Source of the DNA: Acrocarpospora phusangensis
GTDB taxonomy: Bacteria; Actinomycetota; Actinomycetes; Streptosporangiales; Streptosporangiaceae
Length of the DNA: 64,000 nt
Direction of reading: 5' to 3'
Assembly (NCBI RefSeq): GCF_016862995.1
Contig: NZ_BOOA01000042.1
Location: 1-64,000 of the forward strand
The translations under genes and the position numbers were made by a program. The notes under the pieces were generated by a model. That model was not told where the DNA came from, searched no databases, and saw nothing but the letters and a program-made list of their open reading frames with translations. The first letter of the stretch is position 1. Each line of letters begins with the position of its first letter. Shown one piece after another: positions 1 through 64,000 of the stretch.

Positions 1-313
1 GACCGGCTACACCTGCGCCTGAACTCTACTTTGTAAAGGCGTCGGCTTTGGATGTTCGTAATGCTCACAAAACAGACACCCTCAACGACCAGATAAGGAG
101 CCGGGGCGCGAATGGTTGGACGTGGGCCGTGCCTCCGAGGGTGGCCATGGCGTGAGCTGTGGCGCGGCCGGTCTGGTCCCAGGCGTCCCGGGGGACCGTG
201 GGGAGCGGGTCGTCCCAGCTGGGGAGGCAGGTCTCGCGGAATCGCGTCATGCCCCCGGGCCGGGCGCTGAGCCGCAGATCGGGCCCGGCCGTCTGGCAAC
301 CGCCGGTTCTCGA
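1..313. other. Left-edge segment without a confident gene
   Basis: Nothing here can be called with confidence. The plus strand from base 1 reads ten codons into a TAA at 34-36, which could be the tail of a gene lying to the left. The minus strand is open at 65-250 (61 codons) but shows no family resemblance, no clear ribosome binding site and looks like a fragment or chance frame. The first 120 bases are noticeably less GC-rich than the rest, as expected for intergenic DNA. Confidence 0.4.
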
Positions 314-1231
314 TCAGCCGCGAAGCGGCGCTCGCCTGCCGTGCTCGTCGGCGGTCTCGGCCAGCCAGTTCATCGCCGCCTTTCCGGCGACGACCGTGCT
401 GGTGAGGGTGCCGATCCCGGAGATGGAGATGGTGATCTCGTCGCCGGCGCGGAGGGTGAAGGGCAGGTCGGGGACCAGGCAGGTGCCGGTGGCGAGGATC
501 GCGCCCTCGGGGAAGGCGTCCTCGCGGAAGAGGTAGCCGACGAGTTCGTCCAGTCTGCGGCGGAGCTGGCCGGTGCTCGCCTGGCCGTCCCAGGCGACGG
601 AGCCGTCGCGGGTGATGGTGAGGGCGATGTCGAGGGCGTACGGGTCGGGGATCTCCCAGGCGGGGCGGATGGCGGGGCCGACGGCGCAGCCGCCGAGGTA
701 GATCTTGGCCTGGGGGAGGTAGAGGGGGTTCTCGCCTTCGATGGTGCGGGAGCTCATGTCGTTGACGACGGTGTATCCGACGATCTCGGCGTGGCGGTTG
801 ATGATCAGGCCGAGTTCGGGTTCGGGGACGTCGATGCCGGAGTCGGCGCGTACGGAGACGGATTCGCCGTGGCCGGTGACGCGCCAGGCGGTGGACTTGA
901 AGAAGAGTTCGGGGCGGGGGGCTTCGTAGACGAGGTCGTACACGTCGGCGGCGCGTTCGCTTTCGACCATGCGGGCGGTGCGGGAGCGTTCGTAGGTGAC
1001 GCCGGCGGCCCACACGTCCATGCGGCCGTCGGCCGGGGGGAGGAGCTGGACTTTGGCGGTTTCGTGGCGGGGGCCGTCGGCGGTCGCGCAGTGGTCCTGG
1101 ATCTCGGCGGCGGTCAGCCGGAGCAGCTCACCCACGGTGGCGATGCCGCCGAACTCGGTGATGGCCTCGCCGTCATCGACGCCGATCAGAGTCTGGCCGG
1201 TCGCCGGGCTGATGAAACGCACGATTCGCAC
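314..1231 (-). CDS. Fumarylacetoacetate hydrolase (FAH) family protein
   Basis: A 305-residue enzyme of the FAH/2-hydroxyhepta-diene-dioate isomerase superfamily, which cleaves or decarboxylates beta-keto or acylpyruvate-type acids with a bound divalent metal. Visible: the metal-binding stretch PEPELGL (glutamates around residue 135-140), the aspartate in VVNDMSSR and a lysine in QAKIY, in the order usual for the FAH C-terminal domain; the first 100 residues form the short N-terminal domain. The GTG start at 1231 is chosen because AAGGAG lies five bases upstream. It reads alone on this strand. Family membership is firm; the substrate cannot be told, and acylpyruvate, 2-keto-sugar acid or aromatic ring-cleavage products are all possible. 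Confidence 0.9.
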   Translation of the reverse strand: MRIVRFISPATGQTLIGVDDGEAITEFGGIATVGELLRLTAAEIQDHCATADGPRHETAKVQLLPPADGRMDVWAAGVTYERSRTARMVESERAADVYDLVYEAPRPELFFKSTAWRVTGHGESVSVRADSGIDVPEPELGLIINRHAEIVGYTVVNDMSSRTIEGENPLYLPQAKIYLGGCAVGPAIRPAWEIPDPYALDIALTITRDGSVAWDGQASTGQLRRRLDELVGYLFREDAFPEGAILATGTCLVPDLPFTLRAGDEITISISGIGTLTSTVVAGKAAMNWLAETADEHGRRAPLRG

Positions 1232-1311
1232 GCCTGCTCCTTGAAGTCCTCACACTGCCTTGATACGGAATATCGCACTATGGCATCAAAGCGGCTGCTT
1301 TCGTATCGGGT

Positions 1312-1455
1312 GACCAAGTCGCGGACACACGGGAGCAGGGTGCGGGGCTGGGTCTGTCGATCGTCGCGTCCATCGCCGAGGCGCACGGGGGCCTGGTGTG
1401 GGCGGATCGCAACCCTGGAGGAGGGCTGACGCTCGTCGTGAACTTCGGCGGCTGA
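1312..1455 (+). pseudogene. C-terminal remnant of a sensor histidine kinase
   Basis: A reading frame of about 48 codons ending at TGA 1453-1455 contains GAGLGLSIVASIAEAHGG followed by a short strand-like end (LTLVVNF). This is the G2-box and terminal part of the HATPase_c domain of two-component kinases, where GLGLSIV contacts ATP. No upstream kinase sequence exists: the preceding bases are the FAH promoter region and no start or binding site is seen. It is therefore read as a decayed or deletion-truncated relic, not an expressed gene. It lies 47 bases before the DUF5685-type gene, suggesting that a two-component gene was once its neighbour. Confidence 0.65.
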
Positions 1456-1502
1456 TCTTCTTTGCAAGTGATCGACAAGTGGCCGCTGGCAGGCTGGGGC
1501 GC

Positions 1503-2606
1503 ATGTTCGGGATCGTTCGCCCATGCCGGCACACGATGTGCGGCGGGTTGTTCAAGGAATGGATGGCGCACCTGTGCGGGCTCTGCCTGGCGCTCAGGGA
1601 TGAGCACGGGCACGCCGCTCGATTGGTGACTAATTACGACGGTTTGCTGGTCTCGGTGCTGATGGAAGCACAGGCGCCGGCGTCCTCCCCGTATCGGCGC
1701 GCGGCGGCGTGCGCCTTACGCGGGTTCAAGGGCGCCGACGTCGTCACGGCGGAGGGAGTACGGCTGGCGGGCGCGGTGTCGCTGATCCTGGCCTCGGGCA
1801 AGCTCAGGGACCACATCGAGGACGGCGACGGCGTCTACGCGCGCCGGCTGGTGGCGGCCGGCGCGGGACGGATGGCCGATCGCTGGTCGGCCGCCGGGTC
1901 CGGTACGGCCGCCGCTCTCCGGTTCGACCCCGCTCCGCTGCTGGTGGCGGTCGAGGAGCAGGCCCGGCTGGAGCGCCTGCCGGCGGCGGGCCTGCTCCAG
2001 CTCACCGCCCCCACCGAGGCGGCGGTGGCCGCCGCGTTCGGGCACACCGCGGTGCTGGCCGGCAAGCCGGGCAACCGGGAGGCGCTGGCGGAGGCCGGGC
2101 GGTATTTCGGCCGGTTGGCCCATCTGCTGGACGCCGTCGAGGATCTGGCCCGGGACCGTGCGGCCGGGGCGTACAACCCGCTTGTCGCGTCCGGCACGGA
2201 TCTGGCCGGCGCGCGGCGGTACTGCGACGACGCGGTGCACGGGCTGCGTCTGGCGGTGGCCGAGTTGGACCTGGAGCGCCGTCATCTGGTGAACGCGTTG
2301 CTGGTACGGGAGACCGGCCGGGCGACCGCGCGGGTCTTCGCGGAGGCCGAGCCGGAGAGCCCCGAGGCGCCGCCGCGTGATCCGCGTGTGCAGCCGGATC
2401 CGGGTGGTCTGCTGTCGCTGTTGTGCGTGTCGGCGACGTGCTGCACCTGCGGGGTGTACCGGCCGCCGTGGGACGAGCAGCGGTATCAGTCGTGCTGGGA
2501 TCGTTGCGACGCCAGCGGCTGCGATTGCTGCGGGAACGCGTGCTCGAGTTGCTCGGACTGCTGTTCCGGGTGCTGCGAATGCTGCAACTGCGACTGTTCG
2601 TGCTGA
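1503..2606 (+). CDS. DUF5685-type protein with cysteine-rich C-terminal tail
   Basis: A 367-residue protein starting MFGIVRPCRH, the characteristic opening of actinobacterial DUF5685 proteins; ATG 1503 is chosen over longer in-frame starts for that reason and because GGGG precedes it. Four cysteines sit in the first 30 residues (CRHTMC, CGLC), hinting at metal binding. Residues 35-300 are alanine-rich and helical with no known catalytic motif. The last 63 residues hold twenty cysteines in CC, CxC and CxxC clusters, ending CECCNCDCSC. DUF5685 has no established role; in silico the tail looks like a metal- or disulphide-binding module. No signal peptide. Neighbours give no pathway hint. Confidence 0.8.
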   Translation: MFGIVRPCRHTMCGGLFKEWMAHLCGLCLALRDEHGHAARLVTNYDGLLVSVLMEAQAPASSPYRRAAACALRGFKGADVVTAEGVRLAGAVSLILASGKLRDHIEDGDGVYARRLVAAGAGRMADRWSAAGSGTAAALRFDPAPLLVAVEEQARLERLPAAGLLQLTAPTEAAVAAAFGHTAVLAGKPGNREALAEAGRYFGRLAHLLDAVEDLARDRAAGAYNPLVASGTDLAGARRYCDDAVHGLRLAVAELDLERRHLVNALLVRETGRATARVFAEAEPESPEAPPRDPRVQPDPGGLLSLLCVSATCCTCGVYRPPWDEQRYQSCWDRCDASGCDCCGNACSSCSDCCSGCCECCNCDCSC

Positions 2607-2665
2607 TGACCTGCGGGTATCGCGGAACGTGAGGGTTCGGATGCCGGCCGGTTGGGGGAAGCGTG

Positions 2666-3898
2666 ATGGGTCGCTGGGTTCATGGTGCGTTGGTGGTCTC
2701 GCTGGGAGTGGCGGCGGGACCGCCGGCGGCGGCGGAGCCGTACGAACGGCCGCCGGTGGTGCTGTTCCCGGCGTTCCATTTCACCAGGCTGGAGGTGACC
2801 GTACGGGATCAGACGACGGCGCCCGGCTGCCCCGGGTCGGGGGTCTTCCAGGACTGGTTCCGCAACGACCGGCCGAGCGCGTTCAGTCAGGTCTGCCGGG
2901 ACCGGTTGCTCACCCTGCGCTACCGCGACGATCCTTCGGTGCCGATGCGGGCGCGTTTCGCCGAGCAGCCGGGCGTCACCGTGCGGCTGCTCGACTACGG
3001 CAGCACCAGGAGCGCGCCGTACTACGAGGCGCTGTACCGCAGGCTTGAGGTGGCCGGCTACGAACGCGACGAGGACATCCGGGTGGCCGGGTACGACGCG
3101 CGGCTCACGCCCGACATGGGCGGGTTCCTGCGGCGTACCCGCCGCCTGATCGAGGACGCGTACCTGGACAACGGCGGGCGGCCGGTGCACCTGGTCGGCC
3201 ACTCCAACGGGCCGCTCTACGCGCAGTACCTGCTCACGCACAGCAGCAGGGCGTGGCGGGACCGGTACATCCACGGGTTCACCCCGATCGCGGGCAACAT
3301 GCCGGGGCAGGGCCTGATGTACCAGCTGGTGTTCACGGGGCAGAACATCCAGGACTTCGGGTACCCCACGACCGGGGAGAACGCGCGGAGCAGCGCGCGC
3401 ATGTACCAGAGCGCCCCGTCCACGTACATGAGCGCCGCCGATCCGGCGGTCTTCGGCAGCCGGGAGGTGGTCATCCGGGACGGCTCGACGGGCCGCTCCT
3501 ACACCCCGCGCGACTACCGTCGCCTGTTCGCCGACGCGGGGCTGCGCACGGCCGGGAAGATCGCCGAGCACTACATCGGCTTCGTCCGGTTCCGCGACCC
3601 GGAGTCGTTCCCGGGCGTGGACGTCTACGCGGAGAAGGGCTCGGGCCTGCCCACGGTCGTCGGCGCCCGGCTGAAGGACCTGACCACCGGGCAGATCGCC
3701 GACCCGGCCGGGTTCCTGCGGCGGGACGGTGACGGCAACCAGGAGGACATCACCAACGACGCCGTCCTGGTCTGGCGGGCGATGCGCCGCCACCGTTTCA
3801 GCCTGACCGACAATCCCAGGGTCGACCACGGTCAGCTGCCCAACGACCGTGCCCTGCTCAACCGCCTGGTCCTCAACCTGGAGCGGGCCCCCTCATGA
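2666..3898 (+). CDS. Secreted LCAT-like acyltransferase/lipase (alpha/beta hydrolase)
   Basis: A 410-residue exported alpha/beta-hydrolase resembling lecithin:cholesterol acyltransferase and phospholipid:diacylglycerol acyltransferase relatives. A short signal peptide (about residues 1-22, ending PAAAE) precedes the mature protein. The nucleophile is Ser180 in HLVGHSNG (family usually GHSMG); a GDGN-QEDITND stretch near residue 355 is the likely acid region and DHGQL near 390 carries the histidine. Predicted substrate is a lipid or acyl ester outside the membrane. ATG 2666 is preferred to GTG 2663 because GGGGGAA ends five bases before it. The 3' end overlaps the convergent dehydrogenase gene by six bases. 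Confidence 0.8.
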   Translation: MGRWVHGALVVSLGVAAGPPAAAEPYERPPVVLFPAFHFTRLEVTVRDQTTAPGCPGSGVFQDWFRNDRPSAFSQVCRDRLLTLRYRDDPSVPMRARFAEQPGVTVRLLDYGSTRSAPYYEALYRRLEVAGYERDEDIRVAGYDARLTPDMGGFLRRTRRLIEDAYLDNGGRPVHLVGHSNGPLYAQYLLTHSSRAWRDRYIHGFTPIAGNMPGQGLMYQLVFTGQNIQDFGYPTTGENARSSARMYQSAPSTYMSAADPAVFGSREVVIRDGSTGRSYTPRDYRRLFADAGLRTAGKIAEHYIGFVRFRDPESFPGVDVYAEKGSGLPTVVGARLKDLTTGQIADPAGFLRRDGDGNQEDITNDAVLVWRAMRRHRFSLTDNPRVDHGQLPNDRALLNRLVLNLERAPS

Positions 3899-4930
3899 CG
3901 TGGCTACCGTCTCCCACTTGCCGGAGGCCATCGACCGGTAGCAGGCGTCGATGACGGTGTTGACGGCCAGGCCGTCGTGGAAGGTCTCCAGCGGTTCCTC
4001 GCCGGCGGCGAACCGCTCGACGAAGTGGCGCATCTGCTGCGAGAAGCCGTACGCGCGGGTCTCCTCGGGGACCGGGTAGACCCAGCCGGTGTCGGCGTCG
4101 GACTTCTCCACCAGGTAGCCGACCGGCTTGGTGATGAAGCCCCACACGGGGGTGGAGGCGGTGTCGGTGACCAGGCGGCCGCCGCTGCCGACGATCTCGT
4201 GGCGCAGCTGCATGCCGCCCTTCTCCACCCAGGACGACTCGATCGAGGCGACCTGGCCGCCGGCGAACTTGAGCAGGGCGATGGAGGTGTCCTCGCCGGT
4301 GGTCTTGTCGGCGTGGGCGAGGGTGGCGCCCCAGGCGAAGACCTCGACGATCGGGTTGTCCTTGCCGAAGAAGTGGCGGGCGGACTCGACGGTGTGGCAG
4401 CCCATGTCGAGCAGCGCGCCGCCGCCGGCCGTCTCGGCGTCCCAGAAGTGCGGCGCGTGGGGGCCGGAGTGTCCTTCGCGGGCGCGCATCCAGAGCACGT
4501 CGCCGATGCCGCCGGCGGCGACGATCTCGTGGGCCTTGGCCAGGTTGGGGGAGAAGACGGCGCTTTCGGCGTAGCCGTGCCAGACACCGGCCTCGGTGAC
4601 GACGCGCAGAATCTCGGCGGCCTCGGGTCCGGTACGGGCCAGGGGCTTGGTGCAGATGACGCCCTTGCCCGCGGCGGCGGCCAGCCGTACGGCCTCGAGG
4701 TGGACCTCGTTGGGGAGGGCGATGACGATCAGGTCCACGTCCGGATCGGTGCAGAGCGCGGCCATGGTCTCGTGTGGTCTCGTGTTGCGTCCGGGTCGGG
4801 CGGCGAACGCGGCGGCCCTTTCCGGCGAGCGGGAGTAGTGCGCCACCAATCGCGCGTCCCGTACGTCGTCGAGCGCCTCGGCATAGGTCTCGCCAATGAA
4901 CCCTGCGCCGAGCAGGCCGACTCCGATCAT
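3893..4930 (-). CDS. Gfo/Idh/MocA family NAD(P)-dependent oxidoreductase
   Basis: A 345-residue dehydrogenase with a Rossmann N-terminus (MIGVGLLGAGFIG, GxGxxG at residues 7-12) and the family TKPLA motif near residue 95 (equivalent to EKP, whose lysine is catalytic), followed by the alpha/beta C-terminal domain with the conserved DMGCHTVE helix. Such enzymes oxidise sugars, inositols or amino-sugar derivatives. ATG 4930 is chosen because GGAGG lies a few bases upstream and translation begins directly with the beta1 strand. It diverges from the sugar importer at 5108, so it probably acts on the imported carbohydrate; the actual substrate is unknown. Confidence 0.92.
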   Translation of the reverse strand: MIGVGLLGAGFIGETYAEALDDVRDARLVAHYSRSPERAAAFAARPGRNTRPHETMAALCTDPDVDLIVIALPNEVHLEAVRLAAAAGKGVICTKPLARTGPEAAEILRVVTEAGVWHGYAESAVFSPNLAKAHEIVAAGGIGDVLWMRAREGHSGPHAPHFWDAETAGGGALLDMGCHTVESARHFFGKDNPIVEVFAWGATLAHADKTTGEDTSIALLKFAGGQVASIESSWVEKGGMQLRHEIVGSGGRLVTDTASTPVWGFITKPVGYLVEKSDADTGWVYPVPEETRAYGFSQQMRHFVERFAAGEEPLETFHDGLAVNTVIDACYRSMASGKWETVATS

Positions 4931-5107
4931 CTGATCCTCCGAACGCGGTGATGCGGCGGCGTGGGGCACGCCCTGGTTGAAAAGTAGCATCACTGTAAAC
5001 CAAAGCAATACCTCTTGTTACCACCCAGGATGTCTGTGTACGCTGCCGCATCAGGCGATGGCCCTAGGGGGAGCCACGCGAGCACAACGATGACGAGAGG
5101 CAACCCC

Positions 5108-6418
5108 ATGCAAGCAATACGGGCATCCGTTGCGTTGGTCGCGGCGGCGGCTGCTGTCCTGACCTCGGCCTGCGCGCCGTCCGCGCATCGGGCGCCGGCC
5201 GGTGAGCACGCGAGCGGCGCGGCCGGCGGCTCGGCCGAGAAGGTCGTGCTGACCCTGGGCAGCTGGCGCACCGAGGACCTCGCCATGTGGGAGGACGAGA
5301 TCCTGCCCGCCTTCGAGAAGACGCACCCGGCGATCGACGTCAAGTTCAGCCCGATCAACACCAACGAGTACAACGCGGCGATCCAGTCGCAGGTGGACGG
5401 CGGCACCGGGCCCGACCTGATCACCTGCCGGCCGTACGACGTGAACCGGGCCTGGATCAAGAAGGGCTACTTCGAGAAGCTCGACGGCAAGCCGGTGCTC
5501 GACAGCTTCGACGCCCTGGCCCTCGACCCGTGGTCGGACGACGCGGGCAGCCGCTACTGCGTGCCCACCGCCGCGGTGCTGGCCGGCTTCTTCTACAACA
5601 AGGACATCTTCGCCGAGCTGAACCTGCAGGTGCCCACCACGCAGGCCGAGTTCCTGGCCGTGCTCAAGGCGGTCAAGGACAACGGCAAGTACGCGCCGCT
5701 GGCCCTCGGCTCGTCGGAGTCGTGGCAGCTCGCCTACAACGGGCTGTACAGCATCGGCCCGGCGTACTGGAAGGGCGAGGAGGGCCGGCAGGGGCTCATC
5801 AAGGGCACCAAGAAGGTGACCGATCCGGAGTTCGTGGCCGCGTTCGAGGCGTTCGAGCAGTGGAAGCCGTACCTGCCGAAGGGGTTCGAGAGCCTCAAGT
5901 ACCCTGACATGACGCAGCTGTTCTCGCTCGGCAAGGCCGCGATCCTGCCCGACGGGTCCTGGGACATCAACCAGGTCGCCGTCGGCGGCCTGAACGTGGG
6001 CGTGTTCGGCCCGCCGGCGATCACCGCGGGCGGCGAGCGCTACCTGCAGGAGATGCCGGACATGGCGATCGGCGTCAACGCCGCCAGCAAGCACAAGGCG
6101 GAGGCCGACACCTTCCTCGCCTGGACGGCGAGCCCCGAGTTCCAGGAGCTGTACGTCAACAAGCTGCCCGGGTTCTTCTCGATGGGCAAGCAGCCCGTCA
6201 CGTACACCAACACGCTCGCGCAGGACTTCGCCAACCTCAAGCAGGGGGCGAAGCTCACCCCGCGCCTCGGCCTGGACCGGCTGAGCGCCGGCACCCCGCC
6301 GTTCGACGACGAGGTGTGGCGGGTGCTCCAGCTCATGTACAACGAGGACCTCTCCGCGCAGAAGGCCACCGAGGAACTGCAGAAGGGCCTGACCAGCTGG
6401 TACGCGCCGCAGCAGTAG
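5108..6418 (+). CDS. Carbohydrate ABC transporter substrate-binding lipoprotein
   Basis: A 436-residue extracellular solute-binding protein (family 1, MalE-like). The signal peptide ends in the lipobox LTSAC, giving a lipid-anchored Cys near residue 21. The mature part has the typical EKVVLTLGSWR opening, two-lobed fold signatures and a C-terminal helical lobe. ATG 5108 is preferred over longer starts because GAGAGG lies seven bases upstream and it gives a clean lipoprotein signal. It heads the importer operon; a strong hairpin immediately after its stop separates it from the permeases and could keep binding-protein transcripts more abundant. No ATPase gene is nearby, so a shared MsiK-type ATPase is likely. 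Confidence 0.93.
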   Translation: MQAIRASVALVAAAAAVLTSACAPSAHRAPAGEHASGAAGGSAEKVVLTLGSWRTEDLAMWEDEILPAFEKTHPAIDVKFSPINTNEYNAAIQSQVDGGTGPDLITCRPYDVNRAWIKKGYFEKLDGKPVLDSFDALALDPWSDDAGSRYCVPTAAVLAGFFYNKDIFAELNLQVPTTQAEFLAVLKAVKDNGKYAPLALGSSESWQLAYNGLYSIGPAYWKGEEGRQGLIKGTKKVTDPEFVAAFEAFEQWKPYLPKGFESLKYPDMTQLFSLGKAAILPDGSWDINQVAVGGLNVGVFGPPAITAGGERYLQEMPDMAIGVNAASKHKAEADTFLAWTASPEFQELYVNKLPGFFSMGKQPVTYTNTLAQDFANLKQGAKLTPRLGLDRLSAGTPPFDDEVWRVLQLMYNEDLSAQKATEELQKGLTSWYAPQQ

Positions 6419-6426
6419 CGGCAGAC

Positions 6427-6453
6427 GGGGGGACGCGCCGGGCGCGTCCCCCC
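6427..6453 (+). terminator. Intercistronic hairpin between binding protein and permeases
   Basis: A perfect 12-bp stem (6427-6438 pairing with 6442-6453) with a 3-base CGG loop begins eight bases after the binding-protein stop and has no U-tract. In sugar importers such elements partially stop transcription or protect the upstream message so that more binding protein than permease is made; that role is inferred here. Confidence 0.6.
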
Positions 6454-6484
6454 GCTCGACATGATCGACGGCGAAAGGGACACG

Positions 6485-7378
6485 TTGCTCCGCACCCGAG
6501 CCAGCCGGGCTCACTACCGCTACTTCCTCGCGTTCACCGTGCCCGCGCTGGTCGTCTACGTGGTGTTCGCGGCCCTCCCGCTGGTGAACTCCATCTACTA
6601 CAGCCTGTTCGACACCGACTCGGGCGTGGCCACGTTCGTCGGGCTGGAGAACTACGTCTACCTGTTCACCAACCCCACGACGAGCGAGCGGTTCTGGAAC
6701 GCGCTCACCAACAACGTCGAGTTCTTCGCGATCCACCTGCTGGTGGAGGTGCCGGTCGGGCTGCTCCTGGCCGCGCTGCTCACCTCGGGCCGGCTGCGCC
6801 GATCCACCGGGATCTACCGGACGCTGCTGTTCATCCCGACCACGCTCTCCGTGGTGATCGTCGGCTTCGTGTGGCGGCTGATCATCAACCCGCTCTGGGG
6901 CCTGGTGGACTTCCCCCTGCTCGGCGACGAGCGTACGGCCCTGCCGACCATCTCCCTCATGTCGGTCTGGCAGTACGTCGGCATCCCGATGATCTTCCTG
7001 TACGCGGCCCTGCTGGCCATCCCCGGCGACATCCTGGAGGCCGCCCGGGTGGAGGGCGCCGGCTCCTGGTCGACGTTCTGGCGGATCAAGTTCCCGCTGA
7101 TCGCGCCGCAGTTCGGGCTGATCGCGATTCTCACCTACATCTGGACCTTCAACGGCTTCGACCTGGTCTTCGCCCTGAACGGGTCGGCGCCGGGGCCCAA
7201 CTACAGCACCGACATCCTCGGCACGCTGTTCTACCGGACCTTCTTCGGGTCGAGCGGGCAGCTGGCCGACCTCGATCTGGGCGCGACCGTGGCCAGCGTG
7301 ATCTTCCTGATCATCCTCGTCGTCACCGCCGCGTACTTCGGGTTGCTGCACCGCCGGCTGAAGTCCTACGAACTGTGA
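6485..7378 (+). CDS. Sugar ABC transporter permease 1 (MalF-like)
   Basis: A roughly 297-residue inner-membrane permease with six predicted transmembrane segments beginning at YFLAFTVPALVVYVVF. The cytoplasmic coupling loop is EAARVEGAGSWSTFWRIKFP, the canonical EAA motif that docks to the ATPase. Start choice: TTG 6485 has AAAGGGA five bases upstream, whereas the in-frame ATG at 6461 directly follows the hairpin and has no binding site; the ATG version would add eight residues. It is followed by permease 2, whose upstream in-frame GTG overlaps this stop. Forms the channel heterodimer with that protein. Confidence 0.92.
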   Translation: MLRTRASRAHYRYFLAFTVPALVVYVVFAALPLVNSIYYSLFDTDSGVATFVGLENYVYLFTNPTTSERFWNALTNNVEFFAIHLLVEVPVGLLLAALLTSGRLRRSTGIYRTLLFIPTTLSVVIVGFVWRLIINPLWGLVDFPLLGDERTALPTISLMSVWQYVGIPMIFLYAALLAIPGDILEAARVEGAGSWSTFWRIKFPLIAPQFGLIAILTYIWTFNGFDLVFALNGSAPGPNYSTDILGTLFYRTFFGSSGQLADLDLGATVASVIFLIILVVTAAYFGLLHRRLKSYEL

Positions 7379-7386
7379 GTGGTGGC

Positions 7387-8277
7387 ATGACCGCAACGAC
7401 CAACGCCGTGACCCAGACGACGACCCAGACGACCAAGATGGCCAAGACGCGCGCCTCCGACCGGGCCGGAACGCTGGTGGTGCACGGCCTGCTGATCGTG
7501 TTCGCGCTGGTGGCGATCGCGCCGATCCTCGTGATCGTGCTGAACTCGTTCAAGACGACTCCGGCGATCTTCGAGCATCCGTTCGCGCTGCCGGACTCCG
7601 GCAGCTTCAGCGTGGCCGGCTACGAGCGGGTGTTCACCCGCGGGCACTTCGTCGACAACTACCGCAACAGCCTGATCGTGACGGTGGGCAGCACCGTGCT
7701 GACCCTGGTGCTGGCGACGCTCGCGGCGTTCGCCCTCACCGAGTACAAGGTGCGGTTCGCGCCGCTCGTGGGCGGCTTCTTCGTGCTGGGCATCATGCTG
7801 CCGATCCGGCTGGGCACGGTGCCGATCATCGAGACGATGATCTCCTGGAACCTGATGGACACGCTGGTCGCGCTGGTGCTCGTCTACACGGCGATGAGCC
7901 TGCCGCTGGCGATCGCGCTGCTCATGACCTACTTCCGGGCGGTGCCCTCGGCGGTGAAGGAGGCCGCCCGCATCGACGGCGCGGGCGAGCTGCGCACGAT
8001 GACCATCGTGCTGCCGATGGTGCGTCCCGGCCTGGCCGCGGTGGCGTCGGTGACCATGCTGCCGATCTGGAACGACCTGTGGTTCCCGCTCATCCTGGCG
8101 CCCAGCGCGGAGAACCAGACGGTGACGCTGGGCGTGCAGCAGTTCGTGGGGCAGTTCCTCAACGACTATCCGGCCCTGCTCGGCGCGCTCACGCTCGGCG
8201 CGACGCCGCTGGTGGTGCTGTTCGTCGTCTTCTCCCGCCAGTTCATCCAGGGTCTGAGCCAGGGCATTGGCAAGTGA
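7387..8277 (+). CDS. Sugar ABC transporter permease 2 (MalG-like)
   Basis: A 296-residue permease with six membrane spans; the first is at about residues 28-50 (VVHGLLIVFALVAIAPIL). The EAA loop reads KEAARIDGAGELRTMTIVLP. The threonine-rich first 17 residues are a soluble leader. ATG 7387 is used; the in-frame GTG 7375, which overlaps the permease 1 stop, is an alternative but lacks a binding site. Together with the binding protein and permease 1 it makes a carbohydrate importer of the CUT1 type. The gene ends ten bases before the convergent GntR gene with no obvious terminator. Confidence 0.92.
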   Translation: MTATTNAVTQTTTQTTKMAKTRASDRAGTLVVHGLLIVFALVAIAPILVIVLNSFKTTPAIFEHPFALPDSGSFSVAGYERVFTRGHFVDNYRNSLIVTVGSTVLTLVLATLAAFALTEYKVRFAPLVGGFFVLGIMLPIRLGTVPIIETMISWNLMDTLVALVLVYTAMSLPLAIALLMTYFRAVPSAVKEAARIDGAGELRTMTIVLPMVRPGLAAVASVTMLPIWNDLWFPLILAPSAENQTVTLGVQQFVGQFLNDYPALLGALTLGATPLVVLFVVFSRQFIQGLSQGIGK

Positions 8278-8287
8278 CCGTACGGCC

Positions 8288-9082
8288 TCAGCGCAGGCCC
8301 CGGGACGGCGGGACGGATCCGCCCATGCCGCCCATGCGCAGGAAGAACGTGCGCAGCCGGTAGCGGTCGCCGCGGTAGCTGACCATCGAGGAGAACAGCG
8401 GCCGGTCCACGCTGCTGAGCACGAGCTGCCGCATGACCAGCACGGGCTTGCCCTCCTCCAGCTGGAGCCGCGCGGCCAGGTCGGCGTCGGCCTCCCTGGC
8501 CTCGATGGTGGCGTTGGCCTTGGCCAGGTCCAGGCCCGCGGCGGCGATGTGCTCGTAGAGGGAGCCGGCGCGGAAGTCCAGGTCGGCGAAGCCGGGCACG
8601 AGCTCGGCGGGGATCTGGGTGAGGTCGAGCGCGGTCGGCACGCCGTTGAGCAGGCGCACACGTTCCAGGACGAACAGCGGGGTGCCGGGGGCGATGGACA
8701 GCTGCTCGGCCTCGTCGAGGTTGGCGGGCACGACCTCCTGGCGCAGGACCGTGGAGCTGGGGGCCAGGCCCATCCGGCGGGCGGTCTCGGTGAAGGACTC
8801 CAGGCTGTTGGGCCATTCGCGGGCGGTGGCGCTGGGCGCCACATACCAGCCGCGGCCGTGGGACGCGCTGAGGATGCCCTCCTCGACGAGCGTGCTCAGC
8901 GCCTTGCGCAGGGTGACCCTGCTGATGCCCAGCCGCTCGCACAGCTCGCGCTCGGGGGGCAGGCGGCTGCCGGGCTTCAGAGCGCCGGTGCCGAGCTGAT
9001 CCTTGATGAGATTCACCGCCTGGATCCACAGCGGCTCGGGGTGGTCGGCGCGGATCGACGCGGGCGTCGGGGCCTCAGTCAC
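8288..9082 (-). CDS. GntR family transcriptional regulator, HutC/UTRA subfamily
   Basis: A 264-residue regulator. An N-terminal winged helix (about residues 15-85, with PPERELCERLGISRVTLRKA as the recognition region) is followed by a UTRA ligand-binding domain (about 105-255, PLFVLERVRLLNG onward). UTRA regulators such as DasR and NagR sense phosphorylated sugars or amino sugars and usually repress. GTG 9082 is chosen because a -10-like GATAAT sits exactly six bases before it, predicting a leaderless message; longer upstream starts are poorly supported. It lies between the importer and the amine oxidase operon and probably controls both, using the repeats in 9083-9308. Confidence 0.88.
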   Translation of the reverse strand: MTEAPTPASIRADHPEPLWIQAVNLIKDQLGTGALKPGSRLPPERELCERLGISRVTLRKALSTLVEEGILSASHGRGWYVAPSATAREWPNSLESFTETARRMGLAPSSTVLRQEVVPANLDEAEQLSIAPGTPLFVLERVRLLNGVPTALDLTQIPAELVPGFADLDFRAGSLYEHIAAAGLDLAKANATIEAREADADLAARLQLEEGKPVLVMRQLVLSSVDRPLFSSMVSYRGDRYRLRTFFLRMGGMGGSVPPSRGLR

Positions 9083-9088
9083 GTTGGC

Positions 9089-9118
9089 ATTATCGCCGAA
9101 GCCTCGTCGCGTACGCAA
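9089..9118 (-). promoter_or_regulatory. Predicted leaderless promoter of the GntR gene
   Basis: On the minus strand TTGCGT (9113-9118), an 18-base spacer and GATAAT (9089-9094) precede GTG 9082 by six bases, so transcription would begin at or next to the start codon. No ribosome binding site is present, consistent with leaderless translation, which is common in actinomycetes. Confidence 0.5.
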
Positions 9119-9179
9119 ACCACAGAAGACCAGATGAGTCAGGCCCTGGCTTCCGGTGGCATCCCGACATATGTCCATA

Positions 9180-9204
9180 GACGGGCATAAACATGTAGCC
9201 CGTC
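9180..9204. promoter_or_regulatory. Inverted repeat in GntR/amine oxidase intergenic region
   Basis: GACGGGC (9180-9186) and GCCCGTC (9198-9204) form a perfect 7-bp inverted repeat around an AT-rich 11-base spacer. Five bases upstream lies a second perfect palindrome, GACATATGTC (9166-9175). Both lie between the divergent GntR and amine oxidase genes and are reasonable operator candidates; binding is inferred. Confidence 0.4.
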
Positions 9205-9258
9205 GCCGCCTGATGAGAACGAGAATCGCGTCACCCTGTACCGAGCTGCCTTGATTGG

Positions 9259-9292
9259 TATGGTGTGGTAAACATTATGGTATTACTATGGT
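9259..9292 (+). promoter_or_regulatory. Triple TATGGT direct repeat at amine oxidase promoter
   Basis: TATGGT occurs at 9259-9264, 9276-9281 and 9287-9292, inside and just after a plausible promoter (TTGATT at 9251-9256, CATTAT at 9273-9278, spacer 16) and immediately before the ribosome binding site of the amine oxidase gene. Regular repeats overlapping a promoter suggest an operator, perhaps for the adjacent GntR protein; this is inference. Confidence 0.4.
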
Positions 9293-9308
9293 CCTGAGAG
9301 GAGTCATT

Positions 9309-11249
9309 GTGATCGAACAGGGGAGTGCCTCCGGTGAGGCGACCCAGACCGTGAACCGGGACCGCCGGGATCTCGGTTCGCTCCGCGCGGAGGAGATCTC
9401 GGCGGCGCGCGAGATCCTCGTCCGCGCCGGCCTGCTGACCGACACCACCCATGTCTCGTACCTGGGCCTGCGGGAGCCGGACAAGCGGCAGCCCGCCGGG
9501 CCGCGGCAGCTGCGCGCGATGCTCGTCGACATGGCCGACGGCGCCTCCCGCGACGTCGTCGTCAGCCCGGAGCGGGACGAGCCGGTGTCGGTCACCGAGC
9601 TGGAACCGGCCCGCGACGGCCAGGTGCCCGTCATCATGCTCGAGTTCGCCATGGTCGAAGAGATCGTGCACGCGGACGAGCGCTGGCTTGAGGCGATGCG
9701 CCGCCGGGGGCTGACCGACCTGTCGGTCCTGCGGGTGCAGCCGCTGTCGGCCGGGGCCGCCATGACCGACGGCGAACGCGGCCGGCGCCTCCAGCGCACC
9801 CTCACCTTCCTGCAGAAGAGCCCGGACGACCTGCCGTGGGCCCACCCGGTCGACGGAGTCGTCGCCTACGTGGACGTGATCGACCGCAAGGTCGTCGAGG
9901 TCCTCGACGCGGCGGTGCTGGACGTGCCGCAGGAGGACGGCAACTTCCACCTGAGCGCGTTCAACGGCCCCGAGCGGGAGGGCCTCAAGCCGATCGAGAT
10001 CACCCAGCCGCACGGCCCGAGCTTCACCATCGGCGACGGCAACGTGCTGGAGTGGCTCGGCTGGCGGCTCCAGGTCTGCTTCGACTCCCGCGAGGGCCTG
10101 GTCCTGCGCGACATCTCCATCGCCGACGGCGACCGGCGGCGTCCCGTCGTGGACCGCGCCTCCGTCGCCGAGATGGTCGTCCCGTACGGCGACCCGAGCC
10201 CGCAGCGGTGGTTCCAGACCTTCTTCGACGGCGGCGAGTACCTGCTGGGCAACTTCGCCAACTCCCTGGAGCTGGGCTGCGACTGCGTCGGCGACATCAC
10301 GTACCTGGACGCGGTGGTGGCCGACAACGCCGGCAACCCCCGGACGATCCCGCAGGCGATCTGCATCCACGAAGAGGACTACGGCGTGCTGTGGAAGCAC
10401 ACCAGCACCTTCACCGGATCCAGCGACGTGCGCCGCAACCGGCGGCTGGTGGTCTCCTTCTTCGTCACCGTGGGCAACTACGACTACGGGTTCTACTGGT
10501 ACTTCTACCTCGACGGGGCGATCGAGCTGGAGGTCAAGGCCACCGGCGTGGTGTTCACCTCCGGCTACCCGAACCCGGGCGGCGAGTATCCGTACGCGAC
10601 CGAGATCGCGCCCGGGCTGGGCGCGCCGCACCACCAGCACCTGTTCAGCGCGCGCCTGGAGATGGCCGTGGACGGGCCCGCCAACTACGTCGAGGAGCTC
10701 GACGCGGTGGCCGCGCCGCGCGGACCGCGGAACCCGACCGGCACCGGCATCACCCAGCGGGTGACCCGGCTGCGCCGCGAGAGTGACGCGCCCCGGCTGG
10801 CCGACGGCGGGCGCGGACGCGTGTGGCGGATCGGCAACCCGGGCTCCCGCAACCGGCTCGGCCGCGACGTCGCCTACGTGCTCCACCCGAAGGACGCGCC
10901 GGTGCTCCTCGCCGACCCCGAGTCCGACCTGTACGGCCGGGCCACCTTCGCCTCCGGCCACCTGTGGGTCACCGCGTACGACCCCGCGCAGCTCTACCCG
11001 GCCGGGGACTTCGTCAACCAGCACCCGGGCGGGGCGGGCATGCCGGCCTGGGTCGCCGCCGACCGCGACATCGACGGCGCCGCCATCGTGGTGTGGCACA
11101 CGTTCGGGATGACGCACTTCCCGCGCCTGGAGGACTGGCCGGTCATGCCGGTGGACACCACGGGCTTCACGCTCAAGCCGTCCGGTTTCTTCGGCCGCAA
11201 TCCGACGCTGGACATTCCCGCGTCCCGCGGACACCACTGCAGTTCGTGA
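9309..11249 (+). CDS. Copper-containing primary-amine oxidase (TPQ enzyme)
   Basis: A 646-residue copper amine oxidase (EC 1.4.3.21 type): it converts primary amines, oxygen and water to aldehyde, ammonia and hydrogen peroxide. Key residues are all present: Tyr391 in GNYDYG, precursor of topaquinone; catalytic base Asp307 in FFDGGEYL, exactly 84 residues before Tyr391 as in the Arthrobacter enzyme; copper ligands His442 and His444 in HHQHL and His603 in THFPRLEDWP. The N-terminal N2/N3 domains occupy about residues 1-210. GTG 9309 is chosen for the AGAGGAG five bases upstream. No signal peptide, so it is cytoplasmic. First gene of an operon with SIS isomerase, kinase and aldehyde dehydrogenase. 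Confidence 0.95.
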   Translation: MIEQGSASGEATQTVNRDRRDLGSLRAEEISAAREILVRAGLLTDTTHVSYLGLREPDKRQPAGPRQLRAMLVDMADGASRDVVVSPERDEPVSVTELEPARDGQVPVIMLEFAMVEEIVHADERWLEAMRRRGLTDLSVLRVQPLSAGAAMTDGERGRRLQRTLTFLQKSPDDLPWAHPVDGVVAYVDVIDRKVVEVLDAAVLDVPQEDGNFHLSAFNGPEREGLKPIEITQPHGPSFTIGDGNVLEWLGWRLQVCFDSREGLVLRDISIADGDRRRPVVDRASVAEMVVPYGDPSPQRWFQTFFDGGEYLLGNFANSLELGCDCVGDITYLDAVVADNAGNPRTIPQAICIHEEDYGVLWKHTSTFTGSSDVRRNRRLVVSFFVTVGNYDYGFYWYFYLDGAIELEVKATGVVFTSGYPNPGGEYPYATEIAPGLGAPHHQHLFSARLEMAVDGPANYVEELDAVAAPRGPRNPTGTGITQRVTRLRRESDAPRLADGGRGRVWRIGNPGSRNRLGRDVAYVLHPKDAPVLLADPESDLYGRATFASGHLWVTAYDPAQLYPAGDFVNQHPGGAGMPAWVAADRDIDGAAIVVWHTFGMTHFPRLEDWPVMPVDTTGFTLKPSGFFGRNPTLDIPASRGHHCSS

Positions 11250-11271
11250 ACAGCCGATACCTGGGGAAATG

Positions 11272-12297
11272 ATGTCAACGCTGAAAGGTCACATCACCTT
11301 CGCCGCCGCCAGAGCGCAGCAGCCCGCCGCGCTGCGGGGGGCGATCGAGCAGCTGGGCCGCGACGTCGCGGACCGGCGGTCCGAGGGGTGGTTCCGCGGC
11401 CACGGGCCGATCTTCGTCGCCATCGGGGCGAGCCACGCCGCGGCCTGCGCGCCGACGTGGACGCTGCGCGCGCGGGGAATCCACGCCTGGCGGCTCGGCG
11501 CGGGTGACCATCCGCTGCCGTTCCCGGTGAGCGGCCACCCGCTCGTCGCCGTGTCGCAGAGCGGGCGCAGCGCCGAGACGCTCGCCGTGCTGGAGTCGGT
11601 GGACCCGCACCTGCGGTACTCGGTGACCAACGTGCACCCGTCGCCGATCGCGGCCGTCGCGCAGCGGCACCTCTCGCTGGGCGGCCTGGCCGACAGCTAC
11701 GCCTCGACCGTCGGGTACACCGCCACGATCGCCGGCCTCGGGATGATCGCGGAGGCGTGGGACGACGGGACGGTCGACCCGTCGTGGGCGCGGCTGCCGG
11801 AGCACCTGCACGACCTGGAGGAGGCTCTCGCCTCCCGCGCGGACGCGCTCGCCGAGCCGTTCGCCGGGGTGCGCGCCGCCGACTTCGTGGGCGGCGGCCC
11901 GTCGGCGGGCTCGGCCGAGGCCGGGGCGCTGCTCTTCCGCGAGACCGTACGGCTGCCGGCCGCGGCGATGAGCACCCGGCAGTACCTGCACGGCGCGATG
12001 GAGTCGGCCGGCGGCACCGTGCACGTGCTCTTCGGCGACCAGCGGGAGATCGAGCTCGCGCACACCCTGGCGGGCGCCCGCCACCCGGTCGTCCTGGTGA
12101 CGACCGAACAGGTCGAGCCGGGGCCCGATCTGCAGGTGGTCGGCCTGCCCGCGGTGCCGCCCAGCCAGCGCGCCGTGCTGGAGGCCGTGGTGCTGCAGAC
12201 GCTGGTGGCCAGCACCGCCGCGCAGGCCGGCATCGACATCGAGGAGTTCGTCTTCGACAACGCCGACACCAAGGTGCCCGCCGAGGCGTCGCGGTGA
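11272..12297 (+). CDS. SIS domain sugar isomerase/deaminase-like protein
   Basis: A 341-residue protein with two sugar-isomerase (SIS) domains, about residues 40-160 (VAVSQSGRSAETLAVLE carries the phosphosugar-binding serines) and 195-325. The arrangement matches the isomerase half of glucosamine-6-phosphate synthase and AgaS/FrlB-type deglycase or deaminase proteins, which act on aminated phospho-sugars. The glutaminase domain is absent. ATG 11272 follows TGGGGA by four bases; an ATG one codon earlier is equivalent. It starts 22 bases after the amine oxidase and its TGA is interleaved with the GTG of the kinase (GTGA), indicating translational coupling. Likely converts the phosphorylated product of the kinase. 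Confidence 0.88.
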   Translation: MSTLKGHITFAAARAQQPAALRGAIEQLGRDVADRRSEGWFRGHGPIFVAIGASHAAACAPTWTLRARGIHAWRLGAGDHPLPFPVSGHPLVAVSQSGRSAETLAVLESVDPHLRYSVTNVHPSPIAAVAQRHLSLGGLADSYASTVGYTATIAGLGMIAEAWDDGTVDPSWARLPEHLHDLEEALASRADALAEPFAGVRAADFVGGGPSAGSAEAGALLFRETVRLPAAAMSTRQYLHGAMESAGGTVHVLFGDQREIELAHTLAGARHPVVLVTTEQVEPGPDLQVVGLPAVPPSQRAVLEAVVLQTLVASTAAQAGIDIEEFVFDNADTKVPAEASR

Positions 12298-13232
12298 CAG
12301 CGGTCGGCACGGTCCTGGCCGGGCTGGACATCGGCGGGACGAAGACCCATGTGCGGGTGGAGAGCCTCGACGGCCGCGTCCTGGCCGACGTCGTGGAACC
12401 CAGCGAGACCTGGTCCGCCACCCCCGTCGAGGAGGCGGCGCGGTGGATCGCCGCCGCCGTCGAACGCCACCGCCCCGAGGGAGGCACCGTCGCGGCGATC
12501 GCGGCGGGCGCGCAGGGCTGCGACACCGAGGAGCACTGCGCCGAACTCGGCCACGCCCTGACGGCCGTCGCCGGGGTCCCGGGCGTCGTCACCAACGACG
12601 CCGCGCTCCTCGCCCCGGCCGCCGGCCTGGAGTCGGCCATCGGCGTGATCGCCGGCACCGGTTCCATCGCCGTCGCCGTACGGCCCGACGGCACGCTCGT
12701 CTTCGCCGGCGGGTGGGGCTGGGTCATCGGGGACGAGGGCAGCGCTCCCGCCCTCGTCCGCGAGGCCGCCCGCGCCGCCCTGACCAGGCACGACGCCGGT
12801 GGCGACGACGACGTGCTGCTTCCCGCGCTGCTCGACGCGTTCGGGGTGGACAGCGCCGTCGGCCTGGCCCGTACGGTCAACGACACGCCTGCCGCGGAGC
12901 ACTGGGCGCCCAAGGCTCCCGCCGTGTTCGCGGCGGCCCAGCGGGGGTCCGCCGACGCGCGCCGGGTCATCACCGCCGGCGCGGAGAGCCTCGCGTACCT
13001 GGTCGGCGTGCTCGTCGCGCGCGGGGCCGGCAGCACCGACGTGGTCGCGGCCGGCGGCGTCATGACGAGCCAGCCCGACCTGTTCGCGGCCTTCCGCGAC
13101 GCCCTCACCCGCGACCATCCCCAGCTGGCCGTGCACCTGCTGCGGGAACCCCCGGTGGCGGGGGCGGTCGCCCTCGCCCGACGTCTCCATGGAGCCCCCC
13201 ACCTGAGGAGCAATCATGTCCGTGAACTATGA
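12294..13232 (+). CDS. BadF/BadG/BcrA/BcrD-type sugar kinase (GlcNAc kinase-like)
   Basis: A 312-residue ASKHA-fold ATPase. Seen: phosphate-1 loop GLDIGGTKTH at residues 11-20, GVIAGTGSIAVAV (phosphate 2) near 118, the GGWGWVIGDEGS loop that in N-acetylglucosamine kinases contacts sugar and nucleotide near 138, and an AAGGVM adenosine-type motif near 250. This subset of the BadF family phosphorylates N-acetylglucosamine or related amino sugars. GTG 12294 overlaps the SIS stop by four bases; the 3' end overlaps the aldehyde dehydrogenase start by 17 bases. Supplying a phospho-sugar to the SIS enzyme is the obvious role. Exact sugar is not determined. Confidence 0.88.
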   Translation: MTAVGTVLAGLDIGGTKTHVRVESLDGRVLADVVEPSETWSATPVEEAARWIAAAVERHRPEGGTVAAIAAGAQGCDTEEHCAELGHALTAVAGVPGVVTNDAALLAPAAGLESAIGVIAGTGSIAVAVRPDGTLVFAGGWGWVIGDEGSAPALVREAARAALTRHDAGGDDDVLLPALLDAFGVDSAVGLARTVNDTPAAEHWAPKAPAVFAAAQRGSADARRVITAGAESLAYLVGVLVARGAGSTDVVAAGGVMTSQPDLFAAFRDALTRDHPQLAVHLLREPPVAGAVALARRLHGAPHLRSNHVREL

Positions 13233-14628
13233 CACCGCCACCCTGGTGGCCAGGGACAAGGCCACCGGCGAGCACCTGGGCACGGTGCCCGAGGCCACCG
13301 TCGCCGAGGTCGGCCAGGCGGTGGAGCGGGCCGCCGCCGCGCAGCCCGGCTGGGCCGCGCTGACCTACACCGAGCGGGCGGCGGTGCTGCGCCGCGCCGC
13401 CGACCTGCTCGGCGCCCGCGCCGCCACGCTGCGGGACCTGATCGTCCGCGAGACCGGGTCCATCCCCGGCAAGGCCGACTACGAGATCGGCGCCGCCGCG
13501 GGCGAGCTGTTCGAGGCCGCCGCGCTCGCCGCGCGGCCCGTCGGCGAGCTGCTGCCGTCCAACCACGCCGGCCGGGTCAGCCTCGCCGAACGGCTGCCGC
13601 TGGGCGTCGTCGCGGCCATCACACCGTGGAACTTCCCGCTCATCCTGGGCATGCGCGTCATCGCGCCCGCGCTCGCCCTCGGCAACACCGTCGTCCTGAA
13701 GCCGTCGCCGGAGACTCCCCTGTCCGGCGGCGCGGCTCTCGCCGAGCTGTTCGCGGACGCCGGCCTGCCCGCCGACGTGTTCCAGGTGGTGCAGGGCGGC
13801 CCCGAGGTCGGCGAGCGGCTGGTCGTGCACCCGGCCACCGCGATGGTGCACTTCACCGGCTCCACCACCGTCGGCCGCGCCATCGCCGCCACGGCGGGCG
13901 GCCTGCTCAAGAAGGTCTCGCTGGAACTGGGCGGGAACAACGCGCTCGTCGTCCTCGACGACGCCGACCTGGAGCAGGCCGCGATGATCGGGGCCTGGTC
14001 CAGCTTCCACTACCAGGGCCAGACCTGCATCACCGCCGGCCGGCACGTCGTGCACGCCGACATCGCCGACGCGTACGTGGCGGAGCTCGGCCGCCGGGCC
14101 GCCGCCATCCAGGTCGGCGACCCGCACACCCAGCCGGTCGGGCTCGGCCCGATGATCAACGAGCGGCAGTGGTCCCGCGCGGAGGCGATGCTGCGGGAGG
14201 CCGTGGCCGGCGGCGCGACCCTCGTCACCGGCGGGCCCGCGGAGGCGCCGTTCTTCCGGCCGACGGTCGTCACCTCGGTCGGCGAGGACAGCCGGCTGTG
14301 GCGGGAGGAGATCTTCGCGCCGGTCGCCCCGGTGCTCGTCGTCGACAGCGACGAGGAGGCCGTACGGGTGGTCAACGACACCGAGTACGGGCTGGTCAAC
14401 TCGGTCGTCACCGCCGACCTGCGGCGCGGTCTGGCGCTGGCGCGGCGGCTGCGGGGCGGCATGGTCCACGTCAACGACGCGACCCCGCAGGACGAGGCGC
14501 TCGCCCCGTTCGGCGGCATCGGCCAGTCCGGGCTGGGCGGCCGGTCGGGCGGCGACTCCAACCTGGAGGAGTTCACCTACCGCCGCTGGCTGACCACGAC
14601 CGACCTCCCGGTTCACTACCCGTACTAG
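13216..14628 (+). CDS. NAD(P)-dependent aldehyde dehydrogenase (benzaldehyde/vanillin type)
   Basis: A 470-residue aldehyde dehydrogenase. Catalytic Cys271 (GQTCITAGR) and general base Glu237 (SLELGGNN) are 34 residues apart, as in the family; TPWNFPL near residue 136 and FTGSTTVGR near 215 bind NAD(P). The closest recognisable subtype is the benzaldehyde/salicylaldehyde/vanillin dehydrogenase group, which ends like this one in EEFTYRRW. ATG 13216 follows GAGGAG. Last gene of the operon: it should oxidise the aldehyde made by the amine oxidase to an acid. No terminator hairpin is seen after it. Confidence 0.94.
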   Translation: MSVNYDTATLVARDKATGEHLGTVPEATVAEVGQAVERAAAAQPGWAALTYTERAAVLRRAADLLGARAATLRDLIVRETGSIPGKADYEIGAAAGELFEAAALAARPVGELLPSNHAGRVSLAERLPLGVVAAITPWNFPLILGMRVIAPALALGNTVVLKPSPETPLSGGAALAELFADAGLPADVFQVVQGGPEVGERLVVHPATAMVHFTGSTTVGRAIAATAGGLLKKVSLELGGNNALVVLDDADLEQAAMIGAWSSFHYQGQTCITAGRHVVHADIADAYVAELGRRAAAIQVGDPHTQPVGLGPMINERQWSRAEAMLREAVAGGATLVTGGPAEAPFFRPTVVTSVGEDSRLWREEIFAPVAPVLVVDSDEEAVRVVNDTEYGLVNSVVTADLRRGLALARRLRGGMVHVNDATPQDEALAPFGGIGQSGLGGRSGGDSNLEEFTYRRWLTTTDLPVHYPY

Positions 14629-14761
14629 CTGTTCTGTCCCGTTAGGTTGGTCACGCGGCTGGCGGGAGGCTTAGCGATCCGGACTCCGCGCCAGGGCAAT
14701 CCGGCGGGGGTCCGGCGTCGTATATCAGGGGAACCGTTCGCCGACCTCTGAAGGTGATGCC

Positions 14762-14893
14762 ATGCGTACGTCCGTCAGGTTCCTCGTCACGGTCGCCGTC
14801 GCGCTGGTGGCCGTGGTCGCCACCCAGACCGCCGCGTCCGCCGCCACGGCCATCGAGTACGGGCTGATCGCCGCGCTCATCGCCGTGGCCTGA
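14762..14893 (+). CDS. Small exported peptide with Flp-pilin core motif
   Basis: A 43-codon gene too short for normal callers: AAGGTG lies five bases before ATG 14762. Residues 1-27 form a Sec signal peptide (MRTSVR, a long hydrophobic run, then TQTAASA). The rest, ATAIEYGLIAALIAVA, is the hallmark N-terminus of Flp/TadE-type class IVb pilins (processed before the EY pair in the full-length proteins). Here the pilin glycine cleavage site is replaced by alanines and the protein stops right after the core, so either it is a minimal pilin-like membrane peptide or a hybrid relic. No Tad assembly genes are nearby. A perfect terminator follows eight bases downstream, supporting real expression. Confidence 0.6.
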   Translation: MRTSVRFLVTVAVALVAVVATQTAASAATAIEYGLIAALIAVA

Positions 14894-14900
14894 GGGACGG

Positions 14901-14934
14901 CTGAGGGCGACCCCGGGGCCGGGGTCGCCCTCAG
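14901..14934. terminator. Bidirectional hairpin terminator
   Basis: A perfect 14-bp stem (14901-14914 with 14921-14934) with a 6-base loop lies between the small pilin-like gene and the convergent M28 peptidase gene. The long GC stem without U-tract is typical of actinomycete terminators. Confidence 0.75.
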
Positions 14935-14942
14935 GGGTGAGG

Positions 14943-16448
14943 TCAGCTGGTGGCGACCAGCGCGCGGGTGGTGAGCGCGGCCTCACGGTCGGGGATGTTG
15001 CGGGTGTTGTAGGCGTACCGGGCGACGGAGTCGGCGATGGCGTCGGCGTTGACGTCCAGCGCGGTCATGTTGGGGTTGGTGATGGTGTCGCAGGCCTGGT
15101 GGTAGCAGATGTCGTAGGCGACGCCCGCGGTGCCGCCGAACAGGGCCGCCTCCTCGGGGGTCTTGGGCTGCTCGGCGCCGGTGAAGATGCCGCCGGAGGG
15201 GATGCCGACCGCGATGAACGGGCCGTAGTCGGAGCGTCCGTCGAAGTCGGTGCCCACGGTGGCCAGGCCGCGGCTGGTGAAGAAGGCCTTCAGCTGCTGC
15301 TCGATCTGGGCGGATCCGGGCGGGCCTTCCGGGGAGCCGACGCCGTCGGAGTTGTCGCCGTCGTACAGCTTGTAGGCGTAGTTGGGTGAGGCGATCATGT
15401 CGAAGTTGAGGTAGAGGCGGATGCGGTCGCGCTGCGCCTGGGTGAGCTCGTCGACGTACTGGTCGGAGCCGAGCAGGCCGATCTCCTCGGCGGCCCAGAA
15501 CGCGAAGCGCACCTTGTTCTTCGTCGGGACGAGCTTCATCTGGAGCGCGATCTCCAGGATCGCGGCGGTGCCGGAGCCGTTGTCGTTGATGCCGGGCCCG
15601 GCCGGGACGCTGTCGAGGTGGGCGCCGACCATGACCACGTTGTTCGGGTCGCCGAACAGGGTCTCGGCGATCACGTTGTGGTTGGTGCCCAGCACGAGCG
15701 TGGCGTCCACCTTCAGCCGTACGGTCGCCCCGGGCGTGGCCGCCAGTTCGTTGCCGACCGCGAAGTCCGCGAAGACCATCGGGATGCCCGCGCGCCACTC
15801 GCCGATGTCCAGCGGGAAGGCGTCGGTCCGCCCGGGCTGGCCCTCGTTGAACACGATGATCCCGGACGCGCCCGCGCGGCCCGCGTTGCGGATCTTGAGG
15901 GCGAAGGCGCAGGTGCCGCGCTGGATGAGCGCGATCCGCCCGGCGACGAACCCGGCGAAGTCCGCCATCTCGCAGCCGCTGGTCGAGGTGGGCGTCGGCG
16001 TCGGGGGCAGGGTCAGGTCAACGCCCTGGACCTGCGCGGTCACGTCGCCCGCGGGGGAGGGCTGGAAGGTGAAGAAGTCGTCGTTGGGGACGTACGTCTT
16101 GGCGGTGGGCGCGGTCAGGTTCAGCGTGGGCGGGGTGTTCTCCGTCCAGCTCTGGACGAAGTTGATCGGGTCCAGGGTGACCTTGTAGCCCGCCTTGCGG
16201 AGCAGGTTGGCGACATAGTCGCGGGAGGCCGTGTAGCCGGGGGTGCCGGCGGCGCGGTTGCCTCCGTTGGCGGTGGCTATCGCCTGGAAGGCGGTCAGGT
16301 GTTTCTTGACGTTCGTGCCCTTGACCTGTTTGACCAGAAGCTTGGCGGCGATGTCGTCGAGGGGTCCGGCGCTGGCCGGGGCGGCCAGGGACAGCGGCAG
16401 GATGAGCGCCGCGACCACGATGGCGGCTCTGCGGAGGGAAACGGGCAT
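14943..16448 (-). CDS. Secreted M28 family zinc aminopeptidase with PA domain
   Basis: A 501-residue exopeptidase. The signal peptide (about residues 1-27) ends PASAG. A PA (protease-associated) insert lies about residues 125-250 (GRIALIQRGTCAFALK). The M28 catalytic domain has all two-zinc ligands: His in GAHLDSV, bridging Asp in INDNGSG, catalytic Glu-Glu in WAAEEIGLLG, Asp in NFDMIAS and the late His in CYHQACDT. Similar to Streptomyces griseus aminopeptidase and yeast aminopeptidase Y; removes N-terminal residues from peptides outside the cell. A Thr/Pro stretch (LPPTPTPTSTS) interrupts the PA region. Monocistronic, sharing a terminator with the small pilin-like gene. Confidence 0.93.
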   Translation of the reverse strand: MPVSLRRAAIVVAALILPLSLAAPASAGPLDDIAAKLLVKQVKGTNVKKHLTAFQAIATANGGNRAAGTPGYTASRDYVANLLRKAGYKVTLDPINFVQSWTENTPPTLNLTAPTAKTYVPNDDFFTFQPSPAGDVTAQVQGVDLTLPPTPTPTSTSGCEMADFAGFVAGRIALIQRGTCAFALKIRNAGRAGASGIIVFNEGQPGRTDAFPLDIGEWRAGIPMVFADFAVGNELAATPGATVRLKVDATLVLGTNHNVIAETLFGDPNNVVMVGAHLDSVPAGPGINDNGSGTAAILEIALQMKLVPTKNKVRFAFWAAEEIGLLGSDQYVDELTQAQRDRIRLYLNFDMIASPNYAYKLYDGDNSDGVGSPEGPPGSAQIEQQLKAFFTSRGLATVGTDFDGRSDYGPFIAVGIPSGGIFTGAEQPKTPEEAALFGGTAGVAYDICYHQACDTITNPNMTALDVNADAIADSVARYAYNTRNIPDREAALTTRALVATS

Positions 16449-16625
16449 GGGGCTCCTTCCCAGGGGCCTCGGGACGGCGAATCCCCTATATGACGGTGTT
16501 TCTGGAAGGTAACCCTGGAGTTTCGAGCCGCCTATAGGCGAAGGCGTTGGTGGCCGAAGAGGGACGGATATTGGACAGGACGGAGCTTCGTGACGGCCTG
16601 CCCCTTAAGTCGGCGCGTTTTCCTG

Positions 16626-16657
16626 GTTAACGGTTAGCTTATGTAGTTAACGGTTAG
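16626..16657 (+). promoter_or_regulatory. Twin operator upstream of PadR-ABC operon
   Basis: The 12-mer GTTAACGGTTAG is repeated exactly at 16626-16637 and 16646-16657, 20 bases (two helical turns) apart. Each copy contains the near-palindrome TAAC-G-GTTA. It ends ten bases before the PadR start, the normal place for an autoregulatory site of a PadR repressor. Binding is inferred. Confidence 0.6.
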
Positions 16658-16666
16658 ATAGGAGTC

Positions 16667-17248
16667 GTGGATGTCAGGACAGTCGGCGTGCCCGACGAAG
16701 AGCCGTCGAGCGGCTATCAGTTGCGTGTCGTGCAGGAGGTGGTGCTGGCGCTCCTCGCGAAGGAGGCGTCGCACGGCTACCAGCTGCGGGCGCGACTGCA
16801 ACTCGCCCTCGGCCCGCTGGCGGAGGCCCTGAACGCGGGCCACGTGTACGTGACACTCAACCGGCTGGAACGGGCCGGCCTGGTGACGTCGAAACGGGTC
16901 GGCCAGACCGACCGCCCCGACCGCAAGGTCTACGAGCTGACCGACCCGGGCCGCGAGCGCGTCGTCGAATGGCTGGACGACACCAGCTGGCCCAAGCCGG
17001 CCCCGGCCGAGTTCCATCTGAAGCTGGTCGCCGCGGCGGCGGCCGGCCTGAGCGACCCCGAACGGCTCGTGGACACCCAGCGGCACGTGGTGCTCGCCGG
17101 GCTGGCCTCCGCCCAGCGGGCCGCGCTCGGCGAGCCGGCCGGTTCGGCCGCCGCCCTCCTGCTCGAAGGCGTGGTGCTCCGGCTGCAGGCGGACCTGCAC
17201 TGGCTCGACGCCTGCGCCCGCTACTGGACTTCCAGGAAGGAACACTGA
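16667..17248 (+). CDS. PadR family transcriptional regulator
   Basis: A 193-residue PadR-s1 type regulator. The winged helix spans about residues 20-95 (VVLALLAKEASHGYQLRARL, then YVTLNRLERAGLV); a helical C-terminal dimerisation domain of roughly 85 residues follows. Start is uncertain: GTG 16667 is only two bases from TAGGAG, while GTG 16688 in the same frame has weaker but better spaced AGGAC; the shorter form would lose seven residues without touching the fold. The stop overlaps the ABC ATPase ATG (TGATG). Very likely represses its own operon through the twin 12-mers upstream and responds to a toxic or signal compound exported by the ABC system. Confidence 0.9.
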   Translation: MDVRTVGVPDEEPSSGYQLRVVQEVVLALLAKEASHGYQLRARLQLALGPLAEALNAGHVYVTLNRLERAGLVTSKRVGQTDRPDRKVYELTDPGRERVVEWLDDTSWPKPAPAEFHLKLVAAAAAGLSDPERLVDTQRHVVLAGLASAQRAALGEPAGSAAALLLEGVVLRLQADLHWLDACARYWTSRKEH

Positions 17249-18000
17249 TGCCCAGCGAGTCGCTGTCCAGCTTGGGTCCGGCCCTGCGCACGCACGGGCT
17301 GCGCATGCGGTACGGCCAGGGAACCGGGCTCGTCAACGCCCTCGACGGCGTCGAGCTGGAGGTGGCCAGAGGGGAGACGCTGGCCGTGATGGGTCCCAGC
17401 GGCAGCGGGAAGTCGACCCTGCTGCACCTGCTGGGCGGCTTGGAGCGCCCGTCCGAGGGGGAGGTGTGGCTGGCCGGGCGCCGCATCGACGGGCTCGGCG
17501 AGAAAGCGCTGGCTAGGCTGCGGCGGCAGGCCGTCGGGTTCGTCTTCCAGGCCTTCCATCTGATGGACGAGCTCACCGCCGAGGAGAACGTCGAGCTGCC
17601 CGCGCTGCTGGCGGGGATGTCGCCGCGCGCGGCCCGCCGCCGGGCCGGGGAGCTGCTGGACCGGGTCGGGCTCGCCGGCCGGGCCGGGCATCTGCCGTCC
17701 GCGCTGTCGGGCGGCGAACGGCAGCGGGTCGCGGTCGCCCGCGCGCTCAGCAACGAGCCGCTCGTGGTCCTCGCCGACGAGCCGACCGGCAACCTCGACA
17801 GCGCCGCCACCGCGGACGTGCTGCGACTGCTGGACAGCCTGCGCGAGACCGGGCAGACACTCGTGATCGTCACCCACGACGCCAGGGTCGCGGCCATCGC
17901 CGACCGGCTGATCTCGATGCGGGACGGCTCCTTCGTCGAGGAGACCAGGCTGACCCGCGGCGGGGGACGGCTGAGCGAGCTCGCCGGGCTGGAGGGCTGA
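17248..18000 (+). CDS. ABC transporter ATP-binding protein (MacB/LolD type)
   Basis: A 250-residue ATPase with Walker A GPSGSGKST (near residue 50), Q-loop in FVFQAFHLM, signature LSGGERQRVAVARAL, Walker B VVLADEPTGNLDS and H-loop VTHD. The DEPTGNLDS form is typical of the MacB/LolD/FtsE group that works with FtsX-like permeases. ATG 17248 follows AGGAAGGA. It pairs with the permease that starts four bases after its stop. Probable role: export of, or resistance to, a lipid, peptide or antibiotic. Confidence 0.94.
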   Translation: MPSESLSSLGPALRTHGLRMRYGQGTGLVNALDGVELEVARGETLAVMGPSGSGKSTLLHLLGGLERPSEGEVWLAGRRIDGLGEKALARLRRQAVGFVFQAFHLMDELTAEENVELPALLAGMSPRAARRRAGELLDRVGLAGRAGHLPSALSGGERQRVAVARALSNEPLVVLADEPTGNLDSAATADVLRLLDSLRETGQTLVIVTHDARVAAIADRLISMRDGSFVEETRLTRGGGRLSELAGLEG

Positions 18001-18004
18001 GCGA

Positions 18005-19888
18005 ATGGGCCGCATCCTGCTCATCTGCCGCCTCGCGCTGCGGGACCTGCGCCGCAGGCCGGGCGAGGCCGCGCTGCTGCTGCTCGCGACCACGGCCGCC
18101 ACGGCCACGCTGACGATCGCGCTCGCGCTGAACGGCGTGACCGGGCAGCCGTTCCAGAGCACCCGGGCGGCCACGGCCGGGCCCGACGTCGTCGCCAGCC
18201 TCGCCTGGCCGGGGCAGTCCGAGGACCCGGCCGACCTCGCCGGGCTTGAGGCGCTGGCGAGCGCTCCCGGCGTGGCCGCCCACAGCGGTCCCTATCCGTA
18301 CACGCAGGCGGTCGTGGAGGCGAACGGCGTCACCGTGCGGGCGTGGACGCAAGGGCGCGGCGCCGAAGCCGCCGCCGTCGATCAGCCCGCGCTGGTCGAG
18401 GGCGGCTGGGTGGCGGACGGCGGCGCGGTGTTAGAGGCCAGCTTCGCGCAGGCGATCGGCGTGGACGCCGGCGACGCGATCACGCTCGGCGGCCGGTCGT
18501 TCCGGGTGGCCGGGGTGGCGGTCACCGCCGCCGCCGACCCGTATCCGAAGGTGTGCCTGGCTCCCTGCTGGTTCGGGGTGGGCGCGGAGAGCCGCGCCGA
18601 GAACGGCCCTCCGCGCACCCGGCCGCGGCCGGAGCGCGGGCCGCCGTCCGGTCCACCGGAGGAGCCGTCGTTCTGGATCGGGCAGGGCGGCCTGGTCTGG
18701 GTCACCGAGGCCGACGCCCGCGGCCTGGCCACCCGGCCGGGATCGCTCGCGTACGTGATGAACCTGAAGCTCACCGATCCGGCCGCGGCTCCGGCGTTCG
18801 TCCGCGCGCACATGCCGGAGGCGGAGTCGATGCTGTTCCCCGTGGCGTGGCAGGACATCCTGTACGGCCACGCCCGGGTCGCGGAGTGGAAGCAGACCGC
18901 GCTGCTGGGCGGCAGCTGGATGCTCGGGCTGCTCGCGCTGGCCAGCATCGCCGTGCTCGTCGGCGGCCGGATGGCCGACCAGCTGCGCCGGGTTGGGCTG
19001 CTGAAAGCGGTCGGCGGCACCCCCGGCCTGGTGGCGGCCGTGCTCCTCGCCCAGCATCTGGCGGTCGCGCTGGTGGCGGCGGCGGCCGGGCTGCTGGCCG
19101 GGCGGCTGGTGGCTCCGCTGCTCGCCGAGCCCGGAATCGGGCTCATCGGCCGCGCGGACCCGGGACCGCTGACCCTGCCGGTGGCCGGGCTGGTGACGGC
19201 GCTGGCGCTCGGGGTCGCGGGGGTGGCGACGTTCCTGCCGGCCGTCCGCGCGGCGCGTACCAGCACGGTCCGCGCGCTCGCCGACCTGCCGCGCCCGCCG
19301 CGCCGGGCCGGGTGGCTGATCGCGGTCTCGGCGCGGCTGCCGGTCCCGTTGCTGCTCGGATTGCGCTGGGCGGCCCGCAGGCCCCGCCGGGCCGTGCTGG
19401 GGGTGGCCGCCATCGCGGTCACCGTCACCGGGATCGTCGCCGCGCTGGCCACCGACGCCCGCCGTTACGCGGAGAAGGCCCCGGGGGACGATCCCCGTAC
19501 CGCGTTGGGGCAGGTGTTGTCGCTGGTCGTGGTCATGCTGGTCGCCCAGGCGGTGGTCAACGCGGTCTGCGTGATCTGGGCGGCCACGCTGGAGGCCCGG
19601 CGTTCCTCGGCGCTGGCGCGGGCACTCGGCGCGACCCCGGGTCAGATCAGCGCGGGGCTGTCGGCGGCGCAGGTGCTGCCCGCGCTCGGCGGCGCCCTCC
19701 TCGGGATCGCCGGGGGGATCGGGCTGGCCGAGATCCTCGACGACGATCCGGTGGCGGTGCCGCCGCTCTGGCAGTTGCTGGCCGTGGTGCTCGGATGCGT
19801 GGTGGTGATCGCGGGGCTGACGGCCGTACCGGCGCGGCTGAACGCAAGGCGTCCGGCGGGTGAGGCGCTGCGGACCGAGCCCGCGTGA
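18005..19888 (+). CDS. FtsX-like ABC transporter permease
   Basis: A 627-residue membrane protein with the MacB/FtsX layout: a first membrane segment at about residues 20-42, a large extracytoplasmic domain to about 290, three further segments (about 300-420), a linker, then a second FtsX module with four segments to the end. The opening [19 protein letters not shown] is typical. A proline/glycine-rich insertion (around residues 200-222) sits in the outer domain. Coupled to the ATPase and controlled with it by the PadR protein. Substrate unknown. Confidence 0.9.
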   Translation: MGRILLICRLALRDLRRRPGEAALLLLATTAATATLTIALALNGVTGQPFQSTRAATAGPDVVASLAWPGQSEDPADLAGLEALASAPGVAAHSGPYPYTQAVVEANGVTVRAWTQGRGAEAAAVDQPALVEGGWVADGGAVLEASFAQAIGVDAGDAITLGGRSFRVAGVAVTAAADPYPKVCLAPCWFGVGAESRAENGPPRTRPRPERGPPSGPPEEPSFWIGQGGLVWVTEADARGLATRPGSLAYVMNLKLTDPAAAPAFVRAHMPEAESMLFPVAWQDILYGHARVAEWKQTALLGGSWMLGLLALASIAVLVGGRMADQLRRVGLLKAVGGTPGLVAAVLLAQHLAVALVAAAAGLLAGRLVAPLLAEPGIGLIGRADPGPLTLPVAGLVTALALGVAGVATFLPAVRAARTSTVRALADLPRPPRRAGWLIAVSARLPVPLLLGLRWAARRPRRAVLGVAAIAVTVTGIVAALATDARRYAEKAPGDDPRTALGQVLSLVVVMLVAQAVVNAVCVIWAATLEARRSSALARALGATPGQISAGLSAAQVLPALGGALLGIAGGIGLAEILDDDPVAVPPLWQLLAVVLGCVVVIAGLTAVPARLNARRPAGEALRTEPA

Positions 19889-19958
19889 TTCACCTGGTCC
19901 GTCAACTGGTGTACGTCAGCGCATAGGAGGTCGCCCACATGAGTTGATAGGGTGGAGT

Positions 19959-20387
19959 ATGCCTGAAAGCTCGCAGGGCCGTTCCTTGGCGGACAAACTG
20001 GACCGGCTGTTCCGCTCCGTGCACCCCCCGGACCGGGGGGAGTACACGTTCGAGGAGGTCGCGGCCGCGCTCCGGGCGGAGGACGGCCCGACCATCTCCG
20101 CCACGTACGTCTGGCAGCTGCGCAAAGGCATCCGCGACAACCCCACCAAACGCCACCTGGAGGCGCTGGCGAAGTTCTTCGGCGTGCCGCCCGCCTATTT
20201 TTTCGACGAGACCGCGACCGAGCGCATCGACGCCGAACTGGCGCTGCTCAACGCGATGCGCGACGCCTCCGTCCGGCAGATCGCGCTGCGCGCCGCCGGG
20301 CTCTCCCCGAAGAGCCTCAACGCCATCACCGAGATGGTGGAGCGGGTGCGCGAGCTGGAAGGTCTCTCGGACGACGGCGACGGGTGA
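19959..20387 (+). CDS. XRE-family regulator resembling EspR
   Basis: A 142-residue helix-turn-helix protein. Its opening LADKLDRLFRSVHPPDRGEY, the HTH (ISATYVWQLRKGIRDNPTKR), the AKFFGVPPAYFFDE segment and the C-terminal helix with MRDASVRQIALRAAGLS follow the same order and spacing as mycobacterial EspR, a nucleoid-associated regulator of secretion and cell-wall genes. ATG 19959 is taken because translation starts just before the conserved region and GATAGGG precedes it. The last 62 bases overlap, on the opposite strand, the MAB_1171c-type gene. This regulator/transporter-like/ImmA trio recurs in actinomycetes, which suggests a shared function. Confidence 0.85.
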   Translation: MPESSQGRSLADKLDRLFRSVHPPDRGEYTFEEVAAALRAEDGPTISATYVWQLRKGIRDNPTKRHLEALAKFFGVPPAYFFDETATERIDAELALLNAMRDASVRQIALRAAGLSPKSLNAITEMVERVRELEGLSDDGDG

Positions 20388-21570
20388 GTCCCGCCGGGTC
20401 CGCGTGGCGGTAGGCCCGCGCGACCCGGACCAGGAAGTCGATGTCGCTGTCGAGGTCGGCACCCCCTGGCACCGGCAGCGCGGCCGTCGGTGCCACGGGT
20501 TCCCTGTCCCTGCTCGCCCGTACGGCCGTGGCCAGGGTCACCGCCTCCGCGACCGCGGGCACGTCCGCCTCCCGCACCCCCTCCAGCAGCGCCCGGTCGC
20601 GGGCGGCGGCGGTGACGGCCGGGTCCAGGTACGGCTGCAGCGCCAGCCGGCCGTCCCGGATCTCCACCACCCGCCGGTAGAGCCGTAACCGCAGGTCGCG
20701 CCGGGGCAGCAGGTCCAGCAGGGCGGGCGCGGGCGGCGCGAGCGCGATCTGCGGCACGGCCGTGTAGAGCGCCAGCCACAGCGGGCGCAGCCGCCCGTAG
20801 GCGCGGTGACGCCGGAGCCAGTCGAGCGCGTCGGCGACGCCCGCCCACCGGCCCCAGGCCGGCATGGTCGCGCCCACCAGGACGAGCGTGTTCGCCGCCA
20901 GCGGCAGCAGCGCGTCCACGGCGAACTCGCCCGGCGGCAGGTAGCCGAACCCCAGCCGCTGCCCCGCGATGGACAGGGCCCGGTGAACGTGGTACGCCAG
21001 CCCGCCCAGCGCGCCCACGGCCACCAGCCGCAGCCCCAGGCTCAGCACGGCGTCGGTGGTCACCCGGGCGTAGCGCCAGCCCAGCAGGGCCATGTGCGCG
21101 AAGGCGGGCGCGAGGTAGCCGAGGTAGACCAACCAGTACTCCAGGATCCACGGATGCGCCGCGTACCGGCTCGCCCAGGAGAAATCGTCCACCGGGGTGG
21201 CGGCCAGCGCGAACAGGGCGACCATGGCCGCGATCACGGCCAGCAGGATCCCGGCGTGCCGCGCCGACCAGGTCCGCGGCCGCGCGGCGGCGTCACTCAT
21301 GCGGCGCAGGAACTCCTGGGCCGACCAGGCCACGACCAGCATGCTGATGTGGCCGAGCAGCCTGGCCAGGTTGGGGATGCCGGTGACATCGCCGGCGAAG
21401 GCGTACACGGCGGGGGTGAGCAGGGTGAGCGACAGGGCCAGCGCGACCAGCACCAGCCACAGGTCGCGCCGCGCCGGATCCTTCGGATGCCTGCGCGCGA
21501 GCAGTCCGCGCCAGACCACGAAAGCCCAGGCCAGGGCGGGCGGGCCGTACTGCCGGAGCAGGTCAGCCAC
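20326..21570 (-). CDS. MAB_1171c family multi-pass membrane protein
   Basis: A 414-residue protein with about seven to eight membrane helices in the first 250 residues and a soluble, arginine-rich C-terminal part (about 255-414), matching the actinobacterial MAB_1171c 'putative transporter' family whose function is unproven. GTG 21570 overlaps the end of the ImmA/IrrE gene by eight bases, so the two are translationally coupled. The final 60 bases lie antisense to the end of the EspR-like gene. Transporter activity is only a family label; a membrane sensor working with the peptidase and regulator is equally possible. Confidence 0.82.
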   Translation of the reverse strand: MADLLRQYGPPALAWAFVVWRGLLARRHPKDPARRDLWLVLVALALSLTLLTPAVYAFAGDVTGIPNLARLLGHISMLVVAWSAQEFLRRMSDAAARPRTWSARHAGILLAVIAAMVALFALAATPVDDFSWASRYAAHPWILEYWLVYLGYLAPAFAHMALLGWRYARVTTDAVLSLGLRLVAVGALGGLAYHVHRALSIAGQRLGFGYLPPGEFAVDALLPLAANTLVLVGATMPAWGRWAGVADALDWLRRHRAYGRLRPLWLALYTAVPQIALAPPAPALLDLLPRRDLRLRLYRRVVEIRDGRLALQPYLDPAVTAAARDRALLEGVREADVPAVAEAVTLATAVRASRDREPVAPTAALPVPGGADLDSDIDFLVRVARAYRHADPAGLTRRRRPRDLPARAPAPPSR

Positions 21571-22078
21571 GGTCGCCCCCGGCGCCAGGCCAGTCCAGCG
21601 CCGCGTGCAGCCGCTCGACCAGCACGCCCGTCGCCGTCGGCGCCGCGGGATGCCGGGCGCGCTGCCAGATCAGCGAGGCCATCAGCTCGGCCTCCTGCTC
21701 CTCCACCACCGAGTACGCCGTGCGGCCCAGCACCCGGCGCACCATCTCGGGGTCGAGGTCGGGCAGCAGGAGGCGGGCGTGCTCGGCCGGGGCCAGCGGG
21801 GTGGGGTAGTGGTCGCACAGGATGTGGCAGAGCTCGTGCAGGATGATGTGATCCTGGTGCGGAGGAGTCGTCGCCTCCTCATAGAAGATCATGTCGGCGG
21901 TGTCGACGGAGACCCACAACCCCCACAGGCCCCAGTGTCCCGTCATCGGCAGCAGCCGGATGGGACGCCCCCGCTGCTCGGCGACCCGCTCGGACAGCAT
22001 CCTGACGTCGAACGGCACCGGTAGCGGCAGCCCCCCGACCCTGGCCTCGATGCGGCGGCGCAGCCGCTTGAGACTCAT
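21563..22078 (-). CDS. ImmA/IrrE family metallopeptidase
   Basis: A 171-residue zinc peptidase-like protein. The zinc site is HELCHILCDH (HExxH plus a third histidine, about residues 83-92) with a downstream glutamate pair in VVEEQEAELMAS as in ImmA/IrrE proteins, which cleave XRE-type repressors. ATG 22078 is preferred over ATG 22087; AGGATGG precedes it. Its coupling with the MAB_1171c gene and the nearby EspR-like regulator make that regulator a natural substrate candidate, though no cleavage is shown. Confidence 0.85.
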   Translation of the reverse strand: MSLKRLRRRIEARVGGLPLPVPFDVRMLSERVAEQRGRPIRLLPMTGHWGLWGLWVSVDTADMIFYEEATTPPHQDHIILHELCHILCDHYPTPLAPAEHARLLLPDLDPEMVRRVLGRTAYSVVEEQEAELMASLIWQRARHPAAPTATGVLVERLHAALDWPGAGGDRG

Positions 22079-22141
22079 GCCGACCATCCTGGCAGCTTTG
22101 CCTCCCCTGTGCGCTCGGCCGCGCCACCGATCTGGATCCGC

Positions 22142-23692
22142 TCAGGCGGGCGCGGAGCCGAGGGCGGCGCCGATGCGGGCGCGCGGGTCGGCCGCTCCGG
22201 CGAGCATGCCGGAGGGCAGCACGTCGATGAGGTGCGCGTGGCCGAAGTTGTCGCCGTACGGCTCGTGGCGGACCAGGTGGCCGCGCTCGGCCAGGCCGGG
22301 GGCCCAGGCGGAACCGTCCTCGACCTCGACGACGAGTTCGCCGCCGTGCCAGGTGTCGAAGCCGGTGCTCTGGTCGACGCCGAGCACCCAGCGGGGTGCG
22401 CCGATCGCCTCGCCGGGGGTCTGGCCGTGGGCCAGCAGGCGGGTGACGAGCTGGAGCAGGATCTGGGGCTGGGCGTCGCCGCCCATGGTGCCGATGACGG
22501 TGCGCAGGGAGCCGTCCGGGCGGGTGATCAACGCGGGGGAGAGGGTGTGCGGGGGGCGGCGGCCGGGGCCGTACTCGGCGGGGTGGCCGGGGGTGAGGGA
22601 GAAGCCGATGCCGCGGTTGTGGACGTTGATCCCGGTGCCGGGCTCGAAGAGCAGGCTGCCGAAGCCGGCGGCGTTGGACTGGATGAGGGAGACGCCCATG
22701 CCGTCGCCGTCCACCGCGCAGAGGTAGGTGGTGTCGCCGCGGGTGGTCGCGCCGCCGAGTCCGGCCGTACGGCGGTCGGGGTCGATGAGGGAGCGGCGGC
22801 CGGCAGCCGAGTCGAGCGGGGCGCAGCCGTCCTCGTGCAGTACGTCGAGGCGGTCGTGGCCGGCGGCGCGGGCGGCCTCCACGAGCAGGTGCGCCCAGCG
22901 CGGGTCGGCCGGGTCCCCGGGCAGGTCGAAGCCCGCCAGGACGCCGAGCGCGAGCAGCAGCAGGTAGCCCTGCGAGTTCGGCGGGATCGTCCACACGTCG
23001 TGCCCGAACGCGGTGACGCGCAGCGGGGTCACCCAGTCGGCGTTGACCCTGGCCAGGTCGTCCTCGGTGTACTCACCGGCTCCGAGCGCGAGCAGGCCCT
23101 GGCCGAACTCGCCCTGGTAGAAGCCCGCGCGCCCGCTCGCCGCGATCGCGTTCAGCGCCCGCGCCACGCCCGGGCGTCGTACGGCGTCGCCCACCGACCG
23201 CACCCCGGCGAAGTCGCTCGCTCCCGGGAGCGAGCCGATGAACGGCGCGCCGGGCACGAGCAGCGGCGACGCGGGGAAACCGCCGGTGGCCAGGCGGATG
23301 GCGGGAGCCAGGACGACGTCGAGCGGGAGCCGTCCGAAGCGTCCGTGCAGGGCCAGCCAGCCGTCCACGCAGCCGGGGACGGGCACGGAGCGGATGTCGT
23401 ACAGGTGGGGCATGCGGTCGTGGCCCTCGTCGCGCAGCCGTCCCGGGTCGGCGCCGCTGCCGGCGCGTCCCGAGGCGTTCAGCGCGCTCACCCCGTCGCC
23501 GTCGTGCACCAGCGCGAACAGGTCTCCGCCCAGACCGCACATGTGCGGCGCCGTCACCGCGAGCACGGCGTTGGCCGCCACCGCCGCGTCGGCGGCGTTC
23601 CCGCCCCGGTCAAGGGTGGCGATCCCCGCGGAGGAGGCGAGGTGGTCAACCGTACAAACCATGCCGTTCGCGGCGTAGCGGGTGTTAGTCAT
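22142..23692 (-). CDS. Gamma-glutamyltransferase family protein
   Basis: A 516-residue Ntn-hydrolase of the gamma-glutamyltransferase/cephalosporin acylase family, made as a precursor that cuts itself before a threonine. The site is visible as GDTTYLCAVDGDG at about residues 338-350 (catalytic Thr in the TT pair). The N-terminal NGMVCTVDHLASSAG and GGNAADAAVAANAVL are typical. No signal peptide, unlike secreted GGTs, so a cytoplasmic GGT-like hydrolase acting on gamma-glutamyl or acyl-amide compounds is likely. ATG 23692 lacks a ribosome binding site but has a -10-like TAATGT six bases upstream, suggesting a leaderless message. Confidence 0.88.
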   Translation of the reverse strand: MTNTRYAANGMVCTVDHLASSAGIATLDRGGNAADAAVAANAVLAVTAPHMCGLGGDLFALVHDGDGVSALNASGRAGSGADPGRLRDEGHDRMPHLYDIRSVPVPGCVDGWLALHGRFGRLPLDVVLAPAIRLATGGFPASPLLVPGAPFIGSLPGASDFAGVRSVGDAVRRPGVARALNAIAASGRAGFYQGEFGQGLLALGAGEYTEDDLARVNADWVTPLRVTAFGHDVWTIPPNSQGYLLLLALGVLAGFDLPGDPADPRWAHLLVEAARAAGHDRLDVLHEDGCAPLDSAAGRRSLIDPDRRTAGLGGATTRGDTTYLCAVDGDGMGVSLIQSNAAGFGSLLFEPGTGINVHNRGIGFSLTPGHPAEYGPGRRPPHTLSPALITRPDGSLRTVIGTMGGDAQPQILLQLVTRLLAHGQTPGEAIGAPRWVLGVDQSTGFDTWHGGELVVEVEDGSAWAPGLAERGHLVRHEPYGDNFGHAHLIDVLPSGMLAGAADPRARIGAALGSAPA

Positions 23693-23698
23693 ATCAGG

Positions 23699-23704
23699 AC
23701 ATTA
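23699..23704 (-). promoter_or_regulatory. Predicted -10 element of leaderless GGT-family gene
   Basis: On the minus strand TAATGT is separated from ATG 23692 by six bases, which places the transcript start at the start codon. The -35 region is weak (TTCCTC-like, spacer about 19). There is no Shine-Dalgarno sequence. Confidence 0.4.
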
Positions 23705-23847
23705 GGCTTTCCCGATCGCGCTGAGGAACAGGGTGCCGCGCCGGTCTCGTCCGTCTGGACGCCCAACGGGACGACGGCGATAATCGGGTGATCTCCGGTC
23801 AGGCGCTTCCCCCGCGAAGGGGCGTTTCCGTCAAGGGGGTGGCAGCG

Positions 23848-25749
23848 GTGACCATCGCCGCACTGCTGCGAAACCGCTCCATCGTCGCGAAGACCTTGAA
23901 ACAGCCCGAACTCGGATACACGCGGTATTTCGTCGTACGGCGTGCCCGCCGCCTGATCGAGCTGAACCCGGCCCTGGCCGACCCACGCCGCAAGAGCGAT
24001 CTCTCGGACGCGGGCACGGTCACCGCGGCCGGCCTGATCGCCGCCGAACTCCCCCGCGTACGGGCCGCCCGCGACGAGATCTGGCGGCGGGCCCGCACCG
24101 ACCCCGAACACCTCAGCCTCGCCATGGCGACCATCCGCGAACGCGTCTCCACCCGGCCGCCCGCCAACGACCCCCGGCTCATGCGGCGCAGGCTGGTGGC
24201 CACGATCGTGTACGCCGCCGCCGCCCAGGACGTCACCCTCGCCGACCCGGCGAACATCGAACGACTACACCGGCTGACCGACCGGCGGCTGCGGACCACC
24301 GAGCGCATGCTCTACGACGTCGGCCGCGCCGACCACCGCAGGTTCACCGCGCAGGCGCGCACGCAGCCGGGCGGGCCCTGGCCGGACGGCCTGGAGCGCA
24401 TCTTCGAGTACCCGCGCGTCCCGCAGTCGCTCTTCCTGGCCGCCTGCCACCCCGACGCGACCACCGGCCGGTGCGCCGCGCCCATGAACGAGTGGTACAT
24501 GCGCGGGTCAGAGCACCTCCACGGCCCCATCCGGACCAACATCGGCACCAGGGCCGCGTGGCGGGCGGCGGGCAGCTCGTACAACCTGTACTACACCGAC
24601 GGCCACCTGCCCGACGTGGAGACGGCCATCGAGGCGCTGTTCACGCCCTCGGCCGACTACCTCCAGCGCAACCTGATCTTCTGCGACCACGTCATCCACG
24701 CCCTGCACCTGGAGGCGCTCGTCTTCTCGCGCCGCAAACGCGGCGTCGCCCCGGGCTGGCTGGGCGCCGACCGCGCCGGCAAGCCCGCCGGGTGGATCCG
24801 GCTGTACGCGCCTTTCGTGGACGGGCGTTTCCTCGGCGGCGTGAAGGAACCGGCGTACTTCGAGTCCAGCCCGGTACGCGAGGCCGACCTCCAGCCCGGC
24901 GACCATGTGATCGTCTACAACCATCCCGCCTACCAGCATGCGACCGTGGCCGGGGTCTGGCGGCTGGAGAACGCCATCGTGGTGCAGTCGCACCCGTCGC
25001 TGCGCATGCAGGGGCACGGCTCCCGCGTCTACGACAAGCCCGGCATGTGGCGGACGATGATCGGTCTGTTCAACCGTGAGCTCACGCGCCGGCGGGCCGA
25101 CGTCGACGGGCTGGCGGTGGTCCGCGGCGACCGGCCCAACCGGGTCGAGGTCGACTCCGTGGCCCGGCTGCGGGTGGGGATGCGGGTCGAGATCGCCGAC
25201 CGCCGCACCGACGTCGTCCTCGCCGCCGACCGCCGGATCACCGCGATCGACCACGCCGGGCGGCTCGTCACGTACGACGGCGCGGACGTCGCGGCCACTC
25301 CCGGCCTGGTGCTGCGCCGGCCGCGCGCGACGGCCGGGGGCGTGACGAGCATCGACGTCGAAGGCTGGGTGACGCTGCGGCGCAGGACGCCGCCGGCCGC
25401 CTCCGCCTACGCGCCCCGGCACCGCCGCGCCGACTGGTACCTGACCTGGGCCGGGGACGAGGAGGAGAAGGCGATCCGGCTCGACCCCGCGCGGCGCGAC
25501 TTCGTCCGCGTGCACCAGCTCGTCGAGTACGAGGAGGATCCCACCGTGTCCGGCACCAGCACCCGCGGGTGGTTCCCCTTGTGGGTGCCGGCCCTGAACA
25601 AGAAGCGGCCCGTACGGAAGAACGGTCTCATCGCCGCCACCGAGCCGCTGATCGTGAAACCGGCGACCATCGCCGGCTGGACGTGGTTCTTCGACCCGAA
25701 GCCCGAGAACCGCGACCTGGTGCCCGTGCTGCGCCCCCGGGAGTTGTGA
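23848..25749 (+). CDS. Unknown protein with Tgl-type transglutaminase-like core
   Basis: A 633-residue protein, first gene of the giant-protein operon. Not a named family to my knowledge. Residues about 230-420 follow the layout of Bacillus Tgl (protein-glutamine gamma-glutamyltransferase): a cysteine at the start of a helix (Cys279 in LIFCDHVIHALHLEAL), then GDHVIVYNHP (Asp352), WRLENAIVV with Glu374, and QGHGS with His390. Tgl uses Cys116, Glu187 in WRGEN and His200 in AHG. After it come a similar MIGLFNRELTRRR helix and a beta-rich C-terminal part (430-633). GTG 23848 has AAGGGGG eight bases upstream; GTG 23839 is an alternative. Protein cross-linking or an NlpC-like amidase activity is inferred, not shown. 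Confidence 0.75.
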   Translation: MTIAALLRNRSIVAKTLKQPELGYTRYFVVRRARRLIELNPALADPRRKSDLSDAGTVTAAGLIAAELPRVRAARDEIWRRARTDPEHLSLAMATIRERVSTRPPANDPRLMRRRLVATIVYAAAAQDVTLADPANIERLHRLTDRRLRTTERMLYDVGRADHRRFTAQARTQPGGPWPDGLERIFEYPRVPQSLFLAACHPDATTGRCAAPMNEWYMRGSEHLHGPIRTNIGTRAAWRAAGSSYNLYYTDGHLPDVETAIEALFTPSADYLQRNLIFCDHVIHALHLEALVFSRRKRGVAPGWLGADRAGKPAGWIRLYAPFVDGRFLGGVKEPAYFESSPVREADLQPGDHVIVYNHPAYQHATVAGVWRLENAIVVQSHPSLRMQGHGSRVYDKPGMWRTMIGLFNRELTRRRADVDGLAVVRGDRPNRVEVDSVARLRVGMRVEIADRRTDVVLAADRRITAIDHAGRLVTYDGADVAATPGLVLRRPRATAGGVTSIDVEGWVTLRRRTPPAASAYAPRHRRADWYLTWAGDEEEKAIRLDPARRDFVRVHQLVEYEEDPTVSGTSTRGWFPLWVPALNKKRPVRKNGLIAATEPLIVKPATIAGWTWFFDPKPENRDLVPVLRPREL

Positions 25750-25750
25750 G

Positions 25751-28700
25751 GTGAGCGAGCCGACGGTCGCCCGGCTGGCCGGTGAGGTCGGGGCCGCCGT
25801 GGAGTCGCTGGCGCCGGTTCTCGCCGACCAGGAGGCGCTCGACCGGTTCGCCCGGGATGAGCTGGGGATCGACGCGCCGCTCGCCTTCGCCGGGCTCGGT
25901 CTCGATCCGGGCGTGATCGGGGCGGTGTCGTCCGCGCTGGACGCGCTCGCCGAGGCGCTGGACGAGGACGAGCCCGACCCGTCGCGGGTGCTGCTGAGCG
26001 CGGGCGCCCTCGTCGCCGTCGTGGCCGTCGCGATCGGGAACGTCGTCACCGCGGCGCGGCAGGCGGCCGAAGGCCAGGATCCCGGTTTCGCCGACGCGAC
26101 GCGGCTGGCCGAGACGCTGCCGCGGCGGCTGCTCGACTGGCTCGTCGTCGAACAGCTGGAGGAGCGGGTTCCGGCGGTCGTGGACGCGCTGCGGGTGCTC
26201 GGCGTGGTGGAGGTCGAGCCGGTTCCGCCCGATCCGCCGTCGTTCACCACCGAGCACATCCGCCGGGCGATCCATCCGCGGGTGCTGGTGACGCTGGTCA
26301 CCGATCCGGAGCGGTGGTGGCGGGAGGCGTACGGGTGGGGCGGGGAGGAGCCCCGGCTGGAGGTGCTGCTGCGGCGGCTCTTCGACCTCGGCGTGTCCCT
26401 GGGGCTGCCGGTCGAGCTGGCGGGGGAGGATCTGGGGCGGCTGGAGCGGTTCGCGTCGGCCGTGCCCGATTTGGACGAGGTCGATCCGCCGCTCGCGCTC
26501 CGGCTGCCGCTGGTGGATCTCCGGGACGGGGACGACGGGCTGGAGATCGGGGTCGCGCTGACGCACCTGCCCGCGGATCCGGGGGATCCCGCGGTCCAGG
26601 AGGGGCTCGCGCTGGTGCCGTACGCGGCGGGTAGCGCGGGGGTCGAGGTGCCCCTCGGGGAGTCGGGGGATTGGGTGGTGTCGTTCGCGGCCAGTCTGGA
26701 CGCCTCCGGCGGGATCGGGCTGGTGGCGCGGCCCGGGCGGGGCATCGAGGCGCTCGCCGATCTGGACGGGACCGGGGCGTCGGCCGCCGGGCGGATCCGG
26801 GTGGCGTTCGGGCGGGTGGAGAGCGCCGACGAGCTGGCCCTGCTGCGGTTCGGTGACGGGGCCGGGGTCTTCGTGACGGCGGTGGGGGTCGCCGCGTCCG
26901 CGGAGTTCGAGGCCGGGGCGCCGCCGGAGTTGCGGGTCGAGTTCGCGGTGAAGCAGGCCGTCCTGCGGGTGGCGGTGGGGGAGTCGGACGGGTTCCTGCG
27001 CAGTGCCGTACCGGATCTGCGGCTCGTGGTGGATGCCGGGTTCGGGTTCTCCAGCCGGCGTGGGGCGTACTTCGTCGGCGGGGCGGGGCTGGAGGTGACG
27101 GTTCCGCTCGGGCTCGAACTCGGGCCGGTCGCCGTCGAGAGGGTCACCGTCCGGGTCGCCGCGCGGACGGACGGGCTCGTCGCTGACGCGGGGGCGGCGG
27201 TGTCGCTGCGGCTCGGCCCGTTCACGGCGGTCGTGGACGGCATGGGCGTACAGGTGCGGATGCTGGAGGCGGCGGCCGGCAATCTCGGGCCCGTCGACGC
27301 GGAGGTGGGGTTCAGGCCGCCGAACGGCATCGGACTCGCCATCGAGACCCCGGCCGTGTCGGGTGGCGGATTCCTGGCGCTCGACCCCGAAGCCGGCCGG
27401 TACGCGGGCGTCTTCGAGCTGACCATCGTCGAGACGGTCTCGGTCAAGGTGATCGGGCTCGTCACCACCAAGCTGCCCGACGGCAGCCCCGGCTTCGCGC
27501 TCCTGCTCGTCATCACCGCCGACGGCTTCACCCCGGTGCAGCTCGGCATGGGGTTCGTGCTCACCGGGATCGGCGGCCTGATCGCGCTCAACCGCACCAT
27601 CGACGTGGAGGCGGTGCGGGCCGGGCTGAGCAGCGGCGTCCTGGACTCGGTGCTGTTCGCGAAGGACCCGGTGGCGAACGCGGGGCGGATCATCCAGACC
27701 CTGGACCGGATCTTCCCGCTCGCGCCGGATCGGCTGCTCATCGGCCCGCTGGCCGAGATCGGCTGGGGCAGCCCGCCGGTGGTCAAGATCAGGCTCGCGC
27801 TGCTGCTGGAGATCCCCCAGCCGGTGCGTGCCGTGCTGCTCGCCGCGCTGGCGCTGACGCTGCCCGATCCGGATCAGCCGGTCGTCGAACTGCACGTGGA
27901 CGCCATCGGGGTCCTCGATCTCGGCCGGGGCGAACTGGCCCTGGACGCGTCGCTGCATCACTCTCGGCTGTGGAAGTTCACGCTCACGGGCGACCTGGCG
28001 CTGCGGCTCAACTGGGGCAGCGACCCGACGTTCCTGATGTCCGTCGGCGGGTTCCATCCGCGCTTCACCCCGCCCGCCGGGCTGCGGGCCCTCGAGCGGC
28101 TGACGTTCAGCCTCTCCGGCGGCGACAACCCGCGGATCCGGTTCGAGACCTATCTGGCGATCACCTCGAACACCATCCAGCTGGGCGCGAAAGTCAGCGT
28201 ACGCGCCGAGGCGGGCGGGTTCGGCGTGGACGGCGGCGGGGCCTTCGACGCGCTCGTGCAGTGGGCGCCGTTCGGCCTCGACGTGCTCTTCGAAGCGTGG
28301 ATCAAGATCTTCACTCCGGCGGGCACGCTCTGTTCGGCCCGGCTCGCGCTGGAGGTCACGGGGCCGCAGCCGTGGCATGTGGTCGGGACCGTGCGGTTCT
28401 CGGTGCTGTGGTTCACCGTCGAGGCGGGCGTGGACTTCACAGTGGGCGATCCGCTGGAGCCGGTCGCGCAGGCGGCGGTCGACCTGCTGGACCTGCTGTG
28501 GAAGGAACTGAGCCGGCCCGCCAGCTGGTCGGCCGCGCTGCCCGCGCATGTCTCGCCCGGGGTCACGCTCGCCGCGTCGGGTACGCCCTCGGAGGAGGTC
28601 GTGCATCCCCTGGCCGAGGTGACCGTCCGGCAGAAGGTCGCGCCGCTCGGCACCACCGTCACCCGGGTCGGCGTGCATCGGCCGCTCGCCGGTCCGCGGA

Positions 28701-29056
28701 GCTACGACCTCGACCTCGACCTGGGGGGCGGCGCGGGGCTCACCGCCGTGCCGCTGCACGAGCAGTTCGCCCGGGCCCAGTTCACCGAGATGAGCGAGGA
28801 CGAGAAGCTCACCGCGCCGTCGTTCGCGCTGCTGCCGGCGGGCGTCGCGTTCCGGCCGGACGCCGCCCGCGCGCTGCCCGTGGATCGTGTCGCCGCGACC
28901 GACCTGGTCTTCGAGACCCTGGACCTCGTCGATCTCTCGGCGGAAATCTCCGAGCCGCCTCCGGGCGTCGGCGGGGCCGACCTCCTGCGGGCCGAGCGGG
29001 ACGCGCTCAGCGCTCTCTCCGGCGGGCTCGCGGGCCTGGCGGTGGTGCCGTCGTGA
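25751..29056 (+). CDS. Giant beta-rich protein, DUF6603-like
   Basis: An 1101-residue protein without signal peptide or membrane anchors. Residues 1-190 are helical; about 240-1000 alternate hydrophobic and polar residues in long strands, as in an extended beta structure. The region around residues 590-880 (FVLTGIGGLIALNRTIDVEA, LIGPLAEIGWG, GGFHPRFTPP, DNPRIRFETYLAITSNT) resembles what I recall as the DUF6603 domain, a family of unknown function found in large bacterial proteins. No catalytic motif is seen. GTG 25751 starts one base after the previous stop, and its own stop overlaps the next GTG (GTGA), so it is translated as part of the operon. Structural or scaffold role is inferred. Confidence 0.75.
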   Translation: MSEPTVARLAGEVGAAVESLAPVLADQEALDRFARDELGIDAPLAFAGLGLDPGVIGAVSSALDALAEALDEDEPDPSRVLLSAGALVAVVAVAIGNVVTAARQAAEGQDPGFADATRLAETLPRRLLDWLVVEQLEERVPAVVDALRVLGVVEVEPVPPDPPSFTTEHIRRAIHPRVLVTLVTDPERWWREAYGWGGEEPRLEVLLRRLFDLGVSLGLPVELAGEDLGRLERFASAVPDLDEVDPPLALRLPLVDLRDGDDGLEIGVALTHLPADPGDPAVQEGLALVPYAAGSAGVEVPLGESGDWVVSFAASLDASGGIGLVARPGRGIEALADLDGTGASAAGRIRVAFGRVESADELALLRFGDGAGVFVTAVGVAASAEFEAGAPPELRVEFAVKQAVLRVAVGESDGFLRSAVPDLRLVVDAGFGFSSRRGAYFVGGAGLEVTVPLGLELGPVAVERVTVRVAARTDGLVADAGAAVSLRLGPFTAVVDGMGVQVRMLEAAAGNLGPVDAEVGFRPPNGIGLAIETPAVSGGGFLALDPEAGRYAGVFELTIVETVSVKVIGLVTTKLPDGSPGFALLLVITADGFTPVQLGMGFVLTGIGGLIALNRTIDVEAVRAGLSSGVLDSVLFAKDPVANAGRIIQTLDRIFPLAPDRLLIGPLAEIGWGSPPVVKIRLALLLEIPQPVRAVLLAALALTLPDPDQPVVELHVDAIGVLDLGRGELALDASLHHSRLWKFTLTGDLALRLNWGSDPTFLMSVGGFHPRFTPPAGLRALERLTFSLSGGDNPRIRFETYLAITSNTIQLGAKVSVRAEAGGFGVDGGGAFDALVQWAPFGLDVLFEAWIKIFTPAGTLCSARLALEVTGPQPWHVVGTVRFSVLWFTVEAGVDFTVGDPLEPVAQAAVDLLDLLWKELSRPASWSAALPAHVSPGVTLAASGTPSEEVVHPLAEVTVRQKVAPLGTTVTRVGVHRPLAGPRSYDLDLDLGGGAGLTAVPLHEQFARAQFTEMSEDEKLTAPSFALLPAGVAFRPDAARALPVDRVAATDLVFETLDLVDLSAEISEPPPGVGGADLLRAERDALSALSGGLAGLAVVPS

Positions 29057-31329
29057 CCGGCGTCCGGCGCAGCTTCCTGCCCTGGTACCGGACGGGGTAC
29101 GCGGCGGCGCTGACCGGCCCGCCGCCCGCCGGGTCCGGGCGGGCCCCCGTACCGGCCGGGGTGCGGCTGCGGGACGACGGCGGGCGCGGGCGGGTGGCCG
29201 TGCCGATGGTGCTGGCCGGGCCCGGGGACGTCGTCGGCATCGACCCGCGCGAGGTCGGCCGCCTGGAGCCGTACGACGGGTGCCCGGACGCGGAGCCGTC
29301 CTACTTCCCGTACGTGGAGTTCGCCAGCCCCGACCTGCCGTGGCGGTTCACTCCCGACGGCGTACGGTCGGCTCCGCTGCCCGGTGGACAGGCGACCCGC
29401 GAATGGGTACGCCCCTGGCTCGCGCTCGTCGTCGTCCCCGCCGAGCGGGCCACCCTGACCGTGGCGGAGTCCGGGGGGACGCCGGTCCTGCGCTGCCCCG
29501 GCGCCGAACTGCCCGACCCCGGCGAGGTGTGGGCGTGGGCGCACGTCCAGGTGACCCACGACGTGGGCGACCCCGTGACGGCCGGCGCCGCGGTGGCCCG
29601 GCTGATCTGCCCGCGACGGCTGGCGGGCGGGGTCCGGTACCTCGCCTGCGTCGTGCCCGCGTACGCGGCCGGGCGGGACGCGGTCGTCCCCGGGCCCGAC
29701 GCCGACCCGCTCGCGCCCGCGTGGGGCGGCGACGGCGACGTCTCGCTGCCCGCCTACGTCCAGTGGACGTTCACGACCGGTCCCGGCGGCTCGTTCGAGT
29801 CGCTGGTACGGCGCCTGCGCCCCAGGCGGCTGCCGTCCACGTCCGGTTCGCGCCCACTCGCGGTCGGCGCGCCCGGCTGGGGAGCGCGGGCGGGGTCGGC
29901 GGACGCCGAAGCCGGCATGCAGGGCGCGTTGCGGCCGGTCGGCGTGAACGAACCGCCGATGGCCGACGACGTCCTCGCCGAGTCACTGCGTACGGCGGTG
30001 AGCCGGTCAGGGCCCGGGGTCGAGCTGCGGCCTCCCCTCTACGGCCAGGACTACCAGCACGGCCGCAGCGCCCTGGCCCCCAGCGGTCAGGGCTGGCTGG
30101 ACACGCTCAACACCGACCCCCGGCGGCGTGTCGCGGCCGGCCTGGCCGCCTGGGCGGTGGCCGTCAACCAGGAAGAACTCGTCGACACGGCCTGGTCCCA
30201 GCTAGCGACCTCCCGCCCCCGCCCGACCAGCCCTCCGCCCGACCGTATTACCGACTCTCCTACTGGCCATATCACGGGCAGTATGAGCAGCCGGATGTCC
30301 GGCCCGGCGGCACCCACCGCCGGGCCGGACCCGGCACTCGCCGCCGCGGTCGCGGGTTCGCTCGCCGACCGGCACGGAATCCCGGTCACCACGACACCAC
30401 CCGCGTCCGAAGGTTTCGCGCCGTACTATCCGGGACCGGCTTACGCGCTGCTGCGCGGCATCGCCCCCGAATGGATCCTCCCCGCGGTCGGCGACCTGCC
30501 CCTCGACACGGTCGCCCTCGCCGAGACCAACCAGGCATTCGTCGAAAGCTTCCTCGTCGGCCTCAACCACGCCCTGGCCAGGGAACTCCAGTGGCGGCGC
30601 TACCCGGTCCGTGCGGACGGCACCTTCTTCGACGTCTTCTGGGGCGGAGCGTCCGCGCATCGACTCCCGGCCCTCGCCGGCTGGAACGCCGACGACGCCC
30701 TCGGCTCACACAGCGGCCCCGGCGACCAGATCGTGCTGGTCCTGCGCGGCGCCCTGCTGCGCCGCTTCCCCACGGCCACCATCTACCTGTCCCGTACGGC
30801 CGCCAGCACCGAAGAACTCCTCCTGCCCGCCTTCTCCGGCCGGATCGGCCCGGACACCACCTTCCTCGGCTTCCCCCTCACCACCGCGGCCGCGACGGAG
30901 CCACCCCCAGCCGGAACCACCCCCTGGACCGTCATCATCCAGGAGTCCGTCAGCCACACCCGCTTCGGCCTCGACGACCCACCCACCGAACCAGTCGATC
31001 AGCCCATCCCGGCCCCCGCGGACCCACCCGCCGATCCGGTGAATCCACCCGTTCCGAACCCCGCGGACGACCAGGTGTCAGCGGAACCCCCGCAGTCCTG
31101 GCAGGACCTCGACTGGTCGCACCCCCACCTCGCCGACCGTACGCACGTCCCCATGGCCGGGCCGCTCGCCGGTGTCACCCTGCCCGCCGCCCGGGGTTCC
31201 GCGGCGACCGCGACATGGGCGCTCGACGCCGCGCAGACGGCGGTCGCGGTCCAGCAGCCGGCGTTCCGGGTGCGTATCCCGCTGGCGTTGTGGCTGACGC
31301 CGCCACCAGAACCGGAGCAGCCGTCGTGA
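29053..31329 (+). CDS. Uncharacterised 758-residue operon protein
   Basis: No named family recognised. It begins VTGVRRSFLPWYRTGYAAAL; an N-terminal half (to about 385) carries EPSYFPYVEFASPDLPWRF and WVRPWLALVVVP. A low-complexity linker rich in Pro, Thr and Ser follows (about residues 387-430) and is encoded by DNA of visibly lower GC than the surroundings. The C-terminal half has FLVGLNHALARELQWRRYP, GDQIVLVLRGALLRRFP and WTVIIQESVSHTRFGLD, blocks that I recall in large hypothetical proteins of unrelated bacteria. GTG 29053 overlaps the preceding TGA. A second Pro-rich linker (about 650-685) is also present. Cytoplasmic; probably a structural partner of its neighbours. Confidence 0.72.
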   Translation: MTGVRRSFLPWYRTGYAAALTGPPPAGSGRAPVPAGVRLRDDGGRGRVAVPMVLAGPGDVVGIDPREVGRLEPYDGCPDAEPSYFPYVEFASPDLPWRFTPDGVRSAPLPGGQATREWVRPWLALVVVPAERATLTVAESGGTPVLRCPGAELPDPGEVWAWAHVQVTHDVGDPVTAGAAVARLICPRRLAGGVRYLACVVPAYAAGRDAVVPGPDADPLAPAWGGDGDVSLPAYVQWTFTTGPGGSFESLVRRLRPRRLPSTSGSRPLAVGAPGWGARAGSADAEAGMQGALRPVGVNEPPMADDVLAESLRTAVSRSGPGVELRPPLYGQDYQHGRSALAPSGQGWLDTLNTDPRRRVAAGLAAWAVAVNQEELVDTAWSQLATSRPRPTSPPPDRITDSPTGHITGSMSSRMSGPAAPTAGPDPALAAAVAGSLADRHGIPVTTTPPASEGFAPYYPGPAYALLRGIAPEWILPAVGDLPLDTVALAETNQAFVESFLVGLNHALARELQWRRYPVRADGTFFDVFWGGASAHRLPALAGWNADDALGSHSGPGDQIVLVLRGALLRRFPTATIYLSRTAASTEELLLPAFSGRIGPDTTFLGFPLTTAAATEPPPAGTTPWTVIIQESVSHTRFGLDDPPTEPVDQPIPAPADPPADPVNPPVPNPADDQVSAEPPQSWQDLDWSHPHLADRTHVPMAGPLAGVTLPAARGSAATATWALDAAQTAVAVQQPAFRVRIPLALWLTPPPEPEQPS

Positions 31330-31345
31330 TCGCAGGGGAGCCGTG

Positions 31346-32413
31346 ATGTTCGAGCACGTGCGCGAAGTGCTGCTGCGGGCGGTCGGCCGTGCCAGGGCCG
31401 CGGTCGAGGCGGCGGTCGCCGCCAGGGACGCCGCGGTGGGGGTGGTCGAGGCCCGGCAGGGGGACCTGGCCCGGCGCCGGGCGCAGGTCTCCGTCGCCGA
31501 CGGCGAGGTCTCCGCCGCGGAACAGCGGAGACAGGCGGCCCAGGCGGTCCTCGACACGCGCGACGCCGAGGCGGCCGGGGCGCGTACGGCCCTCGCCGAG
31601 GCTCAGCGCAGGCTGGCCGAGCATCTTGCCGACGAGCCGGTCGACGGGCCCGTCATCGGCCGTCCTGATCCGATCAGGGTGGCGTGGAACCGGCAGCGGA
31701 CCAGGCTCGTCAAGGCCGTCAACGACGCCACGGCCGCCGTGGCGAGCGCGGACGCCGCCGTGTCCGCCGCGGCGGCGGACGTGCGGACCGCGGCGGCGGG
31801 TGTCGGGGCGGCGCTGGCCGTGGCGGAGCAGGCCCGGCAGCAGGAGAACGCCGCCCAGCTGGCGCTCATCGCCGCCCGCGCCGCCCTCCAGACGGCCGAG
31901 GCCGGGATCCCGTCGGCCAAGGCGGCGGTGGAAGCCGCCTCCGCCCGAGTCGACGCGCTCGACGACCGGGCCGCGAGGCTCGTCGCCGAACCTCTCGACC
32001 GGCCTGACCTGGAGCGTGCCGCGGACGCCGAACTGGCCGACCTGCTCGATACCCTCACGCGCAGGCACGCCACCCTGGCCCAGCGGGCCGAGGCCGTCGC
32101 CGCGAGGACGGAGTCGTACCGGTCGGTGGACGAAACCGTTGACGTGCTGGCGGCGCTCGGCGCGGACGCCCGGCCGTCCGTGCCCTCACTCGTCGTGGCG
32201 ATCGACGCTCTCGTACGCGCGAACGCCGCACAGCGCCCCCAGCCGGCCGCTGATCGCCGGGACGACCTCACAGGCCCGCACGCCGAGCTGACGGCCCGGC
32301 TCGCGGACATCCTGGCGGGCGTCGCCGCGGCACGGGCCGCACGCGACGCGGCCGTCACCGCGCGGGCCCGCGCCGTCCAGGCCCTCGCCACCCATCAGCG
32401 CAGGAGGATCTGA
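31346..32413 (+). CDS. Alanine-rich coiled-coil protein
   Basis: A 355-residue protein made almost entirely of heptad-like Ala/Glu/Arg/Val helices (about residues 5-110, 125-230 and 310-350), i.e. a long coiled coil with two breaks (one at PVDGPVIGRPDPIR). No enzymatic motif, signal or membrane segment. ATG 31346 is chosen because GGGGAG ends five bases before; GTG 31343 is too close. The stop overlaps the next ATG by one base (TGATG). In context it is likely a scaffold or rod linking the giant proteins; the neighbours on both sides of it also contain coiled coils. Confidence 0.75.
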   Translation: MFEHVREVLLRAVGRARAAVEAAVAARDAAVGVVEARQGDLARRRAQVSVADGEVSAAEQRRQAAQAVLDTRDAEAAGARTALAEAQRRLAEHLADEPVDGPVIGRPDPIRVAWNRQRTRLVKAVNDATAAVASADAAVSAAAADVRTAAAGVGAALAVAEQARQQENAAQLALIAARAALQTAEAGIPSAKAAVEAASARVDALDDRAARLVAEPLDRPDLERAADAELADLLDTLTRRHATLAQRAEAVAARTESYRSVDETVDVLAALGADARPSVPSLVVAIDALVRANAAQRPQPAADRRDDLTGPHAELTARLADILAGVAAARAARDAAVTARARAVQALATHQRRRI

Positions 32414-35400
32414 TGCGGCCACGCGACTACGACCCGGCCGAGGATCCCGGTGTCTACCTGGACGCGCTGGAAGAGTGGGAGGAGCGCCAGACCCAGCTGG
32501 TGGCCGCCGTGGACGCCGCCGACACGGCGGTGGTGGCGGCCGAACGGTCCCTCGCCACGCTGGAGGGCATCGCCGACCGGCTTGGCCGGCTGCTCCAACC
32601 GCTGGCCCGGGACCGGGACGCGCTCGCCGCGAACGACACCCGGCTCGCCGTATTGGCCGCCGAACTCGATGAGATCTCGGGGCTGCTCGCCGACTACACC
32701 GCCGCACGCGAACTGGCCACCACCCGGCTGCTCGGCGGCCCGGCGGCGGAGACGCCGCTCGTCCTGCTGCCCCTGCGGCTCCAGACCCGCTGGCTCGACG
32801 ACGGCCTGCATGTGCGGATTTATCCTGACGAACTGAGTGTCGACACCCACGACCCGACGCTCACCGCCGAGGAGTCCCGCTGGGCCGGGCACTACTGGCA
32901 GGTGCGTTCCGGCGCGGTCGAGGCGGACCCCGAGGAGACCTGGCGGCAACTCGTCCGCCGGTTCGGCCCAACCCGGGCCGCCTGGCTGGTCGACGTCGCC
33001 CGGCCGGACGGCGACGGCGGAACGCCGCGTCCCGGGCCGCTGCCACGTCCGGCCCTGGCCCGGCTGCTGCCGGACAGGTTCGCCGTGGTCGCCTTCGCCG
33101 GCGGAACACCCCTGGACATGGCACCGGCCGGAGCGCCCGCCCGCTATGTCACCTGGTCCTCGCAGGTCCCGCCCGACCTGGAACTCGCCGTCGACGACGC
33201 CCCGGGAGCGGCTTGGTGGAACGACCTCACGGCGGCCCACGCCAACGGCATGGCGGTACGGCTGAACCCGCCCCCCGGCCGCGGGCCGATCGACACGCTG
33301 GTCGCGGTCGGCCTCCGCGGCGTACGGCCGGACGCTCCCGCGGCGGACGTGCTCACGGCGCTGGTGGCCGCGCACGCGGTATCGGCCGGAGCGGAACTCC
33401 TCGCCGACGACACCCCCACGAACAACGCGGAGGCCCTGCGCTCCGCCCACAGCCCCCAAGCCCAGGAACGAGCCGCCCGCGCGGTCCGCGACGCCATCCT
33501 GGACTCACCCCTCGGGGAGCCGATCACGACTGACGTCCACGCGCTCCAGGAGGCGGCATCCGAGCCGTCCGGGGAAGAACGGGTCACGGCTGACGGCCGC
33601 GCGGTACTCGAGCCATCCGGGGAAGAACCGGTCATGCCTGACGGCCGCGCGCTAGGCGAACCGTCCGGGGAAGAACCGGTCATGCCTGACGGCCGCGCGC
33701 TAGGCGAACCGTCCGGGGAAGAACCGGTTACGCCTGACGGCCGCGCGCTAGGCGAACCGTCCGGGGGAGAACCGGTCACCGTCGATGACGCACCCGGCTC
33801 GCGTGGAGAAGGGCCGGCGCCCGGCGACGCCGTGCTCGGCTCGTCCGCAGGCGCGGCCAGGACCGCGGCCGCACGGCTCTCAGGGGCCCTCGGTGTTCCC
33901 GTTCGCGCGTTCGCCGGGCTCGCCGGGGCGGACGCCGGCCGAGACAGCGTGCCTGACGCGGTTCGCCTGCTCGTCGGGCTGGGGACCCAGGGCGCGCTGC
34001 GCCGCTCGCTCGGCGCGGACGACGCCTGGCCACTCGTCCGCCCGGACGGCCCTTTCCCCGCTTTCCGGGTAGGCCGGCAGCCCTACGGCGTGCTGCCGGT
34101 GACAGCTCCCGGACGCTGGGCCGCTGACGCCGGAGAGACCACGGCCGCGCTCGAACCGTGGCTGCGCGAGTGGGGCGCCGCGACCGGCCCGGCGATCGCG
34201 ACCGACCCGGGCGCGCCGCCCCGGCCCGTCGGCGGCGGCCCGGCCCGTACCGAGTCCGAGGACCTGGACGACTTGCTGATCGAGTCGGCCTCCTCGCTGC
34301 GCTGGCTCCCGGAAGCGGCGGACGGGCGCGGTTACGACGGCCTGGACGCGCTCGTCGGTCCCGCGGACGGCGTGGCCGCCCCGGCCGAGGCGCTCATCAC
34401 GCTGGCGGACACCCCTGCGGCCGACCTGCCCGCACTGCCCGAACAGGTCCGAGCCGGCTCGCTGCTCGCCCGGATCGCGGTCGCCGCCAAACGGGCCGCA
34501 CCGGCCGAAGCCGCCGTCGATACCGCGGTCGACACCGCACTGCGGACCCTCGCCAGCACCGGTCGCGAGCGACTGGCCCGCACGCTCTGCGAACTGCTCG
34601 ACGCGGCGTCGCACCGGTTCGACGCCTGGGTGACGGCTGCCGCCGCCGAACGGCTGACCGCCCAGCGGGCGGCGCATCCCGGCGAGACCGTCGTCGGCGC
34701 CGTCGGCTGGCTCACCGGCGTCGCGCCGCGCACCCAGCCGCGTTCGCTCGGCCACCTGCACGCCCCCTCCGTCGGGCACGCGGCGACCGCCGCCGTCCTG
34801 CGGTCGGCCTTCCTCGGCGAGCGCCGCAAGGCCTGGGCGGCTCGGGTCGAGGTCGCCGCCGCCGAGGTCGCCGCGTTGCGCGCCCACTTAGGCTCGCCGA
34901 TGCTCCCGCCCGCGGAGCGGCACAGCGTCCTCATCCTGCTCCGCGGCGCGGAGGCGTACCTGCGGGTGGCGGAGGACGGCGCGCGGCGGCTCGCGCCGCT
35001 CGGCCCGGAGTCGGAGCGGCGGCTGCCGCTGGCCGTGGACCTGTCGTCGCGGCGGCTGCGCGGCGCGTTGCGGGTGCTCGCGGCCGTACGCTCCGGGCAG
35101 CCGCTCGCCGCGGTCCTCGGGCACGGCTTCGAACGCGCCCTCGCCGACGCCGGCCTGCTCCACCACCTCGCGCCGTTCCGCAAACTCACCCGCTTCCGCA
35201 CCGGTACGGCACTGGAGGCGCTGGAACTCGAACGCGACCGGCGCAGGGCCGTACTGGCCGCCTCAAAGACTCGCCTCGCCGAGTTGCGGCAGACGGCCGA
35301 ACAGGCCCGCGCGCGGCTCGACGCCGCCGAACAGGCACTGCGAGCCGCGCAGGCCCGCCTGGACGCCGCCGACCTGCGGTACGCCCCCGCCGCCGACCTC

Positions 35401-35517
35401 GAACAGCGGATCGCCGCCGCGAACGCCACCATCCAGCAGCGCGCCCAGGAACTGGCCCAAGCCGAAGCCGCCCGGCCGGCCGGAAGCCGCACCCAGTTCC
35501 GCGTGACCCTGCCCTGA
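32413..35517 (+). CDS. Giant coiled-coil/linker protein with 16-residue tandem repeats
   Basis: A 1034-residue protein of unknown function. Order of parts: coiled coil (about 15-110); a globular region with VRIYPDELSVDTHDP near residue 137; a linker with five 16-residue repeats (384-463, EPSGEEPVMPDGRALG); a globular region with FRVGRQPYGVLPVTAP near 551; a helical stretch; and a C-terminal coiled coil (about 930-1025). The YPDE-SVDTH and GRQPYGVLPVT blocks recall other large uncharacterised bacterial proteins, but I know no assigned function. The two coiled coils at opposite ends would suit a bridging element. Start overlaps the previous stop. Confidence 0.75.
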   Translation: MRPRDYDPAEDPGVYLDALEEWEERQTQLVAAVDAADTAVVAAERSLATLEGIADRLGRLLQPLARDRDALAANDTRLAVLAAELDEISGLLADYTAARELATTRLLGGPAAETPLVLLPLRLQTRWLDDGLHVRIYPDELSVDTHDPTLTAEESRWAGHYWQVRSGAVEADPEETWRQLVRRFGPTRAAWLVDVARPDGDGGTPRPGPLPRPALARLLPDRFAVVAFAGGTPLDMAPAGAPARYVTWSSQVPPDLELAVDDAPGAAWWNDLTAAHANGMAVRLNPPPGRGPIDTLVAVGLRGVRPDAPAADVLTALVAAHAVSAGAELLADDTPTNNAEALRSAHSPQAQERAARAVRDAILDSPLGEPITTDVHALQEAASEPSGEERVTADGRAVLEPSGEEPVMPDGRALGEPSGEEPVMPDGRALGEPSGEEPVTPDGRALGEPSGGEPVTVDDAPGSRGEGPAPGDAVLGSSAGAARTAAARLSGALGVPVRAFAGLAGADAGRDSVPDAVRLLVGLGTQGALRRSLGADDAWPLVRPDGPFPAFRVGRQPYGVLPVTAPGRWAADAGETTAALEPWLREWGAATGPAIATDPGAPPRPVGGGPARTESEDLDDLLIESASSLRWLPEAADGRGYDGLDALVGPADGVAAPAEALITLADTPAADLPALPEQVRAGSLLARIAVAAKRAAPAEAAVDTAVDTALRTLASTGRERLARTLCELLDAASHRFDAWVTAAAAERLTAQRAAHPGETVVGAVGWLTGVAPRTQPRSLGHLHAPSVGHAATAAVLRSAFLGERRKAWAARVEVAAAEVAALRAHLGSPMLPPAERHSVLILLRGAEAYLRVAEDGARRLAPLGPESERRLPLAVDLSSRRLRGALRVLAAVRSGQPLAAVLGHGFERALADAGLLHHLAPFRKLTRFRTGTALEALELERDRRRAVLAASKTRLAELRQTAEQARARLDAAEQALRAAQARLDAADLRYAPAADLEQRIAAANATIQQRAQELAQAEAARPAGSRTQFRVTLP
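33562..33801 (+). repeat. 48-bp in-frame tandem repeat, five units
   Basis: Units begin at 33562, 33610, 33658, 33706 and 33754. Units 2-4 are almost identical at DNA level (unit 3 equals unit 2 apart from third-position changes at the ends; unit 4 differs by a T for C and an ACG for ATG); unit 1 and unit 5 have drifted. Each encodes EPSGEEPV(M/T)PDGRALG. The period is a multiple of three, so copy number can change without frameshift. It is a recent expansion in an acidic linker. Confidence 0.9.
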
Positions 35518-35560
35518 CCCTGATTCCGGACCCCGATTTCGACGTGACGGAGGCCAGCCC

Positions 35561-37963
35561 ATGGCGTTGCGGCAGGACGGACGCGGCTCGATAGTCGACC
35601 CCGCCGCCACCGAGGCGGTGGCGGCGTGGAGCAGGCGCGTCGCCGACGCGTCCGACGCGCTGGGCGCGGCACGGCGGGAGGCGATACGGCTGAACGGCCT
35701 GCTGAACGCCCTGGACGTGCTCGTGTGGCGACACGACCGCGAGGCCGCCCGCGCGGCCAGGGACGCCGCCCGGGCCGCCGCCGAGCAGGCCAGAGAGGCC
35801 TTCGACGCCGCCGACACGGCCGCCCGCCGCTACGAGGCCGTCGAGGTCGTGGACGCCGAGACGGCGCTCGACCAGGCGACGCTCGCCCTCAGCCGGGCAC
35901 TCGCCGAACTGCTCCGCGAAGCGTCCGTGTCGGCCTCCCTGACCGCCACCGTCGACGGCCTCGCGCTCCGCGACCGCTACCGTACGGCCACCGCGACCAC
36001 CCCGCCCACCTGGGACCACACCACGATTCCCTTCCCGGCCCGCCCCGAGGACGTCATCGACCCCGAACTGGCGCTGCCGGTCGTGGACGGCCCCGACGGC
36101 GAGTACGCGCGGCTGCTCACCGTCCTCGGCGGCCTCGACGAGCAGGTGGACGCCGTCGCCGACCTCCTCGTCGCCGAGAGCCTGCACCAGCTCGTCCAGG
36201 GCAACCCGGTCCGCGCGGGCGGCTCGCTCGCAGTCACCGGCCAGGGCCAGGTCCCGGACGAGTTCGACGTCGTGACAACCCCCAGACCGGGCTACGACGT
36301 GACACACCGGGTGATCGCGCTCACCGACGCGGCCGGCCCTCCGGCGTGGACCGCGCCCCGGCCCGGCCCCGCGGCCCGGCTGGACCCGGCGACCGCCCGC
36401 TGGGCCGCGGACCTGCTGCCCGACCCGGCCGATGTCGGAGTCCGGGTCCGGTTCGCGCACGCCGACGGCACCCAGGACGCGGTGGACCTGCGCCTGTCCT
36501 CGCTCGGGCTCGACCCGCTCGGCTGGATCCGTGTGGCCGCCGACCCCGCGGAACTGGCGTTCCGCATCGCCTGGACCGCGGCCGCCGCGGCCAGGTCGCT
36601 GATCGGGACCCAGCCGTCGGCGTCGCCGGGCACGGCCGGAACCACCGGCATCGCTGGGGCCGTAACCGGGCCGGTCGGTGACGGCACCCCCTCCCTGGTG
36701 CATCGTTCGGACGGTGTGGTGGGCGCTGCTTGGGACGTAACCGGGCCGGTCGGTGACGGCGCTCCCTCCCTGGTGCGTCGTTTGGACGGTGTGGTGGGCG
36801 CTGCTTGGGACGCGGCCGGGCCGGTCGGTGACGGCGCTCCCTCCCTGGTGCATCGTTCGGACGGTGTGGTGGGCGCTGCTTGGGACGCGATCGAGCCGGT
36901 CAGTGACGGCGCCACCCTGGCCGACCTGGTGGCGGCCGCACGTGCCGCCGGCCGACTGCTCGGATCAGCCCGAGCGCTGGACGCGACCGACCTCGCCCAT
37001 CCCGCCGCCTCCGACATGCCCCCGCCCGCCACGGCCGCCGTGGAGGCCGTCGCCGCGCGGGTACGCGACGTCGAGACGTGGATCGACAACCTGACGGACG
37101 CCCTCGACGCGGCAGCGGACACCGCCGACCCCGAACAACTCACCACGCTACTGCTCGAAGCCGCGACCGCCGGAGTCGCCGAAGCCGTCCCACCCCTCGA
37201 TCCCGGGTCGGCCACGATCCCGCAGGATGCCGCGCTGCTGGCGAGTCTGGCCCGCTCGGCCGCCGCCCGTCTGCGGCCCCGCCGGACCGGTACGCCGTTC
37301 GCGGTCGATCCCGGCGATCCCGAGCTGTCCCTGACGCGGGCCCGGCGTAGAGCGGAGGAGCTGGCCGGTTCGCGGGTTCCGATGCCGCTGGACGTGCCGG
37401 GTCCTCGGTGGGCGGAAGCCGTACGCGATCTCGGGCCGGTGGGGGAGCGGCTGGCGGGGAGCGAGCCCGCCGCGGTGCGGGACTGGTTGTTCCGGCATGC
37501 CCGGGTTCGGCCGCCGGTCGAGGCGGTGCTGGCGGCGTTCGACGTCGCCGAGGTGCTCGGTGCCGGCGCTGTGCTCCGACCTCGCGTGACCCAGCTGCCC
37601 GCGACGGACCCCGACGCCTGGGCCGGCGGCGTTCCCCGCCCGGCCGCGGGGACGGTCTCCCTCGTGGTCCTCGCCGCGTACGAGGGAGAGGTGCCGGAAT
37701 CCGTCAGCGGCCTGGTCCTGGACACCTGGACGCAGGCGGTTCCCGCGCTCGAACACGACACCGGCGTGGCGTTCCACTACGACCAGCCGGACGCCGGACC
37801 GCCGCAGGCCGTGCTCGTCGCGGTGCATCCCGATCCGTCCTCTGGAACCTGGGACCTGGACACGCTGCTGGAGGTCGTCACCTCGACTCTCGAACTGGCC
37901 AAGGACCGGGCGACCCCGGCCGAAAACGCTCGGCTGCGCGGCGTGGAGGTGCTCGATGGCTGA
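35561..37963 (+). CDS. Uncharacterised 800-residue protein with 25-residue tandem repeats
   Basis: No known family. A coiled coil occupies about residues 15-130 (ARAARDAARAAAEQAREAF region); a globular part follows to about 355; three 25-residue repeats (GPVGDG-PSLVHRSDGVVGAAWD type, residues 370-444) form a linker; the C-terminal part includes a helical region and the block VPRPAAGTVSLVVLAAYEG near 690. ATG 35561 follows GGAGG, after the only sizeable gap in the operon (43 bases). The stop region overlaps the next gene by eight bases. The mid-protein repeat position parallels that of the preceding gene product. Confidence 0.74.
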   Translation: MALRQDGRGSIVDPAATEAVAAWSRRVADASDALGAARREAIRLNGLLNALDVLVWRHDREAARAARDAARAAAEQAREAFDAADTAARRYEAVEVVDAETALDQATLALSRALAELLREASVSASLTATVDGLALRDRYRTATATTPPTWDHTTIPFPARPEDVIDPELALPVVDGPDGEYARLLTVLGGLDEQVDAVADLLVAESLHQLVQGNPVRAGGSLAVTGQGQVPDEFDVVTTPRPGYDVTHRVIALTDAAGPPAWTAPRPGPAARLDPATARWAADLLPDPADVGVRVRFAHADGTQDAVDLRLSSLGLDPLGWIRVAADPAELAFRIAWTAAAAARSLIGTQPSASPGTAGTTGIAGAVTGPVGDGTPSLVHRSDGVVGAAWDVTGPVGDGAPSLVRRLDGVVGAAWDAAGPVGDGAPSLVHRSDGVVGAAWDAIEPVSDGATLADLVAAARAAGRLLGSARALDATDLAHPAASDMPPPATAAVEAVAARVRDVETWIDNLTDALDAAADTADPEQLTTLLLEAATAGVAEAVPPLDPGSATIPQDAALLASLARSAAARLRPRRTGTPFAVDPGDPELSLTRARRRAEELAGSRVPMPLDVPGPRWAEAVRDLGPVGERLAGSEPAAVRDWLFRHARVRPPVEAVLAAFDVAEVLGAGAVLRPRVTQLPATDPDAWAGGVPRPAAGTVSLVVLAAYEGEVPESVSGLVLDTWTQAVPALEHDTGVAFHYDQPDAGPPQAVLVAVHPDPSSGTWDLDTLLEVVTSTLELAKDRATPAENARLRGVEVLDG
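36668..36892 (+). repeat. 75-bp in-frame tandem repeat, three units plus remnant
   Basis: Units start at 36668, 36743 and 36818, each 75 bases; a fourth, diverged start follows at 36893 (EPVSDGA). The copies differ at only a few positions (for example HRSDG versus RRLDG). The encoded repeat is Gly/Asp/Val-rich. As with the 48-bp array upstream, the near-identity suggests recent slippage or unequal recombination. Confidence 0.9.
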
Positions 37964-39614
37964 GGTGCTGCGCCCGGCGTCCACGGCGACGTCCGCGATC
38001 GACCGCAGGGACGCGGTCGCCGCTCCCGTGCGCGACCCGATGTGGCTGCTCGCCCGGCAGTGGCAGACCGGCGGCTTCACCGCCGACGACGCCGGCTCCC
38101 CGGTCGCGGTCGCGCTCGCCGCCGCGACCGCGCCCCTGACCGGCCCGGACGGCCTGGCCCCCGTCCCGCTGGAAGCCTGGATCGAGGCCGAGCCACCGCC
38201 GGCGCTGGACGATCTCGACGCCCGGCGCCTGGCCGCCCTGGCCACAGAACTGGTCCGCCGCCTGCGCGACGAGGGCGTGGTGGCGGCCCGCGAAGCGCTG
38301 ACGACCGCCTTCCCGTTCACCCCGGACACGCCGGGGGAGCGCATCCGCCCGTTCGCCGCCCGCGTCCCCGACCCGCGCACCCTACGGGCGGCCCTGCTGC
38401 CGGAACTCGGCGAACACGGAGACGGCCAGGGCTCGCTGCCCCCGATCCAAGGGCTGGCGGCGGAGTTGACCCCCGGCGTCGAGAAGGCGTGCCGCTCCTG
38501 GCTCGCCTGGATCGCCGGCCAGGTCGCACCCGTCACGGGACCGGCGGCGACCCAGCCCGCGGCCTGGGACCCCCAACGCCTGGAGTACCGGTTCGGCCTT
38601 TCCGCGCGACTGCCCGCCGCCTCCGTCGACCTGCGAGCCGACGAGTACGACGGCACCGGCGTCGAATGGCACACCTTCGACCGGGCGGCCTTCGACCCGG
38701 CCACGGGCACCGGCACGACACCACTCCCCACGCTGGTACGGCCCACCCCGGTCACCTATCCCGGAATGCCTCGCGCCCGCTTCTGGGAGTTCGAGGACGG
38801 CGCCGTGAACCTCGACACCCTCACCGCCACCGACCCCGCCCACGCCGTCCTGGTCACCTTCGCCCACCGGTACGCCAACGACTGGTTCGTCATCCCGCTC
38901 ACGGTGCCGCCCGGTGCCTGCACGATCGAGACCCTCGTGGTCACCGACAACTTCGGCGGCGCGACCCCGGTTTCGGCGGTCGCCGCGGTGGACCGGGGGA
39001 GCGGCCCGTTCCGGCTGTGGGAACTCTCCAGCCAGGACGACGACCCCGAACCGGGCGCGGGCCTGCGCATGTTCGTCCCGCCGACCCCGAAACGCCTGCA
39101 CGGCGAGCCGATCGAGGACGTCCTGCTCCTCCGCGACGAACTGGCCAACCTCGCCTGGCTGGTCGAACGCACCACCCGCGACCGCGACGGCGAACCGGTC
39201 GACCGCTACCGCCGCCACCTGACGCTGCGCCCGCCGCAGGACCCGTCCTTCCATCCGGCGCAGGCGGCCACCGGCGCGCCCGCGTACCGGCTGGGCACGC
39301 CCGTCCCGGACTACTGGTATCCGCTCGTCGCCACGACCGGCGCCGACGGCCGCCCGCTCCTCGCCCTGGCCGGGCTCCCCGACGGCGCGGCCGGCGTCTC
39401 CGACGCGGGCGTCCAGGGACACCTCGTCCCCCACGACTCCGACACCGTCATCGCCGACGAGGAGGTGCCCCGCGAGGGCGTCCGCCTCATTCTCGAAGAC
39501 CGGCTGACCACCGGCGGCGCCGACGTGATCCTCTGGCGGGCCCGCGCCAAACTCGCCGGCTCAGGCGAAGGCTCCTCCGGCCTCCGCTTCGACGTCCTCC
39601 TGACCGGGCCATGA
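37956..39614 (+). CDS. Uncharacterised 552-residue operon-terminal protein
   Basis: Last gene of the operon. It opens MAEVLRPASTATSAIDRRDA and contains PVRDPMWLLARQWQTGGF followed by DDAGSPVAV near residues 28-52, then a helical segment, the block WHTFDRAAFDP near 230 and a beta-rich half with RFWEFEDGAVNLDTL, RYANDWFVIPL and ANLAWLVERT. I recall the RDPxWLLARQWQxGxF...DAGSPV signature in large hypothetical proteins of distant bacteria that sit beside homologues of the other genes here, but no function is known to me. Start overlaps the preceding gene by eight bases (ATGGCTGA). A strong hairpin follows its stop by seven bases. Confidence 0.76.
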   Translation: MAEVLRPASTATSAIDRRDAVAAPVRDPMWLLARQWQTGGFTADDAGSPVAVALAAATAPLTGPDGLAPVPLEAWIEAEPPPALDDLDARRLAALATELVRRLRDEGVVAAREALTTAFPFTPDTPGERIRPFAARVPDPRTLRAALLPELGEHGDGQGSLPPIQGLAAELTPGVEKACRSWLAWIAGQVAPVTGPAATQPAAWDPQRLEYRFGLSARLPAASVDLRADEYDGTGVEWHTFDRAAFDPATGTGTTPLPTLVRPTPVTYPGMPRARFWEFEDGAVNLDTLTATDPAHAVLVTFAHRYANDWFVIPLTVPPGACTIETLVVTDNFGGATPVSAVAAVDRGSGPFRLWELSSQDDDPEPGAGLRMFVPPTPKRLHGEPIEDVLLLRDELANLAWLVERTTRDRDGEPVDRYRRHLTLRPPQDPSFHPAQAATGAPAYRLGTPVPDYWYPLVATTGADGRPLLALAGLPDGAAGVSDAGVQGHLVPHDSDTVIADEEVPREGVRLILEDRLTTGGADVILWRARAKLAGSGEGSSGLRFDVLLTGP

Positions 39615-39621
39615 GAGCGGC

Positions 39622-39655
39622 GGAGCCCTTCCACCGGCGCTGGTGGAAGGGCTCC
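39622..39655. terminator. Perfect hairpin terminator of the giant-protein operon
   Basis: A 14-bp perfect stem (39622-39635 with 39642-39655) and 6-base loop lies between the operon end at 39614 and the convergent secreted repeat-protein gene ending at 39667, serving both directions. Confidence 0.8.
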
Positions 39656-39666
39656 GGTTCAGGGGA

Positions 39667-40566
39667 TCAGCCGGGCGGGAAGAGGCCGTTCTTGGCGACC
39701 GGCAGGGCGAGCTGGGGGGCGCCGGCGAGGACGGCCTGCTCGGCCGGGAGGCCGGCGAGCACGGGGTTGATGTGCCGCAGGGTCAGGGTGACCGTGGGCA
39801 GGGCCGGAGTGACGATGTCGAACTTCTCCAGGTCGATCCACCGGACCAGGTTGAACGTCGCGGCGGGGATGTTGTCGCCGGCCTTCTGCACCGGCACGCA
39901 CAGCTGGCGGGCGTAGAGGACCTGCGCGGGATGCGTGGGGATCGCCTGGGTCAGGACCGGGTTCAGCTGGCGCAGGGCCACCTGCTGGTTCAGCGGTTGG
40001 TTGGGGGTGATGCCGTAGCACTTCAGGTCGATGTGCCGGACGACCGACAGCACCTCGGCCGGCGGGACCAGGTTGTTCTTGATGACCGGCACGCACAGCT
40101 GCTGCGGGGTGTTCATGGAGATCTGCGTACGCGGCAGGGTCTGGAACAGCGGGTTCAGGTGGCTGAGCACGAGCCCGGTGTTCACCGTCGTGCCGGAGAT
40201 CCGGTAGCAGGCCAGGTCGATGAACCTGATGAAGTCCAGCGCCGGCGACGGCGGGAGCTGGTTGTTCTTGGCGACCGGGACGCACAGCTGCTCACGCGGG
40301 CCGAGAGTGACGGTCTCGATCGGCAGGTTGGCGAGCACCGGGTTGATGTGCCGCAGCGTGAGCGTGGTGGCCGGCGGCTGGTACGGGGTGGTCCTGAAGC
40401 ATTCCAGGTCGAGGAACGCGGTCAGATCCTTCGGCGTCGGCAGCGCGAGGGCGCTCGCGGGCGGCACGCAGAGGAACGCCACCGCGAGCACCGCGACGGC
40501 GGAGGATGCGAGGCGCCGGATCACTGATTTTCTACGCCCATGAATTCCGGTTACGGCTCGGTTCAT
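39667..40566 (-). CDS. Secreted protein of four ~63-residue repeats
   Basis: A 299-residue exported protein. The signal peptide spans about residues 15-40 (ASSAVAVLAVAFLCVPPASA). The mature part is four tandem repeats of about 63 residues, each with (I/L)DL-CY/F, then L-L-NP-L, then QLCVPVxKN(N) and a PP pair. Repeats 1-3 keep a pair of cysteines (CF/CY and LCVPV) likely to form disulphides; repeat 4 has lost both (EKF, LALPV). I do not recognise a functional family. ATG 40566 is preceded by TTGGAG. The preceding 390 bases are relatively AT-rich and probably hold its promoter. Cell-surface or extracellular structural role is inferred. Confidence 0.82.
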   Translation of the reverse strand: MNRAVTGIHGRRKSVIRRLASSAVAVLAVAFLCVPPASALALPTPKDLTAFLDLECFRTTPYQPPATTLTLRHINPVLANLPIETVTLGPREQLCVPVAKNNQLPPSPALDFIRFIDLACYRISGTTVNTGLVLSHLNPLFQTLPRTQISMNTPQQLCVPVIKNNLVPPAEVLSVVRHIDLKCYGITPNQPLNQQVALRQLNPVLTQAIPTHPAQVLYARQLCVPVQKAGDNIPAATFNLVRWIDLEKFDIVTPALPTVTLTLRHINPVLAGLPAEQAVLAGAPQLALPVAKNGLFPPG

Positions 40567-40957
40567 TGCGGCTCCAAAATCTAGGCGGACGTCCTTTTCC
40601 GCCGAGTGTGTGCCGCGGCGGGTGGTTTTGCAATATCGCTCGAAACTTTTTTCACGCTCGAAATTCGGACCGTTGGGATTGGTGATTTAACAATAGGCAT
40701 AAACGCGCTGTGAGATCGTTGAAAATTGGAGCAAGCCGCTTGTCGATGAAAGTTTCCCGGCGTCAAGGGGCGATGTCACACCAGCATGCAGCGGGGATCC
40801 GGTCAGGCGGGCGGTGGTTCGTGCCGTTCGTTGACATCCACCCTGAAGTCATATTAAATGCGCTCGACTGGCGCTCGGTCCGGTGGCCGCATTTATGGTC
40901 ATGGGCCTGTAGGCGAAAACATAGATTTTGATCGGACCGGGCGATCGATAATTCGAG
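40567..40957. other. AT-richer intergenic region
   Basis: These 391 bases separate the repeat-protein gene (leftward start) from the end of the FtsX-ectodomain-like gene. GC content falls well below the flanks. No coding frame has a plausible start or codon bias. It should contain the promoter of the repeat-protein gene; no clear consensus was picked out. Confidence 0.6.
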
Positions 40958-41896
40958 TTACCGGAATTCGTTCCGCCAGTCAGGGAAATGCGGGCGAACG
41001 GTCGCGGCGCCTCGCATGCCTTCTGGTTTGCCCAATAGCCGGATTGCGTCCCCTGGGCTGAAGTTCGACAGTTTCACGTAGACGGAGTCGCCGTAGGGCT
41101 CCCTGGCGGCGAACCGCCGCTCGGCGTCGCCCGCGTACATGGCCGCGAAGGTCTTCCTGAGGTGGGCCGTGTCCTCGACGTAGACGGCCTCCGCGGACAG
41201 CAGCGTTTCGACGCGGGCGAGGATGGCGCTCCGCTCCTCCTCCGTGGCCGGTCCGCGCCCGGGGCAGCCCTGCCTGCCGCAGAGTTCGACGCGGATGTCG
41301 GCGTGCTCCTCCCAGAAGTCCACGGGGACGCGAATCACCCTGGCCACGCCGGACATGCCGGAAAATTTCCTGATCACGGCATCCAGGGCCGAGGCGCGGG
41401 GGACCGAGCCCGTGAAGTACTTCTCGTCCCCCTCCGGGACGGGCTCCGTCACGGGCAGGCTGTCGGCCCCCACCGCCTCCAGCCGCCGCCGGCTCAGGAC
41501 CTTCCCGTCGACATAGCCGAGCCGGGAGACCCGCAGCTTCCTCGCCTGGGCCAGGATCGCGTCGGCGTCCTCGAGCACCGATTCCCTGCCGCCGCAGGCC
41601 GGGACGGTGAGCGTGCTCTTCGTGCACATCTGGACGGCGAAACGGTCCTGAACCGGCCAGTCCTCCGGCAGGGGAGACATGCCCGGAACCTCGCCCGCGA
41701 TCCCGTCCGCCAGGTCCACCTCCGGGGCCGGAGCCGGCGTGGGCACGGGCTCGGACCCGCCGAGCCGGGGGATCCACCCGGCCGCCAGGATCACGCCGAC
41801 GATGCCGACGGCGACCAGCGCGGTCAGATGCCGCCGGACCCAGCCGCCGTCGGCCCGGTCCGCCGAGGCCAGCTCCTCCGCGTCCGCGGTCTCCAC
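40958..41896 (-). CDS. Single-pass membrane protein with two FtsX-ectodomain-like modules
   Basis: A 312-residue protein: cytoplasmic residues 1-24, one membrane helix (about 25-42, LTALVAVGIVGVILAAGWI), a Pro/Ala linker, then two modules of about 110 residues. The second (VETLLSAEAVYVEDTAHLRKTF ... AREPYGDSVYVKL) follows the FtsX extracellular-domain pattern: a strand with YV(S/E), a lysine/phenylalanine helix, and a strand with SVYVKL; the first (LRVSRLGYVDGKVLSRRRLEAV ... ) is a diverged copy with its own cysteine pair CGRQGC between them. The four permease helices of FtsX are missing, so it cannot transport. GTG 41896 lies seven bases after the phosphatase stop. FtsX ectodomains bind peptidoglycan hydrolases; a similar partner-binding role is inferred. 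Confidence 0.75.
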   Translation of the reverse strand: METADAEELASADRADGGWVRRHLTALVAVGIVGVILAAGWIPRLGGSEPVPTPAPAPEVDLADGIAGEVPGMSPLPEDWPVQDRFAVQMCTKSTLTVPACGGRESVLEDADAILAQARKLRVSRLGYVDGKVLSRRRLEAVGADSLPVTEPVPEGDEKYFTGSVPRASALDAVIRKFSGMSGVARVIRVPVDFWEEHADIRVELCGRQGCPGRGPATEEERSAILARVETLLSAEAVYVEDTAHLRKTFAAMYAGDAERRFAAREPYGDSVYVKLSNFSPGDAIRLLGKPEGMRGAATVRPHFPDWRNEFR

Positions 41897-41903
41897 GATC
41901 GTG

Positions 41904-42392
41904 TCAGCCGGGCAGCGGGTCGCTGGCGCGGTGGGCGCGGATCTCCGCGATCAGGCCGGGTACGGCCGCCTCGATCTGGGCCCGTACGAGATCGAAACCG
42001 GCGTTGCCGCCGTAGTAGGGGTCGGGCACGTCCAGCGAGTCCGCGTCAGGGTCGAACTCGCGCAGCAGGCGCACCTTCGCCCGGTCCCGCTCGGTCGCCG
42101 CCATCGCGCGCAGGGCGCGGTGGTGTCCCCGGTCGAGGGCGACGACCAGGTCGTACCGGTCGAACCAGGCCGGGAGGAACTGGCGGGCCCGGTGCGCCGA
42201 GGTGTAGCCGGCCCGGCGCAGGACCGCCACCGTACGGCTGTCGGCCGGGTCGCCCTCGTGCCAGCCGCCCGTGCCGGAGCTGTCCACCTCGGCGTCCAGC
42301 CCCGCGTCCGCGAACCGCCGCCGGACGATGTGCTCGGCCATGGGAGAGCGGCAGATGTTGCCCGTGCAGACGAAGGTGACCCGATAGACCAT
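41904..42392 (-). CDS. Low-molecular-weight protein-tyrosine phosphatase
   Basis: A 162-residue LMW-PTP. The P-loop VCTGNICRSP places nucleophile Cys9 and Arg15 correctly; the general-acid loop DVPDPYYGG is intact near residue 118. It removes phosphate from protein tyrosines (or arginines) in the cytoplasm. ATG 42392 begins right at the first strand. Followed after seven bases by the FtsX-ectodomain-like gene, with which it is likely co-transcribed, hinting at a link to envelope regulation. Confidence 0.94.
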   Translation of the reverse strand: MVYRVTFVCTGNICRSPMAEHIVRRRFADAGLDAEVDSSGTGGWHEGDPADSRTVAVLRRAGYTSAHRARQFLPAWFDRYDLVVALDRGHHRALRAMAATERDRAKVRLLREFDPDADSLDVPDPYYGGNAGFDLVRAQIEAAVPGLIAEIRAHRASDPLPG

Positions 42393-42441
42393 GTGATCCA
42401 GTGTGCTGCACGCCCACGGCCGCCCGGGACGGCCGGTCCCC

Positions 42442-43296
42442 CTACCGGACGGCGCAGACCGCGGAACCGATCACCTCGGTCACCGCTTCGGGATGCGAGA
42501 TCAACGTCAGATGGGACCCCCCGTCGAACTGTGTGATCTTCGCGTGGGCCCGTTGCGCCATCGCCAGCTTCGACGCCGGCGTGATGATCTGGTCCTCGCT
42601 GCTGATGAAGAACCAGGACGGGATCTTCTTCCACGCGGCCGTTCTGGACGGCGACGTGAACGCGCTGTTCGAGACCGGGCGCTGGGACGCCCACAGCCGC
42701 CTCGCGACGTTGGGCGGCTGGTCGGAGGCGAACGAACGCTCGAAGACGTCCTGTTTGAGGTAGAGGTCCTTCACTCCCTGCGGGGCGCCCGGATAGGTGA
42801 CGTCGTAGTACAGAGTGGCGGGGTTCCTGTTGAGCACGGATCCGGAGCCGTTGAGCTGCCCGGTCGTCTCCCCGACGTCGGGCGCGGCGGCGTCCACGTA
42901 CACCAGGGCCTTGACGTTGGGGTTGTCCGAGGCCGCGTTCGTGATCACCGAGCCGCCGTAGGAGTGCCCGACGAGCACGATCGGGCCCGAGATGGTCTTC
43001 AGATAGCCCGCCACGGCCGCGGAGTCGGTCGTCAGGTTCCGCAGCGGATTCGGTACGGCCCGGGCCACGTACCCGGCCTCCTGAAGCGTGTTCACCTCCT
43101 CGTTCCAGCTTGACGTGCCGGTCCACGCGCCGTGGACCAGGATGATCGTGGGCTTGTCGGCGCCCGTTGGCTGGCAGGGGAACGGGCTGCTTGCGGCGGT
43201 GGCCGCGTGGGCGCTCGCCGTCCCTGCCGTGGCGATCATCGAAAGGGCCAGTGGTGTGATGACCTGCCGTCTTCGTCGGGAATGTGAAGCCTTCAT
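42442..43296 (-). CDS. Secreted alpha/beta-fold hydrolase
   Basis: A 284-residue esterase-like protein. The signal peptide has an arginine run (HSRRRRQVIT) near residues 4-13, compatible with Tat export, and a cut after ASAHAA. The fold begins TIILVHGAWTG (oxyanion HG), nucleophile Ser in LVGHSYGGS near residue 115, acid Asp in ISSEDQIIT, and His in GGSHLTLISHP near 260. Similar to EstC/salicylate-esterase-like proteins common in actinomycetes. ATG 43296 is chosen for the GGAGGGGGA upstream. Substrate unknown. Confidence 0.88.
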   Translation of the reverse strand: MKASHSRRRRQVITPLALSMIATAGTASAHAATAASSPFPCQPTGADKPTIILVHGAWTGTSSWNEEVNTLQEAGYVARAVPNPLRNLTTDSAAVAGYLKTISGPIVLVGHSYGGSVITNAASDNPNVKALVYVDAAAPDVGETTGQLNGSGSVLNRNPATLYYDVTYPGAPQGVKDLYLKQDVFERSFASDQPPNVARRLWASQRPVSNSAFTSPSRTAAWKKIPSWFFISSEDQIITPASKLAMAQRAHAKITQFDGGSHLTLISHPEAVTEVIGSAVCAVR

Positions 43297-43730
43297 GGGT
43301 TTCCCCCTCCGATGACGGCCCATTAGATGATCAAGCCATATCGCATGCGCCCATCATGCCTCGGAAAACTACGCAAATAAGTCAAACAGGATTAAAACGT
43401 AGGATTTTGGGTGTATGTCACAGATCGCTGGAGGGGGCCTGGCCATCCCGACCCACTCCGGACACATCGGATGTTTGTCCTCGGTCTGATCACATACGTG
43501 CAGAGCAAAGTTCTGAGCCGCCGAGGTCGTGGAGGGCTGGCGCCCGCTCGGATGGTCTCGCAAAGGGATGGTGAGCTGCGGCGGGCGGATCTCGCGGGTC
43601 GAGACGAGGGCCGGGAGGAGATCGCTGGGATCTGATCACGAGTGGGAGAACATCGGACCATGAGTCTTGTTGCGGGCAGGTTTCGGTGCTATTTCCTTAT
43701 TTCGGACCCCCCATGTGATCGGAGGAATCT
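43297..43730. other. Divergent intergenic region before GH95 gene
   Basis: About 430 bases between the hydrolase start (leftward) and the GH95 start (rightward). It includes an AT-rich block near 43370-43420. No gene-like frame is convincing. The GH95 binding site GGAGGAA lies at 43720-43726. Promoters in both directions are expected but no confident -10/-35 pair was identified. Confidence 0.6.
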
Positions 43731-46700
43731 GTGATCATCTCTCCGCGACGAAGACTAGGGATCTCCCTTGTCGCCGCGTTAACCCTGGCTGTCGGGTTAA
43801 CTGTGCCGGTCCAGGCGCAGGCAGACCCCGCTGTGGCAGCCAACGCAGTGCAGACACCCGATGACTTGACCTTGTGGTACGACACCCCCGCGACCAACTG
43901 GGAGACCCAGGCGCTGCCGATCGGCAACGGGCCACTGGGGGCCAAGATCTTCGGTGGACTGGCCAGCGAGCAGATCCAGTTCAACGAGAAGACCCTGTGG
44001 ACCGGTGGCCCCGGCACGTCCGGGTACGACTTCGGCAACTGGCGGACGCCGCGTCCCGGCGCCATCGCCGAAGTCCAGGCGCAGCTCGACCGTGACGGCA
44101 GGATGACGCCGGACGCCGTGGCCGCCAAGCTGGGGCAGGGCAAGACCGGATTCGGCTCGTACCAGACTTTTGGCGACCTGTTCCTGGACATCCCCAACGC
44201 GCCGCAGAGCTCCACCGGCTACCGCCGTGAGCTGAGCCTGCGCGACGCCGTGGCCAAGGTCGGCTACACCGCCGACGGTGTGACGTACTCCCGCGAATAC
44301 TTCGCCAGCAACCCCGGCAACGTGATCGTCGGCCGGCTCTCCGCCGACCAGGCCGGCAAGGTCTCCTTCACGCTGCGGCACACCTCGCCGCGCAACGACA
44401 AGACCGTCACCGCCGCCAACGGCCGCCTCACCATCCGGGGCCAGCTGAGCGGCAACAAGATGAACTTCGAGGCCCAGGTCCAGGTCCTCACCCAGGGCGG
44501 CACCCGGGTCGACGCCGGCGACCGGATCACGGTGAACGGCGCCGACAGCGCGGTGTTCGTGCTCTCGGCGGGGACCGACTACGCCGGGTCGTACCCGGCC
44601 TACCGGGGCGCCGACCCGCACGCGGCCGTCACCGGCGCGGTGGACGGCGCCGCGGCCAAGACCTACGACCAGCTGAAGGCGGCCCACGTCGCCGACTACA
44701 AGAAGCTGTTCGACCGGGTCAAGCTGGACCTCGGCGGCACCACGCCGACGGTTCCCACCAACCAGCTGCGCGCCAACTACACGGGCGGCTCCTCCACCCA
44801 GGACCGCGCCCTCGAGGCGATGTTCTTCGCGTACGGCCGCTACCTGCTGATCTCGTCCTCCCGCGAGAACGACATCCTGCCCGCCAACCTGCAGGGCGTG
44901 TGGAACAACGTCACGAACCCGCCGTGGGACGCCGACTACCACGTCAACATCAACCTGCAGATGAACTACTGGCTGGCCGAGCAGACCAACCTGCACGAGA
45001 CCACCAAGCCGTACGACAAGTACATCTCCGCGATGGTCGCCCCCGGGACCAAGACCGCGCAGGACATGTACGGCGCCCGCGGCTGGGTCGTCAACAACGA
45101 GACCAACCCGTACGGTTTCACCGGCCTGCACAACTACCCGGCCTCGTTCTGGTTCCCCGAGGCCGCGGCCTGGACGACCCAGCACATGTACGACACCTAC
45201 CGCTTCACCGGCGACGTCGACTACCTGCGTGACACCGTCTACCCGGTGGTCAAGGGCGCGGCGGAGTTCTGGCTGGACTTCCTGCACACCGACCCCCGCG
45301 ACGGCAAGCTGGTCGTCTCGCCCAGCTTCTCCCCGGAGAACGGCCAGTTCTCGGCCGGCGCCTCCATGTCGCAGCAGATCGTCCGCGAGGTCCTCACCAA
45401 CGCGCTGGCCTCGGCCAAGAAGCTGGATGTGGACCCCGAGTTCCAGGCCGAGGTGACCGAGACGCTGAGCAAGCTCGACCCGGGCATCCGGATCGGCTCC
45501 TGGGGCCAGCTCCAGGAGTGGAAGACGGACTGGGACTCCCCGTCCGACACCCACCGGCACGTCTCCCACCTGTTCGGGCTGCACCCGGGCAACCAGATCA
45601 CCGCGGGCACCCCGGCGGGCGACGCCGCCAAGATCTCCCTGAACGCGCGCGGCGACGGCGGCACCGGCTGGTCCAAGGCCTGGAAGATCAACTTCTGGGC
45701 TCGCCTGCTGGACGGCGACCGCGCCCAGAAGCTCCTCGCCGAGCAGCTCAAGTCCTCCACGCTGGACAACCTGTGGGACACCCACCCGCCGTTCCAGATC
45801 GACGGCAACTTCGGCGCCACCTCCGGCATCGCCGAGATGCTGCTGCAGAGCCAGCACGACGTGGTGCACATCCTGCCCGCGCTGCCCAGCACCTGGAAGG
45901 ACGGCTCGGTGACGGGCCTGCGCGCCCGCGGTGACGTGACCGTGGACGCCGCCTGGAAGAACGGCGCCCCCGACACGGCCACCATCCGGCCCGGCAAGAC
46001 CGGCCCGATCAAGGTCAAGTCGTCCATCGTCCTCGGCCACTACCGCCTGTACGACGAGCAGGGCGACACCGTCACGGCGCAGCGCGACGGCGACACCCTG
46101 ACGTGGACGGCGCAGGCGGGCAAGGCGTACACGATCGAGAACGAGTCCGCCGTCACCATGAAGGCGCCGGCCTCGGCCTCGCCCTCTGTGCCGTTCGAGG
46201 CGGAGGTCACCGTGACCGCCCTGCGCGACCGCACGGTGCCGGCCTCCGACGTGACCCTGACCGCGCCCGCGGGCTGGACCGTCGCCCCGGCTTCCGCGCA
46301 CGTGCCGGAGGCCGCGCCCGGTTCGCCCCGTACGGTGAAGTTCACCGTCACGCCGGGACCGGCCGACGGGACGCGCCAGGCGCAGCTCGCCGCCAAGGTG
46401 ACCGGTGAGGGCTGGACGGGCTCGGCCACGGCCGTGCTCGCCCTGGTCCCGTGCGCGAGCCCCGCGCCCGGATCCGTGGTGGTCGCGTGGGACCCGACCT
46501 CGGGCTCCACCGTGCTCGACTACTCGGGCAACAACCGCAACGCCACCGTCGCGGGCGGCGCCGCCGCCTACGACACCACCGCGCCGACCGGCAGCGGGCT
46601 GACGCTCACCGGCAACACCTACATGGTCACCGGCAACACCCTGCTCGGATACCTGCCCGAGGCCACCTTCGCGGCCGAGGTGAAGATCGGCGGCAGCGGG

Positions 46701-48146
46701 TACCGCCGTCTGTTCGACTCCCAGCCGTCCGGCAACCCCGGCAACGACGGCGTCCTCATCGACGTGACCCCCAGCAACCAGCTGCGGTTCATCGGCGCGG
46801 GCGCGGGCGTCACCCTGAACACCACCCTGCCGACCGGCCGCTGGGTCGACGTGGTCGTCACCCTGGACCGCACCGGCCTGGTCACCGCCTACTGGGACGG
46901 CGTGCAGCGGGCCACCGCGCAGGTCACCTCCGACGGCATCACCGGCTGCACCTCCCGGTCGCTCCGGTTCGCCGCCGACCAGGGCGGCGGCCAGCGCATG
47001 ACCGGCGCCGTGGACCGCGCCGTCATCATCGCCAAGAAGCTGTCCGCCGACGAGATCCGCACCTGGAAGGTGTCGGCCGACAAGTTCCCGCCGGTCACGG
47101 CCGCGACGACCACCCCGTCCCCGCCGGCCGGCGGCTGGTTCACCGGCCCGGTGCTGGCCACGCTGACCGGCGTCGACGAGGCGCAGGGCAGCGGGTACGA
47201 CCGCAGCGAGTTCCAGCTCGACGGCGGCGCCTGGACCGCGTACGCGGACTCGGTCGCCATCACCGGCGACGGCCCGCACACGCTGGCCTACCGCTCCACC
47301 GACAAGGCCGGCAACGTCGAGACCGCCAAGACCCTCGCGGTCAAGGTGGACGCGACCGCGCCGGTCACCACCGCGGACGCCGCCCCGGCCGGGGACACCG
47401 GCTGGCACAACGGCAGCGTGCCCGTGGTCCTCACCGCGACGGACGCCACGTCCGGTGTGGCGGGCACCGAGTACTCGCTGGACGGCGCCGCCTGGACGCC
47501 GTACACCACGACGGTGAGCATCACCGGCGAGGGCGAGCACGAGCTGCGCTACCGCTCGACCGACAAGGCCGGCAACGCCGAGGAGATCAAGGCCGTCACG
47601 GTCAAGATCGACGACAGCGCGCCCACCGTCCTCGTCACCGGCGTCGCCGACGGCACCGAGTACGGCGACAGCCTCGACCTGGCCATCGGCTGGGACGTCG
47701 TCGACGCGGGCTCCGGCGTGAAGACGGTCACCGGCACCCTGGACGGCCAGCCGTTCCAGCAGGGCACGGTCCAGCCGCTCCACCAGCTGGCCCTGGGCGA
47801 GCACACGCTCGTCGTCACGGCCGTCAACAACGCCGGCAAGCAGACGGTGCAGACGGTGAAGTTCTCCGTCTGGACCTCGACCGACGACATCTCCGCCCTG
47901 ATCACCCGCTTCGAGGCCGCCGGGAAGCTCTCCGCGACCGGCGCCTTCAAGCTCCAGGACGACATCTCCAAGGTCATGGTCTCGGAGGACAAGGGCCGCG
48001 AACGCGACAAGAAGAAGATCGTCAAGAAGCTCAACAGGTTCATCGAGGCGGTCAACGACCCGAAGATCGTCTCCGACGCCCAGGTCAAGGCGCTGCTCCT
48101 CCGCGACGCCCAGGCCCTGATCGCCGAAAACACCCCAGAGGGCTGA
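43731..48146 (+). CDS. Secreted GH95 family alpha-L-fucosidase-type glycosidase with LamG, Ig-like and FIMAH domains
   Basis: A 1471-residue exported glycosidase. Signal peptide residues 1-30. The GH95 region (about 40-790) opens LPIGNGPLGAKIFGG; it has the Asn cluster NINLQMN (406-412), the acid Glu536 in SPSFSPENG and Asp691 in DGNFG, matching the bifidobacterial AfcA catalytic set. GH95 enzymes remove alpha-1,2-fucose or alpha-L-galactose by inversion. Then: a beta-sandwich (about 800-905), a LamG-like domain (about 915-1110), two OmpL47/Ig-like repeats ending YRSTDKAGN (about 1127-1297) and a C-terminal FIMAH helical domain (about 1385-1465). GTG 43731 follows GGAGGAA. Likely attacks plant or mucin fucosylated glycans and binds insoluble substrate through the accessory modules. 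Confidence 0.93.
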   Translation: MIISPRRRLGISLVAALTLAVGLTVPVQAQADPAVAANAVQTPDDLTLWYDTPATNWETQALPIGNGPLGAKIFGGLASEQIQFNEKTLWTGGPGTSGYDFGNWRTPRPGAIAEVQAQLDRDGRMTPDAVAAKLGQGKTGFGSYQTFGDLFLDIPNAPQSSTGYRRELSLRDAVAKVGYTADGVTYSREYFASNPGNVIVGRLSADQAGKVSFTLRHTSPRNDKTVTAANGRLTIRGQLSGNKMNFEAQVQVLTQGGTRVDAGDRITVNGADSAVFVLSAGTDYAGSYPAYRGADPHAAVTGAVDGAAAKTYDQLKAAHVADYKKLFDRVKLDLGGTTPTVPTNQLRANYTGGSSTQDRALEAMFFAYGRYLLISSSRENDILPANLQGVWNNVTNPPWDADYHVNINLQMNYWLAEQTNLHETTKPYDKYISAMVAPGTKTAQDMYGARGWVVNNETNPYGFTGLHNYPASFWFPEAAAWTTQHMYDTYRFTGDVDYLRDTVYPVVKGAAEFWLDFLHTDPRDGKLVVSPSFSPENGQFSAGASMSQQIVREVLTNALASAKKLDVDPEFQAEVTETLSKLDPGIRIGSWGQLQEWKTDWDSPSDTHRHVSHLFGLHPGNQITAGTPAGDAAKISLNARGDGGTGWSKAWKINFWARLLDGDRAQKLLAEQLKSSTLDNLWDTHPPFQIDGNFGATSGIAEMLLQSQHDVVHILPALPSTWKDGSVTGLRARGDVTVDAAWKNGAPDTATIRPGKTGPIKVKSSIVLGHYRLYDEQGDTVTAQRDGDTLTWTAQAGKAYTIENESAVTMKAPASASPSVPFEAEVTVTALRDRTVPASDVTLTAPAGWTVAPASAHVPEAAPGSPRTVKFTVTPGPADGTRQAQLAAKVTGEGWTGSATAVLALVPCASPAPGSVVVAWDPTSGSTVLDYSGNNRNATVAGGAAAYDTTAPTGSGLTLTGNTYMVTGNTLLGYLPEATFAAEVKIGGSGYRRLFDSQPSGNPGNDGVLIDVTPSNQLRFIGAGAGVTLNTTLPTGRWVDVVVTLDRTGLVTAYWDGVQRATAQVTSDGITGCTSRSLRFAADQGGGQRMTGAVDRAVIIAKKLSADEIRTWKVSADKFPPVTAATTTPSPPAGGWFTGPVLATLTGVDEAQGSGYDRSEFQLDGGAWTAYADSVAITGDGPHTLAYRSTDKAGNVETAKTLAVKVDATAPVTTADAAPAGDTGWHNGSVPVVLTATDATSGVAGTEYSLDGAAWTPYTTTVSITGEGEHELRYRSTDKAGNAEEIKAVTVKIDDSAPTVLVTGVADGTEYGDSLDLAIGWDVVDAGSGVKTVTGTLDGQPFQQGTVQPLHQLALGEHTLVVTAVNNAGKQTVQTVKFSVWTSTDDISALITRFEAAGKLSATGAFKLQDDISKVMVSEDKGRERDKKKIVKKLNRFIEAVNDPKIVSDAQVKALLLRDAQALIAENTPEG

Positions 48147-48175
48147 CATAAGGGGGCATAAGCCCCAAGCAAACC

Positions 48176-48207
48176 CAGGCCCCCGCGACTCACGTCGCGG
48201 GGGCCTG
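48176..48207. terminator. Bidirectional hairpin terminator
   Basis: A perfect 14-bp stem (48176-48189 with 48194-48207) with TCAC loop lies between the GH95 gene and the convergent small hypothetical gene. Its core GGCCCCCGCGAC/GTCGCGGGGGCC is the same as in the hairpin at 51994-52027. Confidence 0.8.
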
Positions 48208-48251
48208 CCGCATGTCCGCCCCGGCGAACCCTCGCCCGCCGTCCCGGCGGT

Positions 48252-48764
48252 CTATTCCTTCAGCTTCTGGTGGACGACCGATTCGACCTCCGCGCCCCGT
48301 GCCATGGCGCCGAGTACGGCGCGAAACAGCCGGCCTGTGGTCTGGAAGATTCGCGGCGAAGAAGAGATTTCGCTATAGACGCCGCGGTCTATACGGAGAA
48401 CACCTGCTGGAACATCGAATTCCGACGGTTGCTCCAGTAGGCCAGAAAGGAGCGGCCTGGCGAATTCCATTGGCAGGCCGGCCCTTGTCGCCGGGGCTTG
48501 CAAATCTGCTCCGATATCTGCGGACACATGTAGTTCGACATTGAGGAAGCCACCTCGATCAGGGATGAACTCGCCGCCGACCAGCGCGTATGGTCCCGTG
48601 CCGAAGAACCGTTTCAGCTCCACAAGAGCCCTCACGGTTGTGATTGAATCAAGCGGCTCCCGTGGTTGAGCGGAAGTGAGGGAGTCAGTCGAATCGAATC
48701 TGGCTGATAGTCGATCCTGTTCAATGACTACGCGATAACGCGAGTTCTCTATTGTCGTCCTCAT
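48252..48764 (-). CDS. Hypothetical protein (170 residues)
   Basis: Not recognised. The gene has a good GGGGGAT binding site before ATG 48764 and an uninterrupted protein of mixed alpha/beta character with GGEFIPDRGGFLNVELHVS and PAGVLRIDRGVYSEIS blocks; no signal peptide or membrane helix. Its GC content is lower than that of neighbours, with more A/T-ending codons, which could mean recent acquisition. It reads convergently to the GH95 gene and shares its terminator. Confidence 0.65.
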   Translation of the reverse strand: MRTTIENSRYRVVIEQDRLSARFDSTDSLTSAQPREPLDSITTVRALVELKRFFGTGPYALVGGEFIPDRGGFLNVELHVSADIGADLQAPATRAGLPMEFARPLLSGLLEQPSEFDVPAGVLRIDRGVYSEISSSPRIFQTTGRLFRAVLGAMARGAEVESVVHQKLKE

Positions 48765-48906
48765 GGATCCCCCAGGCGTGTAGGGTCTGCCAAGCCATCA
48801 AGGCCTGAACCGCTTCAGGTTTCAGCGTTTCTGGATAAGTCCATCGTCCATCAGTTTCTTCCCGCTACACACGCCGGGTCGAGTGGGGTTTCATGAGGAG
48901 ATGGGT

Positions 48907-49755
48907 GTGCGGGTTGGCGTGTTGGTCTGGGGTGGCGAGGTGTGGTCGGCGGGGGTTGAGGTGTGGCGTCGTGTGGAGGAGTGGGGGTTCTCGCACGCGT
49001 GGGTGTATGACCATGTCGAGTGGCGTGGTGTCCGGCCGTGGTTCGACGCGTACGCGGTGCTGGCCGCGGCCGCTGCGGTCACTTCGAGGGTCGGTTTGGG
49101 GCCGTTGGTGACCACGCCGAACTTCCGGCATCCCGTCCCGGCCGCGCATGCTCTCAAGACGGTCGACGACATATCCGGTGGCCGGCTGACGGTGGGTCTG
49201 GGTGCGGGTAGCGACGTGGACGACCTGGGGGTGCTGGGTGCGGCTCCGCCGGATTCACGTGAACGCGCCCGGCGTTTCGCCGAATGGGTGGACCTGCTCG
49301 ATCTGGCCTTCGCTGACGAGCCGGTCAGTCGGCAAGGTCACACCTGGTCGACGACGCGGACCCTGGTGGGCGGGCCGCGGCCGCCGTTCGCGATCGCCGC
49401 CGGAGGCCCGCTGGGAATGCGGGTGGCCGCCCGTCATGCGCGGACGTGGGTGACTTTGGGCAATCGGTACCGCCGTACGGGGACGGCGGAGGCTGCAGTA
49501 CGGCGTCAGTCGGCCCTGCTCGGCGAGGCGTGTGCGGAGATCGGCCGCGATCCGGGGGGACTTGACCGGCTGCTGCTGTCGGGGGTGACCGATGAACGGC
49601 CGCTGGCCTCGGTGCAGGCGTTCGACGACTATGCCGGTCGCTACGAGGAGCTCGGCATCACGGACATCGTGGTGCATTGGCCTCTGCCGGAGGGGAGGTT
49701 CGCCGCCGACCTTCGAGTTCTGGAACAGATCGCGGGCGCACGGCGAACGCCTTGA
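48907..49755 (+). CDS. LLM-class F420/flavin-dependent oxidoreductase
   Basis: A 282-residue luciferase-like (LLM) TIM-barrel oxidoreductase. The start MRVGVLVWGG, the WVYDHVEW strand, ITSRVGLGPLVTTPNFRHP-like stretch and DDISGGRLTVGLGAGSD are typical of actinobacterial F420- or FMN-using members. GTG 48907 is preferred to ATG 48901 because GAGGAG ends at 48900: spacing six versus zero. It ends five bases from the convergent SDR gene. Cofactor (F420 or FMN) and substrate cannot be distinguished. Confidence 0.88.
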   Translation: MRVGVLVWGGEVWSAGVEVWRRVEEWGFSHAWVYDHVEWRGVRPWFDAYAVLAAAAAVTSRVGLGPLVTTPNFRHPVPAAHALKTVDDISGGRLTVGLGAGSDVDDLGVLGAAPPDSRERARRFAEWVDLLDLAFADEPVSRQGHTWSTTRTLVGGPRPPFAIAAGGPLGMRVAARHARTWVTLGNRYRRTGTAEAAVRRQSALLGEACAEIGRDPGGLDRLLLSGVTDERPLASVQAFDDYAGRYEELGITDIVVHWPLPEGRFAADLRVLEQIAGARRTP

Positions 49756-49760
49756 GCGGG

Positions 49761-50492
49761 TCACCCGGCCGCGGGGGCGGGGAGGGCGGCGTGCTGGTAG
49801 GGCGTCGGGGCCATTCCGGGCTGGACGACCAGGGTCGTGCCCGAGGTGTCGGCGTACAGGGCCGCTTCCACGGCGGACGCGACGTCCTCGGCTGTCAGCA
49901 TCGGGATGCCCGCCTGGACCATCATGTCCTTGACGGGCGCGACCAGCGGGGTGTCGGTGAAGCCCGGGCAGACGGCGCCGATCCTGACTCCGTCCCGGGA
50001 GAGCGGCTCGGCCAGGGCCCGTACCAGGCCGACTGTGGCGTGTTTGCTCATGGAGTAGATCGGGTCGATGCCGAAGCCGACGAGGCCGGCCAGAGAGGAG
50101 GTGACCACGATCGAGCCGCCACCGGAGTTCTTGAGCAGGGGGAGGGCGGCCGCCACGCCGTAGACGACGGCGTCGACGTTGACGCCCATCACGGTCCGGT
50201 ACCGCTCGGCGTCGAAGGCCGACATGTCGAGGCCGCCGTTGGTCCCGGCGTTGAGATGGACGAGGTCGAGGCGGCCGTACCGTTCCTGCGCGAGCGCGAC
50301 GGCCCGCAGCGAGGTCTCCGGTGAACTGACGTCACCCGCCACCGGCACGCCGCGCACCTCCTGGGCGATCCGCTCGACGCCTTCGCCGTCGCGATCGACC
50401 AGGACGCAGGCGACTCCGTTCGCCGACAGGCGCCGGGCTACCGCGGCTCCGATACCGCTGGCCGCTCCGGTGATCAGTGCGACTGTGTTCAT
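49761..50492 (-). CDS. Short-chain dehydrogenase/reductase (SDR)
   Basis: A 243-residue classical SDR: TGAASGIG coenzyme motif at residues 8-15, LNAGTNGG after beta4 (NAG), catalytic Ser in VTSSLAG and YSMSK (Tyr-x-x-x-Lys) near residue 150; DVSSPE suggests NAD preference. ATG 50492 follows AAGGAG. Substrate unknown. Stands alone, separated by 84 bases from the HAAS gene upstream. Confidence 0.92.
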   Translation of the reverse strand: MNTVALITGAASGIGAAVARRLSANGVACVLVDRDGEGVERIAQEVRGVPVAGDVSSPETSLRAVALAQERYGRLDLVHLNAGTNGGLDMSAFDAERYRTVMGVNVDAVVYGVAAALPLLKNSGGGSIVVTSSLAGLVGFGIDPIYSMSKHATVGLVRALAEPLSRDGVRIGAVCPGFTDTPLVAPVKDMMVQAGIPMLTAEDVASAVEAALYADTSGTTLVVQPGMAPTPYQHAALPAPAAG

Positions 50493-50575
50493 GAGCGCTC
50501 CTTGGGGAAGGGCCGCAACAAGGGATATGCGGCGAAAAGGGATCGGTTTGACCGGCTGCGAGGGGTGCTTGCACG

Positions 50576-51598
50576 TCAGCGGCGAGAAGTTCGGAGCGAG
50601 ACCCCATCGACGATGGTGTGGATCATTGACTTCCAGCTGGGGGTCACCCAGGACCGGGCCGCGAAGCCGGCGGCCGTTTCGACGACGGCGTGGACGACCG
50701 TGAGCACGGCGGCGATGATGAGGCCCGCGTTGGTCCAGTAGGCCACGTCGGAGTTCCATCCGGCCGCGTCCGTGAAGGCGGGGTTGAGCAGCCGGTCGCC
50801 GGCCGCGATCCAGATCAGGAGGGTGGTGCCGGCGACGCTGAGCAGGACGGCGGCGACCGCGACGGGGACGCTCCAGCGGAGGTAGCTCTTGGCGACGGTG
50901 ACGCCGAGGCCGGCGAGCGCGAGGCCGAGGAACACGTACACCACACCGGTCTCCCACAGCCAGGGCGAGAGGATGCCGACGGGGTCGCCGGCGGCGTCGG
51001 TCTGGGTGCTGACGACCGGGGAGAGCAGGACGAACGTGGTGAACAGGACCGCCACCACGCTCTCGGCGATCACCGTGCCGTGGCGGGCGCGGCGGCTGGG
51101 CGGCTGCGGGAGCGCGTCGGGCGTCCACTGCCGGGCCGGTACGGTTCGCAGGCTGGCGGTCCGTTCGATGACGGCGAACAGCAGCGTGGTCCAGAAGACG
51201 ATGTGGACGGCCGTGGTGACCGCCGTGCCGAGCGTCCCCGCGATCACCGATCCGGCGCTCTCACCGCGCAGGATGCCGAGGAATCCGGTGGCTCCCGCGG
51301 TGGCGGGCACGACGATCACCAGGATGGCCACCACAAGCCGGATGTAGTCGAGATACAGGCCGGGGCCGATGAGGTGCAGGGGGCGGTCGGCGTAGCCGGC
51401 GGCCAGCCGCGCCGGGTCGCCGAGCTCGGTGAGCACCGCGTGCTCCGCCTCGGCGGGGTCGCTTCCGGCGTCGGTGCGGTCGTCGATGGCGTCCGCGATC
51501 GAGGCGCGCAGCTCTCGTTCGATGTCCGGGCGCTGCCTGGCGGGTAAGCGGCGCAGGGTGAGGTCGACGTAACGATCGGTGAGGGTGGTGGCGGTCAT
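50576..51598 (-). CDS. HAAS-domain multi-pass membrane protein
   Basis: A 340-residue protein. Residues 1-70 (DRYVDLTLRRLPARQRPDIE ... LTELGDPARLAAGY) form the HAAS/permease-prefix helical domain typical of proteins paired with PadR regulators; the remainder has about seven membrane helices with a soluble loop near 165-185. GTG/ATG choice: ATG 51598 follows GAAGGAGGAA and overlaps the PadR stop by four bases (ATGA). These proteins are thought to sense or transmit envelope signals; no direct activity is known. Confidence 0.85.
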   Translation of the reverse strand: MTATTLTDRYVDLTLRRLPARQRPDIERELRASIADAIDDRTDAGSDPAEAEHAVLTELGDPARLAAGYADRPLHLIGPGLYLDYIRLVVAILVIVVPATAGATGFLGILRGESAGSVIAGTLGTAVTTAVHIVFWTTLLFAVIERTASLRTVPARQWTPDALPQPPSRRARHGTVIAESVVAVLFTTFVLLSPVVSTQTDAAGDPVGILSPWLWETGVVYVFLGLALAGLGVTVAKSYLRWSVPVAVAAVLLSVAGTTLLIWIAAGDRLLNPAFTDAAGWNSDVAYWTNAGLIIAAVLTVVHAVVETAAGFAARSWVTPSWKSMIHTIVDGVSLRTSRR

Positions 51599-51924
51599 GA
51601 TTCCTCCTTCAAGGCGTGAAAGGCGGCGTTCAGCTCTTCCCAGTCGCGGCTCAGGGTGTCGGCGAGCGCGGCGCCTTGATCGCTGGTCCGGTAGAACTTG
51701 CGGGGCCGGGATTCCTCGGTGTTCCAGTCGCTGGTGAGCAGTTCCTGCTTTTCCAGGCGGCGCAGCAGCGGGTAGAGGGTGTCGGCGTCGACGGCGAACC
51801 CGGACCGGTCGAGCTGGCCCAGCAGGGCGTATCCGTAGTTGGGCTTCTTCAGGATGAGCAGGCAGGCCAGGACGATGGTCCCCCGCCGCAGTTCCTGTTG
51901 GTGCAGTGCGTACAGCTCCGGCAT
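51595..51924 (-). CDS. PadR family transcriptional regulator (short form)
   Basis: A 109-residue PadR-s2 type protein: winged helix from LRRGTIVLACLLILKKPNYG to SDWNTEESRPRKFYRTSDQG, ending in one dimerisation helix. ATG 51924 has no ribosome binding site; instead a promoter -10 (TAATGT) ends six bases before it, so the message is probably leaderless. The palindrome in that promoter is the likely autoregulatory operator. Coupled to the HAAS membrane gene. Confidence 0.9.
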   Translation of the reverse strand: MPELYALHQQELRRGTIVLACLLILKKPNYGYALLGQLDRSGFAVDADTLYPLLRRLEKQELLTSDWNTEESRPRKFYRTSDQGAALADTLSRDWEELNAAFHALKEES

Positions 51925-51930
51925 GACCAC

Positions 51931-51959
51931 ACATTAGTGTGCGTCACACACTATTGCAA
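51931..51959 (-). promoter_or_regulatory. Leaderless promoter with embedded operator for PadR/HAAS pair
   Basis: Minus strand: TTGCAA (51954-51959), a 17-base spacer and TAATGT (51931-51936), then six bases to ATG 51924. The spacer holds the perfect inverted repeat AGTGTG-N5-CACACT (51936-51952). A repressor bound there would block RNA polymerase, fitting PadR autoregulation. Confidence 0.65.
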
Positions 51960-51993
51960 GACGCACAATGATGTACGCCTCGGGAAAACGCGA

Positions 51994-52027
51994 CCGGGCC
52001 CCCGCGACATGCGTCGCGGGGGCCCGG
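51994..52027. terminator. Hairpin terminator after AhpD-like gene
   Basis: A perfect 15-bp stem (51994-52008 with 52013-52027) with ATGC loop lies just past the end of the AhpD-like gene at 52037 (minus strand). The core matches the hairpin at 48176-48207. Confidence 0.8.
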
Positions 52028-52036
52028 CGGCGTGGC

Positions 52037-52609
52037 TCAGGCCTGGGTGCCGGCGTTGCGCTGGGATTCGGACAGGAGGGCGAGGTAGCCGTCGGAGACG
52101 ATGCGCTTGGCTCGGGTGGCGTAGGAGGCGGGGTCGTCCGGGGCGAAGGTGCCGAGGCCGTCGACGTACCGGTTGTACATGCAGAACGCGGCCGCGATGA
52201 GGACGGTGTCGTGGATTTCGACGTCGGTGGCGCCCGTGTCGCGGGCGGCCGAGACGAGCTGGCCGGTGACGCGGAGGCCGCCCTGCTGGACGGCTGCCGC
52301 GATGTTCAGCAGGGCGCGCAGTTTGGGGGAGATGGGGGCGGCGCCGAGGTCGTCGCGGACCTGTTCGACGAGGTCCATGCCGCCGTCGAGCTGGGCCGCC
52401 GCGTACGCCGCGTGGGAGGAGTAGCAGTAGCGGCATTCGTTGAGCGCCGACACGTACGCCGCGATCAGCTCACGCTCGCCGCGCGTGAGGGTGTTGTCCG
52501 CGCGCAACAGGGCTTCGACCAGCTCGTTCAACGGCCGGGCCGTCTCCGGACGGAACGTGAAAAGTCCCCGGATTCCCGGTTCGTCGGACAGCAGCGCGAT
52601 GTGCGGCAT
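52037..52609 (-). CDS. AhpD-like carboxymuconolactone decarboxylase family peroxidase
   Basis: A 190-residue alkylhydroperoxidase-like protein with the redox centre NECRYCYSSH (CxxC then His) near residue 60 and an upstream glutamate in LTRGERELIAAYVSALNE. Members reduce peroxides or act as thiol peroxidases. ATG 52609 is chosen for GAGGGAGA upstream rather than the longer TTG form. Single gene; could help deal with peroxide but no partner reductase is adjacent. Confidence 0.88.
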   Translation of the reverse strand: MPHIALLSDEPGIRGLFTFRPETARPLNELVEALLRADNTLTRGERELIAAYVSALNECRYCYSSHAAYAAAQLDGGMDLVEQVRDDLGAAPISPKLRALLNIAAAVQQGGLRVTGQLVSAARDTGATDVEIHDTVLIAAAFCMYNRYVDGLGTFAPDDPASYATRAKRIVSDGYLALLSESQRNAGTQA

Positions 52610-52700
52610 GGGCTTGTCTCCCTCGGGTCGCGAACACTCCGGACGCAGGATTCGGGATCGTCCGTGCCGCGTCAACGATTCCGGCCGTACAGAGCAAGAA

Positions 52701-56716
<4,016 letters not shown>

Positions 56717-56720
<4 letters not shown>

Positions 56721-57802
56721 GACGTTACTCCTTCGAGGATCGCCTCGGTGGTTTCCGTGGAAGCGGTCAGTTCGTCCCGGACGATGCGGGTGCCGCGGAC
56801 CATGGCGGCCAGCTTCGCCCGGGCGGTCGCGCCGGTGACGTTGCGCAGCCCGCAGTCGGGGTTGATCATCAGCCGTTCGGCCGGGACGTGCCGCAGGGCG
56901 CGGCGGATGCGGGTCGCGATGAGCTCGGGCGGCTCGACGCCGGAGGTCTTGACGTCCACGACGCCGAGCCCCAGGTCGCCGCGCCAGCCGAACTTCTCGA
57001 TGATGGTGAGGTCGTCGTCGCCCTTGCGGGCGAACTCCAGGACCAGCTGGTCGATGTCGGCGTCCAGGACCTCGGGGAACAGGAAGTCGTAGTGGCCCTC
57101 CCAGGACGGGCGGGCGTACCGGTTGCCGTAGCAGACGTGCAGCGCCCAGGTGACGTCCACGCCGGCGGTGACCACGTTGACGGCGTCGACGGCCAGCCCG
57201 ATCTGGCCGGTGTGGCCGGCCAGGAACGGCTCGTCGATCTGGAGCAGCTCCGCGCCCTGCTCGGCCAGCGCGCGGGCCTCGGCGTTGAGTACGGCGGCCA
57301 TCGCCATGACCAGGTCCCGCCGGCTCACCGGGCCGCGTTCGTGTACCCGGCAGGCGAGCGAGAACGGGCCGGTGAAGGAGAACTTGATCGGCGCGGCGGT
57401 CTGGCCGGAGGTGAACGCGTAGTCGGCGGCCAGGCCGAGCGGCGAGGGACCCGTCGGCGCGGGCAGGGCGGCGACCCTCGCCTCGTGGTAGTCGAAGTAG
57501 AAGTCCTTGACCGGGTCCGGGATCTCGATGCCGGGCATGCGGGCCAGCGTGTAGTCGATGTCGTTGTCCCGGCGCAGCTCGCCGTCGGAGACGATGTCGA
57601 TGCCCGCCAGGTCCTGGTCGCGCAGCGCGGCCTTGATGGCCATGTCGTGCACGTCCTGGAGCTGGCTGTAGCTCATCCGGCCCCGGGAGTGGTCGGTCTT
57701 GAGCCGTTCCATCCACTCGGGCACCGGGTAGGAGCCGACGACCGTCGTGGGCAGCACCGGCACGCGGGCGCGAACCGTTCCTCTCGCGGTTCCTGTTGCC
57801 AT
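56717..57802 (-). CDS. Core-MetE-like cobalamin-independent methionine synthase
   Basis: A 361-residue protein equal to the C-terminal catalytic domain of MetE; the N-terminal half of classical MetE is missing. Zinc ligands are visible: HVC in [10 protein letters not shown], Glu in FLFPEV and Cys in [20 protein letters not shown] is the typical opening. It transfers a methyl group to homocysteine (or a related thiol). Such core enzymes accept 5-methyl-THF monoglutamate poorly or use corrinoid proteins, but here metF next to it argues for methyl-THF. ATG 57802 lies one base past the methyltransferase stop. Confidence 0.9.
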
Positions 57803-57803
57803 G

Positions 57804-59252
57804 TCAGTCCCTCACCTGGGCGGTCATCGTGACGATGTGGCCCGCCGACTGGTGCCGGAAGGGCTCGTAGTGCACGTCGAAGCCCTGACGTCGGCCGACG
57901 TGCGCGATCAGAGGGCCGTTGACCCAGTTCACGACCGATCCGTCGTACTTGCCGGGGCCGCGGAACTGGGTGCGGTAGCCGGCCACGCCGGTGACGAACA
58001 GGTCGTGGCAGATGAGCCGGCCGTACGGGTGGAGGAGCATGAGGCTGTCGGCGAAGCTGGCGAGCGCGCCGTTGCTCACGTGCATGCGGACGTCCGCACC
58101 GGATTCGAGCAGCGGGCGCAGGCACTCGCCGTTGAACTGGGCGGTGACCGCGTACTGGTCGAGACCGGCCAGCGGGACGTAGCGCTCCTCCAGGCGCAGC
58201 AGCGACCAGGTCCGCCGCCAGAACTCGACCGCGCCGTCCACGTCGGGGACGTGCGCGGGGGCCGCGTCGGTGAGCAGGCGGGGACCGAGCCGGAGCAGCT
58301 TGTGGACCAGGCCGGGGATCTGGCCGGGGGTGGCGGAGACCGACTCCGCCAGCGCCGCCGCGGCGTCCCCGGGCAGGTAGGCGCGGGTTTCGACGGTGTA
58401 CGTGCGGCCGTTGAGCTGGGCGACCTCGTCGGTGGGCAGGTTGTCGTACATGTTGGAGACGTAGACGAGGAAGACCTTGTACTTGAGGAAGCCCAGCGAG
58501 GTCAGCGGCCGGGTCGCGTCGAGCGTGACGGAGCTGACGCGCCCGGCGTGCTCGGCGACCGTCTCGCCCGCGAGGTCGAGGACGTGCTGGGAGTAGTCGC
58601 ACATGAGGTAGTGCAGGCGGCGGTAGTAGTCGCTGCCCCTGGCCTGGTCGGCGCGGCGGAACTCGTCCAGGAAGACCTTGGCCTGGTGGCCGTTGCCGAC
58701 GCCGAGCTCGACCACGACCAGCTCCTCCGGGAGCGCCGCCGACTTCGCCAGCGAGTCCCAGACGTCGAACAGCTCGTGGATCAGCTCCCGGGCGGAGTCC
58801 CGGTTGCGCCCGTCGCTCTCGCCGCCCGGCAGCGCCTGCTCGTAGCCGCGCCCGGACGCCTTCTCCCACAGTTCCAGCGCGGACCAGTAGAGGGCGTTGA
58901 AGGACCAGACGCAGCCGGCCGAGCCGAGCCCCCAGTCCTCCAGGTAGACCCGCCCGGCGGAGCCGTTCCGCAGGCAGGCCGCGGCCAGGCCGCCCAGCGA
59001 GGAGTCCCCGCCGCGCCGTACGTCGACGGCGATCTCCAGGTCCTCCGGGCAGCCCGGCGCGGACATGATGGGCCGGGCGTCCACGACGTCGCGGAAGTTC
59101 TCCCGGTACTGGACCCAGTCGCAGACCACGCGTACCCGGCCGAGGTCCCACGGGGAGTCGGCCAGAGCGGCGACGACCGGGGCGACCGAGGCCGTCAGGT
59201 CGACCGGTTGCGCTGCTCGCAGCCTTGCGTGCGGGCGGAAATCGATCAACAT
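57804..59252 (-). CDS. SAM-dependent methyltransferase of unknown target
   Basis: A 482-residue class I methyltransferase. SAM motif I is VELGVGNGHQAK near residue 190, acidic motif II is in LMCDYSQHVLDLA and motif III region SSVTLDATRPL. An N-terminal domain of about 140 residues and a C-terminal domain of about 200 are not recognised; the GxGNG site and overall size loosely recall the MidA/Methyltransf_28 group. ATG 59252 overlaps the metF stop by one base. Its place between metF and metE in an operon that makes SAM and clears its by-products suggests that this is the enzyme the operon exists to feed. Confidence 0.85.
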   Translation of the reverse strand: MLIDFRPHARLRAAQPVDLTASVAPVVAALADSPWDLGRVRVVCDWVQYRENFRDVVDARPIMSAPGCPEDLEIAVDVRRGGDSSLGGLAAACLRNGSAGRVYLEDWGLGSAGCVWSFNALYWSALELWEKASGRGYEQALPGGESDGRNRDSARELIHELFDVWDSLAKSAALPEELVVVELGVGNGHQAKVFLDEFRRADQARGSDYYRRLHYLMCDYSQHVLDLAGETVAEHAGRVSSVTLDATRPLTSLGFLKYKVFLVYVSNMYDNLPTDEVAQLNGRTYTVETRAYLPGDAAAALAESVSATPGQIPGLVHKLLRLGPRLLTDAAPAHVPDVDGAVEFWRRTWSLLRLEERYVPLAGLDQYAVTAQFNGECLRPLLESGADVRMHVSNGALASFADSLMLLHPYGRLICHDLFVTGVAGYRTQFRGPGKYDGSVVNWVNGPLIAHVGRRQGFDVHYEPFRHQSAGHIVTMTAQVRD

Positions 59253-60211
59253 CACTGTCGCCCTTCCTGGAGTGCGGCGGGAGTGAGGGTCGGAGCGCGG
59301 TCGGGTCTGATCCCGGCCCTCCGTACGATGTCGGGGACCTCGTCGTCGCGGCCGAACGCCATCAGGTGCACGCCGCGTACGCCGGGGATCCCGGCCAGGC
59401 GCTGGATCGTCTCGACGCACACCGCCAGGCCCTCCTCCTCGACCAGGTGCGCGGGGACTCCGCGCAGGCGGCGCTCAAGCTCGGCCGGCACGTGCACGCC
59501 GGGCACCTGGCCGGTCAGGAACGCCATCATGCGGAGCGACCGGATCGGCCCGACCCCGGCGATGACCGCGCAGCGGTCGGTGACGCCCTCGTCGCGCAGC
59601 CGGGCCACCCAGCGGGCGAAGGCGTCCACGTCGAAGACGTACTGCGTCTGCACGAACTCGGCGCCGGCGGCGACCTTCTTCGCCAGGCGTCTGGCGCGCA
59701 ACGCCGCCGGCGGGGCGAACGGGTTCTCGACGGTGCCGATCAGCCAAGACGGCCGGGTCGCGAGCGGTTTGCCGGACAGCAGCGTGCCCTCCTCGCGCAG
59801 CGTGCGGGCGGTCCAGACGAGCTGCACGCCGTCGAGGTCGAAGACGGGCTTGGCGTCCGGGTGGTCGCCGAGCGCAGGATGGTCGCCGGTGAGCAGCAGC
59901 ACGTTGCGCACACCCAGGGCGGCGGCCCCGATCAGGTCCGACTGCAGCGCGATGCGGTTGCGGTCCCGGCAGGTCAGCTGCATGACCGCGTCCACGCCGG
60001 CCTGCCGCAGCAGCACGCTCCCGGCCAGGCTCGACATGCGCACGTTCGCGCCCTGGTTGTCGGTCACGTTCGCGGCGTCCACCCAGCCGCGCAGGGCTGC
60101 GGCCTTGCGGGCGATCACGTCCGGGTCGGCGTCGCGCGGCGGCCCGACCTCGGCCGTCACCACGAACCGGTCCGACGCCAGCGCGGCCCGCAGCCCGCCG
60201 TCGGGGCTCAT
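59252..60211 (-). CDS. metF: 5,10-methylenetetrahydrofolate reductase MetF
   Basis: A 319-residue FAD TIM-barrel enzyme reducing methylene-THF to 5-methyl-THF. Seen: VVTAEVGPPRDADP opening with the catalytic Glu, AANVTDNQGANVRMS, LTCRDRNRIALQSDL, VLLLTGDHP, and AGAEFVQTQYVFD. ATG 60211 overlaps the end of the MTHFR-C-terminal gene by four bases. Together they probably form one complex. Length is typical for the short bacterial form. Confidence 0.94.
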   Translation of the reverse strand: MSPDGGLRAALASDRFVVTAEVGPPRDADPDVIARKAAALRGWVDAANVTDNQGANVRMSSLAGSVLLRQAGVDAVMQLTCRDRNRIALQSDLIGAAALGVRNVLLLTGDHPALGDHPDAKPVFDLDGVQLVWTARTLREEGTLLSGKPLATRPSWLIGTVENPFAPPAALRARRLAKKVAAGAEFVQTQYVFDVDAFARWVARLRDEGVTDRCAVIAGVGPIRSLRMMAFLTGQVPGVHVPAELERRLRGVPAHLVEEEGLAVCVETIQRLAGIPGVRGVHLMAFGRDDEVPDIVRRAGIRPDRAPTLTPAALQEGRQ

Positions 60212-60759
60212 CGTTCCGCCCGGTGGCGATCGGCCGGGGCTCGATCGGCCGGGGCGGGGGCGGTTCGCATGGGCGGATGGGGGTCGGCGCCGGAATACGC
60301 GACCGCGATCGTCTCGTCCCGGCCCTGCCAGTAGTTCACCCAGGAGCTCCGGCTCCACTGCCGGTTGTCCACCGGCCGCTGGAGCAGGTCGAGGTCCGAG
60401 CCGCGCGCCGCGCTCTCGGCCCGGTCCCAGGCGGTCAGCCAGACGCACCGCAGCGTACGGTCCACCTCGCAGGAGCCGTCGGCAGAGACGCCGCCGCACG
60501 GCCCGTTGCGCAGTTGTTTCGGGCAGGTCATCGGGCACGCGTACCCGGTCGCCGGGAGCGCGCACTGCCCGCACATGCGGCAGCCGAACAGCCGCTCCTT
60601 GGCGGCCCGCTCCCCGGCCGTGAACCAGCGGTAGAGCCTCGGGCGGCGCTCGACGTACGCGGCCAGCCACCGGTAGAACCGGTTGGTGGCGAGCACGGCG
60701 TGCAACGCGTACGCGAGCCCGGCCGGAATCCGCGGCCGAAAGGGCTTCTGAACGGCCAT
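60208..60759 (-). CDS. Methylene-THF reductase C-terminal domain protein (cysteine cluster)
   Basis: A 183-residue partner of MetF. It carries the MTHFR_C cysteine signature: CRMCGQCALPATGYACPMTC and CPKQLRNGPCGG (about residues 60-95), a pattern that binds iron-sulphur or zinc in MetV-like proteins of acetogens. The N-terminus (PRIPAGLAYALHAVL) is basic and hydrophobic and the last 30 residues are Pro/Ala/Arg-rich. ATG 60759 is the first gene of the operon. It likely brings electrons to MetF; the electron donor is unknown. Confidence 0.87.
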   Translation of the reverse strand: MAVQKPFRPRIPAGLAYALHAVLATNRFYRWLAAYVERRPRLYRWFTAGERAAKERLFGCRMCGQCALPATGYACPMTCPKQLRNGPCGGVSADGSCEVDRTLRCVWLTAWDRAESAARGSDLDLLQRPVDNRQWSRSSWVNYWQGRDETIAVAYSGADPHPPMRTAPAPADRAPADRHRAER

Positions 60760-60787
60760 CTTCCCGCTCCTCCTTCCGTCGGCTCCA

Positions 60788-60859
60788 AGGTCGCAGGGCG
60801 GAGCGGGTGAGTCTTCGGGCCGTGACGCAACTTTGCAGGGGTGCGTTTTAGGTCGCAGG
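60788..60859. promoter_or_regulatory. Direct repeat AGGTCGCAGG upstream of methyl-cycle operon
   Basis: AGGTCGCAGG occurs exactly at 60788-60797 and 60850-60859 (start-to-start 62 bases), 29 and 91 bases upstream of the operon's first ATG at 60759 (minus strand). ACGCA/TGCGT and GCAA/TTGC inverted repeats lie between them. The 231-base divergent region 60760-60990 contains no gene. Operator or structured leader is possible; I could not match a known SAM or SAH riboswitch. Confidence 0.35.
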
Positions 60860-60990
60860 ACAAAGGCGGCAGGAGGGTAGAACCAGCCACTTCTGGCTAT
60901 CGGGAGCGGCGCTCGCGGTAGACGTGGTGGAGGGCCAGACTGGTGGTGGGTTTTCGGGGTGTCGTCGGTGCAGGGATAGGGAGGTCCTCG

Positions 60991-63900
60991 ATGCCGCTGG
61001 ATTTCGGCGGCGCGTTCCTGGGTGCGCTGGTGCAGTGGACCGGCCAGGGCATCGGCCGCCGGGCGCGGCAGGCCACGGTCGGGTCCGGCGTCCAGGCCGC
61101 CCTCTCGAAGATCGTGACTGATTCTGTCGAGCCTGCCGTACGGCGGGTGGCCGATCCCGGTGAGGTCGAGGCGGTGACGGCGGCGGTGGCCGAACATCTG
61201 GACCATCGGCTGGACGCCGACGGCGAGGCGCTGATCGATCCGCGGGGGGTGGTGCGGGCGTGGCTGGTGCCGCTGATCGATCCGGAGCCCGCGCTCGGTG
61301 GCCTCGGCTATCTGGAGGCGCGGGGCGTACAGGTGGGGGAACTGATCGGTGCGCTACAGGAGCAGATCCTGACGCGCGTCCGCGCCGACGCCGTCAACGG
61401 CGGCTCGCTGGCACCCCTGTGGCAGGAGCTGGCCGCCGCGGGCCGGGAGCGGCGGGCGGTGGCGCGGGACCACGACTTCGGGCAGGCGCTGGCCTCGATC
61501 GACCGGCAGACGGCACAGATCCTCGACCGGCTGACGGGACAGCCCGCGGCGAGCGATCCTGCCCCTCCGGTGGGACGGCCGCTCGAGGAGGTCGACGATC
61601 CGTTCGCGCTGGACGTGCACAGGCCGATTCGGCTGGACACCCCCGGCTCTTCCGCTCCGCCGGCGCCGCTGCCGCCGTATGTGCCGCGCGCGCACGACCG
61701 GCAGCTGGGCGAAGTGGTGGAACGAGCGTTGGCGGGTCAGAGCGGGATGGCGGTTCTGGTCGGGGGGTCGTCCACCGGGAAGACCCGCGCGTGCTGGGAG
61801 GCGTTGGCCCCGCTGCGCGAGGCGGGCGGGTGGCGGTTGTGGTACCCGTTCGATCCGACCCGGGCCGAGGCCGCGCTGGCCCGGCTGCCCGAGGTGGGCG
61901 CCCGGACGGTGGTGTGGCTGAACGAGACGCAGCGCTACCTGGACACTCCCGACGACAGCGGCGAGCGGGTGGCCGCCGCGCTGCGCACCCTCCTGGCCGA
62001 TGCCTCCCGGGCGCCGACGCTGGTGCTGGGCACCCTCTGGCCCGACCGGTGGGACCGGCTCTCCCGAGAGGGGGACGGCCGTCACGCCGAGGCCCGGCTG
62101 CTGCTCGCCGACACCACCATCCCCCTGATCGACGACTTCAGCGACGCCCGGTCCGCCCTCCACGAGGCCGCGGCTGCCGACGCCCGTTTGGCCGAGGCCC
62201 TGGCGCACGCGGCCGACGGGGAGATCACCCAGTACCTGGCGGGGGTTCCGGAACTGCTGGCGCGTTACCGCGCCGCACCACCGGCGGCCAGGGCGGTGAT
62301 CCATGTCGCGATGGACGCCCGCCGCGCGGGCCACCGCCACGCTCTGCCGCATGCCCTGCTGGAGGCGGCCGCTCCCGCCTACCTCACCCGATCCCACTGG
62401 GCCGCACTGGGCGATGACTGGCTGGAGCAGGCTCTGGCGTACACCGGAGCGCCCTGCAAAGGTGTTCCCGGGCCGGTGACCCGGATCCGTCCCCGCAGAT
62501 CCCAGGGCGAAGCGGGCGGGCCGTTCTACCAGCTGATCGACTATCTGGACCAGCACGGCCGGCAGCACCGCCGTGGCCGGATCCCGCCTGCCGGATTCTG
62601 GACCGCCCTGATCGAGGAGGTGCGGGATCCCGGTGATCTGGAGCGAATCGCCACACAAGCCGATGAGTACGGACTGTACCGCTATGCCGCCCGCTTACGC
62701 CGGCAAGCCGTTCTCGCCGGAAGTGAGCTGTCCGCGGTCAGGCTCATGCGGAGGCTCCACCACCTGAACAATGATCCTCGACGGAAGGCGGCCTCGTGGA
62801 TCGCCGAACACGTCGCGGTCGACGGCTCCCACCTCTTCAGGCAACTGGTCGGCGAATTCCGCGGGGCCGGCGCCCGTGCCGCGGCGGGCGTACTCCAGCG
62901 GAGGATCGCCGAACGCCTTCCTGTCGATCACGTCCAAAGCGTGGTGGAGGCGCTGGTCAGCATGAAGCCTGACGCGGCGGCCGTCATGGCGCGGCGCGCG
63001 GTTGACGAGATCGTCGTGCGGGACGCGAAGCAGATGGCCATGCTGCTGAAGGCTCTGCCCCGGCGAGCGGATGCCGAGGCCCTGCTCCGCCGCAACCCGA
63101 TCAGCGACATTCGACTCGAAGATCCGGACGGCGTCACATCGTTGCTGGCCGAACTGCGGTCGTTGGAGGCGCACTCCGACGTGCGTGTGCTGCTGAACCG
63201 GCGTCCGAGTGCGAGCGTGCGGGTGGAGGACGAGGCCGCTGTCCTGCGCCTGCTGGAGACGCTGCGGAAACTGGGGGAACATGAGGCGTTGGCCGAGCTG
63301 ATGTGCCGTGCCTTCGACGCGTCGCCGCCCGACAGCCGCCTCGGAGCCTTCGCGGCCGTGTTCGGGGAGCTGTCCGGCGAGGAGTTCGAGACGGTGGCTG
63401 CCGCCCTGTCCCACCACGTCGGACACCGGCGGGTGGCCGGCCTGCTCATGTCCCGGCTGACCTCGGCGGATGTTCCCGGGATGAGGGTGGACGCCCGGCA
63501 TCTGGCCGCGGGATACGCCCCGCTCGACGAGGAAGGCTGGATCACGCCGCCCAGGCGGCCAGACGACACGTCCACGGCCCAGGAAGACCGGGTCGTGGAT
63601 GTCGCCGTGGATGTCAACGAGCCGCATGATGTCGCCGCGACGTTGAGAAACCTGCGGAAAGCAGGACTTCCGCGCCGGGCGGCCGCCCTGGGCCTGCGGG
63701 TGGCGGCATCCGTCGCGCTGGACGATCCGGCCACTGTCGCCGCGATCCTCGACCTGCTGGCCGGGGAACCGCCGGAAGCGATGACGACCCTGTTGAGCCG
63801 CAACCCGGCCGAACAGGTACGACTCGAAGATCATCATGCTGTGGCGGCGCTCTGCGGTGCGTTGTTCGCCGTCTCGGCGTCCGCGGAACTGCGCACGCTG

Positions 63901-64000
63901 GCCCGCCGTGTCGCCGAAGCGATCCCGGCCGGCGAACCGCGTATCGTGGCCGGCCTGCTCGGAGAGCTGCGTGGTGTCGGCCTGAACGAGCTCGCGGCCG
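60991..64000 (+). CDS. Large STAND-like P-loop NTPase with C-terminal repeats (partial, right edge)
   Basis: Open without a stop from ATG 60991 (GGGAGG six bases upstream) to the window edge: at least 1003 codons. Residues 1-220: alanine/arginine-rich N-terminal helices (FGQALASIDRQTAQILDRL). Residues 222-238 are a Pro linker. The NTPase follows: Walker A GGSSTGKTRACWEAL (Gly258 on), Walker B-like TVVWLNE (306-312), then an LVLGTLWPDRW sensor-like strand. From about residue 620 the protein is helical repeats with the recurring pattern LLxRNP..(I/V)RLED...V..LL..LR (for example 691-740 and 930-975). This is the layout of Streptomyces STAND/NACHT-like regulators and defence ATPases. The N-terminal domain is not recognised. 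Diverges from the methyl-cycle operon. Confidence 0.85.
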   Translation, partial: MPLDFGGAFLGALVQWTGQGIGRRARQATVGSGVQAALSKIVTDSVEPAVRRVADPGEVEAVTAAVAEHLDHRLDADGEALIDPRGVVRAWLVPLIDPEPALGGLGYLEARGVQVGELIGALQEQILTRVRADAVNGGSLAPLWQELAAAGRERRAVARDHDFGQALASIDRQTAQILDRLTGQPAASDPAPPVGRPLEEVDDPFALDVHRPIRLDTPGSSAPPAPLPPYVPRAHDRQLGEVVERALAGQSGMAVLVGGSSTGKTRACWEALAPLREAGGWRLWYPFDPTRAEAALARLPEVGARTVVWLNETQRYLDTPDDSGERVAAALRTLLADASRAPTLVLGTLWPDRWDRLSREGDGRHAEARLLLADTTIPLIDDFSDARSALHEAAAADARLAEALAHAADGEITQYLAGVPELLARYRAAPPAARAVIHVAMDARRAGHRHALPHALLEAAAPAYLTRSHWAALGDDWLEQALAYTGAPCKGVPGPVTRIRPRRSQGEAGGPFYQLIDYLDQHGRQHRRGRIPPAGFWTALIEEVRDPGDLERIATQADEYGLYRYAARLRRQAVLAGSELSAVRLMRRLHHLNNDPRRKAASWIAEHVAVDGSHLFRQLVGEFRGAGARAAAGVLQRRIAERLPVDHVQSVVEALVSMKPDAAAVMARRAVDEIVVRDAKQMAMLLKALPRRADAEALLRRNPISDIRLEDPDGVTSLLAELRSLEAHSDVRVLLNRRPSASVRVEDEAAVLRLLETLRKLGEHEALAELMCRAFDASPPDSRLGAFAAVFGELSGEEFETVAAALSHHVGHRRVAGLLMSRLTSADVPGMRVDARHLAAGYAPLDEEGWITPPRRPDDTSTAQEDRVVDVAVDVNEPHDVAATLRNLRKAGLPRRAAALGLRVAASVALDDPATVAAILDLLAGEPPEAMTTLLSRNPAEQVRLEDHHAVAALCGALFAVSASAELRTLARRVAEAIPAGEPRIVAGLLGELRGVGLNELAA

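Follow-up and report, generated by a model that had tools for sequence, protein, structure and literature searches.

Among described families and systems, those closest to the operon studied here are the DUF6603 family (PF20248), extracellular contractile injection systems (eCIS) with their toxins, the BTH_I2691 family of T6SS effectors and Bacillus Tgl (PF20085). PMC11297309 describes an eCIS-associated toxin, EAT14, with a transglutaminase-like domain, and, as with the cassette studied here, eCIS are spread sporadically over bacteria and archaea. The BTH_I2691 family includes Tke5, termed a pore-forming toxin in PMC12909789. We analyzed a window of 64,000 nucleotides from Acrocarpospora phusangensis (contig NZ_BOOA01000042.1, positions 1 to 64,000), in which seven genes, g1 to g7, form an operon that resembles eCIS in the variation of its putative enzymatic payload. 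Unlike eCIS, however, g1-g7 show no sheath, tube or baseplate likeness in Pfam or PHROGs. More broadly, comparison of the core proteins with Pfam, NCBIfam and PHROGs, and of those other than g6 with PDB sequences, revealed no likeness to components of known injection or secretion machinery, which counts against a particle, and the Pfam scan of g1-g7, in which only DUF6603 matched, returned no TcA, TcB or Rhs-type domain of the Tc toxin complex. The sheath family PF04984 had no match in the operon's own genome (G000) and had matches in four of nine genomes searched (G193, G468, G469 and G225). In G193 the sheath match lies more than 3 Mb away from the cassette, relatives L039 and L040 belong to G468 and G469, respectively, and G225 has a sheath match but neither DUF6603 nor g7. 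Our preferred reading, to which we give a probability of roughly 0.45, is that the operon may encode a released or surface-exposed multi-protein particle, with a fixed core and a swappable enzyme or toxin encoded by the first gene.

The seven genes lie on the plus strand from 23848 to 39614, the GTG start codon of g1 at 23848 having an in-frame GTG at 23788 as a possible alternative. A first-pass annotation had grouped them as one unit, and this was confirmed: spacing ranges from -8 to +43 bases (g1/g2 +1, g2/g3 -4, g3/g4 +13, g4/g5 -1, g5/g6 +43, g6/g7 -8), and the products, of 633, 1101, 758, 356, 1034, 800 and 552 residues, sum to 5,234. The grouping is not due to chance, as homologues of g2, g3, g5, g6 and g7 are identically ordered in other genomes. 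On the left, the operon is bordered by a divergent gamma-glutamyltransferase gene (22142-23692, minus strand) and on the right by a convergent gene (39667-40566, minus strand).

Six of the proteins (g1 and g3-g7) had no Pfam family at E 0.1. The remaining one, g2 (25751-29056, plus strand), described as DUF6603-like in the first-pass annotation, is a clear member of that family (PF20248; E 1.6e-118, 396.9 bits against a cut-off of 27, g2 residues 454-1017). DUF6603 has no described function, and neither its name nor its accession appeared in any paper of the literature searched. The core protein g3 (29053-31329, plus strand) has a mixed beta-rich fold with a disordered loop at residues 391-452, and its AlphaFold2 model reached a pLDDT of 86.8 and a pTM of 0.83. 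An overlapping ORF at 28887-31346 was rejected as the g3 frame, since its third-position G+C is 0.62 versus 0.89 for 29053-31329, the frame that has homologues; this ORF, compared with Pfam alone, gave no match. The coiled-coil protein g4 (31343-32413, plus strand) weakly matched SMC-type coiled-coil models, with a best E of 0.0013, far below cut-offs. Although there are seven genes here, they do not correspond to seven separate proteins in most relatives: g5 (32413-35517, plus strand, with the motif VGRQPYGVLP) and g6 (35561-37963, plus strand) are the N- and C-terminal halves of one giant core protein that most relatives encode whole, a single open frame spanning g5 and g6 in 70 frames from 80 loci, and g5, g6 and g7 in two. 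The extra, helical-looking N-terminal region of g6 (residues 1-120) lies outside most aligned relatives, which had been trimmed to the domain. Two further segments are found in the window only, a repeat insert of low complexity within g5 (residues 385-467; 33565-33813, plus strand; less than 25% occupied in 71 relatives) and a repeat insert in g6 (residues 343-414; 36587-36802, plus strand; less than 25% occupied in 63 relatives). The last core protein, g7 (37956-39614, plus strand), carries the motif DP(L/M)WLLARQWQ. Hydropathy and inspection revealed no apparent signal peptide in g1-g7, in line with the first-pass annotation; its companion claim that there are no membrane helices does not hold cleanly, because the mean Kyte-Doolittle hydropathy of g2 residues 80-98 is 2.37. 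Neither an export route nor an immunity gene was identified, an observation that speaks against a particle.

A motif scan with g5 yielded 387 relatives, and we compared the best 80 loci, ranked on similarity to the window. Among these g5-chosen loci, g2 was found in 69, g3 in 76, g6 in 75 and g7 in 70, and the remaining 11, 4, 5 and 10, respectively, are cut by or lie at a contig end, such that absence occurred solely next to contig ends. Gene order was identical in 59 of 60 complete loci. Co-occurrence of the gene families, a point raised by the first-pass annotation, therefore holds for g2, g3, g5, g6 and g7 but not for g1, which had no match in any of the 80 loci. As for g4, its own profile matched in two of the 80 (L039 and L040), and a 218-residue ORF occupies its position in the sister locus L038. 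Thus, g2, g3, g5+g6 and g7 are a syntenic block of unstudied families, and a literature search found no paper on the gene set. Hosts include Acidobacteriota, Pseudomonadota, Nitrospirota and haloarchaea. The g7 alignment (A2) comprises 68 sequences, and on the g7 tree 13 phylum-level groups, archaea among them, are intermixed, with Desertimonas paired with Sphingomonas (SH-aLRT 99); because of this mixing and the supported cross-phylum pair, the core block seems to have been transferred as one unit. In plasmid records, g7 occurs in 13, DUF6603 in 15 and both in 12. Among 296 genomes from the phylum, 9 carry DUF6603 and 7 carry g7, the operon's own genome being counted in both. Some DUF6603 members sit in stretches without g5-g7 (L120, L121 and L123). 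A Streptomyces anthocyanicus plasmid carries g7 without other core genes across the 27 kb examined, which is at odds with a particle. New members can be sought with the signature R[VI]GxQPYG[VIL]L, DPLWLLARQWQ and DUF6603.

The first-gene slot behaves differently from the core. Gene calls at the loci were made with a simple caller, and no upstream same-strand gene was called within 1.5 kb at 35 of the 80, a point against the particle reading. We scanned 49 first-gene proteins, namely 43 of the 45 upstream genes (all but those of L100 and L117), g1 and five plasmid neighbours. Two of these plasmid neighbours are misplaced (a Nocardia S8 peptidase lies 3' of g7 and an S. europaeiscabiei gene is divergent), the L038 entry is in the wrong frame, a TonB receptor 926 bases off (L088) is probably outside the operon, and some of the 49 proteins probably lie outside operons, which also tells against that reading. 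In relatives, the slot is filled by unrelated enzymes, often another hydrolase or a toxin-like protein: PhoD-like phosphatase in 20 of the 49, phospholipase D (PLDc_2) in 3, M64 and DUF2515 in 2 each, singletons including an Rv2525c-like glycoside hydrolase, Het-C and a trypsin-like protein, as well as peptidoglycan-binding and peptidase proteins. Of 41 rows scored on the g7 tree, 20 have PhoD, a distribution that calls for at least seven changes of state. Weighing against a particle, PhoD proteins, the most frequent occupants of the slot, can be secreted phosphatases of an ordinary kind. Four loci, the window's among them, form a clade (SH-aLRT 100) in which the slot holds g1, one BTH_I2691 match and two PLD-like proteins. 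The likeness to BTH_I2691 concerns a relative rather than the window: the first gene of L038 weakly matches the C-terminal part of this family, without the N-terminal part, at E 2.2e-8 and 33 bits, under the cut-off of 150; the correct frame of this gene had no Pfam match. Downstream of the block, 29 of 39 genes were scanned, and among the 25 of 71 families listed none occurred in more than three genes; those listed include abhydrolase-type enzymes (at most three) and one patatin-like phospholipase, which speaks against the particle reading.

In the window, this slot is occupied by g1 (23848-25749, plus strand), a putative papain/NlpC-like enzyme that had no match in Pfam, NCBIfam or PDB. Its residues 240-416 align with the C-terminal half of a protein from one other genome, with which it has in common a Cys, 'GDHV..YN.P.Y', 'LENA.VV' and 'QGHG'; with regard to a papain-like Cys and partner residues, a Cys and His-containing motifs are conserved between g1 and this one relative. 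In the nearest relative found, the g1-like half is preceded by an N-terminal 'LQRTAGN' stretch, which we take to be a feature of eCIS-type effectors. The Cys of g1 and the later 'LENA...GHG' pattern presumably resemble Bacillus Tgl, and the label 'Tgl-like' derives from motifs alone. In contrast to Bacillus Tgl, g1 did not match the TGL profile (PF20085), either at full length at E 0.1 or with residues 202-440 at E 5, and the whole own genome had no match at E 0.001, with a positive B. subtilis control. We read g1 as a probable papain/NlpC-P60-type cysteine enzyme, its chemistry being our extrapolation.

In the particle that we favor, g2, g3, the giant g5+g6 protein and g7 would form the fixed core, the coiled coil g4 would join it in the window's clade, and g1 would be the payload. 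A multi-protein assembly is predicted, and likely, because five of the seven families co-occur, with absences only beside contig ends; we infer the assembly, as well as its extracellular location and delivery, from the genes. A survey of 28 core proteins, chosen for large inserts or archaeal origin and therefore inflated in insert rate, found FG-GAP_3 in 7, LTD in 3, HHH_3 in 2, and PA14, F5/8C and GLEYA in 1 each, the lamin-tail domain (annotated as Pfam LTD) being found in three haloarchaeal g7 homologues. Because FG-GAP, lamin-tail, PA14 and F5/8C domains occur in some core homologues, the cytoplasmic location suggested by the first-pass annotation is doubtful. Such carbohydrate- or surface-binding modules could set what the particle binds in these relatives.

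Inserts that bind sugars and surfaces would suit a surface scaffold on which a single extracellular hydrolase is displayed to release nutrients or remodel the wall, a cellulosome-like role with no delivery into other cells, and first genes of the PhoD phosphatase, glycoside hydrolase-like, peptidoglycan-binding and peptidase kinds are consistent with it. However, the first genes resembling BTH_I2691 and Het-C have the look of toxins, not of nutritional enzymes, and the window proteins lack an apparent signal peptide; we regard this scaffold as unlikely, if worth serious consideration. Lower still we place a conflict or defence complex acting inside the host cell, with the first-gene enzyme becoming active there. 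The cassette's sporadic distribution in the phylum, plasmid carriage and swapped first gene would fit, as would the giant paralogue in the own genome, which weakly matches CATASP, a small protein associated with CATRA (E 0.0033, 17.7 bits, below the cut-off of 29), but the Pfam scan of the operon returned neither a sensor nor an NTPase, and adhesin-type inserts point outward. The coat particle of the first-pass annotation, on spores or cells and with a transglutaminase of its own as cross-linker, has in its favour the motif likeness of g1 to Bacillus Tgl and the co-occurring giant proteins with coiled coils, but it is very improbable, as g1 lacks a TGL match and is not conserved alongside the core, its slot holds unrelated enzymes in relatives, g2-g7 (in which Gln is present) have 21 Lys in 4,601 residues (0.46%) versus 191 in 9,288 (2.1%) in 21 other ORFs of the window, and many host lineages are not known to form Bacillus-type spores.

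Extending the particle reading, we tentatively suggest, while considering it rather doubtful, that the operon represents a new class of protein-delivery machine, found in both bacteria and archaea and having no relation to phage tails, Tc toxins or known secretion systems. The DUF6603/g3/giant/g7 particle would bring a single exchangeable cargo, an enzyme or a pore-forming toxin, to the surface or interior of other cells, and binding inserts would help to choose the target. The five core genes, which encode 4,245 residues in the window, stay together in 13 phylum-level groups and had no paper in the literature searched; they mark a large gap in what is understood about protein machines of prokaryotes. 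Should it transport payloads, the core would provide a new delivery route for Gram-positives, Gram-negatives and archaea, with a modular payload slot.

Seven co-directional genes (g1 to g7), encoding 5,234 residues, span 23848 (or 23788) to 39614, as the first-pass annotation had claimed, with junctions of +1, -4, +13, -1, +43 and -8 bases. The operon is bordered by a convergent gene on one side and, on the other, by a gamma-glutamyltransferase gene (22142-23692, minus strand) divergent from g1. The related Halalkalicoccus cassette (L019) has a gamma-glutamyltransferase gene nearby too, and both placements are probably chance. Third-position G+C was 0.89 in the g3 frame (29053-31329) and only 0.62 in a longer overlapping frame (28887-31346), which was rejected. 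A Pfam scan identified g2 as a DUF6603 protein; g1 and g3 to g7 had no Pfam match at a threshold of E 0.1, and an NCBIfam search of these six returned nothing except weak coiled-coil matches in g4 and g5. A GH95 glycosidase of 1471 residues, with concanavalin-like, Ig-like and FIMAH domains, is encoded at 43731-48146 on the plus strand.

We found that g2, g3, g5, g6 and g7 form a fixed, co-inherited core, headed by a replaceable gene that is often enzyme- or toxin-like. A single-motif scan for g5 in 84,980 species genomes gave 387 relatives, and profiles made before that scan were run against the best 80 of these. Of these 80 loci, 69 contain g2, 76 g3, 75 g6 and 70 g7. All 30 absences fell on the contig-end side, where the remaining sequence was too short for the gene under limits that we set at 3 to 7 kb. 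The order g2-g3-g5-g6-g7 on one strand was kept in 59 of the 60 loci holding all five genes, the sole exception being Leptolyngbya (L102), where g2 comes last; g2 also lies downstream of g7 in Cloacimonadota (L047) and Methanosarcinales (L061) loci. In most relatives a single open frame covers both g5 and g6: 70 frames do so, and two others take in g7 as well. The split seen in the window recurs among the 80 in L038 to L040, which group with it at SH-aLRT 100, and also in Rhizobium and Halobellus plasmid loci. The g4 profile matched 2 of the 80 loci and the g1 profile none.

Profiles also recovered the core on plasmids of Streptomyces, Nocardia, Rhizobium, Gemmatirosa, Paraburkholderia and haloarchaea, and in several further genomes. 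By tblastn, g7 occurred in 13 plasmid records and DUF6603 in 15, with 12 common to both. A Streptomyces anthocyanicus plasmid was an exception, with g7 (L034:17047-18852) and no other core gene within the 27 kb fetched; this orphan, about 4 kb from IS5 transposases, is possibly a decayed cassette. MT835531.1 (L036), labelled an unverified bacteriophage and perhaps a bacterial contig, contains g3, the giant gene and g7 together with the end of g2.

Of 296 genomes drawn from the phylum, the own genome among them, nine have DUF6603, seven have g7 and six have both; the genome with g7 only (G269) has it on a 3,170-base contig. In the three with DUF6603 only (G204, G246, G261), this gene gave far lower scores with the window-type profile of g2. 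The stretches fetched around it contained none of g5 to g7, although one (L123, from G261) holds a weak g3-like match. Such loci without g5 to g7 form a second kind (L120, L121, L123, and L118 and L124 on own-genome contigs C27 and C38). Two of them have an enzyme in front, of the exonuclease/phosphatase family in one and, by a weak match, metallo-beta-lactamase-like in the other. In the own genome, contigs C5 and C27 each have a DUF6603 gene at one end, and C38 has a below-cut-off match at its end, where the exonuclease/phosphatase-family enzyme precedes the fragment. The same genome also carries a second giant gene with g7 (L005:9130-15214, minus strand), cut off where contig C64 ends; a gene for a SigE-family sigma factor lies directly downstream.

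The g7 tree (68 rows) covers 13 phylum-level groups and needs 26 phylum-label changes, between the minimum possible of 12 and an average of 32.5 for shuffled labels. Copies from Desertimonas (Actinomycetota) and Sphingomonas are adjacent on short branches with support 99.

A family scan of 49 first-gene or neighbouring proteins matched PhoD-like phosphatase (20), phospholipase D (3), peptidase M64 (2) and DUF2515 (2); singles include Rv2525c-like glycoside hydrolase, Het-C, trypsin-like, subtilase, beta-lactamase-like, hemopexin and TonB receptor. On the g7 tree the PhoD label, given to 20 of the 41 scored rows, requires a minimum of 7 changes. As a control, no family occurred in more than 3 of the 29 genes directly downstream of g7; among 25 of the 71 families there, most serve metabolism or transport, besides some abhydrolases and a single patatin-like phospholipase. 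L038 has a first gene that resembles the C-terminal portion of BTH_I2691, a T6SS effector family (E 2.2e-8, 33 bits, cut-off 150), of which Tke5 is described as a pore-forming toxin (PMC12909789). The first genes of L039 and L040 are phospholipase D-like; with g1, three unrelated kinds thus head four related cores.

The earlier label of g1 as Tgl-like finds no support from a profile search: the Tgl family profile matched neither g1 nor any of 119 genomes of the phylum. Across 197 genomes of its class, g1 has one relative, sharing residues 240-416 with a conserved Cys, 'GDHV', 'LENA.VV' and 'QGHG', which resemble the Tgl and papain/NlpC-P60 layout. This relative has 'LQRTAGN' close to its N-terminus, presumably as in effectors of actinobacterial contractile injection systems; the sheath gene of that genome is more than 1 Mb away, which makes this no more than a lead. 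A g1 fragment is also weakly related to one sequence on an IMG/VR viral-collection contig (L128; 30% identity, E 4e-5).

The core could be a surface scaffold that displays hydrolases, a reading in keeping with some of the enzymes at its head. Less probably, it could form an intracellular conflict system with the first gene; here a paralogue giant weakly matches CATASP (E 0.0033, below cut-off), which is a lead. The cross-linked coat proposed earlier is unlikely. Neither 'DUF6603' nor 'PF20248' occurs in any paper of the literature searched, and judging by titles and the opening lines of abstracts no paper there deals with such an operon; that literature takes in no preprints and few subscription papers. 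In the reading that we favor, the core proteins would assemble together, act outside the producing cell or be released from it, and carry the product of the interchangeable first gene as payload.
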